Source: Cordia subcordata (lineage: Eukaryota; Streptophyta; Magnoliopsida; Boraginales; Cordiaceae). From it: 64,000 nt of DNA. A model generated the notes under the pieces. That model worked only from the letters and a program-made list of their open reading frames with translations, did no database searches and had not been told where the DNA came from. Each line of letters opens with the position of its first letter. The first letter of the stretch is position 1. A program made the position numbers and the translations under genes. Positions 1 to 64,000 of this stretch are shown here, piece after piece. Location: assembly GCA_028554755.1 (NCBI GenBank), contig JAPTOF010000036.1, positions 248,001 to 312,000 on the forward strand, in the 5' to 3' direction.

Positions 1-1
1 A

Positions 2-154
2 GTGGAAAGGAAACTTGATTGCTATGGACAAAAGGAAGAAGGGGAGATCCTTATTCAAGTAAATGAAGAGAAAGATGATGATCCAATTGAGGAGCAAAAT
101 GATTCACGGAAAGATGATAGAGGGAGGCTGGTTACCACTCCTATCCTTAAATGA
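2..154 (+). pseudogene. LINE A ORF1, C-terminal tail
   Basis: An open frame runs from base 2 to a TGA at 152-154 and encodes 50 acidic and charged residues (rich in D, E, K), like the C-terminal tails of other ORF1 copies here. No DUF4283 or zinc knuckle is visible because they would lie upstream. The stop overlaps the ORF2 start in the tetranucleotide ATGA (151-154). ORF1 proteins of plant L1 elements bind RNA and form the retrotransposition particle with ORF2 protein. Nothing in this piece alone proves function; the assignment rests on its place directly before ORF2. Confidence 0.8.
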
Positions 155-3100
155 TTTTGTGTGCATGGAACATTAGGGGTTTTAATTCCCCTAAAAAGCA
201 TAAAGAAATGAAGAGTTTAATAAACAAGCATAGGCTTGATTGTTTTTGTGTTTTGGAGACCAAAGTGGACAAAGATACTTTCATTGCTTCATATTTTAAC
301 ACTTTGGGTTTTGCAAACTACATCGATGAGAATATGGCCGGCAGAATTTGATTATTTTGGAAGCAACACATCAAGGCTACAATAATTGACACTATGGATC
401 AAGGAATCCTTTTCCATTTGGAGAGTCCATCCCAAGTTCCTTTTTTTGTGGCTTTTGTCTATGGTAGGAATGATCCTTCAAGAAGGCAACATCTTTGGGC
501 AAAAATTGTATATTGAAGTGTAAGGTGTAATAATGGGCCACTTTGTATTCTTGGAGATTTTAATGAGGTTCTGAATTATGGAGATAGATCTTCCTCTACC
601 ACTATTGCACCAAGTGCTTTGGATTTCAAGAATTGCATTTCTCAAGCTAGACTTTTTGAAATTAAGACTATTGGCCCTCATTTTACTTGGACTAACCGAA
701 GCTCCAAAGGCAATCTTACTGCAAGTAAGCTGGATAGAGCTTTGGTTAACAGCTTTTGGATGGACCACTTGGATCACTCTTCTCTCTTAATTGATAACCC
801 AGGTATTTTGGACCATTGCCCTCTTGTGGTTCATACTTGCATCATCAATCCTTCTTCACCAAAGCCATTCAAGTTCTACAATGCTTGGACAACTCATTCT
901 CTCGGAAGTCCAACTCGCTATGCTGAATGGGTATCTTAATGAAGAGGCACTTAACAAAGAAAAGGAGATTATGAGGAATATTGAAGAGCTTGAAGACACC
1001 TACAAAAAGATGCTCCACCAAAAGGCTCGAGTAAATTGGATTAAAGATGGAGATGCTAATACAAAGTTCTTCCACAATAAGATCCGTGAAAGGAAAAACA
1101 TCAACTCCATCTTTGCCATCAATGACAATGAAGGGAATCTCATCACTTCAAAGGAAGAGATAAAGGCTGAATTTATCTCCTAATTCAAAAATCTCTTTGG
1201 CACTCCCTCACATTCAACTGCTAGTGTGGAGATTATCAAAGGCATTATTGGAAAAACCATTGAGGAAAGTTGCTTGGCAAAGCTTGCTGCCCCTATCACC
1301 TTAGAGGAAATCAAAACAACTCTTTTCTCCATAAATCCAAACAAGAGCCCGAGACCGGATGGCTACACTTCACACTTCTACAAGATGGCTTGGGAGGTTG
1401 TTGGAGAAGATGTGCACAAAGCAATAAAGTCTTTTTTCTACTCTTCAAAGCTGCTCCAAGAGGTAAATGCTACTTATATTGCCCTTGTTCCCAAAGTCCA
1501 AAACCCATCTTGGGTAAAAGACTTTAGACCAATTTCTTGCTGCAACACCATTTATAAATGCATATCCGAGATACTTGCAAATAGGCTCAAAGAGTGTTTA
1601 CCTTCATCATCTCTTGGAATCAATCGGCTTTTGTTAAAGGGAGGCTTATCAATGAGAATATTCTTGTTGCACATGATATTCTTAGAGGCTATACTAGAAC
1701 TCATATTTCTCCTAGATGTGCACTCAAAGTTGATATCATGAAGGCTTTTGACTCACTCAATTGGAAATTTATTGAATACACTCTACATGCGTTTGGCTTC
1801 CCAAATTTCTTTGTGAAATGGATCATGTCTTATATTACATCAACAAGTTTCTCTGTTGCAATCAATGAAAGTTTAGAGGGGTTTTTCAAAGGGGCAAATG
1901 GAATAAGGCAAGGGGATCCTCTCTCACCATACATTTTTGTTATTTGCATGGAAGTGTTATCATGCATGCTCAACAAGTTGGAACAAAATCAAAAGTTTGG
2001 GTTTCATCCAAAATGTGCAAAGTTGAGGTTGAACCATCTTTGTTTTGCTTATGACCTATTTATCTTTTGCAAAGGAAATATTAATTCACTTGAGTGCATC
2101 ATGGATGTCTTGGAACATTTTTACTCTCTCTCGGGTCTTAAGGTAAATCCTTCCAAGAGTAATATTTTCTTTGGTGGTGTCCCTCATAAAACAAGGCTGG
2201 CCATACTTTGCAAAATGAACTTTAAAGAAGGCAATCTTCCTATAAGATATTTGGGAGTTCCTCTTATGTCAAGGAAGCTTCGAAGGGCCGATTGTTTACC
2301 TCTTTTGGAGAAAATCAATAGAAGGCTTGAAAGTTGGACCAATCTTTGGCTCTCTTACGTGGGTAGATTAACCTTTATCAAATCCACACTTTTGCAAATT
2401 TGTTCCTTTTGGGCTGGTGCATTACTTATTCCCAAAAGTATCATTCAAATAATTGAATCCAAATTTTGTGCTTTGCTTTGGAAGGATACTGGGGCAAGGA
2501 TTGCTTGGAAAGACATTTGTGTCCCTCTTGATGAAGGTGGACTTGGTATTCGGAAGATTGAAGACATCAATAGCACTTTTCTTCTAAAATCCTTTTGGAG
2601 AATGTATACTTATAGGGATTCTCTTTGGAGCAATTGGATGCAAAGTAACAACATCAAAGACAAATCGATTTGGACACTCACCACATCTAAGGATGATAGT
2701 TGGGTTCTCAAAAATCTCCTCAAATTTTGAAATTTTGCAAGAGCCCACATCTCACATGTCTCGGCAATGGAAAGCCCACGCACTTTTGGCATGACAAATG
2801 GCACACTCATGGTATTCTTAGCAACTTTTGGAGCACTCTCAACAATCCACCATACTATGCTAAGGTTTGTGACATTTACACTTTCGATAATTGGATTTGG
2901 CCTATTCATCTCTTGCATTTTGATCCCCCTAGCACCAATCTTGTGGAAGAAAATTTGGATGTTATTACTTGGGATCTTTCTGCAAATGGTGACTTCACAT
3001 TCTCGCACACTTGGGAGGAAATCAGAAGGAAGAAGAATAAGGTTGATTGGCACTATATTGTTTGGTTCAAAGGGCATACACCAAGACATGCATTTTTTAC

Positions 3101-3566
3101 TTGGCTTGCTATTCATGATCGGCTTTCCACTAAATTCAGATTGCTAACTTGGGGAATGGATCTGAATCCCACTTGCATTTTTTGCAACTTTGGGTGTGAA
3201 ACTAGAGACCATCTTTTCTTTAACTGTAGTTTCACTAGAAGGATTTGGAGGAAAGGACTTCATCTTACTTTGATCGAAGATGCTTTGACCGATTGGGGAG
3301 ACATTATTACTTTTATTACACCTTATGCACTCGAGAAAAATCTCAAAGCTACTATCTTGAAGCACTTATTAGAGGCAGCAATCTACTTTATTTGGATTGA
3401 AAGGAATCATCGTGAATTTCACAAGAGCTTCAGAACGGAGGAGCAAATCTTCTCATCCATCTTTAATCATGTTAGACTAAAATGCATTGTTGGAAAACAT
3501 TTCACTCCTTCTAGTATGAATAGGAAAATTTGTAAATTATGGAGGATGGAGGAAATCCTCTTTTGA
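151..3566 (+). pseudogene. LINE A ORF2 (endonuclease-RT-zf-RVT), decayed
   Basis: ORF2 proteins nick target DNA and reverse-transcribe the element RNA. From the start at 151 one sees the endonuclease motif WNIRGF, then GDFNEVL near 555, FTWTNRS near 684 and a DHCPLV motif near 820. RT follows: the NPNKSP region near 1335, VDIMKAFDSL near 1730, GIRQGDPLSP near 1900. The zf-RVT domain CIFCNFGCETRDHLFF lies near 3175. Damage: TGA at 349-351 and 514-516 (both Trp positions), a deletion of about 175 bp with a frame change near 905, TAA at 1181-1183, and frameshifts near 1600 and 2725. The catalytic FADD motif reads FAYD (Tyr codon 2050-2052), so even a repaired frame would lack a metal-binding Asp. 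Confidence 0.93.
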
Positions 3567-3703
3567 TCAGTTTTGTACTTGTAAATTTGTTGTTTCTTTC
3601 ATGAATGAATTTCCTTACTTTTCTTGCAAAAAAAAAAACATTTGTGCAAGTGGTGCAAATTTTTTGTAAAAAGAAGCTTTACATCTAACATCATTAAAGA
3701 TTG

Positions 3704-4388
3704 GTCTAGTAGAGGACTCAGCTATGTTGCATCCTTCATTGGCACTCCACTACAAATGGACTCCCTCACGGAATCAAGAAGTAATCTTGAGTTTGCTCGG
3801 GTTTGTGTTGAGGTTAATTTAGAGGAAGATTTCCCAGAGTTCATTTTTCCAAAACTTAGAGATGGCACTAGAACAAAGGTTGAAGTTGAATATGCTTGGC
3901 GGCCATCCACATACTCAAAATGCAAATTGGTGGGCCATTTTGAATCAAATTGTCCTTTGAATTTTAGCACTCAAGAAGCTCCCCCAAGAGATGTTCACAA
4001 TGCTCCAAAGATGAAAGCAAATGAGGAGTGGGTTACTGTTGGTAAACATAAAGCCACAAAAGAATTTGATCAACCCAAGAATAGTTCTCGGCCTTGCTCA
4101 TCTCCTCTCCAAAAAAAGCAAGTTGAAAATTGCTCCCAAGCTCATTGTGGATCTCAGCCATGCTCACCCAAAAATCCTAGAAGTTCAAGTCCCGTTGTTA
4201 AAGTTAGCAATCACTTTGGTGTTCTTGAGGAAGATGGATTTGAAGATGGAGTATTGCCTCCTCATAAGGACACAGGCATTCACGTCATTTTTATGATGAC
4301 AAAGCACAAGGATAGGGATTTCTTCTCTTTGGTTGTTTGCCTTGGGTTCTTTCTCATGTTTTTTTGTCCCTTGTTTCACCTATCTTAA
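3704..4388 (+). pseudogene. ORF1 fragment of B (DUF4283 end, zinc knuckle)
   Basis: Open frame covering the end of the DUF4283-like domain (SYVASFIGTPLQMDSLTESR near 3720) followed by FPKLRDGTRTKVEVEYAW and the zinc-knuckle region. The knuckle is damaged: the first Cys of C-X2-C-X4-H-X4-C is Tyr (codon near 3910), leaving CKLVGHFESNC. The last ~40 codons before the TAA at 4386-4388 are hydrophobic and look like 3' UTR read in frame, so the true stop was probably lost by a frameshift near 4270. The product would be a nucleic-acid-binding ORF1 protein. Confidence 0.8.
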
Positions 4389-4579
4389 CCTTCAATCCCT
4401 TGTGTATTAGGTTTTTGTTTTAGTGGGATTAATGGGTGTAAGATTGGCTTTGCTTTGATGTTTTGGCAGCCCCTCTCTCCTTGCTCTCATTTGGTCTATG
4501 TCTAGTGGAAAGAGGGGTGTTTGCCTTTGTTTTGTTTCCTCTTTGCGATCTAAAAAAACTCACTTACCTCGCAAAAAAA
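3704..4579 (+). mobile_element. ORF1-only LINE copy B, 5'-truncated
   Basis: B is flanked by a perfect 13-bp TSD, TCATTAAAGATTG, at 3691-3703 and 4580-4592. It begins inside ORF1 and ends in poly(A) at 4573-4579 after CACTTACCTCGC. There is no ORF2: a 3' UTR of about 190 bp follows ORF1 directly. The 3' UTR has a weak 6-bp AATCCC/GGGATT inverted repeat (near 4394 and 4425) in the place where K, L, N, P, T and U carry a longer stem. B is the most divergent of the ORF1-only copies. Confidence 0.88.
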
Positions 4580-6325
4580 TCATTAAAGATTGTAGCAAAG
4601 AGAGATTCTTCCGTTCTTACTTCATTGCAAAAGATTCTTCGGTTTCTCTCAGCACAAATATGATAATTTGATGCTCTAAGCAAAAATTTGAGAATGGTAG
4701 CCTTAAGATTCTTTTCTAAGGCCTAAGGAGTTATGAAAGCGATGATATCTTCCCAACCAATCAGATTATCTGGAACATTCATGAGGCGAAGGCCATTCCT
4801 CCAAATCCTTCTTGTGAAGCTACATGAGAAGAAAAGATGATCTCTTATTTCACAATCAAAATGACAAAAGGTGCATAACGGGCTGATTTGTGTCCCCCAA
4901 TGTGGTACCCTGTACTTGGTGTTGAGTTTATCCTTAAAAGCAAGCATACAATGAATCCATGCCTCAGGTTATGACCCTTAAACCAAATCAAGTTATTACC
5001 ATTAAACGGTTCTCCTTTGAAGCGTATTTGGTCCCATGTGTGTTTGAAAGAAAATTGACCATTAGGGGAAAGGGACCAAGTAATCTTATCCATGCTACCG
5101 TTCTCAAGAACAATATTTGGGGGGCTGATGTGTATCAAATTAATGGGCCAATTCCATGCTCCATTTGAGAAGATAGTACTCACCTTTGCCATATACGCAG
5201 GGAAGGAAAAGTATTGCTCCAATGTTGAGTAAGGTATCGTTCCTTGTGCCAATAATCATGCCAAAAGAAGGTGTTGTTTCCATCGCCAAGAGTATGTTTA
5301 ATGTGCTTTCTTGCTTCCATTCGAAATTGAAGAAGTGCTTTGAGAATCCAACTAGCATCATGAGGGCAAGGAATGCTCCAAATGGATTCACCTTTAAGAT
5401 AGTTTGAGTGTATCCAATGACTCCAAAGAGAGGCTTTGCATGAGTACATTCTCCAAAAGATCTTAAGCATGAAGATAGAGTTGATGTCCTCAAGTTTCCT
5501 AACTTCAAGGCCCCCTTCTTTGTGTGGTAAACATATATCCTTCCATGCAACTTTTGGCCCCGTATTCCTCCAAAGAAATGCCTTGAATTTTGTTTCAATT
5601 GCTGCCATGACACCTTTAAGAATGAGCACCACACTTGCCCAAAAAGCAAAAGTTTGCATGAGGGTAGATTTGATGAGAAGAAGTCTCCTCGCATAAGAAA
5701 GCCATGTGTTTGCCAAATGGTCAATTTTTCCTTTGATCTTCTCCATGAGGGGGTGAAATTAGATTTCTTCAATTTTCTTGTGACGAGAGGAATCCCCAAA
5801 TATCTAATTGGCAAGGCTCTTTGATTGAAGTCAATTTTTTCCAAGACATTCGCCTTATCATCATTTGCGATCCCTCCAAAGAAGATATCGCTTTTCATAG
5901 GATTAATACTAAGCCCCGAGTATAAGGAAAAATATGCAAAGTTTCCATAATGCAATTTATGGAATTGATGTTACCTTTGCAAAAAATGAAGAGGTCATCC
6001 GCAAAGCAAAGATGATTAAGCTTGAGTGATGAACACTTCGGATGAAAGCAAATTCCAAATTAGTTTCAAGATTGTTGAGCATACAAGTGAGCACCTCCAT
6101 GCATATAACAAAAAGTTAGGGGAGAGGGGTCTCCTTGTCTAATTCCATTTACTCCTTGGAAGAAACCTTCAAGACTACCATTAATAGAGATGGAGAAGCT
6201 TGGAGTCGAAATACAAGCAATAATCCAATCCACAAACTTCTTGGGAAATCCAAAAGCAACAAGTGCAATCTCAATAAAATTCCAGTTGAGTGTATCAAAT
6301 GCCTTCATAATGTCAATTTTGAGTG

Positions 6326-7334
6326 TTAGATCTATTAGAGATATGAATCACACTTCATCAAGGTGTTTTGGAGAATGTTTGTTTATCAAACACACTATGG
6401 AACAAATGGGTGCATATGAACTACATTAAGGATCAATCCTTATGGACCATCTCTTGCTCCAAAGACTCAAGTTGGATTATCAAGAAATTACTTTGTTGCC
6501 GAGCCACGGTGTGGAATTTCATTTTTCACTCCATTGGTGATGGAAGGAGCACTCATTTTTGGCTTGACAAATGGCATAAAGAAGGAATTCTCTTTGAACA
6601 TTGGGGAAGTGCTTTCAGCCATCCACCTCTCTATGCAAAAGTTTGCCAACTTTTCTCTCATGGATCTTGGAATTGGCCTATTCAACTTGCACATATTGAA
6701 GCACCAAATTTTGGCATTAGAGAGCATATCCCGGATTCTTTCTCTTGGGGCTTATCCACAAATGGATGCTTTTCATTTAAGCACACATGGGATCATATTA
6801 GGAAAAGAAAAGACAAAGTTGAATGGCACAACACAATTTGGCATAAAAATCATACTCCTCGTCACGCTTTCATCACTTGGCTTGCAATGCATGATAGGCT
6901 CACCACAAAATCCAGAATGCTCTCATGGGGAATTTAAATCAATACAAACTGCACTTTTTGTAATATGGCTTGTGAGACAAGGGATCATCTTTTCTTCCAA
7001 TGTTGCTTCACAAAAAGAATCTGGACTGGAATTAATTTATTTGAAGAATGCACCTACTACTTGGGAGGACATCATTGCTTACATCACACCATATGCACTT
7101 GAGAACAACCTTAAAGCAACCATCATCAAGCATCTCTTTGGTGCAACAATTTATTTTGTTTGGCTTGAGAGGAACAATCGAGATTTCAACAATGGAGCCA
7201 AGATGCAGGAACAACTTTTCTCATCCATTTTCAATCATGTTAGACTTAAATGCTCAGTTGGGAAGAAATTCACTTCTTCTGGTATTAACAAAAATATTTG
7301 TAAACTTTGGGGGCTTGAAGATATTCTTGTGTAG
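6326..7334 (+). pseudogene. LINE D ORF2 C-terminal third (zf-RVT)
   Basis: The reading begins in the block after the RT domain (FGECLFIKH/LWNKWVHMNYIKD near 6390), passes FWLDKWHKEGILFEHWG (near 6550) and reaches the zf-RVT zinc domain CTFCNMACETRDHLFF near 6950. A TAA at 6935-6937 interrupts an otherwise continuous frame, and a frameshift lies near 7020. The conserved C-terminus CKLWGLEDILV ends at the TAG 7332-7334. There is no catalytic RT domain, so this piece cannot have moved on its own. Confidence 0.9.
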
Positions 7335-7408
7335 GCTGCCCTTTCCTCTTTTGACTTTCTTCTTGTACAAATTCATTGCTAATTCAAATCTCACTTTCCA
7401 CGCAAAAA
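6326..7408 (+). mobile_element. LINE copy D, 5'-truncated
   Basis: Insertion in C, opposite orientation. TTTTGAGTG is duplicated at 6317-6325 and 7409-7417 (11 bp if the adjoining AA is counted). Joining 6325 to 7418 restores the minus-strand RT reading of C ([10 protein letters not shown]), which confirms the boundaries. D ends with TCACTTTCCACGC and a 5-nt poly(A). Only the last third of ORF2 is present, as expected for incomplete target-primed reverse transcription. Confidence 0.93.
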
Positions 7409-7786
7409 TTTTGAGTGCACATCTAGGGAAATGTGCTTTCTAGAATAGCCTCTCAAAATATCATGAGCAATAAGAATGTTTTCATTGATGAGCCTATTCT
7501 TAACAAAAGCCAATTCGTTCCAAGAGATGACATGTTGCAAGCAATTCTTGATCCTATTTGCAATCAATGTGGTGATGCACTTGTAGATAGTATTGCAACA
7601 TGAGATTGGTCTAAAATCTTTCACCATGGATGGATTAGCAATCTTAGGACTAAGAGCAATGGTAGTAGCATTTACCTCTTTAAGAAGCTGACAATCTTCA
7701 AAGAAAGAGATAATAGCTTTTGAGACACCCTACAATATCCCAAGCGGCCATGAATTCTCTAGCATATGACCTTTCCCTCTCTAACC

Positions 7787-7822
7787 ATGAATTCTCTCTA
7801 CCTTCCCTCTAACCCAACCTAA
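7787..7822 (+). promoter_or_regulatory. Leader upstream ORF in E
   Basis: An 11-codon uORF (MNSLYLPSNPT, stop TAA 7820-7822) starts 16 nt after the conserved 5' edge of the element. Copy L has the same uORF with one residue changed (58221-58256). A uORF this close to the RNA 5' end could limit translation of ORF1 by taking scanning ribosomes. Its regulatory role is an inference; its presence in every copy with a 5' end is seen directly. Confidence 0.5.
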
Positions 7823-10800
7823 TCCACCACCCTCCATCACCACCAAATCAAACCCTCCTCCATTTTTCCACCTCCACAAAACCCTTTCTTGAAGCCCCAA
7901 CACTTTGTCACCTAAACACTTTATCAACCTGTCTCTTAGATCTCACATCTTTGCATTCATGGGAAAGAAAAAGAAAGGTTCTACTCTGGTGAGATCAAGC
8001 GCTGCCTAAATGCTAAAAAGCAATTTTTGGATAGTTGTTCTAATACAAAATTGAGCTCTTCTTTCCATATAAAGGTTGACTCGGCCTCTTCATCTCATGC
8101 TAGTGGAGATACCCAATCAACCTCAAGTATGGTCTTTAAAGAAATCTATGAAGCTCTTGAAGCGGGTTCTACTTACATGGAGCATGATGCACAAAGCCAA
8201 GCTAAGGCTGAACTGCACGTAGCCTTACTTGCAAATCTCGTTCATGTTCACCACCTTCTCCTACCTAAAGAACGAAGACTGGTTTTTGCACTAAAGATAT
8301 GGAAATGGACCTTGCAAAGCATCTTTTTCAATCTCCCATGCAAAACTCTTCTAAATTAAGAGCTAGTAGCCCATTAAACAAGTTTCACCGAGCATTAAAG
8401 CCTTATTACTCTCCCATGAAAAGAGTTTGGGGTTTTGCCCGATGGTCAAAAATATGGGCATGGACTAGTTAATACTGTTGCACCCGAGTTTGTGGACATC
8501 TCTCCTGAATTTCGCAGCAACTTTTTAGCCCCATCCAAGCAAATCTCGACAGCTCATTGGAGCAAAGAACTAAAGCATGTTGATCCCAGTAATTCGGGTG
8601 CTGATTCACGTGCCAGCGTTGAAGATTTTCCCTCTCTCAATGCCTCCTTTCCTAAGTGTACAAATACTAACAATATAATGCCAAATCAGCCCCACACTCA
8701 GGATGATGTGGCAACCACCAATGCAAATATTACCATGCAACCAAATGATCCTATTCAGCAACCTTTCCCTCCATTTGCAAAAGAGCTTCGAGCAGCACCT
8801 ATAATAGACAAATATAGCCATTTTTAAGGTCCTTCCACTCACTTTGAAACCAATTTGGGTAAGAAAATTGAAGGCAAGGCCAACATTACTCATCAAAATG
8901 CTCAAGGAAGGATTCTTCTTACCATACTCATACAATTAGCCAACAAAATGCTTGGAAAAGGGCACCTAGACTAAGGTATGAATCCTCTCCAAGTAATCCC
9001 TCCCCCGATTGGGGTGGAGTCTTTGCAGAACATATGGCAACTAGCTTAAAATTTGATGAAGTTCATGAATGCAAAATTGTTGACGAAATTAGAGAGGTTG
9101 TTGACCCTCCTAAGGACTTGTATGTTGATGCTGATAGTTTTTGGTCCCATTGCTCTTTGTGTAAATTTTTATGGGCTCACATACCTTTATTTCTTATTAT
9201 AAACATTGATGAAATTGCTTGGACAAAATTTTGCATATTTGACATTCATACTAAAGGAAGGGACTCTTTATCTTCAAATTTGAAAAGGAAGAATTTTGTC
9301 GACAAGTCCTACAACAACTTTGGCATGTAAATCATTAACCACTTTTGTTGAGAAAATGGGAGCCAAACCTTGAATTCGCGAATTTGTCATGCAAAAAAGT
9401 TCCTATAAGGGTTAAGCTTTGGGATGTCCCAATAAGTCTCTACTCAAAAAGGGGACTTGGCTACATTGCTTCTTTCATTGGAAATCCAATCCAAATGGAT
9501 GCACTCACTGAATCAAGAAGAAACTTGGAACTTGTGAGAGTTTGCATTGAAGTTGACTTGGAAGGAAACCTCCCCAATGTTATCTTTCCAAAGTTAAGAA
9601 ATGGCTCTAAAGCTAGGGTTGAAGTTGAATACACTTGGAAGCCAAGAAAATGCACTCAATGTACAATGTTGATTGTTTTTGTCTTTTGAAGACTAAGGTA
9701 AATAAGGAGAATGCCTCCACCAATGATTTCAGCACATTGGGTTTTGGAAATTACATCGATGAGAAGATGGAAAGAAGACTTTGGCTTTTTTGGAGAAACC
9801 ACATCAATATCAGCATCATTGATAGCATGGAGCAAGGTATTCTTTGTCATATCTCTATACCAAGATGTCAATCGTTTTTTCTTGGTTTTGTCTATGGCAA
9901 AAACTCCTCAAATTGTAGGAAATATCTTTGCAAGAAAATCAGATTGTGGAGTGAATGGTGCTGGAATGGGCCGCTTTGTATCATGGGGGATTTCAATGAA
10001 ATACTTCATAGTGGAGATAGATCCACTTCTTGGAGTTTGCCCACAAGTGCAAGAGACTTTAAGCTTTGTGTTTGTCAAGCGGACTTGCTTGAAATCAAAA
10101 CATTTGGTCCACACTTTACTTGGTCAAATAGAAGCACCCAAGGAAACTTCATTGCAAGCAAAATTGATAGGGCACTCATCAACCTTCATTGGGAGAAGCA
10201 TATGGAGAATTCTTTCCTTTTGGTGGAGAATCCAAGCATTTCTGACCATTGCCCTCTTATTTTAAATGTGATGCCGCCCAAGCCCTCCTCACCAAAGCCT
10301 TTCAAGTTCTACAATGCTTGGGCCACACATGCAGAATTCCCCCATCTTATTAATAGACATTGGAATGCACGGGTTTTTGGCACTCCAATGTTTATTCTTT
10401 ACCAAAGCAAAAGCTCCTTAAAAAAGCATTGAAAAAGTTTGATAAGGAGCACTTCTCTTGCATTAAGCATCAAATCAGTCAGCTTAAGGAAAATCTCCAT
10501 GAAGTTCAAGTTGACATTCTTAATGGGATCATCAATGAGGAAATTCTCAACAAAGAAAAAGATATTCTTGGGAAAATTGAGGAACTTGACAGCATTCATA
10601 GGCATATGCTTCACCAAAAGTCAAGGCTTCAATGGATAAAGTATGGGGACACAAATTCAAATTTCTTCCACAATGTTATCATAGTTAGAAGAAGGAAAAA
10701 CACTATCAATGCTATCCAAGATAAAGATGGGAATACAATTACTTCTTACGAGGGCATTAAGGAAGAGTTTCTTTCCTTTTTCATGAAGTTAATTGGTACT

Positions 10801-11221
10801 CCGAAAAACACCCAAGCTAATGTTGAAGATGTTAAAAGCATTCTTGGCAAAACCATCAAGGAGGATTATTTGGCTGAATTGATTGCACCTATCACTTGGG
10901 AAGAGATAATGAGTACTCTTTTTTCTCTCAACCCCAACAAAAGCCCGGGCCGGATGGATACACCTCACTTTTCTACAAAAATGCATGGAATGAAATTGGA
11001 GAAGATGTCCTCAAAGCCATCAGCTCCTTCTTTGAAACCGGAAGATGCTCAAGGAGGTAAATGCCACTTATATTGCTCTTGTCCCTAAAGTACAAAACCC
11101 ATCCATGGTAAAGGACTTTAGACCCATTTCTTGTTGCAACACGATTTATAAGTGCATCTCTAAAATCCTTGCAAATAGGATGAAAGTTTGCTTACCCTCC
11201 ATCATCTCATGGAACCAATCA

Positions 11222-12749
11222 TCTTTGTTTTGCGGATGATCTTTTTATCTTTTGTAGAGGGGATATGTATTCAATTGATTGTATCATGAGCACATTGAAG
11301 ACTTTCTCAACTTATTCAGGGCTGGTTGTAAATAATGCAAAGAGTGTGTTCTTCCTTGGAGGGGCCTCAAATGAAGAGAAAAGAACAATTATGAATAGAA
11401 TTGGGTTTCAAGAGGGTGAGCTTCCAATCCGTTACTTGGGCATTCCACTTGTTTCAAGAAAGCTTAGGAAGAATGATTGCTGTTCACTCTTGGAAAAAAT
11501 CAACTCTAAGCTTGATTCATGGAGTAATAATTGGCTTTCTTTTGTGGGAAGACTAGTGCTCATCAAATCCGTCCTCCTCCAAATTTGTGCTTATTGGGCA
11601 AATGCTTTTCTCTTACCAAAAGGTGTTGTGGCAGCCATTGAGTCAAAATTTAAAGCTTTTTTGTGGAGAGGAACTGGTCCAAAGGTGGCGTGGAAGGAAG
11701 TTTGTCTCCTTTTCAAGAGGGTGGACTTGGTATTCGGAGCATTGAAGAGGTTAATCTTACAAACATGCTGAAAATTTTTTGGAGGAGTTATGCTATTAAG
11801 ATTCACTTTGGAGTCAATGGGTTCATGCCAACTATATCAAAGACTCTTCAATTTGGATGTTACATATTCCCAAGGATGTTAGTTGGGTTTTCAAAACTCT
11901 TCTTGGCTGCCGTGTTTTGGCAAAGAGATATATCCAACACAAGATTGGCAATGGAGCAAGCACCTTCTTTTGGATTGACAATTGGCACAAGGACGCCTTC
12001 TTCTTGAGCATTGGACTAACACAATTTCATATCCCCCACTTCATTCAAAGGTTAGTGATATTTTCACAAATGGTGTTTGGAATTGGCCAATTCACCTCTC
12101 CCAAGTTGATGTTCCAGATTTTGAACCTATTGAACGAGCCATGGATAAAATTTTATGGAACCTTTCTCCTAGTGGAAGCTTCTCTTTCTTCCACACTTGG
12201 GATTGTATTAGAAGGAAGGGCACTCATTTTGAAGGTTATCATTACATCCGCACAAGAGGCATAATCCTAAACATAGCTTCATTGTTTGGCTTGCTTTCCG
12301 TGATCGCCTTAGCACAAAATTCAGAATCTTGCATTGGGGACTCCATATTAACCCAACGTGTATTTTTGTTACATGGGTTGTGAAACTAGGGAGCATCTTT
12401 TCTTTGAATGTTGTTTCACCAGAGGATTTGGAGAAAGGGCTTGCAACTCACTCTCATTCCGGAAAATCTGATTTGTTGGCATGATATTATTGAGTACTCC
12501 ACACCTTTTGCTCTTGAAAAGCATTTGAAGGCCACAATTTTCAGGCATCTCCTTGGGGCAGCCATTTACTACATTTGGATTGAAAGGAATCAACGTATCT
12601 TCAAAAACCAAGCTAGAACCGAGGAATTTATATTTGATACTATCTTTAATGATGTTAGAGTTAAACTTACAAATGGTAGAAAATTGCAGTCTTTTTCTTT
12701 GAACAAAACTTTTTGTAAATTGTGGAGATTAGATGATGTTGTTGTTTAG
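11222..12749 (+). pseudogene. LINE X ORF2, from RT motif C to C-terminus
   Basis: Reading starts LCFADDLFIF (11223 onward) with an intact FADD, continues through ELPIRYLGIPLVSRKL (near 11420) and FKAFLWRGTGPKVAWKEV (near 11650), then in shifted frames IDNWHKD (near 11970), a damaged zf-RVT region near 12370, and the C-terminus to TAG at 12747-12749. Frame changes near 11710, 11860, 12000 and 12390. The palm and fingers of RT upstream of motif C are missing by truncation. Confidence 0.9.
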
Positions 12750-12841
12750 GTTCTTGTACCTCTCCACATCCTTTGTTCATGTAATTTTTTGATTATTGGA
12801 ATATATCCCATCTTACTTGCCCCGCAAAAAAAAAAAAAAAA
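11222..12841 (+). mobile_element. LINE copy X, 5'-truncated, inside F
   Basis: Perfect 18-bp TSD ATCTCATGGAACCAATCA at 11204-11221 and 12842-12859. It ends with CTTACTTGCCCCGC and a 14-nt poly(A). X starts exactly at the catalytic FADD region of RT. It belongs to a different subfamily from its host F: its C-terminus (KLWRLDDVVV) resembles G, J and W, whereas F ends in NWGIEAILE. Confidence 0.96.
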
Positions 12842-15295
12842 ATCTCATGGAACCAATCAGCATTCATTGAAGGAAGACTTATCAATGAGAACATTCTTGT
12901 TGCGCATGATATTTTTAGAGGATATTCTAGAACTCATATCTCACCAAGATGTGCCCTTAAAGTTGATATCATGAAGGCTTTTGACTCACTTAGTTGGGAT
13001 TTTATCAAAGTTGCACTTCTTGCTTTTGGTTTTCCCGACACTTTTGTTAAGTGGATCATGGCTTGCATCACAACTCCTAGTTTCACCATTTCAATCAATG
13101 GAAGCTTTGAAGGTTACCTTAAAGGAGCAAGCGGCATAAGACAAGGTGACCCTATCTCTCCTTATATTTTCGTCTTATGCATGGAAGTCCTCTCATCCTT
13201 ATTTAATTGTTTGGAACATCACCCAAACTTTAGCTATCACCCAAAATGTGCTAAACTCAAGCTGAACCATATTTGCTTTGGATGATCTCTTTATTTTTTG
13301 CAAAGGCAACTTGAAGTCAATTGATTGCATCATGGAGACATTAGAGAAATTCTATGAGTTCTCAGGTCTCAAAGTAAATTGCAACAAAAGTGATGTTTTT
13401 CTTGGAGGCATATCCCAAGAGGTTAAGAAGCTTATCCTTGAAAAACTTGGTTTCAAAGAGGGGTTACTTCCAATTAGATACCTTGGAGTTCCATTGGTAA
13501 CTAGGAAGCTTTGCAAAGGAGATTGTGGGCCACTTTTAGAGAAAATCAATAGAAGAATTGAGCATTGGACTACTAAAAGTCTCTCATATGCTGGAAGAGT
13601 TTTGCTCATTAAGTCAACACTCACACAAATTTGTGCATTTTGGGTAAGTTCACTTCTTCTTCCGAAGGGCATCATCAAAGAAATTGAGTCAAAGTTTTGT
13701 GCATTTCTTTGGAGAGATACGGGAGCATAACTTGCATGGAGCAATGTTTGTGTTCCATTGGATGAAGGAGGATTGGGAATTAGATCTTTGGAAGACATCA
13801 ACAATACTTTCTTCACAAAATTTTTTTGGAGAATGTATGCTTTTCGTGAATCTCTTTGGAGCAAATGGGTTCATTCAAACTACATTAAGAATGAATCAAT
13901 TTGGACAATCTCTTACCCAAATGACTCAAGCTGGATCTTAAAGAAGCTTCTCAATTGCCGAGCTTCAACTAGAAGTCATATTTCACATATTCTTGGAGAT
14001 GGGAGAGACACACACTTTTGGCTTGATAAATGGCATGACAATGGTACTCTCCTTGAACATTGGAATGGCACTTTCAACCATCCACCACTTCATGCAAAGG
14101 TACAAGAAATCTTCTCAAATGGCTCTTGGAATTGGCCAATTCAGCTTTTGCATATCCCTATCCCAAACACTGCCATCGTTGAAAATAGGTTGGATTCTTA
14201 CTCTTGGAGTCTCTCAAATGATGGGAAATTCTCTTTTAAGCATACTTGGGAGCACTTGCGTAAGCGAAAAAGAAAGATTGAATGGCACAATGTTGTTTGG
14301 TTTAAAACCACACACCAAAGCATGCTTTTATTACTTGGACTGCAATGCATAGGCTTACAACAAAATTCAGAATGCTCACTCGGGGTATTGAAATCAACTC
14401 CAATTGCATATTTTGCAACTTTGCTTGCGAAACAAGGGACCATCTTTTCTTCCATTGTAGCTTTACAAGAAGAATTTGGCAAAGAGGGCTGGAGTTAACA
14501 TGCATAAAAGATCCACCAACATCATGGAATGAAATCCTCACTTTCTTTACTCCATACGTTCTTGAAGGCAATCTCAAAGCTACACTCATCAAGCATTTCT
14601 TTGGAGCAACAATTTATTTCATTTGGCTGGAAAGGAACAATAGACAATTCAGCAACGGAGCAAAAACGGAAGAGCAAATCTTTTCATCCATCTTCAACCA
14701 TGTTCGAATTAAATGTACAATTGGAAAGCTTTTCACTTCTTCTTGTATCAACAAAATCATTTGTAAGAATTGGGGAATCGAAGCTATATTAGAATGAGCT
14801 TCCCCTTCTTTTGATTCTCATGTACATTTTTTGTAATTAATATAGTGCATTCACTTTTCACGCAAAAAAAAAATGCACTCAATGTAATATGGTTAGGTAT
14901 GTTGAAGGGAATTGCCCCTTGAAGCCAAAAGCCCAACCAAATCCTCAACCCCAACAGCAACTCACTAGGCAACAACCTAAAATCCGAAATGAGTGGCATG
15001 TATTGGGCAAGAAGCAGGCTCCCCTAAGGAATCCCAACAATATGCCCATAGAGGAAGTCACTCCCTCTAAGGAAAAGGTGGTTACCTCTCGGCCATGCTC
15101 TCCTAAGGCAGCACTTGACTCAAAAATTAAGAGTTCTAATCATTTTGAAGTTCTTGACCTCAGGTGGATGACTTTGAAAAGGAAACTTCGAATCAAAATA
15201 ATAAGTTCGGGTCAAATGGGGAGGAAAAGGTTGAAGACAATCCAATTGCTTTTGGTACTCATGATCCGGGTATAAGTACCTCCTTTATCTCCTAA

Positions 15296-16885
15296 ATGAA
15301 CTTTTGCCCTTGGAATATTAGAGGTCTAAATTCCTAACAAACAAAAAGAAATTATGTTGCTGATCGATAAGCATCAATTGGATTTCTTTTGTCTTTTGGA
15401 GAATAAAGTGGTTTGTAATGATAGGATCAACTTCATTAGATCCTGTTTTGAAAAGCTTGGTTTTGATGATCATTTGGATGATTTGGTTAAGGGGTGGCTT
15501 TGGCTTTTTTGGAGGAAAAATATAAAACTACATTTATTGATTCTTGTGATCAAGCTCTCCTCTTCAACTTTGATGATTTCATCCACAAATCCATTTTTGT
15601 TGCTTTTATTTATGGACATAATGTAGCTTCAAAAGAAGGAAACTTTGGAGCAAGCTTAGTCTTTGGTGCCCTTGGTGTCATGAAAGTGACCTTTGTATTT
15701 TGGGCGACTTCAACAAAGTCTTGCAAGGAGGAGACAAGTCCAGCACCTCAACCATTTCAAAAAGTGCTTGGCAATTCAAAGCTTTTGTTGATAATGCAAA
15801 TATGCAAGAAGCAAAAGCTCATGGGCCTCACTTTACTTGGACTAACAAGAGTGAGGAAGGTAATTTTTTGGCAAGCAAGCTTGATAGAGCTTTGGTATGC
15901 AAATTGGACCCAAAACTATCACCATTTCTTCCTTTTGGTTGATAGCCCCGGCATCTCCGATCATTGCCCGATTATCATGCAAACTTGTAAGTCTTGGCAT
16001 TCTTCTCCCAAACCTTTTATATTCTATAATGCTTGGACGTCATACTCGAATTTCTTGAAGCTTGTGGAAGAACATTGGAGTACATGGGTTTTTGGTACTC
16101 TAATGTTCAATCTCTATCAAAAGCAAAAAATGCTCAAGAAAGCTCTCAAATCTTTTGATAAGACGTGCTTTGCATGTATTCCCAATGCCATCAATAATCT
16201 TCGGGTGGAGCCAGATGGTGCCCGACATGCGTTTTATAATGGTGAGCATAATGCCGCACTTATTGACAAGGAAAAGAGTATCTTGATCAAATTTGAAGAG
16301 CTTGATGCCACTTACAAAGCCATGCTTATCTAAAAGTCCAGACTTTCATGGATCAAGGAAAGGGATTCAAACACTAAATTCTTTCACAATGCCGTGAGGA
16401 ATAGGAAGCTCAAAAACACTATCCATGCAATCAAGAATGAGAATGGGCATCTTCTCTTGGAGGATTATGAAGTAAAAAATGAGTTCATTGGCTATTTCAA
16501 AAATCTCCTTGGCACAAGAAATTCAACTCATGTTAATGTGGGTGTCTTGAAGGATATTATTGGGAAATCAATTGATGATAACTTTGCTGCCACCATCATT
16601 GCTCCTATCACAAGAGATGAAATAAAAAAAGCACTTGTCTCCCTTAATCCTAACAAAAGTCCAGGATCGGATGGCTATACCTCTTATTTTTACATGGTAG
16701 CTTGGTAGATTGTTGGAGAGGATGTTCTTAATGCAATCAGCTCCTTCTTTGAATCAAGTAAGCTTCTTAAAGAGGTAAATTCTACAATTATTACTCTTGT
16801 GCCAAAGGTCTCGAATCCATCCATGGTTAAAGATTTTAGGCCTATCTCTTGTTGAAACACCATCTATAAATGCATCTCAAAGATT
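15296..16885 (+). pseudogene. LINE E ORF2, endonuclease and start of RT
   Basis: ATG 15296 gives MNFCPWNIRGLNS and hits TAA after 13 codons; a small frame change lets the reading continue with EIMLLIDKHQLDFFCLLENKV. Endonuclease blocks follow in several frames: GDFNKVLQGGDKSS (15700), FTWTNKSEEGNF (15830), SDHCPI (15955). The RT N-terminal region runs FPHNAVRNRKLKNT-like (16380), NPNKSPGSDGYTS (16650), VKDFRPISC (16825) up to the G/L block at 16885, then 32 bp more at 58330-58361 (the ANRLKVCLP part). Stops at 16331-16333 and 16706-16708 are visible. Confidence 0.85.
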
Positions 16886-18239
16886 TTTTTTTTGCGGAGC
16901 AAGTAAGATTAATTGTATTTCATCAAGTCAAAGGTGTACATGTGCAAAAGATGTGGAGGGAAGGAAAAAAAGAACCTATACAATGATATCTTCTAATCTT
17001 CACAATTTACATAAAGCTTTGTTCAAAAGAGAAGACTGAAATTTTCTACCATCAGAAAGTTTTACTCTAACATCATTGAAGAGAGTATAAAAAATAAACT
17101 CCTCAGTTCTTGCTTGGTTTTTGTAGATACGTTGATTCCTTTCAATCCAAATATTGTAGATGGCTGCCCCAAAAAGGTGTTTGATAATAGTGGCTTTCAA
17201 GTGCGTCTCAAGGACAAAAGGAGTGATTTAATCAATAATATCATGCCAACAAATCAGATTTCCGAAACAAAAGAGAGTTGCAAGCCCTTTCTCCAAATCC
17301 TCCTAGTGAAACAACATTCAAAGAAGAGATGCTCTCTTGTTTCACAACCCATGTGACAAAAAATACAAGTTGGGTTGATATTAAGCCCCCAATGCAAAAT
17401 TCTGAATTTTGTACTAAGGCGATCATGGTAAGCAAGCCATGCAATGAAGCTATGTTTTGGATTATGCCTCTTGTGCCAATGATATTATAACCTTCAAAAT
17501 GAGTTCCTTTCCTTCTTATACATTCCCAAGTGTGATTGAATGTGAAGCCTCCACATGGGGAAAGATTCCATGTTATCTTATCCTTTGTGCCTTCATTGAG
17601 GACAAAATTTGGAACTTCAACTTGGGAAAGATGCAATGGCCAATTCCAAGTACCATCAATGAAAAGTTCACATACCTTTGCCAGGAGTGGAGCATTTGGG
17701 ATGGTATTTGTCCAATGCTCAAATGGAGGACCATCCTTGTGCCAATTATCAATCCAAAAGAAAGTGTTTGTGCCATTACCAATTTTGTGTTGGATGAATC
17801 TTTTGCAATAACACGGCATCCAAGAAGCATTTTAAAGACCCAGCTTGTATCCTTAGGAGTTTGTACCACCCAAATGGAAGAGTCTTTGATATAGTTTGCT
17901 TGAACCCATTGACTCCAAAGTGTTTCTTTTGTTGCATAAATCCTCCAAAAGATTTTCAGCATGAAGGTCAAGTTGATCTCTTCAATGCTATGGATACCAA
18001 GTCTCCTTTCCTTCAAGGGGAAGCAAATTTCCTTCCATGCCACCTTACGACCAGTCCCTCTCCATAAAAAAGCTTTGAATTTTGCCTCAATGGCAGCCAA
18101 AACACCTTTGGGTAAGAGAAATGCATTTGCCCAATATGCACAAATCTGAATGAGAATGGATTTAATGAGCACAAGTCTACCTACAAAAGAAAGCCAATTG
18201 TTGGTTACAATTAAATTAAGAAGACTTTCTCTCTCTACC

Positions 18240-18323
18240 ATGAAAATCCTCTACCCACTCTCTACAAACTTTGATTTCAGCCACCATTTTTCCACCTCCA
18301 CCACCACCACACGCCACCCCTAA
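18240..18323 (+). promoter_or_regulatory. Leader upstream ORF in H
   Basis: A 27-codon uORF begins MKILYPLS at 18240, 15 nt after the conserved 5' edge, and ends with TAA 18321-18323. Elements M and S have uORFs of 29 and 27 codons at the same place with the same start. The 3' half is a Thr/His-rich stretch read from CCACCA repeats. Expected effect: reduced or conditional initiation at the ORF1 ATG (18428). Confidence 0.5.
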
Positions 18324-19939
18324 CAGCCATCTTCCATCTCCATTTTTATTTTCAATTTGCAGCCCCAACCTTTGAAACCTAAACACTTTTTCCACACCCA
18401 TCCCACAACCCCAACACTTGATTTTCCATGGCAAAGAAGAAGAAAGGGTCCTCTCCATCAAGACATAGTGCACATATCTCAGTAAAAAATCAAGCTAAGG
18501 AATGTCCATCATTGGCTAAAAACACAAAAGTCATTCTGGATGAGGTTGATTCAGCATCTTTTATTTCTCCTCTTGAGAATGAAGAAGTTTCATCAACCTC
18601 AAGCAAGGAACTTCATGAAGCTTATTATGCATTTGAATCGGGAAAAACTTTCAAAGCATTGCAAGAGGAGAAAGACAAAGATAAGCTTGAGCTCGTGAAA
18701 TCCCTTTCAAGGAAAGCTAGATCTTTATCACCTCCTAGCAAGGGTTCTATTTCTTTCTCAAAAGAGAACCGAGAGGTTGAGGATTCTTCACAAAAGCATC
18801 TTGGCTCCCCAACAAAGTTTCAAGCTTCTTCTAGCCCAAGGATCTTTTCAAAGTATGATAATCAATCCGGAAATGCTCATACCAACAAATTAGGGTCTTC
18901 GGACTTGAGGAAAGAAGAAGTTGAAGAAAAGCTTTTACACGCTGGTCAAAACAAGTTTGCTTTGGATATTAACCTTGGGGGAAAAGAGGGGTACTCTTTT
19001 TTTGATTTTGGCAGCCACTTTGCAGCTCAAACTCCCCAAAAGCCGACAGCACATACTCAAGACCCAAAGCAAAAGTTTGAATCATTTTTTCAACTTCAAG
19101 AGCCCGGTTCTTTTGATGGAAACTTCCCACCACTCAAAAGCTCATTTTCAGCAAAGGAAAAAGGGGACCACAATCGAAATGACATGGTTGCCATGTCATT
19201 TAGTAAAGACACTTCAGCAAACATTCCAAATCAGCCCCCCCCTTCCAAATGAAGAAGAAGTTCGAGATTGCACTACTTAGCCCACTAAAATGCTTTTCAA
19301 AAATGAAGATTGGAAGGAGAAGAGTGCACTTGAAAACAAAAGAGCCTCACAACAAAATACTCAACAAAATGCTTGGAGAAAGCCACCAAAAATCAGGTTT
19401 GAACCTACTTCAAAAACACCATCTCTTGATTGGGGAAAGGATTTCGCTGAATTTATTAGCACAAATCTGCAATTTGATGATGAAATTGAAGTTAAAATTA
19501 TCAATGGAGTTAGGGATGTGGTTGACCCCTAGGACGATTTATATCATGAAGGGGACAAACTATGGACTCATTGTTTAGTTGGCCAATTTATAGGCGCCCC
19601 ACCACCTTACTTACTTATCAAAAACATGGTTGACTTTGCTTGGAGAAGGTTTGGCAATGTGGATATCTTCCATAAAGGGAAAGGGCTGTATGTTTTCAAA
19701 TTTGATAAAGAAGAACATTGTCAAAAAGTCTTGCAACAACTTTGGCATGTTCATCATAGACCTTTGCTTCTAAGGAAATGGAAGCCAAATCTTGAGTACA
19801 TAAATCTGAATTGTAATAAAGTCCCATTGTGGGTTAAGCTATGGAATGTTCCAATGAGTCTTTGGTCAAAAGAGGGTTAAATTATGTTGCTTCTTTCATT
19901 GGGAAGCCTATTCAAATGGATGCTTTGACTGAATTAAAA

Positions 19940-20274
19940 CTAAGACTCATTTTGAATGGCAAGCCATGAGTAAGAAAGCCCCATTGAAGTCAAGTAATGC
20001 TCCAAACAACTTCCATGGTGAAGGTTCTTCTTCAAAGGAAAAGGCGACTTCTCCAAGGCATTCTTTAGTTAGGGTTCCTCTTGACCCCTCAAGCTCTAAA
20101 ATTTCGCACTCCAATCACTTTGAGATACTTGGTCATGAGGGAGAAATTGGAGATGAAGATACAAGACTTCTTGACCAGAATAGTAAGGAGGAAGAATTGG
20201 GTAATTTTGGCACTCCAAATGCAAAAAGCAACCAGGTATCCGAGCCAAGTGCTCCTCCTTTACCTCCTCAATGA
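19940..20274 (+). pseudogene. LINE J ORF1 C-terminal tail
   Basis: About 100 codons after the zinc knuckle: a WQAMSKKAPLKSSNAPNN block, a Pro/Ser-rich stretch, SNHFEIL (a motif repeated in nearly all ORF1 tails as NHFEIL/NHFEVL/NRFEAL), then an acidic end APPLPPQ. The stop TGA (20272-20274) overlaps the ORF2 ATG (20271). The closest tail in this window is that of L (33347-33700, minus). Only the tail is present because the element is truncated. Confidence 0.85.
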
Positions 20275-23200
20275 ATTTTTGCTCATGGAATATTAGGGGG
20301 CTAAACTCCCAAAGAAACAAAAGGAAGCTGCATTTTTGATCAATAAACACCACTTGGACATCATGTGTCTTTTTGAAAACAAAGTGGTTATTTATAAAAA
20401 AATAAAAAAAATAAGTACACTTTTTTAGAAAGTTGGTTTTTTTGGCTACTTTGATGATCTTACCAAGGGGCGGATTTGGCTTTTTTGGAAGAAAGGCATT
20501 AAAGCTACTTGGATTGACTCTTGTGATCAAGCTTTGCTCTTTCATTTTGATGATCACATTCATATGCCTTTCTTTGTTGCCTTCATTTATGGACACAATG
20601 AAGCTTCAAAAAGAATTGAACTTTGGAGAAAACTTGAGCTTTGGTGTACTTGGTGTGAAGAAAGTGTGCTTTGTCTCTTGGGGGATTTCAATGAGGTTTT
20701 GCAAAGTGGTGACAAATCAAATACTTATGCCACTCCAACAAGTGCTGGTGCCTTTCAAAACTTTGTGGCAAAAGCAAAATTGCAAGAGGTTAATACACAT
20801 GGACCACGCTTCACTTGGTCAAATAAGAGCAATGATGAAAATTACTTGGCTAGCAAGCTTGATAGAGCCTTCATCAACGAATATTGGATGCATCATTACC
20901 ATCTCTCCTTTCTTTTGGTTGCTAGTCCCGGTGTTTCCGATCATTGTCCACTTATCATGCATTCTTGTAAGCCTTGGAAATCCTCACCTAAACCCTTCAA
21001 GTTCTATAATGTGTGGACTTCTCATATGGATTTCCTTAAGCTTGTTGAAGAACATTGGTGTACACGGGTCTTTGGTACACCAATGTACATCCTCTACCAA
21101 AAGCAAAAGCATTAAAACTTGCTCTTAAATCTTTTGATAAAGAGCATTTTGCTGCCATTCCGTATGCCATCAATAATCTTAGGGAAGAGCTTGAAATTGT
21201 TCAATACTCTATCCTTAATGGTCAGCAAAATTATTCTCTCATTGACATGAAGAAATCCATTTTGAGCAAATTGGAGGAGCTTGAAGGAAAGCAAAAAGCC
21301 ATGCTTTTCCAGAAGTCAAGACTAAATTGGATCAAGGAAGGAGATGCCAATACAAAATTCTTCCATAATGTGGTTAAAGGAAGGAAGCTTAAAAACACCA
21401 TCCATGCTATCAAGAATGAGAATGGTCACATTCTCCTTGAAGAAGATGAAGTGAAAGAGGAATTCATTGGCTATTTTAAGAAGCTTCTTGGTGTTGAATC
21501 CCCCTCAAGCATTAATGTCGATCTTTTGAAAAATATAATTGACAAGCAAATTGATCATGAAGTTGCTGCCACAATCATTGCTCCTATCACCGATGATGAA
21601 ATCAAGAATGCACTTTTCTCTCTCAACCCAAACAAAAGCCCGGGGCCAGATGGCTTCACATCCCATTTTACAAGATTGCATGGGAGATTGTTGGGAAGGA
21701 CGCCCTTGGAGCAATCAGATCCTTTTTTGATTCAAGCAAGCTTCTTAAAGAGGTAAATGCCACAATTATCACTCTTGTGCCTAAAAATCCAAATCCTTCT
21801 ATGGTCAAGGACTATAGGCCAATTTCTTGCTGCAACACCATTTATAAATGCATCTCCAAGATCATTGCAAATAGGTTTAAGGGTTGCTTACCTCATATTA
21901 TTTCTTGGAACCAATCAGCATTCTTGAAAGGTAGACTCATCCATGAGAATATCCTCATTGCACATGACATCATGAGAGGCTATCAAAGAAGACATATTTC
22001 CACAAGATGTGCATTTAAAATTGATATTATGAAAGCTTTTGACTCCTTGAACTGGTTTTTAATTGAATGCACACTTCTTGATTTTGGTTTCCCCAAAAAG
22101 TTTGTGGATTGGATCATGGCTTGTGTTAAAACTCCTAGCTTCACCATTGCCATTAATGGAGGTTTGGAAGGTTTCTTCTCGGGTGCAAATGGCATTAGGC
22201 AAGGAGATCCTATCTCCCCTTATCTCTTTGTCCTTTGTATGGAGGTTCTTACGTGCATGCTTAACAACTTGGAAAACAATTCGAGATTTCAATTCCACCC
22301 AAAATGCGGAAGTATCAAGCTTAATCATCTTTGCTTTGCGGATGACCTCCTTATCTTTTGTAAAGGGGACATAAATTCTATTGATTGCATCATGGATACT
22401 TTGAAGGCTTTTTCTACTTACCCTAGGCTGAATATTAGCAAGGCTAAGAGTGTTATCTTCCTTGGTGGAGTTCCAAATGAGGAGAAACGAGTGATCATGG
22501 ATAGAATTGAGTTCCAAGAAGGTGAGCTACCAATCCGATATTTGGGCATCCCACTTGTTTCAAGAAAGCTAAGAAGGAGTGATTGCTGTACTCTCTTGGA
22601 AAAAATCAATCTCAAGCTTCACTCTTGGTGCAACAATTGGCTTTCCTTTGCTGGAAGACTTGTGCTTATCAAATCGGTCCTTACCCAAATTTGTGCTTAT
22701 TGGGCAAATGCATTCCTTATGCCTAAAGGAGTTATGGCAGCCATTGAGACAAAATTCAAAGCCTTTTTATGGAGAGGAACTGGTCCTAAGGTGGCTTGGA
22801 AGGACATTTGTCTTCCCTTCAAGGAGGGAGCTCTTGGAGTCCGAAACATTAAGGAGGTTAACTTAACCTACATGCTGAAAGTCTTTTGGAGGATGTATGC
22901 AATTAAAGAAACACTTTGGAGTCAATGGGTTCAAGAAAATTATATTAAAGACTCTTCTATTTGGAATGTACAAATTCCCAAGGATGCAAGTTGGATATTC
23001 AAAGCACTACTTGGCTGCTGACCTTTTGCAAGTCGATTCCTCAAGCACAAAGTTGGAAATGGAGCAAACACTTTCTTTTGGAGTGATAATTGGCACAAGG
23101 ATGGTTCTCTCTTGGAGCATTGGACCAATGCCATTCCACATCCACATCTTCATGCCAAGGTATGTGAGATCTTCATTGAAGGTTCTTGGAATTGGCCAAT

Positions 23201-23860
23201 GCATCTTTCCCATGTTGATATTCCAGATTTTTGTCTTGATGAAAACGCTATGGATAGAATCTCATGGAATCTCTCCCCAAGTGGTTGCTTTTCTTTCAAA
23301 CACACTTGGGAAAGTATTCAAAGAAAAGGTTCTTATTTTGAAGGGTCAAATCTCATTTGGCACAAGAAGCATAATCCAAAGCATAGCTTCATTATTTGGC
23401 TTGCATTCCATGATCGTCTTAACACAAAATTCAGACTCTTGCATTGGGGGCTTTTCATTAATCCATCATGTATCTTTTGTAATTTGGGTTGTGAGACCAG
23501 AGTGCATCTCTTCTTTGAATGTTTTTCACAAGGAGGATTTGGAGAAAGGGCCTGAAACTTACCCTTGTTCCGGAAAATCTGATTTGTTGGCAAGATATTA
23601 CTGATTTTCTCACTCCTTTCGCCCTTGAAAAACATTTGAAGGCCACAATTCTCAAGCATCTTTTTGGGGCAGCCATCTACCACATTTGGATTGAAAGGAA
23701 TCAACGCATCTTCAAAAATCAAGCAAGAACCGAGGAGTCCATCTTTGATACTCTCTTTAATGATGTTAGAGTAAAACTCTCAAGTGGTGGCAAAATTCAA
23801 TCTTCTCCATTGAACAAAACATTATGTAAAATGTGGAGACTTGAAGATATCATTGTTTAG
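20271..23860 (+). pseudogene. LINE J ORF2, nearly full-length with a well preserved RT
   Basis: Start MNFCSWNIRGLNS, with a frameshift stop at 20337. Endonuclease in frame from 20534: LLGDFNEVLQSGDKS, FTWSNKS, SKLDRAF, SDHCPL. RT N-terminus 21055-21756 with NPNKSPGPDGFTS. A 414-codon frame (21777-23021) holds [42 protein letters not shown], an intact FADD (near 22338), PIRYLGIPL and FKAFLWRGTGPKVAWKD. TGA at 23019-23021, zf-RVT CIFCNLGCETRVHLFF near 23470 (His-rich part changed), frameshift near 23530, stop TAG 23858-23860. Confidence 0.92.
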
Positions 23861-26800
23861 GTTGTTTTTTTTTTCCCTTCATTTTTTGTACATGTACATT
23901 TTTTCTTGAAGTAATCCAAATTCCTTACTTACTCCGAAAAAAAAAACAAAAGAAATCTTGAATTTGCAAGAGTTTGTATTGAGGTAAATTTGGAAGAAAG
24001 TCTCCCGGATGTTATTTTCCCAAAGCTTAGAGATGGCTCCCGAGCCCAAGTTGAGGTTGAATATGCTTGGAAGCCTTCAAAATGCTCACGTTGCAAAATG
24101 GTGGGACATATGTTGGATAAATGTCCCATGAAGCTGGCTGATCAACAAACTCATGGTCACCCATTGATTTTAAAGCCTAAGCAAAAGAAGCAAGAGGATT
24201 AGCAAGTCATTGGGAATAAACTTTCAACAAATGATAGAAATGCACCAAACTTTGAGAAAGCAGGCAACATAAGTTCTACAAGCAAGATGGCTAATCCCAC
24301 TAGGCCAAGCTCTACAAAACAAATGAGCAATGCTAGTAGGCCTAACCAAAAGTCCCAACATCAAAATCAATTTCAAGTTCTTGAAGATGATAGTGAGGAG
24401 AACAAAGCACCTCCAAAAATACCCGAGAAAGGTGAATTTGCTGCTGAACCAATCATAGCTCAAAGTATACATCAAGAGGATCTCTTTCCTCTTCCACCCT
24501 CATGATTTTTGGCTCTTGGAATGTTAGAGGTTTTAATTCCCCTAAAAAACACAAGGAAATAAAGTTGCTTATTGGCAAACATAATCTCGATTGTTTTTGT
24601 GTTTTGGAGACAAAGACCGGCCAAGAAGCAAATAGCATTGCCACATATTTTTGTAGCTTGGGGTTTGACAACTATGTTGATGACAACATTGCTGGCCGTC
24701 TTTGGCTCTTTTGGAAAAATCATCTCAAGGCTACCATTTTGATATTTTTGATCAAGGTATGCTTTGCCATTTTGCTTTCCCACCTCATAATCCTTTTTGT
24801 GGTTTTGTTTATGGCGAAATGCCCCCAAAAAGGAAATCACTTTGGCAGCAAATTGTTAAATGGAGTTTTTGGTGCAAAGAAGATCCTTTATGCATCCTTG
24901 GGGACTTCAATGAAGTTCTTCATAGTGGAGATAAATCTTCCACTTTGTCTATCCCCTCTAGTGCTTGGGATTTCAAGGATTGTATTCGTAAAGCAAGTCT
25001 CCTTGAATTCAACCCTATTGGACCACATTTTACTTGGACAAATAGGAACTCAAATGGCAACCTCTGTGCAAGCAAGATTGACAGAGCTTTGATGAATCCT
25101 GGTTGGATGAATTGTATGGGGGATTCATTTTTTGTGGTTGGTAGTTCGGGAATTTTTGATCATTGCCTGCTTATTCTTCACACTTGTAAGCTCAAGCCTT
25201 CCTCTCCAAAGCCATTCAAATTCTATAATGCTTGGGTAACACATGATCATTTCTTGCATATTGTGGAAGATCATTGGAGTGCACGGGTCTTTGGCACTCC
25301 AGTGTTCATTTTTTTCAAAAGCAAAAACGCCTCAAGCTTGCTTTAAGGGAGTTTGATAAAGAGCACTACTCTTGCATTCCTCAAAAGATTCATGCACTCA
25401 AGGAGATGCTTTGTAAAGTGCAATCTGATTTGATGAGTGGCCTTCTCAATGATGAAATTCTTGATATGGAGAAAGATATTTTGGCTAAGATTGAAGCTCT
25501 TGAGTCCACCTACAATCATATGCTACACCAGAAATCTCGGTTCAATTGGATTAAAGATGGTGATGCAAACACAAAGTTTTTTCATAATACTATTCAGGGA
25601 ACGAAAAGGAAAAACACTATTTATGCTATCCAAGATTTGAATGGTACCCTTGTTTCATCAAGTGAAGGCATTAAGGCGGAATTCATTTCATTCTTCAAAG
25701 GCCTACTTGGCACTCCCTTTTGGACTTGTGCAAATATTGACAATATCAAAGCTATCGTTGGAAAATCTATTGATGAGGATTGCATTAATTAGCTGGTGGC
25801 ACCTTTTACGCATGAGGAAATCAAAAACACTCTCTTCTGTCTCAATCCAAACAAAAGCCTAGGGCCGGATGGTTTTACATGGCTGCTTGGAGCATTATTG
25901 GTGATGATGTTTTGAAGGCCATTAGTTCCTTCTTTGATTCCACAAAGCTTCTTAATGAGGTAAATTCCACTTACATTGCTTTAGTGCCAAAAGTCTCAAA
26001 TCCTTCTATGGTTAAAGACTATAGGCCTATCTCTTGTTGCAACACTATTTACAAGTGTATTTCCAAGATACTTGCAAATAGACTCACGGCTTGTCTTCCA
26101 AGGATTATTTCATGGAATCAATCTGCTTTTATCAAAGATAGACTTATCAATGAAAATATTCTTGTTGCTCATGCAGTCCTTAGGGGATATTCAAGAAACC
26201 ATATTTCTCTTAGATGTGCTCTTAAGGTTGACATCATGAAGGCTTTTGAGTCACTTAGTTGGGGCTTAATTGAAAACACTCTCTTGGCATTTGGGTTTCC
26301 TGTCAAATTTGTTGCTTGGATTATGGCATGTGTTTCCTCTCCAAGTTTTACTGTTGCTATCAATGGTAGTTTTCAAGGTTTCTTCAAAGGTGCAAATGGT
26401 ATTAGACAAGGTGACCCCCTCTCTCCTCATCTTTTTGTGTTACGTATGGAAGTTCTCACATGTATGCTCAACAAATTGGAAAATGATAGTGGCTTTGACT
26501 TCCACCCCAAGTGTGCCAAATTGAAGCTTAATCATCTTTGTTTTGCCGATGATCTTTTTATCTTTTGTAAAGGTAATTTGAGTTCGGTTGATTGCATCAT
26601 GGAAATCCTTTAAAAGTTCCATACCCTTTCGGGGCTTAAATTTAGCAACACAAAGAGTGATATTTTCTTTGGAGGAGTCCCGAATGATGGAAAACTTGCC
26701 ATTCTCTCCAAAGTGGGTTTCAAAGAAGGATCTCCACCAATCCGGTATTTGGGCATCCCTCTTATTTCAAGAAAACTTAGAAGAGCTGATTATGCACCTC

Positions 26801-27074
26801 TCTTGGAGAAAATTGAGAGCAAACTTGATAATTGGACCACAAAATGGCTCTCCTATGCGGGTAGGTTGCTTCTTATTAAAACAACCCTTACCCAAATTTG
26901 TTCCTATTGGGCTGGAATTCTTTTACTCCCAAAAGGCATTATCTCAACTCTTGAATCAAAATTCAAGGCTTTCTTATGGCGGGACACAGGTGCAAAAATT
27001 GCTTGGAAGTATATTTGCTTTCCACTTAAGGAAGCTTCAAAGGGAAAGATTCATGTTTCTCTCTCTAGAAATAA

Positions 27075-27119
27075 ATGCTCTCACATCTCTCTAACTTGAC
27101 CATCTTCCACCACCATTGA
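27075..27119 (+). promoter_or_regulatory. Leader upstream ORF in K
   Basis: 14-codon uORF beginning MLSHLSNL, 19 nt from the conserved 5' edge, stop TGA 27117-27119. N and P have the same opening. It lies 56 nt before the ORF1 ATG, a distance that allows reinitiation. Confidence 0.48.
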
Positions 27120-27174
27120 CCACCTCTTATGACCACCATTTTTCCACCACCATCAACCTTTCTTTTCCACTTTC

Positions 27175-29414
27175 ATGGGTAAAAAGAAACGATCTAGTGC
27201 ATCCAAATCTAGGAGGAGTGCTAGACTTGCTGCAAAAGCTAAACTTTGCAATTATGAAGAAGAAGAAGATTACACTTTAGAGTCTTTCATGGAACTCAAG
27301 GAAGCTTGTGACTCCATTAACAACAAACTTTCAAGCTCGGATGCTGGTTCTCCCTCCACTAGCTTGCATAAACTTGAGCATAATCTCGATGAAGCAAAAA
27401 GGCAGCTCGTGCAAAGCTTGATCAAGAAAGGAGCTTCTTCCTCAAAGTCCATTCCTTATGCTAATGCACAAGTTGAGCTCGGTAAAGTTTCAGCTAGGGC
27501 TGGCTTTGATTCTCCCATGCTATTTGGATCTTGTTCTCACCATAATAATGTGAAGAGCAACATGGAAGTATCACAATGTGATTTTCAGCAAGCGAAAATG
27601 CAAGGTATGGACTCCTTTTCAAGCTCCAACAAATCGGGTTTCTTTGGAGAAGAAAGTGACTCACTCCAGTCTTTGTCCAAAGGTCCTTCGGCTAGTAAAG
27701 TACAAGTGCAATCAGATTTGTCATCTCCTTTTTCTGGTCAAAAGACCAACTTTTCTGGCCAAGCAAATCATTTTTTGACAACTCACCACTCTTATCCCAA
27801 AGAGGAATCACAACCATTCATCCAAAATGCATTTTTGGTGGGAAATAAAGATGATTTCCCCCCTTTAAACTCACAATCGGCTGAAAAGATTTCCTCCCCA
27901 TGTGGCTGCCAACCTTCTTTTGACATGGATGCCAACTCATCAAAGGATGCCACCTCATCAAAACACATGAATCAGCAACAAGAAGCAAAGAATGGTGCGT
28001 TTTTTACTTCAACTCAGGAAAAATTCTTGCAAATCTCAAGATTTTCCCACTCTTTCCCAGCAAATTATGGGCGGAAATTGGATGCACAAGCTATGCATGG
28101 TCAGCCACAATTTTCAACTTTAAATGCTTTGGGCAGTAGCTTTGGTGATTCCACCAAACCGCACGTGAATAGCAAAGCTGAATTTGACGAGCATGGGCGA
28201 ACTTTCAATGGGATAGGCAGCAAGGATTCTAAAGCTCCTCCTAATGCATGGGCCAACAATATAAATTGGAGAATCAATTACCTTGGTAAGATTGAGAACC
28301 CTCTTAAACTTGAATACTTTGAACCTATTGCATATGAAAATACTTGGGGTGCTGTTCCACCAAGAAGTTTTTGAGGAAGGTGATAATTGTTGGAAGCATT
28401 GCCTACTTGGTCAATTTCTTGAAAGACCTCCATTCTTCTTGATACGGAAATTTGTTGATTACCACCGGAAAACGTTTGGTCATGTTGAGATTAAGACTTG
28501 CTTGAATGGTCTATTTATCTTTCAATTTGAAAATGAGGAAGCTTGTGACAAAGCCCTTGAGCAATTATGGCACGTTAATTTCAGACCCTTGTTGCTTGAA
28601 AATGGAACTTGGATGCTCAAATTTTTAACTTTGAATGGGATAAAATCCTCCTTGGGTGAAATTGAGAAATATCCCATGTAGCTTGATGACTAGAAGGGGC
28701 TTAGTTATATTGCTAGCACTATTGGTACTCCTCTCCAAATGGATTCTCTCACTCAATCACGTACTTTTATTGGGTTTGCTCGTGTTTGTATTGAAGTTAA
28801 TCTTGAAAAGATTTACCGAATTCACCTTTGTCCGGCTTAGAGATGGCACTTGGGCAAAGATTGATATTGAATATGCATGGAAGCCTCTAAAATGCAATAG
28901 TTGCAAAGTGATTGGGCACAACCTTGACTCGTGCCCAAAAAACTCAATGGGGATTCAAAAGCAACTTTAGAGGAAGAAAGCAAATGAAGCTAGGAAACCC
29001 CGCTATCAAAATGAGTGAAAGGTGATTAAGGATAAAAGGGGGCAGCAAAATGACACCAAGTTTATCAATGCACAAGCACTTTCTCCTAACCGTTTTGAAG
29101 CTCTTGGGGTTGATGAAGGAAATGCCGACGCAAATCATGGTAGCATATCAAATGAAGATCGCGTTGGAAAGGAAAATAATGAGACATGCATTGCTTTTAA
29201 AGAACCAAATTATGTTGCTGATCCCACCCAAAAAGATTTTGATTTTGTTGTTGGAAAGAACTATCTTGAGAAGGAAAATGTTGATGTACCAAAAGGCTTG
29301 GCTTGTCATAAGGATGGTGGAATTGTAGATTATGCGATTGGAGAAGCTAGGGAGAGTAGGCAAGAGATTGACCATGCTAGGAGATCTTCCACTCCTATTG
29401 GTCAAGGCACTTGA
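27175..29414 (+). pseudogene. ORF1 of ORF1-only element K
   Basis: Opens with MGKKKRSSASKSRRSARLAAK: a lysine cluster then RRSARLAAK, matching the core of the animal HMGN nucleosome-binding motif. The first frame is open for 399 codons (to 28374) with the linker motif DDFPPL at 27850. The DUF4283-like domain follows in two shifted frames (FIFQFENEEACDKALEQLWHVNF near 28515; IASTIGTPLQMDS near 28715, by homology), then FVRLRDGTWAKIDIEYAW and an intact knuckle CNSCKVIGHNLDSC (28893-28934). Stops at 28966 and 29017 and frameshifts near 28365, 28600, 28680 and 28815 break it. The acidic tail ends in GQGT, TGA 29412-29414. Confidence 0.9.
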
Positions 29415-29490
29415 GTTGCTCTTCCTTCGGTTTTCCTTGCTTTCTCTTGTCCTTTCATTGTTTTTCATTTTTTTTTTTTTTGTCTTGCTT

Positions 29491-29541
29491 AATCCCCAAG
29501 TCTAGTTATGTTTAGATTGTTGTATCCTTGGCTTGGGGGTT
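29491..29541 (+). promoter_or_regulatory. 3' UTR stem-loop of K
   Basis: Arms AATCCCCAAGTC (29491-29502) and GGCTTGGGGGTT (29530-29541) pair over 12 bp with two G-U pairs; loop 27 nt. The same stem with different bases occurs in L, N, P, T and U. It lies about 50 nt before the poly(A). LINE RTs are known to recognise 3' RNA structures, so this is a candidate RT-binding element; that role is inferred. Confidence 0.75.
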
Positions 29542-32500
29542 TTGGATGGTTGTACACCAAATTTGTGTTTAATAAATTCTTACTTGATCCGCAAAAAATA
29601 TTTGCTTTCCACTTGAGGAGGGGGGGCTGAATGTTTGAAAAATTGAGGATATCAATACCATCTCACTTCTTAAGAGCTTTTGGAGAATGTATTCACGGAG
29701 GGAATCAATTTGGAGCAAATGGGTCCATGTGAATTATATCAAGAATGAATCAATTTGGACCATCACCACACCTAAAGATGCTAGTTGGATCCTTAAATTG
29801 TTGATTAAATGCCGAGACATTGCAAGGAGTTTTATCACCCATTCCGTGGGAGATGGGAAAAACACTCATTTTGGCTTGATAAATGGCATTCGAATGGGCT
29901 TCTTGGCAGCCATTGAGCTCCACTTTCCCTACTCCACATTACTTCGCAAAGGTTAGTGATGCTTTCCAACATAACACTTGGAGTTGGCCTATTCATCTTT
30001 TGCATGTTGATGTCCCCCTTCTCCTTTTAAATGAGGAAAATGCTGATACTTACATTTGGGATCTCTCCCCCAATGGAACTTTTAGTTTCAAGCATACATG
30101 GGAGCATTTTAGAACAAGAAAAGAGAAGGCAAAATGGCACAATCTTGTTTGGTTCAAGGACATACCCCAAGACATGCTTTCATTTGTTGGCTTGCTTGTT
30201 GGGATAGGCTTAATACAAAATTCAGATTATTATCTTGGGGAAAGATATCAATCCAACATGTATCTTTTGCAACATGGGAGTGAAACTTGAAATCATCTTT
30301 TCTTTGATTGTTGCTTCACAAAAAGAATCTGGAAGCAGGGACTTCAGCTCATAATGGTTCGCACAAATTTGACAAATTGGGATGATATCTTGGTATACAT
30401 TACTCCCTTTGCTCTTGAAAAGAATCTCAAAGCAACTATCTTGAAGCACTTGGTGGGAGCCACTATTTATCACATTTGGATTGAAAAGAACACTAGAGAA
30501 TTCAGCAAAGTGTTTAAAACTGAAGAGCATATTTTCTCGTCCATTGTAAATGATATTAGGCTTAAATGTTCCATGGGAAAGAAATTTACTTCCTCTTGTA
30601 TTAACAAATCTCTTTGCAAATCTTGGAGGCTTGAAGATATTCTTGTATAGGGCTGTCTCCTTGGCCTCTTTTGTATTGTACATTTTTTAATTTATTCTCA
30701 CTTTCTTTGCGAAAAAAGAAAGCCGATTGTTGCACCATGAATCAAGCTTAGCATTTATTTTCTCCAAAAGAGGGCAGCAATCATTCTTCCTAAGCTTTCT
30801 TGAAACAAGTGGAATGCCCAAGTAACGAATTGGTAGCTCGCCTTCTGGAAAACCAACCCTATCAATGATAGCACTTTTCTCCTCATTTGAGACCCCACCA
30901 AGGAAGATTACACTCTTCGCATTGTTGATAATCAGCCTCGAATATGTTGAGAAGGTCTCTTCAATGTATCCACGATGAAATTTATAGAATTCAAGTCCCC
31001 TTTACAAAAGATAAGGAGATCATCCACAAAACATAGGTGATTGAGCTTCCTGCTTCCACATTTTGGATGAAAAATGAAATCTCGGGTTATTTTCCAATTT
31101 GTTGAGCATACAAGTGAGGACCTCCATACAAAGGACAAAAAGATAAGGGGAGATAGGATCTTCTTGTCTAATGCCATTTGCACCATAGAAATAACCTTCC
31201 AATCCTCTATTGAGGGCAATAGAGAAGCTGGGAGTTTTGACACAAACCATAATCCAATCCACAAACTTCTTGGGAAAACCAAATGAAAGAAGTGTGCATT
31301 CAATGAATCTCCAATTCAAGGAGTCAAAAGCTTTCATAATGTCAACTTTAAATGCACATCTTGAAGAAATATGACTCCTTGAGTATCCTCTCATAATTTC
31401 ATGTGCAATGAGAATATTTTCATGAATGAGTCTACCCTTTATGAAGGCTGATTGGTTCCATGAGATGATGTGGGATAAACAAATTTTAAGCCTATTTGCA
31501 ATGATCTTGGAGATGCACTTGTAAATGGTATTGCAACAAGAAATTGGCCTAAAATCTTTAACCATGGAAGGATTTGGAGGTTTTGGCACAAGAGCAATAA
31601 TGGTGGCATTTACCTCTTTGAGAAGCTTGCTTCATTGAAAAAAGGAGTTGATTGCATTCAAGACATCCTTCCCTACAATCTCCTAAGCAACCATGTAAAA
31701 GTGTGAAGTGAAGCCATCCGGACCCGGGCTTTTGTTTGGGTTGAGGGAGAAGAGGGCATCCTTGATTTCTTCATTTGTGATAGGTGCAATGGTGGTGGTA
31801 GCAGCATCTTGATCAATTGATGTGTCAATAATATCCTTCAAAATATCCACATTTATGCTTGAGGAGAATTCGGCACCAAGAAGTTTTTTGAAGTAGCCAA
31901 TGAATTCATCTTTCACTTCAGCATCTTAAATAAGGAGATGACCATTCTCATTCTTGATAGCATGGATAGTATTTTTGAGCTTCCTTCCTTTAACAACATT
32001 GTGGAAGAATTTTGTATTTGAGTCCCCTTCTTTGATCCAAGAGAGTCTTGATTTTTGATATAGCAAGGCTTTATGTTTTGCATCAAGCTCTTCCAATTTG
32101 CTCAAAATGCACTTCTCCTTGTCAATAAGAATGTTATTATGCTCACCATTAAGAAGAGAATATTGAACATTATCAAGCTCCTCCCAAAGATTTTTGATGG
32201 CAAATGGGATGGTAGCAAAATGCTTTTTGTCAAAAGATTTGAGAGCAAGCTTAATAGTTTTTGCTTTTGATAGAGAATGTACATTGGTGTACCAAAGACC
32301 CGTGTACACCAATGGTCTTCAACAAGCTTCAAGAAATCCAAGTGAGAGGCCCAAGCAAAATAAAATTTGAAAGGCTTTGGTGAGGATTTCCAGGACTTAC
32401 AAGTTTGCATGATGAGAGGGCAATGATCGGAGATGTCGGGCTGTCCACCAAAAGAAAGGAATGTTGGTAGTTGTGTAACCAATTTCCACTGATTAAAGCT

Positions 32501-32979
32501 CTATCAAGCTTGCTTGCCGAGTAGTTATCTTCATGACTCCTATTCATCCAAGTAAAGTGTGGCCGATGTCGTTAACTTCCTGCAAGTTTGCTTTTGCCAC
32601 AAAATTTTTGAAAGCTTCAGCGCTTTTGGAATGGAAGAAGAGTTAGATTTGTCACCACAATGCAAGACCTCATTGAAATCACCCAAAATACAAAAATCAC
32701 TTTCTTCACACCATGCACACCAAAGATCAAGTTTGCTCCAAAGTTCATTTCTTTTGATGCTTCATTGTGGCCATAGATAAAGGCAACAAAGAAAGATTAC
32801 GAATTTGATCATCAAAATTAAAGAGCAAGGCTTGATCACAAGAGTCAATCCATGTTGCTTTGATACCTTTCTTCCAAAAAAGCCAAATCCGCCCCTTAAC
32901 AAAATCATCTAAGTAACTTTTTTTTGTTTGCTAGGTAAATAAGATTAAAATTACATAAATTTGTAATGATACATCCAAA

Positions 32980-33031
32980 CCCCTCAAATCATAAAATACA
33001 AACAAAACTAACCAAATCTAGATTTAAGGGG
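32980..33031 (-). promoter_or_regulatory. 3' UTR stem-loop of L
   Basis: In sense orientation CCCCTTAAATC (33031-33021) pairs with GATTTGAGGGG (32990-32980): 11 continuous pairs with one G-U. Same position relative to the poly(A) as in the ORF1-only elements, although L also carries the start of ORF2; this is the main mark that its 3' end came from the ORF1-only family. Confidence 0.75.
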
Positions 33032-33113
33032 CAAGTAATATAGCAAAAAAGGTCCAATGATAAAATGACGAACAATAAAGCAAGATACATCCAAGGAAAA
33101 CAAAGAAAAGAGA

Positions 33114-33350
33114 TCAAGTCTTCCAACCCTTTGAAGTAGGCGCTTCAAGAGTAGTTGGAATACCGGAGACTTCCTTTTGCCTTCCAATTTTATCAAAACG
33201 AGCACAAATAAGTTTGATGCTATCATCACTAACCACTTTGTTCTCCAAAAGACATAGAATGTCCAAGTAATGTTTATTGATTAACAACTTTGCTTCATTT
33301 TGTTTAATTGGGGAATTGAGCCCCTTAATATTCCAAGAGCAAAGATTCAT
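33114..33350 (-). pseudogene. LINE L ORF2 stub fused to an ORF1-only tail
   Basis: 78 codons starting MNLCSWNIKGLNSP. The first ~55 residues are the endonuclease N-terminus (ILCLLENKVVSDDSI, ARFDKIG). The sequence then jumps to a short tail ending KGWKT, stop ACT-TGA. Tails of K (GQGT), T (QPYT) and U (SPCT) all end in Thr with ACTTGA, so the last ~20 codons look like the end of an ORF1-only ORF1. None of the endonuclease catalytic residues beyond the first Asn/Glu region is present; no enzyme activity is expected. Confidence 0.78.
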
Positions 33351-35324
33351 TGGGATGGTAAAGGAGGAGCACTAGGCTCAATTTTATGGTTGATATTAGC
33401 ATTCAGAGAGCCCTCTTTATCCAATTCTTCATTCCTTCTATGCTGGCCATTTTGATTAAGGGAATTATCTTCATTTTCTCCCACATGAACAAGGATCTCA
33501 AAGTGATTTGAATGCATCATTTTAGAGCTTGAAGGATCAAGAGGTACCTTTGCAATGGGATGCCTTGGGGGAGTATCCTTAGCCTTTGAAGAGGTACCCT
33601 TACCATGGGATTCATTGAGTGGATTGCTTGTCTTCAATGGAACTTGCTTCTTGCTCACGGCTTGCCACTCATAATGAACTTTTGTGGGCTGCTTTGTAAA
33701 TTGCCTTTGAGGTTGGGTTTTAGGCTTAAGTGGCCAATTATCATCCACATGACCCACCATCTTACAATGTGCGCATTTTGTTGGCTTCCAAGCATATTCA
33801 ACCATAACCTTTACCCTTGAGCCATTTCTAAGCTTTGGACAAACCACATCCGGAAGGTTTTTTTCCAAGTCAACTTCAATGCAAACTTTAACAAACTCTA
33901 AATTTCTTCTTGAATCGATGAGAGCTTCCATTTGAATTGGCTTTCCAATGAAGGAAGCAATATAGCCAAGTCCTCTTTTAGAGTATAGGCTTATTGGAAC
34001 TTCCCAAAGCTTAACCCAAATAGGGACTTTTTTGCAAGACAAGTTCACAAACTCAAGATTAGGATCCCATTTTCTCAACAAGAATGGCCTATGGTTGACA
34101 TCCCATAGTTGTTGTAGAATCTTTTAGCAAAACTCTTCTTTTTCAAATTTGAAAATGAAGAGAACCTTTCCTTTAGTATGTATATCTACCTTGCCAAATT
34201 TCTTCCAAGCAAAATCCACCATGTTTTTGATAAGGAAGAAAGGTAGGGGTGCACCTAGAAATTGCCCAACAAGACAATGATTCCAAAATTTGTTCCCACC
34301 TTCATACAAGTTCTTCGGGGGCTCAACAACCTCTCTATTTCCATTAACAAAGTTGAATTCATGCTCCTCATCAAATTTTAGATTAGTATCCATATGTTCA
34401 GCAAACACACCACCCCAATCGGGGGAAGGATCATTGGGACTAGGCTCACACCTTAACCTAAGCGGCTTTTTCCAAGCATTATAGTGGCTGGTTGTTTGAG
34501 TTTGATGTTGCCTTTCAATCTCTTGGGCTTTATGTTGAACATTAATTAAAGGCTGATTTGCAATTCCAACATTAAGCTTCCTTGCTCCATCACTAAAATG
34601 AGTTGAATTAGAGTTACCTTGAAAGGGCTCTTTGTCTTTGGAGAGAGGGCTTACCCGAAGCTCATTAAAATGGGGTGCTTTCTGATTTTCATCACTTGAT
34701 TGCATGGCATTATTGACATAGGTGGTGTCCACATCATCTTTAGTGGGAGGTTGATTTGGCAAAGTTTGAACGGCTGGAGGACTTGTAAGAGGAGGGAAAT
34801 CCTCTTGATAATCACGTGGGCCATCAATTAAAATATTTGAATCTGATTGCAAGAAGACTTGGCCCTTTTGTGTTGTCAAAATATGCTTGGTTGGGTCTGA
34901 AAAGTTACTTAAAAGTTCAGGTGGGAGGTGCTTAAACCCGAGGTTAAGAGCATTAGCTGGTCCATAGAGAAGCTTTTGTCCATCGGGTAAAAACCTTTCC
35001 TCTTCATCACAATCACCTTCGGCTAAAGCACCATGAGCAAGAAAAGAAGCATTATTGCCTTGTTTTTCATGCCCATTTGGACTACTAGGGCTCGAACAAG
35101 AAGAGCTAGGGCAAGGAGAACGGAAGAGAAGTTTAGAGAGCACCATTTCAAGGCTTTGTGTAAGGGCCGATGTCCATTCTTGATGTTAGAGAGGAGGAGA
35201 GGCAAGCTTGAGAATGGCTAGTAAGGCTTGGACTAAATCAGCTTTGGATTTGTTTTGCTTATCAACGTTCTCCTTGTAGGATAACCTCAACCCTGATACC
35301 TAGCTGTAACATTCTCTCTCTACC

Positions 35325-35414
35325 ATGAAAATCCTCCCTCCTCTCTCTAAAACACTTGAAACCAGCCCCCACCTCTCTTCCACACGCCACCATCATATCA
35401 ACATCTTCCATTAA
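35325..35414 (+). promoter_or_regulatory. Leader upstream ORF in M
   Basis: 29-codon uORF starting MKILPPLS at 35325, 13 nt from the conserved 5' edge, ending at TAA 35412-35414; ORF1 follows at 35481. Same position and opening as in H and S. Confidence 0.5.
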
Positions 35415-36142
35415 AAACCATCAAACACGTAACCTAAACACATCTCCATTCCCGTCCTTTTGCTCCATCATTTGGTTTTCATGGGAAAGAAGAAGAAAGG
35501 TGCTTCTCCTTCAAGGCAAAGTGCTCGCATTTCAGCAAAAATCAAGCAAAGAATGTCCATAAAGATGAATGGCTCGAAAAGTTTAGATAAGGTTGATTCA
35601 ACATCTTTTATTTCTCCTCTTGAGAATGAAGAAGTTTCATCAACCTCGAGCAAGGAACTTCGTGATGCTTTCTTTGCTTTTGAATCTGGAAAAACATTCA
35701 AAGCTTTGCAAGAAGAGAAAGAAAAAGGAAAATTCGAGCTCATGAAGAGGTTGTCAAGAAATGCTCGATCATTATCACCTCCTAGCAAAGGGTTTTTATC
35801 TTCTTCAAAATCACTCCATGAAGGCTTGGTCTGTACTCAAAAACACCTTGGCTCTTCAAATAAATATCAAACATCCACCAGCCCAAGATGCTCTTCAAAA
35901 TTTGCATATCCAGCTGAAAATGCTCAAATCAGTCCACTTGTTATTTCGGGCTTAAGGCAGGAAGAAGAAGAAAGAGAGCTTATAACCGATGGTCAAAACA
36001 AGCTCACTTTGGATAATATCCATGGGGCTAAGATGGATGGTACTTTACCTGATTTTGCAAACCTCTTTTCAGCACAAACTTCTCAAAAATTGACAACTTA
36101 TGCTTAAGGCTCTATGCAAAATTTCAAAACTCAAAATCAAAC

Positions 36143-36201
36143 TCTAAAATCTGATTATCTTGAGGAAAATTTCCCCCCACTCAAGATAATCATATTTTAG
36201 A
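36143..36201. repeat. Local inverted repeat with an adjoining direct copy in M ORF1
   Basis: Arms TCTAAAATCTGATTATCTTG (extended by AG, 36143-36164) and the inverse at 36180-36201 pair over 22 nt with one mismatch around a 15-nt loop. Bases 36202-36235 then repeat 36150-36183 in direct orientation with a few changes. The order a-b-inverse a-b suggests a fold-back copying error. It abuts the N insertion (TSD 36219-36235). Confidence 0.85.
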
Positions 36202-37031
36202 GTCTGATTTTCTTGAGGAAAATTTCCCCCTACTCAATCCGCAAAAAAAAAAAAACAGAAATGTTTCTCTCTCTAGAAACAAATGCTCTCACATCTCTCT
36301 AACTTGACTTCATCCTTCCACTTTTGACCACCACCAAACGTCACCTCTTCCCTTCTCTTTCTTCATGGGAAAAAAGAAAAGATCAAATGCTTCCAAGACA
36401 AGAAAGAGTGCAAGACTCGCTGCAAAATTCAGTCATGAAAGCTTCAATGAGGAGGAAGATTACACTTTGGACTAGCTAGTTGAGCTACGTAATTTTAGCA
36501 ATAATATTTCCAAATCTTGTTCTAGCTCGGCTGGTAGCTCAAAATGTGCTTCAAAGTCTTTTGTTCAGGAGGTATCCTCGTTCTCCTTTAACAAGCTTGA
36601 GCATAACTTGGACGAAGCTAAGAGGAGTCTTGTTCAAAGCTTAATCAAAGGCAGCCATTATTCACATGATGTTTCATCAAATGCACAAGATGAAATGCAC
36701 AACTACTTGCAGCAACAAGATGATTACAAACTTCACAATGGTTCACATGGTCATAATTCTTCTTTCTTCGTTAAGGAAAAGCTTGAAGAAGCACCGTCCA
36801 AGGCTGCCGAGGTTTCCCCTTCCTCGTGCTCTTATGACCAACACCTTAAAGATATGAGATTGTCCAGCCTTTATCCAGCTCATGAAAATGCAAATTTGAT
36901 TGGGCAATATGGGTGTCAAAATGCTCATCTTGGTTTGGAGAAAGAAGATCTTGCTTCAAAATCAAACTCAAAACAACAAATTTTGTATGTGGATGCTTTG
37001 AATTCTAGCTATGGCAACTCGGGTACACGTA

Positions 37032-38246
37032 TCATTCAAAAATTTGTGCTTTCCTTATCAAATCCACACTCTTGCAAATTTGTTCCTTTTGGGTTGGTGC
37101 ATTTCTTCTTCCCAAAAGTATCATTCAAAAAATTGAATCCAAATTTTGTGCTTCCCTTTGGAAGAATACTGGGGATAAGATTGCATGGAAAGACATTTGT
37201 CTCCCTCTTGATGAAGGGTGACTTGGTATCCGGAAGATTGAAGACATCAACAGCACTTTTCTCCTTAAATCCTTTTGGAGAATGTATACTTGTAGGGATT
37301 CTCTTTGGAGCAATTGGATGCAAATTAACTACATCAAGGACAAATCGATTTGGACTCTCACCACTTCTAAGGATGATAGTTGGGTTCTCAAAACCTCCTC
37401 AAAATTGAAACTTTGCAAGAGCCCATATCTCTCATGTACTCGGCAATGGAAAGCACACGCACTTTTGGCATGACAAATGGCACACACATGGGGTACTTAG
37501 CAATTTTTGGAGCAGCACTCTCAACAATCCACCATACTATGCTAAGGTGTGTGACATTTTTGTTTTTGGTAATTGGATTTGGCCTATTCATCTCATGCAT
37601 TTTGATCCACCTTGCACCAATCTCGTGGAAGAAAATCTTGTGCTTTTACTTGGAACCTTTCTCCAAATGGTGAATTCACTTTCTCGCACACTTGGGAGGA
37701 AATCAGAAGGAAGAAGAATAAAGTTGATTGGCACTATATTGTTTGGTTCAAAGGGCATACACCAAGACATGCATTTTTTACTTGGCTTGCTATTCATGAT
37801 CGACTTTCCACAAAATTCAGATTACTTTATTGGGGTAGGGAGCTGAATCCCACTTGCATTTTTGCAACTTTGGGTGTGAAACTAGAGACCATCTTTTCTT
37901 TAATCGTTGTTTCACTAGAAGGATCTGGAGGAAAGGACTTCATCTTACTATGATCCAAGAAACATTGATCGATTGGGGAGACATTATTGCTTTTATTTCA
38001 CCTTTTGCACTCGAAAATAATCTTAAAGCTACTATCTTGAAGCACTTTTTGGAGGCAGCAATCTACTTTATTTGGATTGAGAGGAATCATCGTGAATTTC
38101 ACAAGAGCTTCAAGACGGAGGAGCAAATCTTTTCATCCATCTTTAATCATGTTAGACTTAAATGCATTGTTGGAAAACATTTCACTACTTCTAGTATGAA
38201 TAGGAAAATTTGTAAATTGTGGGGGATGGAAGAAATCCTCCTTTGA
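37032..38246 (+). pseudogene. LINE O ORF2 C-terminal part
   Basis: Starts in the FIKSTLLQICSFW-type block after RT motif C. Frames: LFSLNPFGECIL near 37265, SLWSNWMQINYIKDKSIW (37300), FSHTWEEIRRKKNKVDWHYIVWFKGHTPRHAFFTWLAIHDRL (37680-37810; separate short blocks), zf-RVT CIFCNFGCETRDHLFF with one base lost near 37860, C-terminus CKLWGMEEILL and TGA 38244-38246. No catalytic RT residues. Confidence 0.9.
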
Positions 38247-38313
38247 TCAGTTTGTACTTGTAATTTTGTTTCTTTCTTGAATGAAATTTCTTACTTTTCT
38301 CGCAAAAAAAAAA
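37032..38313 (+). mobile_element. LINE copy O, 5'-truncated, inside N
   Basis: Perfect 16-bp TSD AACTCGGGTACACGTA at 37016-37031 and 38314-38329. Ends TTACTTTTCTCGC and 13 A. Contains only the last third of an ORF2 very close to that of A (both end KLW-R/G-MEEIL). Confidence 0.96.
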
Positions 38314-39423
38314 AAACTCGGGTACACGTAGAGAAGAAAAAGAACAAAGCTAGTCTTTACCCAATGGTCCTTCTGCAGGGAAAGTACAAATTGCTCCAGG
38401 AAATGTTGCTGTCTCTTCTTGCCAAAATGTCATTTGCTCAGCCCCTTCCAACCAAAAATTGACAGCACACCTCTCTTTTCCCAACGTGGAAGGCTCCTCA
38501 CATTGTTTGAATTTTAATTCAACTTCTAACTTAGAAGATTTCCCTCCCTTGGAAGCTCTGCCGAGAAGCAAGTGGGTCAACTCATGTGACTTACATCTTC
38601 ATTCCAACGTGGCTGCCACATCAATTAATGATGCCACATCATCTCTCCATCCAATTCAGCCTTGCTCTCCATAGAATGCAAACCGAAATAGCACTTCTCT
38701 CCTCAACTCGGCTGGAAACTTTTCTCATGATGTTTTGAATTCAACAATTCAGCCACAAGAATTTCAGAATGCTTGGAAATTGGATAAAGATTGGAAGCTC
38801 TCTTACTTAGGTAATCTTCAAGATTCTCGTAAACTTGACTTTCATGCCCCTTTTGAAGATGATGGTTTCATTGGTGCCACACCCCCTAATGATGTTTTTG
38901 AGGAAGGAGATGAACATTGGAAAAATTGTTTAATTGGCCAATTTGGTGGTAATCCTCCCCCCTTTTTCCTCATTCGCAAAATGGTTGATACACATTGGAA
39001 ATCTTTTGGAAAAGTTGACATTAAATCAGCGGAGAATGGGCTTTTTGTGTTTAAATTTGATAGCAATGAAGCTTGTGAACTTGTCATGGAGCAGCTTTGG
39101 CGTGTTAATCATAGACCCTTATTGCTTAGGAAATGGGATGCTAGTGCTCAACTCCTAAATTTTAGTTGGAAAAAAGTACCTCTTTGGGTTAAGCTAAGGA
39201 ATGTCCCTTGTTCCCTTATTACTAGAAGAGGTTTAATCTACATTGGGAGTACTCTTGGAGTTCCATTACAAATGGATAAATTAACGGAAGCATGTACATT
39301 CGTGGGTTTTGCACGAATTTGCATTGAAATGGATCTTTCAATGAACCTCCCGGATCACACTTTTTTTTTTTTGCGGATCAAGTAAGAATTTATTAAACGC
39401 AAATTTGGTGTACAACCATCCAA

Positions 39424-39474
39424 AACCCCCAAGCCAAGGATACAACAATCTAAACATAACTAGACTTAGGGATT
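39424..39474 (-). promoter_or_regulatory. 3' UTR stem-loop of P
   Basis: Sense arms AATCCCTAAGTC (39474-39463) and GGCTTGGGGGTT (39435-39424). Relative to K one C has become T, turning a C-G pair into a G-U pair, so pairing is kept. Confidence 0.7.
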
Positions 39475-39540
39475 AAGCAAGACAAAATGAAAAACAATGA
39501 AAGGACAAGAGAAAGCAAGGAAAACCGAAGGAAGAGCAAC

Positions 39541-40771
39541 TCAAGTGCCTTGACCAATAGGAGTGGAAGATCTCCTAGCATGGTCAATCTCTTGCCTACT
39601 CTCCCTAGCTTCTCCAATCGCATAATCAACAATTCCACCATCCTTATGAAGAGCCAAGCCTTTTGGTACATCAACATTTTCCTTCTCAAGATAGTTCTTT
39701 CCAACAACAAAATCAAAATCTTTTTGGGTGGGATCAGCAACATAATTTGGTTCTTTAAAAGCAATGCATGTCTCATTATTTTCCTTTCCAACACGATCTT
39801 CATTTGAAATGCTACCATGATTTGCGTCGGCATTTCCTTCATCAACCCCAAGAGCTTCAAAACGGTTAGGAGAAAGTGCTTGTGCATTGATAAACTTGGT
39901 GTCATTTTGCTGCCCCCTTTTATCCTTAATCACCTTCCACTCATTTTGATAGCGGGGTTTCCTAGCTTCATTTGCTTTCTTCCTCTCAAGTTGCTTTTGA
40001 ATCCCCATTGAGTTTTTTGGGCACGAGTCAAGGTTGTGCCCAATCACTTTGCAACTATTGCATTTTAGAGGCTTCCATGCATATTCAATATCAATCTTTG
40101 CCCAAGTGCCATCTCTAAGCCGGACAAAGGTGAATTCCGGTAAATCTTTTTCAAGATTAACTTCAATACAAACATGAGCAAACCCAATAAAAGTACGTGA
40201 TTGAGTGAGAGAATCCATTTGGAGAGGAGTACCAATAGTGCTAGCAATATAACTAAGCCCCCTTCTAGTCATCAAGCTACATGGGATATTTCTCAATTTC
40301 ACCCAAAGAGGGATTTTATCCCATTCAAAGTTAAAAATTTGAGCATCCAAGTTCCATTTTCGAAGCAACAAAGGTCTGAAATTAACGTGCCATAATTGCT
40401 CAAGGGCTTTGTCACAAGCTTCCTCATTTTCAAATTGAAAGATAAATAGACCATTCATGCAAGTCTTAAGGAATGGACTTGCATTATCATAAGGAATGGA
40501 CTTTGAGGAAGAAGCTCCTTTCTTGGTCAAGCTTTGCATGAGCTGCTTTTGCTTCATCGAGATTATGCTCAAGTTTATGCAAGCTAGTGGAGGGAGAACC
40601 AGCATCCGAGCTTGAAAGTTTGTTGTTAATGGAGTCACAAGCTTCCTTGAGTTCCATGAAAGACTCTAAAGTGTAATCTTCTTCTTCTTCATAATTGCAA
40701 AGTTCAGCTTTTGCAGCACGTCTAGCACTCCTCCTAGATTTGGATGCACTAGATCGTTTCTTTTTACGCAT
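39541..40771 (-). pseudogene. ORF1 of ORF1-only element P, internally deleted
   Basis: Start MRKKKRSSASKSRRSARRAAK at 40771. One frame change near 40545 separates the N-terminus from a 366-codon frame to the TGA at 39541-39543. Compared with K, roughly 1 kb between the N-terminal coil and the DUF4283-like domain is gone; the join near 40475 carries a repeated AGTCCATTCCTTA, a sign of template slippage. The rest is well kept: NGLFIFQFENEEACDKALEQLWHVNF, SLMTRRGLSYIASTIGTPLQMD, LRDGTWAKIDIEYAW, intact knuckle CNSCKVIGHNLDSC, acidic tail ending GQGT. Confidence 0.9.
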
Positions 40772-41567
40772 GAAAGTGGAAAAGAAAGGCTGATGGTGGT
40801 GGAAAAATGGTGGTCACAAGAGGTGGTCAATGGTGGTGGAAAATGGTCAAGTTAGAGAGATGTGAGAGCATTTGTTTCTAAAGAGAGAAACAAGTTATTC
40901 AGGGCTGGTTATAAATAATGCCCCGGATCACACTTTTGTGAGACCTAGAAATGGTGATTGGGCAAAAATTGATGTGGAATATGCATGGAAACCCCCCGTA
41001 TGCTCAAATTGCAAGCTGGTTGGTCACTCTCTTTCTTCTTGTCCAAATGCACCTATTGCAAATGCTCAAAGTCAAATGCCAAAAGTGGAAAAGAATGAAA
41101 ATGTTTGGAAGAATGCTAAACCAAAGAGGGTTTGGAGAAAAGTTAATGTTGATTCTACACCATTTGCAAATGTGATTCTTGAACCTAAAGCATGCAAAGA
41201 CACCATGGCTTCAACTTTAAAGAGCACTATGGTTAGAAACCGATTTTCAATCCTTGAAGAAGATGGAAGTAAACCTAATGCAAATGACAAAGAAGTGAAT
41301 GGTTTGATCCAAGATAACAAAGAAGACGCTCAAGCAAATATTGAGATCCAAGATGATGAGATTGTTGAGCAAATTCATATAGTGGAAGAAGGGGAGATTG
41401 AAGGGAAGAAGGCTGCTGGTTTGTTTAAAAACCCAAAGGATTCTTCTCCTTGGGTATTGATGGTTCCACACCCATATTTGTTTGTAGTTGATCACTTTGT
41501 TGCTTTGATTTCCTTTGTTGATAAGTTTCTTACTTTTCTTTGTTGGTTTCTCTTTGTTTATTTCTTG

Positions 41568-41615
41568 CCCTTAAGCCTAGTTATGTTTAGAAAAGTTGTA
41601 TCATTCGCTTGGGGG
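41568..41615 (+). promoter_or_regulatory. 3' UTR stem-loop of N
   Basis: CCCTTAAGC (41568-41576) pairs with GCTTGGGGG (41607-41615) over 9 bp, two of them G-U. Bases differ from K and T but pairing is preserved. Confidence 0.7.
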
Positions 41616-44126
41616 GTATTGGTTGGTTTTGTACCTTGTTGCGCATTTATGAAGTCTTACTTAACCCGCAAAAAAAAATTTCCCCCTACTCCAAAACACG
41701 TTTTCAGCAAAGACAAAGGAGCCCCACTCACAAAATGACATGGCTGCCATATCACCAAGAAAATCCACATCAGCCACCATTCCAAGTCAATACCAAGTGC
41801 ACTATGAAAACCGTGAAGGAAGAAATGCAAATGAAAGCAATGATATTCCTCAACAAAATACTCAGCCAAATGCTTGGAGAAAGCCTCCAAAACTTAGGTT
41901 TGAACCTTCTTCAAAAACACCATCTCTTGATTGGGGTAAAGGGTTTGCTGAATTCATTAGTACAAATCTTTAATTTGATGATGAAATTGAGGTGAAAGTG
42001 GTGAATGCAATTAGGGAAGTTGCTGATCCCCCGGAGGATTTATATGATGATGGGGATAAATTATGGACGCATTGTTTGGTGGGTCAATTCATAGGCGCCC
42101 TACCACCTTTCTTCCTCATAAAAAACATGGTTGATTTTGCTTGGAAAAGGTTTGGAAATGTGGATATCTTTCATAAAGGAAAGGGGCTGTATGTTTTCAA
42201 AATTGAGAAAGAAGAACATTGTCAACAAGTGCTACAACAACTTTGGCATGTTAATCATAGGCCTTTGCTTTTAAGAAAATGGAAACCAAATCTTGAATAC
42301 ATCAACCTCAATAGCAACAAAGTTCCATTGTGGGTTAAACTTTGGAATGTTCCAATGAGCCTTTGGTCAAAAAGAGGATTAAATTATGTTACTTCTTTCA
42401 TTGGGCGGCCTATCCAAATGGATACATTGACTGAATCAAGGAGAAACCTTGAATTTGCAAGGGTATGTATTTAGGTTAATTTGGAGGAAAATCTCCCGGA
42501 TGCAATCTTCCCAAAGCTTAGAGATGGCTCCCGAGCTCAAGTTGATGTTGAATACGCATGGAAGCCCTTTAAATGCTCTCATTGCAAAATGGTGGGACAT
42601 ATAGTTGACCAATGTCCCATGAGGCTGAAAACTCAGCATGCTCAAAGTCACCCATTGGCCTATAAGCCCAAACAAAGGTTACAAGAAGATTGGCAAGTCA
42701 TGGGGAAGAAGCCTTCAACAAATGATAGAAGTGCTCCCAACTTTGAAAAAACAAATGATTCAAGTACTCCAAGCAAAATAAGTGATCCAAATCAGCCAAT
42801 TCCTCCAAGCCAAAGGAATGAAGCTAATGAGCCTTGCCAAAAGATTCAACACTCAAATCACTTCAAGGCTTTAGAAGATGTTGATGAGGAAAACCTTAAT
42901 CCTCAAAACATGCTTGAGGAAGGGGAATTTGTTCTGAACCAATCATTGCTCAAAGCACACATCAAGAGGACTTCACTCCTCTCCATCCTTCATGATTTTG
43001 TGCTCTTGGAATATTAGGGGTTTCAATTCCCCTAAAAAGCATAGAGAAATAAAGTTGCTCATTGGAAAGCATAATCTTGATTGTTTTTGTGTTTTGACAA
43101 CTATGTGGATGTAAACATTGCTGGTCGTCTTTGGCTCTTTTGGAGAAAATATCTCAAGGCTACCATCATCGACACCTTTGATCAAGGTTTTCTTTGCCAT
43201 TTTGATGCCCCTTATCATGAGCCTTTCTTTGTGAGTTTGTTTATGGCCGAAATGACCCGTTTAGAAGGAAAGCTCTTTGGAAACAAATTGAGAAATGGAG
43301 CATTTGGTGCAACGAAGACCCTTTGTGCATTCTTAGGGATTTTAATGAAGTCCTCCATAGTGGAGATAGATCCTCTTCTTTTTCTATTCCCTTAAGTGCT
43401 TGGGATTTCAAAGATTGTGTGGGTAAAGCAAGCCTCTCAGAATTCAAGCCATTGGTCCACACTTTACCTGGACAAACAGAAACTTAAGAGGCAACCTTAT
43501 TGGGAGCAAAATTGATAGAGCCTTGATGAATCCTTGTTGGCTGAAAAGCATGGTGGAATCTTTCCTCTTGGTGGATACTCCAGGAATCTCGGATCGTTGT
43601 CCCCTCATCATCCATACTTGCAAGTTCAATCCTCCTTCTCCAAAGCCATTCAAATTCTATAATGCTTGGGTTGCACATGAACTTTTCTTGCATATTGTGG
43701 AGGAACTTTGGAGTGCACGGTTTTGGCACTCCAATGTTCATTTTGTGTCAAAAACAAAAGCGTATCAGGCAAGCTTTGAGGATGTTTGATAAGGAGCACT
43801 TCTCATGCATTCCCCAAAAGATTCACACATTAAAGGAGATGCTTAGTAAAGTTCAAGCTGATCTTATGAATAGATGTCTCAATGAAGGGATTCTTAATAA
43901 GGAAAAGGAAATGCTAATTGAAATTGAAGCTCTTGAGTCTACTTACAACCATATGTTACACCAAAAATCTCGGCTCAATTGGATAAAAGATGGTGATGCA
44001 AACACGAAGTTCTTTCATAGTGCTTTTTTTTTTTTTTTTTTTTTGCGGAGCAAGAAAGTAATTGTATTTCACAAATCAAAGAGAATGTACAAGTACAAAC
44101 AAAAGAGTGGGGGAAAGGAGGAGGCT

Positions 44127-47100
44127 CTAGGAATCAAGCCTCCACAATTTACAAAGTGTTTTGTTCAAGGGGGAGGGAGTAAATTTTCTACAGCAAGTAA
44201 GCTTAACTCTAACTTCATTAAAGATAGAACAAAAAATGTACTCCTCGGTCTTGGCTTCATTTTGAAAGAGTCGCTGATTCCTTTCCTTTCAAATGTGATA
44301 GATGGCTGCTCCAAATAGGTGCTTTATGATGGTAGCCTTCAAATGCTTTTCATGTGCAAAAGGAGTGATATAAGAAGTGATTTCATTCCAAGAAATCAGA
44401 TTCTCCGGGACAAGAGAGATGCGAAGGCCTTTTCTCCAAATTCTCCTAGTAAAGCAACATTCAAAGAAGAGATGGTCTCGTTTCACAACCCATAAAGCAA
44501 AAGATGCATGTAGGGTTGATGTTAAATCCCCAATGAAGCAATCTGAATTTTGTATTCAGACGATCGAGGAAAGCAAGCCAAACGATGAAACTATGTCTTG
44601 GAGTGTGCTTTTTGTGCCAAATAATGTTATGGCCCTCAAAGTTGTCTCCTTCCTTCTAATGTGCTCCCAAGTGTGCTTGAAGGTGAACTCCTCATTGGGT
44701 GAGAGATTCCAGCCAATCTTATCCAAGCTAGTGTCATTTATTACAAAGCTTGGGCTTTCAACATGAGAAAGGTGAATTGGCCAATTCCATCTACCATTTG
44801 TGAAAATATCACTGACCTTTGCAAGGAGGGGCGGATTTGGGAGTGTGTTGCTCCAAAATTGTAAGAGGGAGCCCTCCTTATGCCAATTATCAATCCAAAA
44901 GAAAGTATTAGCTCCATTGCCAATGTTGTGTTGAATGAATCTCTTTGCCTCAGCCCGGCAATTCAGAAGTGCCTTAATAATCCAACCAGCATCCTTGGGG
45001 GCTTGCATGGTCCAAATTGAGGAGTTTTGATATAATTTGAGTGAATCCATTGGCTCCAAAGTGTGCTCTTTTCAGCATACATCCTCCAAAAAGTTTTCAG
45101 CAAGAAAACTTTGTTGATTTCATCAATTTTACGAATCCCAAGTCCCCTTCATGAAATGGGAGGCAAAGATCCCTCCAAGCAACTTTAGGACCAGTTCCTC
45201 TCCATAAAAATGCTTTGAATTTTGATTCAATGGATGACACAACGCTTTTGGGGAGGAGGGTGGCACTTGCCCAGAAAGCACAAATTTGAGTGAGTGTGGA
45301 TTTGATCAAGACAAGTCTTCCCAAAAGAGAGCCAATAATTGCACCAAGTATTAATCCTTGCTGAAATTTTCTCAAAAGAGGTAAGCAATCAGCTTTTCTA
45401 AGCTTTCTTGAGACAAGAGGGATGCCCAAGTAACGTATTGGTAGCTCACCTTCTTGAAACCCAACTCGCTCCAAGATAGCGAGTTTAATATCATTGCTAA
45501 CTCCACCAAAGAAGATCACACTTTTTGAGTTGTTGATTTTCAGCCCAGAAATACTTCAGAAAGTTTCCAAAATACCCATAATGCATTCAATGGATTTAAG
45601 GTCCCCTTTGCAAAAGATAAAAAGGTCATCCACAAAGCAAAGATGGTTAAGCTTTAAGCGCCCACATTTTGGATGAAAATGAAAGCCAAGCTTGCTGTCC
45701 AGCCTATTAAGAAGACAAGAAAGAACCTCCATGCAAAGAACAAATATATATGGAGAGATGGGGTCACCTTGTCTAATACCATTTGCACCAAAGAAGAAGC
45801 CTTCCAACCCACCATTAATAGCAACAGAGAAGCTTGGGGTAGAAACACAAACCATAATCCAGTCAACCAATCTTCTTGGGAAGCCAAAAGCAAGGAGAGT
45901 GGATTCTATGAAGTTCCAATTAAGAGAATCAAAAGCTTTCATGATATCCACTTTGATGGAGCATCTCGGTGAAATATGCCTTCTTGAGTAACCTCTCAAA
46001 ATGTCATGAGCAATAAGAATGTTTTCATGGATAAGTCTATTTTTGATGAATGCTGATTGGTTCCATGAAATAATTTGTGGCAAGCAAAGTTTAAGTCTAT
46101 TTGCAATAATCTTGGAGATGCATTTATAGATTGTATTGCAACAAGAAATGGGTCTAAAGTCTTTGACCATAGCGGGGTTGGGGACTTTAGGCACAAGGGT
46201 GATGATGGTAGAGTTTACCTCCTTGAGAAGCTTGCAAGATTCAAAGAAAGAGCTGATTGCACTAATAACATCTTCTCCAACAATCTCCCAAGCAACCTTA
46301 TAGAAATGGGAAGTGTAGCCATCGGGACCGGGCTTTTGTTGGGATTAAGGGAGAAGAGTGTGGATTTGATTTCCTCTCTTGTGATGGGTGCAATAGTCTG
46401 GCAGCAAATTTTTCATCAATTTGTCTTCCAATGATCTCCTTTAAAAAATCCACATGAACATGAGAGTAGGACTAGTGCCAAGGAGATTTTTATAGTAACC
46501 AATGATTTCCTCTTTCACTTCATAATCCTCCAAAAGAAGTTGCCCATTCTCATTTTTGAGTGCTTTGATGGAGTTTTTGTACTGCGTTGCCGTACCATAT
46601 TGTGGAAAAATTTTGAGTTTGAATCACCTTCTTTGATCTAATCAATTCTGGATTTTTGAATGAGCATGGATTTAAATGAGCTTTCAAGCTCTTCCAATTT
46701 GGTCAAAATGCTTCTTTCCTTGTCCAAAATATAGTTGTTGTGTTCACCATTATAGAGGGCATTTTGGACAGCACAAAGCTCCTCCCGAAGCTCCTTGATG
46801 GTGTTCGGAATACAAGAAAAATGTCTTTTATCAAACAATTTGAGAGCTTTCTTGAGAAGTTTTTGCTTTTGAAAGAGTTTGAACATTGGGGTACCAAAAC
46901 CCGTGTACTTCAATGTTCATCCACAATCTTCAAGAAATCCGAATGAGAAGTCCATGCATTGTAGAATTTAAAAGGTTTAGGAAAGATTCCCAAGACTTAC
47001 AAGAGTGCATGATGAGAGGGCAATGGTCGGAAATGCCGGATTATCCACCAAAAGGAGAGAGTGTTGATAGTTTTGAATCCAGTTTGCGTTCACCAATGCC

Positions 47101-47691
47101 CTATTGATCTTGCTTGCCGAAGTTTAATTCATTACTCTTGTTTGTCCAAGTGAAGTGGGGACCGTCGCTTTAGCTTCTTGCAAGTTTGCTTTAGCTACCA
47201 ATCTAATAAAGTCTTTAGCACTTCTTGGAATGGCTGATGTGCTAGATTTGTCTCCACTTTGCAAGACTTCATTGAAATCACCTAGAATGCAAAAATCACT
47301 ATTAAGACACCAAGAGCACCAAAGTTCAAGCTTGCTCCAAAGAATGCTTCTTTTAGAGGCTTCATTGCTACCATAGACAAAGGCAACAAAAATAGACTTG
47401 TGAAGGTGGTCATCAAAATTGAAAAGAAGGCCTTGTTCACAAGAATCAATATAAGTAGCTTGGATGTTCTTCCTCCAAAACAGCCAAATTCTCCCTTTGG
47501 TCAACTCATCCAAATAATTTTCAAAGCCAAGATTGTCAAACGGGAACTAATATGGTTGATGCTATCATTTCCCACAACTTTATTCTCCAAAAGGCAAAAG
47601 AAATCCAAGTGATGTTTTGTGATCAGCAACCTAACTTCTTTTTGTTTATTAGGGAATTGAGACCCCTAATGTTCCACGAGCAAAAATTCAT
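44127..47691 (-). pseudogene. LINE S ORF2, full-length with frameshifts
   Basis: Start MNFCSWNIRGLNS at 47691. Endonuclease: GRIWLFWRKN (near 47490), CILGDFNEVLQSGDKSST (near 47290). RT: VPNPAMVKDFRPISCCNTIYKC (near 46180), VDIMKAFDSLNWNF (45950), GIRQGDPISPYIF (45780), FVDD instead of FADD (near 45630), PIRYLGIPLVSRKL (45440), FKAFLWRGTGPKVAWRD (45210). The zf-RVT region lies near 44500 in a shifted frame. C-terminus CKLWRLDS, TAG 44127-44129. Frameshifts near 47130, 46920, 46640, 45555, 45100 and 44540. Confidence 0.92.
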
Positions 47692-49686
47692 AAGGAAGTA
47701 GGGGGGGGATCATCAATCCCCGGATATTGATTTACTTGTGAATTAGGGCTGCTTCCTTCAACCTTATCCCCATTCCCCTCATGCTTAAGTTGATTTTGAC
47801 CCTCATTTTCATTTCCATCAGCATGGTCAAGTATTCCAAAAGGATTAGAGTTGACATTATGGGAGCATGATGGATCAAGGTTAACCTTGGGACTTGAAGG
47901 CTGAATGCTGTCTTCCATAGCTTTGGTGACATTGTCGTTCTCAAGTGGCTCTTTACTTGGCTTTGGGTCTTTCAATGGACTTTGTTTCTTGCCCACAACT
48001 TGCCATTCATTATGGATCTTTGGATTGTGCCTAGTGGAATACATTTGGGGCTGCTTGCTGGAATGTAAATTAGTCTTCAAAAGGGCAATTCCCTTCAACA
48101 TGCCCAACCATTTTGCAATGGGCGCACTTGCTTGGTTTCCATGCATATTCAACATCCACCCTTGCTCTTGAGCCATTTCGGAGTTTTGGGAAAATGACAT
48201 TTGGAAGGCTACCTTCCAAGTCAACTTCAACACAAATTCGAGCAAATTCAAGGTTCCTTCTTGAGTCGGTAAGAGCATCCATTTGGATTGGGTTACCAAT
48301 GAATGAAGCAACATAACCAAGTCCTCTTTTGGAGTAGAGGCTCATTGGAACGTTCCAAAGTTTCACCCATATGGGAACTTTATTGCTGGCCACATTGATG
48401 AATTCAAGATTAGGTTCCCATTTCCTCAACAAAAGTGGTCTATGATTAACATGCCATAGTTGTTGGAGGACTTTTTGACAAAATTCCTCTTTCTCAAATT
48501 TGAAAACAAAAAGGCCCTTTCCTTTGGTGTGAATATCAATTTTGCCAAATTTCTTCCATGCAAACTCAACCATGTTTCTAATGAGGAAGAATGGTGGGGG
48601 GGCACCTAAGAATTGTCCCACAAGACAATGTGACCAAAAATAATCTCCTTCATCATAAAGATCTTCCGGGGGGTCAGCAACCTCTCTTTTTCCATCAACA
48701 ATGTTAAACTCATGCATTTGATCAAATTTGAGATTGGTAGCCATATGTTCAGCAAAAACACCTCCCCAATCAAGAGTAGAGGAATTTGTGGAGGGTTCAT
48801 ACCTTAGTTTAGGTGCCTTTGTCCATGCATTTTGGTGGTTGGGAGCCTTTGCTTTTTGTTGGAGAACGTTGGCTTTGCTATTATTTTGCTTGCCAAGATC
48901 AGTACCCAAAGAGAAATGGTTGTCCTTGGCAAGGAAGCTTCAGATCGTGGAACATTTGAGTTGAAGTGTGAGAGGTGCTGACTTGTGCTCCTTGGCTGAG
49001 TGGGATTTCCTTCTAAGTTAGCAGCCACGTCATTTTGCTTACTTGGCGAAGTGGAGGGAAATCCTCTAAGCCGGGCAGTGTTATCTTTTGAAATCCAAGC
49101 GCTGTTATGTCTTTGTCGAAATGTGGTTGGATGAGGCCAAAGCATTGCTGCCATGCACAGAAATGGTTCAGCATTTTCAGACATAAGCCTATTAACCGGT
49201 CCATGCAATGCCCTAGGACCATCGGGTAAAGATCGCGTTTTTTCCATCCTCCTTTTCGGCTGAAATCTCACATGCTATAGAGTTTTCCTTCTTGCTAGGT
49301 TCGAACTCCAGCTCGGTTGATGCTTCAAGATCCATTTTGGTAGAACAATGGCTTGAACCCATTCTTGAACAAGGAGTGGGAGGGGAGCGAGATCGAGATT
49401 TATGGGTGAGACTACAAACCAACTCGGCCTTTGCTCTATTTTGAGCTTTTATATGATCTTTATAAGTGCAGCCTGATTCAAGTGCTTCAAAAACTTCTTT
49501 GAATTCCTTGCTAGAGGTGGATGAGGCATCTTCTCTCTCAAAAGAAGAGGAAGAAGAGGCTAAATCCACCTCCTCATTGAGATTCTTGCCCAAAGGAGCT
49601 TTTGAAGAACCATCCAGCACTTGTTTTTTTGCAAGTATTCTTGCACTTTGCCTTGACAGAGATGAGCTTTTCTTTTTCTTTCCCAT
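47688..49686 (-). pseudogene. LINE S ORF1, full-length with three frame changes
   Basis: MGKKKKSSSLSRQSARILAK at 49686 begins the basic tail. The first frame (to 49213) has a VFEALESGCTYKDH coil-like block and AELVCSLTHKSRSRSPP. Next frames: EDFPPL (near 49065), QNAWTKAPKLRYEPS (48830), LDWGGVFAEHM, HTKGKGLFVFKFEKEEFCQKVLQQLWHVNHRP (near 48530), SLYSKRGLGYVASFIGNPIQMDALTDSR, FPKLRNGSRARVDVEYAW and an intact knuckle CAHCKMVGHVEGNC (near 48110). Tail with NPFGILDHAD, end PPPTSL, TGA in ATGA. The domain order is the model I used for all other ORF1 copies. Confidence 0.92.
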
Positions 49687-49737
49687 GGATCTAAGGTGAA
49701 GGGCAAAGGGATGGGTTGGGATGTGTGAAAAAGAGGT

Positions 49738-49821
49738 TTAGAGGTGGGTGAAGGGGTGGCGTGTGGTGGTGGTAAGGTGGCTGTTTTGCAAAGTTTTAGA
49801 GAGAAGGGAGGGGATTTTCAT
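49738..49821 (-). promoter_or_regulatory. Leader upstream ORF in S
   Basis: 27-codon uORF starting MKIPSLLS at 49821, 16 nt into the conserved leader, stop at 49738-49740. ORF1 starts 52 nt further on. Confidence 0.5.
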
Positions 49822-50191
49822 GGTAGAGAGAGAAAGAGCTACTTTCATCCAAATTGCATTTGTCACACAGTTCTTTCATAGTGTTATCCGAGGAAGGAAG
49901 AGCAAAAACACAATCAATGCTATTCATGATTTGAATGGAAAGCTTATTACTTCAAGTGAGGGAATCAAAGCTGAATTCATTACTTTTTACAAAGGCCTCC
50001 TTGGTACCCCTCCTTTCACTTGTGCAAATGTGGACATCATTAAGGCTACAATTGGTAAATCAATTGATGATGATTGCATTGATATGCTTGCTGCACCTTT
50101 CACCCATGAAGAAATAAGAAGCACTCTTTTCTCTCTCAATCCAAACAAAAGCCCGGGCCCAAATGGTTTCACTTCTCTTTTCTACCAAAAG

Positions 50192-50689
50192 CTTGCTCAA
50201 TTTTCTCTTCCAAAAGCTTACCCAAGTAAACCGAGTTGGTGCATTCCTTCTTAGCTTGCTCAATTTTCTCTTCCAATGAGAGATTCGGATAATCTTCTTG
50301 AACTTGTGAAGAAGGAGATGTAGGTTTGAACTCCATATTACTAGCTGAATCAAATGCCATTTTGTGCTCCAAGCTAGAGTTGGTTGAGTATTCTTCTCCT
50401 TCCAAGAAAGATGAAGATGAATGCTCAACCAAGGAGAGTGAGCTCTCAAATTTACTAGCATAAATTCCTTCTTTTTCAGCAAAGTTTCTATCAAAACCAG
50501 CAGCACTTTGCAAGATATCTTCATAAGAGTCTTTAAGCTTTGCATTAATGGCCTTGATCCTACCACTCTTACGAAAAGAGATGTGATTCTTCTTCTTTGG
50601 CATGATTTGATGAGTTTAAGAAGATGATTTTTAGTTGTCAATGGGTGAAGTTGCTAGAGAGAAGGGAGAGCATTTTCCTAGAGAGAGAA
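50192..50689 (-). mobile_element. Inverted 5' end of a LINE (I) inside M ORF2
   Basis: On the minus strand this 498-bp piece holds the conserved leader TTCTCTCTCTAGGAAAATGC (near 50689), a short uORF starting MLSLLS, and the first 145 codons of an ORF1 of a different subfamily (50603 to about 50169): MPKKKNHISFRKSGRIKA, an acidic Ser-rich stretch, then a duplicated LEEKIEQA block (24-bp direct repeat at 50190-50213 and 50255-50278). Its 5' end touches the resumed plus-strand zf-RVT reading with a few shared bases. A 5' end in reverse next to a 3' part in forward orientation is the known outcome of twin priming, but here the front of M is also attached. Confidence 0.8.
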
Positions 50690-51516
50690 TTTGGAACTTT
50701 ATCACCCATTCGGTTGGAAATGGCACTAGCACACATTTTTGGCTTGATAAATGGCACTCAAGAGGGATTCTCTACAATAATTGGAGCTCCATCTTCCCCT
50801 CTCCACCACTTTATGCTAAGGTTAGAGATGCTTTCCAAAACAACTCTTGGATTTGGCCTTTCCATTTGATGCATATTGAAGTCCCAAATTTCTGCTTAAA
50901 TAAGGAAATTGCTGATTCTTTTACTTGGGATCTTTCTCCAAAAGGATCCTTTAGTTTCAAGCACACATGGGAGCACTTTTGAACAAAAAAAAGATAAGAT
51001 AAATTGGCACAATCTTGTTTGGTTCAAGGGATACACTCCAAGGCATGCTTTCATTTGCTGGCTTGCTTGTTGGGATAGGCTTAATACAAAATTCAGATTA
51101 TTATCTTGGGGAAAGGATATCAATCCAACATGCATTTTTTGCAACATGGGATGTGAAACTAGAAATCACCTCTTCTTTGAATGTTGCTTCACTAGAAGAA
51201 TTTGGAATCAGGGTCTTCAACTTACTTTGATTTACACATCTTTGACAAATTGGGATGATATCTTGGCTTATATTACTCCTCTTGCCCTTGAAAAGAATCT
51301 TCGTGCAACCATTTTGAAGCATCTTTTGGGAGCCACTATTTATCATATTTGGATGGAAAGAAACAACCGTGAATTCAACATTGGATTCAAGACTGAAAAG
51401 CACATTCTCTCATCCATCCTCAATGATGTTAGGCTTAAGTGCTCAATTGGAAGGAAATTCAATTCTTCTTGTATGAACAAATCCATTTGTAATCAAAAAG
51501 GTAATCAGAGGCCGAA

Positions 51517-51627
51517 ATGCTCTCCCTTCTCTCTACACACTTTGAACTCGGCCACCATTGCACCACCACTCCCAACACCTCTCTCTTCTTCCCCTCTCCT
51601 TCTTTTTCTTTCCTACTTCATTACTAA
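51517..51627 (+). promoter_or_regulatory. Leader upstream ORF in R
   Basis: 36-codon uORF beginning MLSLLSTHFEL, stop TAA 51625-51627, 41 nt before the ORF1 ATG (51669). The inverted piece I has the same opening MLSLLS. Confidence 0.5.
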
Positions 51628-51668
51628 GCACACAAAATCAGTTTGGTTTCGCTCTTGCACTCGTTGTT

Positions 51669-53526
51669 ATGGCAAACAACAAGAAGAAAAAGTCTTCCCC
51701 TCCAAGATCAAGTGCAAGACTCAATGTGCAAAAGGTTTCAAAATCTACTCCACCAAAGCTGAATGCAAAAAAGAAGTATTCTGAACATGGGGGGGTTGAA
51801 CCAGCCCCTTCGCCCACTTTGAGTGAAGGTGCTTCTTCAACCTCTTTGGAGTTTAAGGAAGTCTTTGATGCCATTAACTCCAGGAAGACTTTTGGCGACT
51901 TGGAGGAAGAGCAAAATAACACAAAAGCTGCCTTTGTTCAAAGCCTTATTCATGAAGCAAATGCTAATGCAGCCATGGAAGAAACTAAAAGCTTGAAGAT
52001 GCTATCGGGTGAAGGAGAAGGAAACGCCAAGGAGCAAATATCTAATGAGCAATGCTATTGTCCTTCGGGTAAAGAAAGCAGTAACCAAGAGACATTGCAT
52101 CCACCTTTACCACTTGAATATTGCACGATGGACAAAGAGGGTGCTTGTACTTTTGCTGAAAAGATGCCACTAAACTCCACTCAAGAGCCGACAACACACC
52201 AACCACTCTCCAAGAATGTCCAAGACACATTTCAAATGCAAGATGATTTCCCTCCTCTGTCGGCCTCTCAAAAAATCCAAAAAGAAGGTCAAATGCAAAA
52301 TAAGTCAAAGGATGACATGGACTCCACCACACAACCTTTTACACTTCAGCAAAACCCTCTCAAGAAGCTCCACACGGTCCAAAGAAGCTTGAAGGCAGCA
52401 AACAAAATGCATGGAACAAAAGACCTCTCTTAAGGTATGAACCTTCTTCAAATACCCCTACTTTGGATTGGAAGCAAGATTTTGGGGAATTCCTGGAAAC
52501 AAATCTTTATTTAAAAGATGAATTTCAAGTTTTAACTAATGAAGGGATTAGAGAAGTTATTGATCCACCACAAGATTTGTATGATAAGGGAGAAAGCTTT
52601 TGGTCTCATTGCCTTATTGGACAATTTCTTGGTGCTCCACCGCCACTTTATCTTATTAAAAACATGATCTTTAATGCTAGGTGGAAATTTGGAAGAGTGG
52701 AGCTATGTCCAAAAGGAAAAGGTCTTTTTATGTTCAAATTTGAGAAAGAAGAATATTGTCAAAAAGTGCTTCAGCAACTTTGGCATGTTAATGTCGACCA
52801 TTGCTTTTGAGAAAATGGCAGCCACAACTTGAATTCATTAACTTCTCTTGTAACAAAGTGCCAATTTGGGTGAAAATGAAAGATGTTCCTCTTAGCTTGT
52901 GGTCAAAAAGAGGGTTCAGCTACCTTGCATCATTCATTGGAAAGCCAATACAAATTGATGCTCTTACGGAATCAAGGAGGAATCTTAAATTTGCAAGAGT
53001 TTGCATTGAAGTCAACCTTGAAGAAAGTTTGCCAAATGAAATCTACCCAAAGCTTAGAGATGGATCAAGAGCAAGGGTTAGTGTTGAATATGCATGGAAA
53101 CCAAATATTTGTACTCTTTGCAAAATGGTTGGGCACCTTGTCCACTGCCCTTCAAGGCCAAAAACGAGCACCCAAAAGGCACTTGATGCAAACAAGGCAA
53201 ACACATCAAAGATCAATGATACTTGGAAAGTGGTGGGAAAGAAAAAGGGCTCTCAAGAAAGGGATGATCCAAATTTTGAAAAGCAAAATGATTTGGAGAA
53301 GCCTTCAGCAACAAATACCAAGGGTGAAAAGGCATTAAGCCCTATCCGAGGAACAAGCAAATTGGACACTAAAGTTGGAAACTCATACAAATCTCTTGAA
53401 GTGATTGAAGATTGGGAAGAGGGAGAACTTGATCCAAAATGGATTGATGGAGGTCAAGGAAAAAACCAACATAAGGATGGTAATGATGTCTTGGGCCGAA
53501 AGTCCACATCTTTACCATTTGAATGA
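51669..53526 (+). pseudogene. LINE R ORF1, two frameshifts from intact
   Basis: MANNKKKKSSPPRSSARLNVQK at 51669 (basic tail and R-x-S-A-R-L). Frame one runs to 52433 with VFDAINSRKTFGDLEEEQNNTK (coil-like; two blocks) and DDFPPL (52243). A shift near 52395 leads to LDWKQDFGEFLETN and the DUF4283-like domain (SHCLIGQFLGAPPPLYLIKNM, KGLFMFKFEKEEYCQKVLQQLW). A second shift near 52797 leads to SLWSKRGFSYLASFIGKPIQID, LRDGSRARVSVEYAW and the knuckle CTLCKMVGHLVHC, which is one residue short between His and the last Cys. Tail ends LPFE, TGA in ATGA. Confidence 0.93.
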
Positions 53527-56500
53527 TTTGTGCTTGGAACATTAGGGGATTGAATTCCCCAAATAAGCAAGAAGAGGTGAAAGTTTTGATCAACAAGTAC
53601 AATGTTGATTGTTTTTGTCTTTTGGAGACTAAGGTAAATAAGGAGAATGCCTCCACCAATGATTTCAGCACATTGGGTTTTGGAAATTACATGGATGAGA
53701 AGATGGAAAGAAGACTATGGCTTTTTTGGAGAAACCACATCAATATCAGCATCATTGATAGCATGGAGCAAGGTATTCTTTGTCATATCTCTATACCAAG
53801 ATGTCAACCGTTTTTTCTTGGTTTTGTCTATGGCAAAAACTCCTCAAATTGTAGGAAATATCTTTGGAAGAAAATCAGATTGTGGAGTGAATGGTGCTGG
53901 AATGGGCCGCTTTGTATCATGGGGGATTTCAATGAAATACTTCATAGTGGAGATAGATCCACTTCTTGGAGTTTGCCACAAGTGCAAGAGACTTTAAGCT
54001 TTGTGTTGGTCAAGCGGACTTGCTTGAAATCAAAACATTTGGTCCACACTTTACTTGGTCAAATAGAAGCACCCAAGGAAACTTCATTGCAAGCAAAATT
54101 GATAGGGCACTCATCAACCTTCATTGGGAGAAGCATATGGAGAATTCTTTCCTTTTGGTGGAGAATCCAAGCATTTCTGACCATTGCCCTCTTATTTTAA
54201 ATGTGATGCCGCCCAAGCCCTCCTCACCAAAGCCTTTCAAGTTCTATAATGCTTGGGCCACACATGCAGAATTCCCCCATCTTATTAATAGACATTGGAA
54301 TGCACGGGTTTTTGGCACTCCAATGTTTATTCTTTACCAAAAGCAAAAGCTCCTTAAAAAAGCATTGAAAAAGTTTGATAAGGAGCACTTCTCTTGCATT
54401 AAGCATTAAATCGGTCAGCTCAAGGAAAATCGCCATGAAGTGCAATTTGACATTCTTAATGGGATCATCAATGAGGAAATTCTCAACAAGGAAAAAGATA
54501 TTCTTGGGAAAATTGAGGAACTTGATAGCATTCATAGGCATATGCTTCACCAAAAGTCAAGGCTTCAGTGGATAAAGTATGGGGACACAAATTCAAATTT
54601 CTTCCACAATGTTATCAAAGGGAGAAGAAGGAAAAACACTATCAATGCTATCCAAGATAAAGATGGGAATACAATTACTTCTTACGAGGGCATTAAGGAA
54701 GAGTTTCTTTCCTTTTTCATGAAGTTAATTGGTACTCCGAAAAACACCCAAGCTAATGTTGAAGATGTTAAAAGCATTCTTGGAAAAACCATCAAGGAGG
54801 ATTATTTGGCTGAATTGATTGCACCTATCACTCGGGAAGAGATAATGAGTACTCCTTTTTCTCTCAACCCCAACAAAAGCCCGGGGCCGGATGGATACAC
54901 CTCACTTTTCTACAAAAATGCATGGAATGAAATTGGAGAAGATGTCCTCAAAGCCATCAGCTCCTTCTTTGAAATCGGGAAGATGCTCAAGGAGGTAAAT
55001 GCCACTTATATTGCTCTTGTCCCTAAAGTCCAAAACCCATCCATGGTAAAGGACTTTAGACCCATTTCTTGTTGCAACACGATTTATAAGTGCATCTCTA
55101 AAATCCTTGCAAATAGGATGAAAGTTTGCTTACCCTCCATCATCTCATGGAACCAATCAGCATTCATTGAAGGCAGACTTATCAATGAGAACATTCTTGT
55201 TGCGCACGATATTTTTAGAGGATATTCTAGAACTCATATCTCACCAAGATGTGCCCTTAAAGTTGATATCATGAAGGCTTTTGACTCACTTTGTTGGGAT
55301 TTTATCAAAGTTGCACTTCTTGCTTTTGGTTTTCCCGACACTTTTGTTAAGTGGATCATGGCTTGCATCACAACTCCTAGTTTCACCATTTTAATCAACG
55401 GAAGCTTTGAAGGTTACTTTAAAGGAGCAAGCGGCATAAGACAAGGTGACCCTATCTCTCCTTATATTTTCGTCTTATGCATGGAAGTCCTCTCATCCTT
55501 ATTTAATCATTTGGAACATCACCCAAACTTCAGCTATCACCCAAAATGTGCTAAACTCAAGCTGAACCATATTTGCTTTGTGGATGATCTCTTTATTTTT
55601 TGCAAAGGCAACTTGAAGTCAATTGATTGCATCATGGAGACATTAGAGAAATTCTATGAGTTCTCGGGTCCCAAAGTAAATTGCAACAAAAGTGATGTTT
55701 TTCTTGGAGGCATATCCCAAGAGGTTAAGAAGCTTATCCTTGAAAAACTTGGTTTCAAAGAGGGCCTTGAAATACTTGGTTTCAAAGAGGGGTTACTTCC
55801 AATTAGATACCTTGGAGTTCCATTGGTAACTAGGAAGCTTCGCAAAGGAGATTTTGGGCCACTTTTAGAGAAAATCAATAGAAGAATTGAGCATTGGACT
55901 ACTAAAAGTCTCTCATATGCTGGAAGAGTATTGCTCATTAAGTCAACACTCACACAAATTTGTGCATTTTGGGCAAGTTCACTTCTTCTTCCGAAGGGCA
56001 TCATCAAAGAAATTGAGTCAAAGTTTTGTGCATTTTTTTGGAGAGATACGGGAGCAAAAATTGCATGGAGCAATGTTTGTGTTCCATTGGATGAAAAAGG
56101 ATTGGGAATTAGATCTTTGGAAGACATCAACAATACTTTCTTCACAAAATTTTTTGGAGAATGTATGCTTTTCGTGAATCTCTTTGGAGCAAATGGGTTC
56201 ATTCAAACTACATTAAGAATGAATCAATTTGGACAATCTCTTGCCCAAATGACTCAAGCTGGATCTTAAAGAAGCTTCTCAATTGCCGAGCTTCAACTAG
56301 AAGTCATATCTCACATATTCTTGGAGATGGGAGAGACACACACTTTGGCTTGATAAATGGCATGACAATGGTACTCTCCTTGAACATTGGAATGGCACTT
56401 TCAACCATCCACCACTTCATGCAAAGGTACAAGAAATCTTCTCAAATGGCTCTTGGAATTGGCCAATTCAGCTTATGCATATCCCCATCCCAAACGCTGC

Positions 56501-57123
56501 CATCGTTGAAAATAGGTTGGATTCTTACTCTTGGAGTCTCTCAAATGATGGGAAATTCTCTTTTAAGCATACTTGGGAGCACTTGCGTGCGAAAAGAAAG
56601 ATTGAATGGCACAATGCTGTTTGGTTTAAAACCACACACCAAAGCATGCTTTTATCACTTGGACTGCAATGCATGATAGGCTCACAACAAAATTCAGAAT
56701 GCTCACTCGAACTATTGAAATCAACTCCAATTGCAAATTATGCACCATTGCTTATAAACAAGGGACCATCTTTTCTTCCATTGTAGCTTTACAAGAAGAA
56801 TTTGGCAAAGAGGGCTGGAGTTAACATGCATAAAAGATCCACCAACATCATGGAATGAAATCCTCACTTTCTATACTCCATACGTTCTTGAAGGCAATCT
56901 CAAAGCTACACTCATCAAGCATTTCTTTGGAGCAACAATTTATTTCATTTGGCTGGAAAGGAACAATAGACAATTCAGCAACGGAGCAAAAACGGAAGAG
57001 CAAATCTTTTCATCCATCTTCAACCATGTTCGAATTAAATGTTCAATTGGAAAGCTTTTCACTTCTTCTTGTATCAACAAAATCATTTGTAAGAATTGGG
57101 GAATCGAGGCTATACTAGAATGA
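53523..57123 (+). pseudogene. LINE R ORF2, nearly intact; 610-codon open RT region
   Basis: MICAWNIRGLNSPNKQ at 53523; CLLETKV, WLFWRNH, IMGDFNEIL (near 53920); one C lost near 53976; FTWSNRS, SKIDRAL, SDHCPL (near 54175); CAA to TAA at 54407-54409. From 54440 to 56269 one frame holds NPNKSPGPDGYTS (54870), MVKDFRPISCCNTIYKC (55042), VDIMKAFDSL (55263), GIRQGDPISPYIF (55433), FVDD (near 55578), PIRYLGVPL and the thumb region, with a 27-nt in-frame duplication of LxxLGFKEG (near 55739-55792). One T lost near 56153; more shifts near 56570 and 56740 damage zf-RVT. Ends NWGIEAILE, TGA 57121-57123. Confidence 0.94.
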
Positions 57124-57475
57124 GCTTCCCCTTCTTTTGATTCTCATGTACATCTTTTGTAATTAATATAGTGCATTCACTTTTCATGCAAAAAAAAAAA
57201 ACAAATCCATTTGTAAATCTTGGGGCCTTGAAAATATTCTTGTATAGGGCTGGCCCTCTTTTTTCTCTTGTATTGTACTTGGTTTCTTAATTTAATCTCA
57301 CTTTCTTCGCGAAAAAAAAAAAAAAACATGCTTCTTGTAGGAAGTACCCGCTTCAACAACTTCATAAACTTCTTTGAGGACCAAACTTGAGGTTGAGTAA
57401 GCATCTCCACTAGCAAAAGGTGAAGAGGCTGAATCAACCTCATTTTGAGATGAAGATGAACCAGTTTTTGCATTT

Positions 57476-57982
57476 TTTTTTGTGAAGCAAGTATGTGTAT
57501 TACTGAAAAATGTACAAAGGAGCCATGTACATGAAACAAAAGAGATCAAACAAAACGTCCCTAGCGTGGAAAGTCCTATACAAAAATGTTATCAATCTTC
57601 CACATCTTTCCAAGGACAATATTTGTGCGGGATGGTGGGAAATGTTTACAACAAGAGATTTTGATTCGTACATCATTATAAATGGTAAGAAAAATGCTTT
57701 CTTCCGTATGTGCTTGCTGATTGTGGATACGATTATTGCGTTCTAGCCATATGCGGTAGATAGAAGCTCCAAACAAATGCTTGAGGATGGTTGCCTTCAA
57801 ACTTTTTCCAAGGACAAGGGGGGTGATGTACTCCAAAATGTCTTCCCAGACAATTAAGCTTTCGGGCACCATGGTAATTTTCAGTCCGTGCCTTCAAATT
57901 CTTCTTGTGAAGCTACATTCAAAGAAGAGATGATCGCGTGTTTCACTTCCCATGTGACAAAAATTGCAAAGAGGGTTGAGAG
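57476..57982 (-). mobile_element. LINE copy Y (minus), strongly 5'-truncated, in L ORF1
   Basis: TSD GAACCAGTTTTTGCATTT at 57458-57475 and 57983-58000. Poly(T) near 57473-57481 then the reverse of CATACTTGCTTCAC. The 507 bp encode the ORF2 C-terminus on the minus strand: end of the zf-RVT domain near 57950, VPESLIVWEDILEYITPLVL, ATILKHLFGASIYRIWLERNNR, and CGKMWKIDNIFV-like end (57576). Frame broken near 57885. Confidence 0.93.
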
Positions 57983-58220
57983 GAACCAGTTTTTGCATTT
58001 GAAATACAATCCGTGGCTTGCTTTCTTGCAATTAATCTAGCACTAGATCTAGTAGGAGAAGAAACTTTCTTCTTCTTTCCTATGAATGCAAGAACGTAGG
58101 AGCTAAGCGACGGGTTTGGAAGAGTGTTTAGGTGTCAAAGTGTTGGGGCTTCAAAAAAAAGGTTTGTGAAGGTGGAAAGATGGAAGAGGGGTTGATTTGG
58201 TGGTGGTGCAAGGTGGCAGT

Positions 58221-58256
58221 TTAGGTTGGGTTAGAGAGAAGGTAGAGGGAATTCAT
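58221..58256 (-). promoter_or_regulatory. Leader upstream ORF in L
   Basis: 11-codon uORF MNSLYLLSNPT from 58256, stop 58221-58223, 16 nt into the conserved leader; one residue different from the uORF of E. Confidence 0.5.
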
Positions 58257-58361
58257 GGTTAGAGAGAGAAAGCTTTTTTCTTCTTAGTCCAAATGGAACT
58301 TTCACTTTCAAAAATGCATCTCAAAGATTGTTGCTAATAGGCTTAAAGTTTGCTTGCCACA

Positions 58362-58451
58362 ACCAGCCAACAAAATGCTTGGAAAAAAGAGGTAGCCAAA
58401 GTTTCTCTCTCTAGAAACTAATGCTCTCTCTTATCACTAGAATTTCTCTTC
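58362..58451 (+). mobile_element. Fragment Q: filler plus ORF1-only LINE leader
   Basis: At 58362 the RT reading of E ends. About 40 bp (58362-58401) match ORF1 sequence around CCAACAAAATGCTTGGAAAA (compare 8938-8959 in E). Then comes the ORF1-only leader TTTCTCTCTCTAGAAAC (58402) with a uORF start MLSLITRISL, cut by the poly(T) of T at 58452. Nothing else of Q is seen in the window. Confidence 0.65.
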
Positions 58452-58514
58452 TTTTTTTTTTGCGGATTAAGTGAGTTTATTAAAATCGCAATTTGTAACA
58501 TGTACAACCCAAAA

Positions 58515-58564
58515 CCCCTCAAGCCAAAGATACAACAAGATAACGAAAATCACGGCTTGAGGGG
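58515..58564 (-). promoter_or_regulatory. 3' UTR stem-loop of T
   Basis: Perfect inverted repeat CCCCTCAAGCC (58515-58525 on plus) and GGCTTGAGGGG (58554-58564), loop 28 nt. The cleanest example of the conserved stem. Confidence 0.82.
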
Positions 58565-58715
58565 CAAGTACAAAACATAAAAACATCAAGGAAAACATCC
58601 AAGCAACAAGAGGTAACAAAATCTCAAAGAGAACAAAATGCAACAATGAAATTGAAAGTGTTGCAAGGGCTGAAGTTTTTCTTTATTTCAGCACATCCAA
58701 AAATAGCAACCAAAG

Positions 58716-59838
58716 TCAAGTGTAAGGCTGGTCTTCATTTCTGAGTGGGTGAATAACCCTTGTGCCATCAATCTTTTCCCCTTCTTCCTTATCCACATTG
58801 GTGGCTACGTGATTCAAGCAAGCTTCTTCTAAATTGACATCTTGATTGGCAGCAACATTGTCATCCTCTTTTTCAATAATCACTTCATTCTCTTTCTCAT
58901 TCATGGCCAAGTTTTCCACTTCAATTGAAACATCATCATTTGCTTTAAGAGCTGCAAATCGATTGCCATCCAATTGGGTGTTTGTTGATAGGGCCGAGCC
59001 ATTAGATTTGATGACAACACTTGCAAATGGAGTAGGGTTCACATTTGTTTTTTCCCTCCACACTTTTTTTGATTTGGAATTCAGCCACTCCTCTTTCCTT
59101 TCAACTCTAGAGTGTTGTTGGGGAGCATTGATTTTAGATGCATTTGGGCAAGAAGAAAGGTTATGCCCAACAATTTTACATGAAGAACACACAACGGGCT
59201 TCCAAGCATATTTGACTTCAATCTTTGCCCAATCTCCATTCCTAAGTTTCACAAAAGTAAAGTCCGGGAGATTTTTTGAGAGATCCATCTCCACACAAAC
59301 TCGGGCAAATCCAATAAAGGTGCGGGATTCCGTTAGTTTGTCCATTTGAATGGGATTGCCAAGAGTGCTTGCCACATAACTAAGTCCTCTTCTAGTGATA
59401 AGGGAACATGGGACATTATGAAGCTTAATCCAAAGTGGGACTTTCTCCCAACTAAAATGCATAAGCTGGGCATTTGAATCCCATCTTCTAAGCAAAAGGG
59501 GGTGATGATTCACGTGCCACATTTGCTCAAGGACTTGCTCACAATAGTTTTCGTTTTCAAATTTGAACACAAAGAGCCCATTTTCAGTGGATTTAATTTC
59601 AACCTTTCCATATATTCTCCAATGGACATCAACCATTCTTCTAAGAAGGAAAAAGGGAGGGGGTTTGTCAAGGAATTGACCAATAAGACAATGCTTGTAA
59701 TAATCGTCACCTTCAAGATACACTTCCTCGGGAGGAATAGCCCCAATAAAACCATTTTCTTCATAAGGTTCAATGAAATTAAGCTTAGTAGAAAGGGGCA
59801 GATTACCAACAAATGTGGCTTGCCAATCCTTTGGGGAG
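58716..59838 (-). pseudogene. ORF1 of ORF1-only element T, open from DUF4283 to the stop
   Basis: A single open frame of about 374 codons from the truncation point to TGA 58716-58718; no start remains. Order: DWQATFVGNLPLSTKLNF, HCLIGQFLDKPPPFFLLRRMVD, NGLFVFKFENENYCEQVLEQMW, LLRRWDSNAQLMHFSWEKVPLW, SLITRRGLSYVASTLGNPIQMD (DUF4283-like), LRNGDWAKIEVKYAW, an intact knuckle CSSCKIVGHNLSSC (near 59155), a basic linker, then NRFAALKAND and a long acidic tail ending QPYT. It is the best preserved DUF4283-to-stop segment of the ORF1-only group. Confidence 0.88.
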
Positions 59839-59903
59839 TTTTTTTTTTTGCGAGGTAAGTAAGATTTTTTATTACACGCAAATTTGTAGAAGTACATCTC
59901 AAA

Positions 59904-59956
59904 ACCCCTCTAACCATTTGATACAACAATCCAATCCAAGACTAGGTTTGAGGGGT
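59904..59956 (-). promoter_or_regulatory. 3' UTR stem-loop of V/U
   Basis: ACCCCTCTAACC (59904-59915 on plus) and GGTTTGAGGGGT (59945-59956): 11 of 12 positions pair. Several bases differ from T with pairing kept. Confidence 0.75.
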
Positions 59957-60043
59957 ATGAATCAAAAGGAAAACAAAAACAACCAAAGCAAGTGAAAAAC
60001 ATCAAGTGCATCAAAAAGACAACAAAAGCAAGGAAAATCAAAA

Positions 60044-60170
60044 TCAAGTGCAAGGTGAGACATGAGATCTATCAAATCCATTTACGAGATTGTCAAGCTT
60101 AACCGGTTCCAACGTGTTAACACCATCAACTTGTGTCTCCACATGGTCAACGTTGGTTATGTTAAAATCA
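60044..60170 (-). pseudogene. ORF1-only tail (U part of V/U)
   Basis: From about 60170 an open frame KVDFNITNVDHVETQVDGV and on to SPCT, TGA 60044-60046. Asp/Val-rich tail, ACTTGA at the stop as in K, L and T. Homology to a specific tail is weak, so the assignment rests on position before the ORF1-only 3' UTR and on the shared stop context. Confidence 0.6.
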
Positions 60171-61813
60171 ACTTTAAGGGAGCAATAAACTAGGAGAGAT
60201 ATGACTTCTAGTGTAACCTCTCAAAACATCATGTGCAATAAGAATGTTTTCTTGAATGAGTCTATTTTTGATGAATGCTATTTGGTTCCAAGAAATGATA
60301 TGTGGCAAGCAAACTTTTAGCCTATTTGCAACAATTTTAGAAATGCACTTGTAAATGGTGTTGCAACAAGAAATAGGCCTAAAATCTTTGACCATGGAAG
60401 GATTTTGAACCTTTGGCACGAGAGCAATAATTGTAGAGTTTACCTCTTTAAGAAGCTTCTTTGAATAAAGAAAAAGAGCTGATTGCATTAATAACATCCT
60501 CTCCAACAATCTGCCAAGCAACCATGTAAAAATGAGAAGTAAAACCATCTGGACTCGGGCTTTTGTTGGGATTGAGAGAGAAAAGAGCATTCTTGATTTC
60601 ATCTCTAGTTATAGGAGCATTAGTTGTGGCAGCAAGAGACTCATCAATTGATTTCCCAAGAATAGCCTTCAAAACATTTACATGGACTTGAGTAGGATTT
60701 TTAGTGCCAAGGAGACCTTTGAAGAAGCCAATGAACTCTCTTTTAACCTCAAAATCCTCCAAAAGGAGATGTCCTTCCTCATTCTTGATTGCATGAATTG
60801 TGTTCTTGAATCTCCCATTCCTCACGGCATTGTGGAAGAACTTAGTGTTTTAATCCCCTTCTTTGATCCAAGAAACCGTAGATTTTTGAATAAGCATAGC
60901 TTTGTAAGTAGTTTCAAGCTCTTCTATTTTAGAAAGTATGCACTTTTGCTTGTCAATAAGCTCGGCACTAAGCTCTCCATTATAGAAGGCTTGTTGAACT
61001 CCATCTAGCTCCATACGAAGGTTATTGATAAAGTTGGGGAGGTAAGCAAAATGCATCTTATCAAACCTTTTGAGGGCTTTCTTGACCAAATTTTGCTTTT
61101 GATAAAGAATGTACATTGGAGTACCAAAGACCTGTATACTCCAATGTTCTTCCACAAGCTTCAAGAAGTCCTTATGTGTAGTCCAAGCATTATAAAACTT
61201 GAAAGGCTTAGAAGAAGATTGCCAAGACTTACAAGTTTGTAAGATAAGCGGACAATGATCGGAGATGCCGGGGCTCCCAACCAAAAGAAAAGAATGATGG
61301 TAATTTTGAGACCAATTTGCATTCACCAAAGCTCTATCAATCTTACTAGCTAAGAAGTTTCCTTCCTCACTTTTGTTTGACCAAGTAAAGTGAGGACCAT
61401 AAGCTTTCACTTCTTCCATTCTTGCATTTTCAACAAAAGCTTTGAAATCCATAGCACTTTTTGGTAAAGAAGATGTGCTGGATTTGTCACCTTCATACAA
61501 AACTTCATTGAAATCCCCCAACAAACAAAGGTCACTATCAAAACACCAATTGCTCCAAAGGTTGAGTTTGGTCCAAAGACCTCTTCTTTTAGTTGCCACA
61601 TTATGCCCATAGATGAAGGCAACAAAAATGGATTTGTGGATGTGATTATCAAAATTGAAGAGGAGAGCTTGATCACAAGAGTCAATAAAAGTAGCTTTGA
61701 TATTTTTCCTCCAAAATAACCAAATCCTCCCCTTAACCAAATCATCCAAATGATTTTCAAAACCAAGCTTTTCAAATTTAGTACTAATGCTGCGAATACT
61801 ATCATTGCAATAT

Positions 61814-62827
61814 TTGGATGTTACAAAAGAAACATACATGCTGAAAATTTTTTGGAGGATGTATGCAACAAAAGAAACACTTTGGAGTCAATGGGTTCAA
61901 GCAAACTATATCAAAGGCTCTTCTATTTGGATGTTACAAATTCCCAAGGATGCAAGTTGGGTTTTTAGAACACTTCTTGGCTGCCGTATTATTGCAAAAA
62001 GATTTATCCAACAAAAGGTTGGTAATGGAGCAAACACTTTCTTTTGGATTGATAATTGGCACAAGGATGGTTCTCTCTTTGAGCATTGGATTAATGCCAT
62101 TCCACATCCCCCACTTCATGCAAAGGTATGTGAGATTTTCATTGATGGTATTTGGAATTTGCCAATGCACCTCTCCCGAGTTGATGTTCCAGATTTTGGT
62201 CTTAATGAAAGCACAATGGATAAAATCTCATGGAATCTTTCTCCATGTGGAGGCTTTACATTCAATCATACTTGGGAAAGTATAAGAAGAAAAGGTACTC
62301 ATTTTGAAGGATTTAATTTCATTTGGCACAAGAGGCATAATCCAAAACATAGTTTCATTATTTGGCTTGCTTTTCATGATCGCCTTAGCACAAAATTCAG
62401 AATCTTGCATTGGGGGCTTAATATCAATCCAACATGCATCTGTTGTTACATGGGTTGTGAAACTAGAGAGCATCTCTTCTTTGAATGTTGTTTCACAAAG
62501 AGGATTTGGAGAAAAGGTTTGCAACTCACTCTTGTTCCGGAAAATCTGAGTTGTTGGCATGAAATTATTGATTACATCACTCCCTTTGCCCTTCAAAAGC
62601 ATTTGAAGGCCACAATTTTCAAGCATCTTTTTGGGGCAGCCATCTACAACATTTGGATTGAAAGGAATCAGCGTATTTACAAAAATCAAGCTAGAACCGA
62701 GGAGTTTATTTTTGACACTATCTTTAATGATGTTAGAGTTAAACTTTCAAATGGTAGAAAATTTCAGCCTTCTCATTTGAACAAAGCTTTATGTAAATTA
62801 TGGAGATTAGAAGATATTATTGTATAG
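61814..62827 (+). pseudogene. LINE W ORF2 C-terminal third, undamaged frame
   Basis: One open frame to TAG 62825-62827, about 337 codons: MLKIFWRMYATKETLWSQW, FFWIDNWHKDGSLFEHW, FNHTWESIRRKGTHFEG, HKRHNPKHSFIIWLAFHDRL, zf-RVT CICCYMGCETREHLFFECCF (62440-62500), TPFALQKHLKATIFKHLFGAAIYNIWIERNQR and KLWRLEDIIV. The lack of any nonsense change suggests a recent insertion. Only the region after RT is present, so it is a dead-on-arrival copy. Confidence 0.92.
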
Positions 62828-62912
62828 GTATTTGTCTCTCTCCGCATCTTTTGTACATGTGTACTTTTGATTTGATGGAATATAACTAATCTTACTTGCC
62901 CCGCAAAAAAAA
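61814..62912 (+). mobile_element. LINE copy W, 5'-truncated, inside V
   Basis: Perfect 19-bp TSD AATACTATCATTGCAATAT at 61795-61813 and 62913-62931. Ends CTTACTTGCCCCGC plus about 9 A. Same subfamily as X, G and J. Confidence 0.97.
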
Positions 62913-63043
62913 AATACTATCATTGCAATATACTTTATTCTCCAAGAGGCAAAAGAAATCCAATTTGTGTTTATTGACCAGTCATATAACTTCTTTTTGC
63001 TTTTTAGGGGAATTGAAGCCCCTAATATTCCAAGAGCAAAAGA

Positions 63044-64000
63044 TCATTTAGAAGCAAAAGTGGGGGCAATAGTACCCGGATCATGAATGCCCAAAGCAGT
63101 AGGGTTTTCTTCAATTATCGTCTCTTCTTTGGACCTGAGCTCATCTCCAATGCTCAAAGTTTCTTCTCTATGCTCAACTTCCCGATCAAGAACTTCAAAA
63201 CAATTTGAGCTTTTTAAAATTGGATCAATTTCTGTCTTAGAAACATTTGGTCGAGTGATCTCCTTTTCTTTATTTGTGATGGCTTCATCATTTCTCAAAG
63301 CTTCTGGATTTCTCAATGGGGCTTGCTTCTTACTCACAACTTGCGATTCTTGGCGAGTCTTGGCTTGTTGTCTAAGGTAAGTTGCTTGTGAATTTTGTTG
63401 AGCTTTAGGTTTCAATGGACAATTTTCTTCAACATGCCCAACCATTTTGCAATGAGTACACTTGCTTGGCTTCCATGCATATTCAACCTCAACTTTTGCT
63501 TTTGTGCCATTTCTAAGTTTTGGGAAGATAACATTGGGGAGGTTTCCTTCCAAGTCGACTTCAGTGCACACTCCTGCAAATTCTAAATTTCTTCTAGATC
63601 GGTAAGTGCTTCCATTTGGATAGGGTTTCCAATGAAAGAAGCAATGTAGCCGAGCCCTCTTTTGGAGTATAGGCTCATTGGCACTTCCCACAGCTTAACC
63701 CAAATGGGGACTTTTTTGCAAGACAAGTTAACAAATTCAAGGTTTGGTTCCCATTTTCTCAACAAAAGAGGCCTATGATTGACATGCCAAAGTTGTTGAA
63801 GGACTTGTTGACAAAATTCTTCCCTTTCAAATTTAAAAACAAAGAGTCTCTTCCCTTTAGTATGAATATCCACTTTGCCAAATTTCTTCCAAGCAAAATC
63901 AGCCATATTTTTTAATGAGAAAGAAAAGTGGGGGTCCACCTAAGAATTGCCCCACTAAGCAATGAGGCCAAAAATTATCTCCATCCATATACAAATCTTC
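63044..64000 (-). pseudogene. LINE V ORF1, C-terminal two thirds, continues past the window
   Basis: From 63939 leftwards: HTKGKRLFVFKFEREEFCQQVLQQLW, LLRKWEPNLEFVNLSCKKVPIW, SLYSKRGLGYIASFIGNPIQM (DUF4283-like), a frame change near 63600, then GVCTEVDLEGNLPNVIFPKLRNG, VEVEYAW and an intact knuckle CTHCKMVGHVEENC (near 63450). Tail with NCFEVLDREVEH and end APTFASK; stop in ATGA (63044-63047). The N-terminus is outside the window. Confidence 0.9.

What the first reader, a model, noticed from the sequence alone, without database searches (positions are those of the whole stretch)
27033..29597. A family of ORF1-only LINEs (a plant counterpart of half-L1 elements)
K, N, P, T and B carry a leader, ORF1 (basic N-terminus, DUF4283-like domain, CCHC knuckle, acidic tail) and then directly a 3' UTR and poly(A); no endonuclease or RT start follows. 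K, N and P have perfect or near-perfect TSDs of 16-17 bp and complete 5' ends, so this is the real element structure and not truncation. They end, like autonomous copies, in a CTTACTT-like box, 5-7 nt, GC and poly(A). Keeping an ORF1 reading frame in a non-autonomous element suggests its protein acts in cis to capture ORF2 protein made by relatives. Mammalian HAL1 is the known precedent; I know of no well-described plant case.
Basis: partly seen in the sequence, partly recalled or inferred. Interest (0 to 1): 0.88.

Follow-up and report, generated by a model that had tools for sequence, protein, structure and literature searches.

The report
Plant LINEs that keep only ORF1
This plant genome holds several old families of jumping genes that lack the copying enzyme but still carry and preserve their RNA-binding gene, so they probably borrow the enzyme from relatives; such half-LINEs are known from mammals.

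Summary
Confirmed and extended. The window is a nest of L1-type LINEs in a 472-Mb assembly. K, N and P are insertions with complete ends, target-site duplications (TSDs) and no ORF2. B is 5'-truncated; T's 5' end is covered by other LINE sequence. Of 40 scored K matches, 35 (K and N included) are 94-100% identical. None of 35 K-family elements holds an ORF2 domain. Thirteen of 14 distinct insertions reaching the leader have TSDs of 15-22 bp. Fetched copies of sister groups K2 (5), T (2) and P-like (1) also run from ORF1 into a 3' UTR. That 3' UTR has an 11-bp hairpin about 100 nt before the poly(A), with compensatory changes; none of 12 autonomous ends scanned has it. One ORF1-only insertion (L036) is the apparent parent of another (L044). 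Fixed changes between K and K2 are 2 non-synonymous to 8 synonymous in most of DUF4283 plus CCHC, against 164:44 for single-copy changes (p=2e-4); the acidic tail looks neutral. So ORF1's core was selected while ORF2 was absent. ORF2 supply in trans and cis action of ORF1 protein are inferred. It works like mammalian HAL1 but is of plant L1 type.

The parts
27011..27032 (+). left TSD of K (right copy 29598-29619); 22 bp, 1 mismatch
27033..27174 (+). K: 22-nt own 5' prefix, then leader (GTTTCTCTCTCTAG...AATGCTCTC) shared with N, P, X and distantly with autonomous E1/E2
27175..29414 (+). K ORF1 (basic N-terminus, linker, DUF4283, CCHC, acidic tail), about 745 codons, broken by frame-shifting indels as assembled
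29415..29592 (+). K 3' UTR ending CTTACTTGATCCGC + poly(A)
29492..29540 (+). 3' UTR hairpin of K, 11-bp stem, about 100 nt before poly(A)
39373..40921 (-). N: ORF1-only copy of the K family with a 1-kb internal deletion in ORF1; TSD 16/16 (40922-40937 / 39349-39364); inserted in P
36236..41669 (+). P: ORF1-only element, TSD 17/17, interrupted by a 5'-truncated ORF2 fragment (37032-38316) and by N
36236..36262 (+). P's own 5' prefix (27 nt); begins like the 3' end + A13 of another LINE
58462..59838 (-). T: ORF1 from just upstream of DUF4283 (stop 58716) and 3' UTR with hairpin; 5' part covered by other LINE sequence
3704..4572 (+). B: 5'-truncated ORF1-only copy (TSD 14/14 at 3690), ORF1 C-terminal part + 3' UTR with hairpin; ORF1 of a separate branch
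59850..60153 (-). S: ORF1-only-type 3' end (short ORF1-like tail, hairpin 3' UTR) joined to an autonomous RT on its 5' side and to T on its 3' side
32926..33170 (-). V: short ORF1-only-type 3' end inserted in an autonomous EN
58398..58458 (+). X: leader of another element of this type, cut by T
50200..50690 (-). Y: leader + ORF1 N-terminus of T type (MPKKKNH...), no 3' end seen
51493..57189 (+). E1: full-length autonomous comparison element (ORF1, EN, RT, C-term), TSD 17/17; no 3' hairpin
44045..49868 (-). E2: full-length autonomous comparison element, TSD 15/15; no 3' hairpin

Best explanation
These are non-autonomous L1-clade LINEs that encode only ORF1 protein. SHOWN: insertions made of leader, ORF1, own 3' UTR and poly(A) with LINE-type target duplications; no ORF2 in any copy read; several subfamilies; apparent descent of one ORF1-only insertion from another; purifying selection on the RNA-binding core of ORF1 between two ORF1-only subfamilies; a covarying 3' hairpin absent from the autonomous ends scanned. 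INFERRED: transcription starts a few tens of nt upstream of the leader. ORF1 protein (RRM-like DUF4283 + CCHC knuckle) coats mainly the RNA it was translated from. ORF2 protein (EN/RT) of autonomous L1s such as E1, which share parts of the leader and the CTTACTT...CCGC-poly(A) end, is captured in trans and carries out target-primed reverse transcription. The hairpin is a private cis signal for RNP assembly, RT start or 3' processing.
For: TSDs and anatomy. K family: 602 first-look candidates, 40 scored, 35 at 94-100% (K and N included). ORF2 absent in 35 of 35 elements. K2 5 of 5, T-type 2 of 2, P-like 1 of 1 fetched copies are ORF1-only. T family: of the 40 scored matches (92-100%, T included) 35 span the 792 nt from ORF1 CCHC to poly(A), whole or all but 1 nt. 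Parent and offspring L036 to L044. Selection. Five of eight tested frame-shift events fit the K tree no better than shuffled labels, so most are not inherited. A T-family match at C18:826971 lies in an open frame of 843 aa without stops. Hairpin: 6 of 7 ORF1-only ends in the window with at most 1 mismatch (P has 2), 37 of 38 genome loci scanned (2 more had no recognisable end), 0 of 12 autonomous ends, 25 of 800 random positions; covariation score reached by 0 of 500 shuffles. RRM-like fold. Candidate ORF2 donor: E1 family, 40 scored, 96-100%, in the same blocks of the genome.
Against: Mobilisation by E1-like ORF2 protein is not shown directly. Within the K burst, changes shared by two or more kept copies show no deficit of non-synonymous changes (37 N: 13 S, 5 stops; duplicates were left in that set). 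Only L055 of 33 K loci is full-coverage and free of in-frame stops, and it has three frame-shifting indels and starts past the ATG. Three of eight frame-shift events lean towards clustering on the tree (1630, 1792, 1986: p 0.06, 0.04, 0.06), so inheritance of a broken ORF1 is not excluded. Over tail and core together the fixed-change test gives p=0.06. T-like lineages at 58-74% identity could not be checked for ORF2.
Confidence: 0.86

Rival explanations
1. Repeated internal deletion: an unseen autonomous LINE with this ORF1 and this 3' UTR keeps producing ORF2-less deletion copies; the selection seen acts on that parent.
For: Deletion of ORF2 is the likely start of a half-L1; the whole genome could not be read, and T-like ORF1s at 58-74% identity were not inspected downstream.
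Against: 0 of 35 K elements and 0 of 8 fetched K2, T and P-like elements have ORF2 between ORF1 and poly(A). No ORF2 remnant and a short spacer between ORF1 stop and hairpin in N, K, B, V, S and T (67-152 nt, counted by hand). An ORF1-only insertion is the apparent parent of another. No autonomous end scanned has the hairpin (0 of 12).
Confidence: 0.09
2. ORF1 is a passenger: the elements are simple poly(A)-tailed RNAs mobilised by ORF2 protein alone, and ORF1 is decaying.
For: Acidic tail looks neutral; N moved with a shortened ORF1; K copies are full of lesions and shared changes show no constraint.
Against: Core conserved between ORF1-only subfamilies (2:8 against 164:44); dN/dS 0.16-0.19 between T, P and N; long open frames in T relatives.
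Confidence: 0.12
3. ORF1 protein of these elements works mainly in trans, as a shared RNA-packaging protein for the L1s of the nest, not in cis.
For: ORF1 core is 42-56% identical to that of autonomous elements; N, with part of ORF1 deleted, moved.
Against: A trans-only product would not be selected on each source element; a private hairpin suggests private recognition (both inference).
Confidence: 0.2
4. 5' or 3' truncation, or assembly artefact, of ordinary LINEs.
For: LINEs truncate often; the region is repetitive and has recurrent single-base deletions.
Against: Leader and 3' end with TSDs of 15-22 bp in 13 distinct insertions on many contigs.
Confidence: 0.01

Closest known systems
HAL1 (half-L1) of mammals
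   Same: Non-autonomous L1 derivative that encodes only ORF1p (PMC5753468, passages read).
   Different: Here ORF1 is of plant L1 type, with RRM-like DUF4283 + CCHC. Several diverged lineages (K, K2, P, T, B) share a covarying 3' hairpin; HAL1s arose independently several times (same passages). Apparent descent between ORF1-only copies is visible here; whether that has been shown for HAL1 I did not check (PMC2923044 is not held).
BNR-type plant L1 LINEs with an RRM domain in ORF1 (Heitkam and Schmidt 2009; title only, in a reference list)
   Same: ORF1 with an RRM-type domain.
   Different: BNR elements carry ORF2 (recalled).
Plant L1 (ME1) LINEs and SINEs with a conserved 3' stem-loop (PMC3747384, section 16 and passages read)
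   Same: A 3' hairpin with compensatory changes, there taken as a sign of stringent RNA recognition.
   Different: There it lies in the last ~50 nt and is shared between LINE and SINE; here it starts about 100 nt before the poly(A), in ORF1-only elements, and is absent from 12 of 12 autonomous ends scanned.
HaCEN-LINE of sunflower centromeres (PMC4628103, abstract and passages read)
   Same: LINEs concentrated in centromeres; here a centromere-like location is inferred from map positions only.
   Different: Described there by an ORF with endonuclease and RT; 'ORF1' does not occur in its main text.

Membership tests
L1-clade non-LTR retrotransposon (LINE) | plant-type ORF1 with DUF4283 and CCHC knuckle | tested here: met
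   PF14111 in N, P, T and B (E 1.1e-22, 1e-25, 4.9e-30, 1.7e-6); PF14392 in T (25.1 bits) and P (19.2 bits) is below its cut-off of 27; the first stretch of K gave no family; RRM matches
L1-clade non-LTR retrotransposon (LINE) | poly(A) 3' end and target-site duplications | tested here: met
L1-clade non-LTR retrotransposon (LINE) | ORF2 with EN and RT | tested here: not met
   no hit in 35 of 35 K elements: non-autonomous
half-L1 (HAL1-like) element | encodes ORF1 only, no ORF2, complete 5' and 3' ends | tested here: met
half-L1 (HAL1-like) element | amplified as an ORF1-only element | tested here: met
   L036 to L044 descent; 14 distinct leader-bearing insertions of the K subfamily
half-L1 (HAL1-like) element | ORF1 under selection without ORF2 | tested here: met
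   core only; tail neutral, both together p=0.06
half-L1 (HAL1-like) element | mobilised by ORF2 protein of an autonomous L1 | not testable with these tools
   only shared leader parts, 3' box and co-location with E1
mammalian HAL1 proper | derived from mammalian L1 | tested here: not met
   ORF1 carries DUF4283 and resembles the autonomous LINEs of this genome; no direct comparison with HAL1 was made
SINE | short, non-coding | tested here: not met
   about 2.5-2.8 kb and coding; no pol III promoter search was made

The most novel reading that the evidence does not exclude
The ORF1-only elements are a long-lived, self-perpetuating lineage of their own, not recurrent deletions. It has its own ORF1 clade and its own 3' hairpin, which coevolve as a private protein-RNA pair: ORF1 protein marks its own RNA through the hairpin and so secures cis preference while using ORF2 protein of any L1 in the centromere-like nests.
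Probability: 0.33. Interest if true: 0.87.

Novelty: new variant of a known kind. Interest (0 to 1): 0.74.

Why it matters
It gives half-L1 elements a counterpart in plants, with two features that make 'why keep ORF1?' testable: a selection signal confined to the RNA-binding core, and a conserved RNA hairpin found in the ORF1-only elements but not in the autonomous ends scanned. Comparing them with autonomous neighbours that share leader parts and 3' box should show what ORF1 protein does in cis. The 5' prefixes carried from parent loci allow pedigrees of single copies.

Tried and rejected
Rejected: truncation or artefact (TSDs, many contigs). A K lineage with inherited broken ORF1: of 23 frame-shifting events carried by two or more insertion groups, 19 are single-base deletions, many in short homopolymers. 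Some differ between duplicates of one insertion (e.g. L036 and L042). Five of eight events tested fit the tree no better than shuffled labels; three lean to clustering. So assembly error or later slippage is likelier, not proven. N-type deletion as a mobile subfamily: its only other copy seen, L049, has N's TSD and is a duplicate of the N locus. Matches to B ending at 292: the two that I could read (L036, L042) end at a later LINE insertion. L031/L041, counted at first as having a 9-11-nt prefix, rather have a shortened leader directly behind the TSD.

Led nowhere: organism not identified. The protein database gave two hits, then no answer and was switched off. The HAL1 paper PMC2923044 is not held. 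The RT-protein search of the genome did not complete. No full scan for ORF2-bearing relatives was possible: only the best 40 (DNA) or 109 (protein) candidates are scored. IQ-TREE codon runs did not print omega; the run with one parameter fixed at 1 was 122 lnL units worse, and I do not lean on it. About print: the answered searches (HAL1, half-L1, ORF1-only, non-autonomous LINE, plant and similar) listed no plant ORF1-only LINE; I saw listings and starts of abstracts, and passages where said.
Full report
WHAT THE WINDOW IS. The 64-kb window is largely made of nested L1-type LINEs: ORF1 (DUF4283), EN, RT and ORF2 C-terminal pieces on both strands. It lies at C30:248001-312000 of a 472,264,809-base assembly in 62 contigs. 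No call named the organism.

ANATOMY. Matching of right to left flanks gives TSDs for K (22 bp, 1 mismatch), N (16/16), P (17/17) and B (14/14), and for the full-length autonomous elements E1 (17/17) and E2 (15/15). In K, N and P the order is leader, ORF1, 3' UTR, poly(A), with no EN, RT or ORF2 C-terminal match between ORF1 and poly(A) other than in elements nested in P. B starts inside DUF4283, so it is truncated. T's 5' end is hidden by other LINE sequence. Four more pieces of the same kind lie in the window: S, V, X and Y.

LEADER. The first homologous bases of K, N, P and X are GTTTCTCTCTCTAGAAA-AATGCTCTC (N with one change); parts of this recur in autonomous E1 and E2. In 12 distinct K-family insertions (K included) 9-47 nt lie between left TSD and leader; L031/L041 instead have a shortened leader right behind the TSD. 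Most prefixes are unrelated to each other; L036, L040, L044 and L052 share their last 8 or so bases. I read them as flank of the parent locus carried along by transcription from upstream. The clearest case: L044 and insertion L036/L042 share 38 nt at 97%, about the last 12 of them leader; the rest is most of the left TSD of L036 plus its prefix, while L044 has a different TSD of its own. So an ORF1-only insertion was apparently the source, direct or near-direct, of another.

GENOME-WIDE COPIES. A 780-base query from K (end of ORF1 plus 3' UTR) had 602 first-look candidates; 40 were scored: 35 at 94-100% over the whole query, K and N among them, and 5 at 81-86%. I fetched the other 38 loci. Of the 33 K-family loci, 21 begin at K position 51 or lower, one of them (L049) with N's deletion. 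After trimming, 0 of 35 elements (33 plus K and N) holds an ORF2 domain. Several loci are duplicates with the same flank: the 35 elements fall into 22 groups by downstream flank (the pairing of L045 with L051 may be chance). Counted by group, 14 distinct insertions without N's deletion begin at position 51 or lower, K included; 13 have TSDs of 15-22 bp with at most one mismatch, and L058/L060 show none. The K2 group (L064-L068, 87-90% identical to K over the longest shared stretch) also goes from ORF1 stop to its own hairpin-bearing 3' UTR and poly(A), 5 of 5.

T family: 803 candidates, 40 scored at 92-100% (T included), 35 of them over the whole 792 bases or all but one; 3 further short rows at 69-70%. 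Two copies were fetched; both are complete ORF1-only elements of about 2.8 kb with N-terminus MPKKKNH; L069 has a 17/17 TSD, L070 sits in a tandem repeat so that its TSD is unclear. P family: 717 candidates, 40 main rows: 13 match the whole query or all but one base at 96-100%, one at 88%, 4 lack the start, and 22 (93-96%, 11 of them on C57) stop after position 567-570. The one of these 22 that I could read downstream (L071) has its own hairpin 3' UTR and poly(A) there, not ORF2. B type: 9 of 41 rows span the query, or all but 4 bases, at 68-100%, B included.

3' HAIRPIN. An 11-bp stem starts 100-106 nt before the poly(A) in B, K, N, S, T and V; P has it with two mismatches. None of the 12 autonomous ends scanned has it; random positions gave 25 of 800; of 40 fetched loci 38 had a recognisable end and 37 of these had the stem with at most one mismatch (duplicates included). 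On ten arm pairs 93.6% of cells pair, 6 of 11 pairs have changes on both sides (0 of 500 shuffles), the covariation score of 0.432 was reached by 0 of 500, and the number of further pair types by 18 of 500. The arms were picked by hand, which favours pairing; RNAalifold on the whole 3' ends of the seven window copies predicted 8 pairs in this stem, 3 of them with double changes. ORF1-only and autonomous elements share the terminal box CTTACTT...CCGC-poly(A).

ORF1 PHYLOGENY. In the DUF4283+CCHC region T, P, K, N and the database proteins P0001 (from a 959-base contig) and P0002 separate from B plus all seven autonomous ORF1s with support 99.6/99; autonomous against the rest with B has only 71.7/57. 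So B is a separate branch, and the ORF1-only elements may be one clade; P0002 is too far away to root the tree.

SELECTION. NG86 dN/dS in that region is 0.16 (T-P), 0.19 (T-N) and 0.18 (P-N), as in autonomous pairs (0.10-0.21), with dS near saturation. The better test uses K and K2, both ORF1-only. Over 152 codons (DUF4283 from about position 23 on, plus CCHC) fixed changes are 2 N: 8 S, against 164:44 among single-copy changes (Fisher p=2.0e-4). In the acidic tail they are 34:11 against 121:39 (p=1); over both p=0.06 (12 of 33 K loci dropped as duplicates). With the singletons (198:67) the core gives p=6e-4. Results against: changes shared by two or more K copies are 37 N: 13 S plus 5 stops, without sign of constraint, though duplicates such as L036/L042, L035/L059 and K/L043 were still in that set; median dN/dS over 165 K-K2 pairs is 0.60, decay after insertion included, and K2 pairs among themselves give 0.48-1.23.

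INTACT FRAMES. K as assembled has 9 frame-shifting indels; 51 of 59 indel events in ORF1 of the family shift the frame. Of the 23 carried by several insertion groups 19 are single-base deletions. Some differ between duplicates of one insertion, and five of eight tested fit the tree no better than shuffled labels (1580: 10 steps against 11.2); 1630, 1792 and 1986 lean to clustering. I therefore take most for assembly error or later slippage. A T-family ORF1 match lies in an open frame of 843 aa without stops at C18:826971-828095, and T-like lineages at 58-74% identity have open frames up to 936 aa; whether those lineages lack ORF2 was not seen.

MECHANISM. Shown: spread as ORF1-only units with LINE-type ends; selection on the RNA-binding core without ORF2. 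Inferred: ORF2 protein from autonomous L1s. The E1 family is a fitting donor: 1,644 candidates, 40 scored at 96-100%, in the same genome blocks. Selection on an ORF that must serve a borrowed enzyme is most simply explained by cis preference of ORF1 protein for its own RNA; sharing in trans is the chief rival.

KNOWN OR NEW. It works like mammalian HAL1, which encodes only ORF1p and arose several times (PMC5753468, passages). It is not HAL1 itself, its ORF1 being of plant L1 type. I know of no described plant case; the four answered paper searches listed none, in a library that lacks most subscription journals. On checking the draft against the calls I lowered confidence slightly (0.87 to 0.86; novel case 0.35 to 0.33), because three, not two, frame-shift events lean to inheritance and the set behind held more duplicates than I had said.

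Noticed in passing
genome-wide: summed: In each of 13 large contigs of known length the listed matches of the K, T, P and E1 families lie in one block (at most 7.5% of the contig): mid-contig in C1, C12, C34 and C60 (one match there), near one end in the others. This looks like centromeres with contigs broken there. 150 of 167 rows were used; dropped were 10 rows of the C57 array, 6 short secondary rows and one C9 row. B-type matches and some T-like ones (C23 and C7) lie outside such blocks or were not placed.
   Followed up: partly
G000:C57:8745-51120: Eleven P-like ORF1 matches at 93%, at spacings that are multiples of about 2.09 kb: a tandem array that contains part of an ORF1-only LINE. 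Similar spacing of about 1.22 kb for three E1 3' ends on C9 (16046, 17267, 18491).
   Followed up: no
36236-36255: P's 5' prefix begins AATCCGC-A13, like the 3' end of another LINE: its parent may have sat just behind a LINE tail, or RT jumped templates.
   Followed up: partly
59850-60200 (-): An autonomous RT reading runs directly into an ORF1-only-type 3' end (S), then into T, without a TSD found: perhaps a chimeric element, by template jump or by transcription into an inserted copy.
   Followed up: partly
window against the end of C10 (L043, L049, row 2, row 2): K, N, P and B have 98-99% identical matches near the end of contig C10, K's and N's with the same flank: C30 is probably a duplicate or second haplotype of that region.
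   Followed up: partly
35433-57312 (+): One autonomous element (A3) appears to hold four separate insertions: P (itself holding two), E2, Y and E1, a readable order of events.
   Followed up: no
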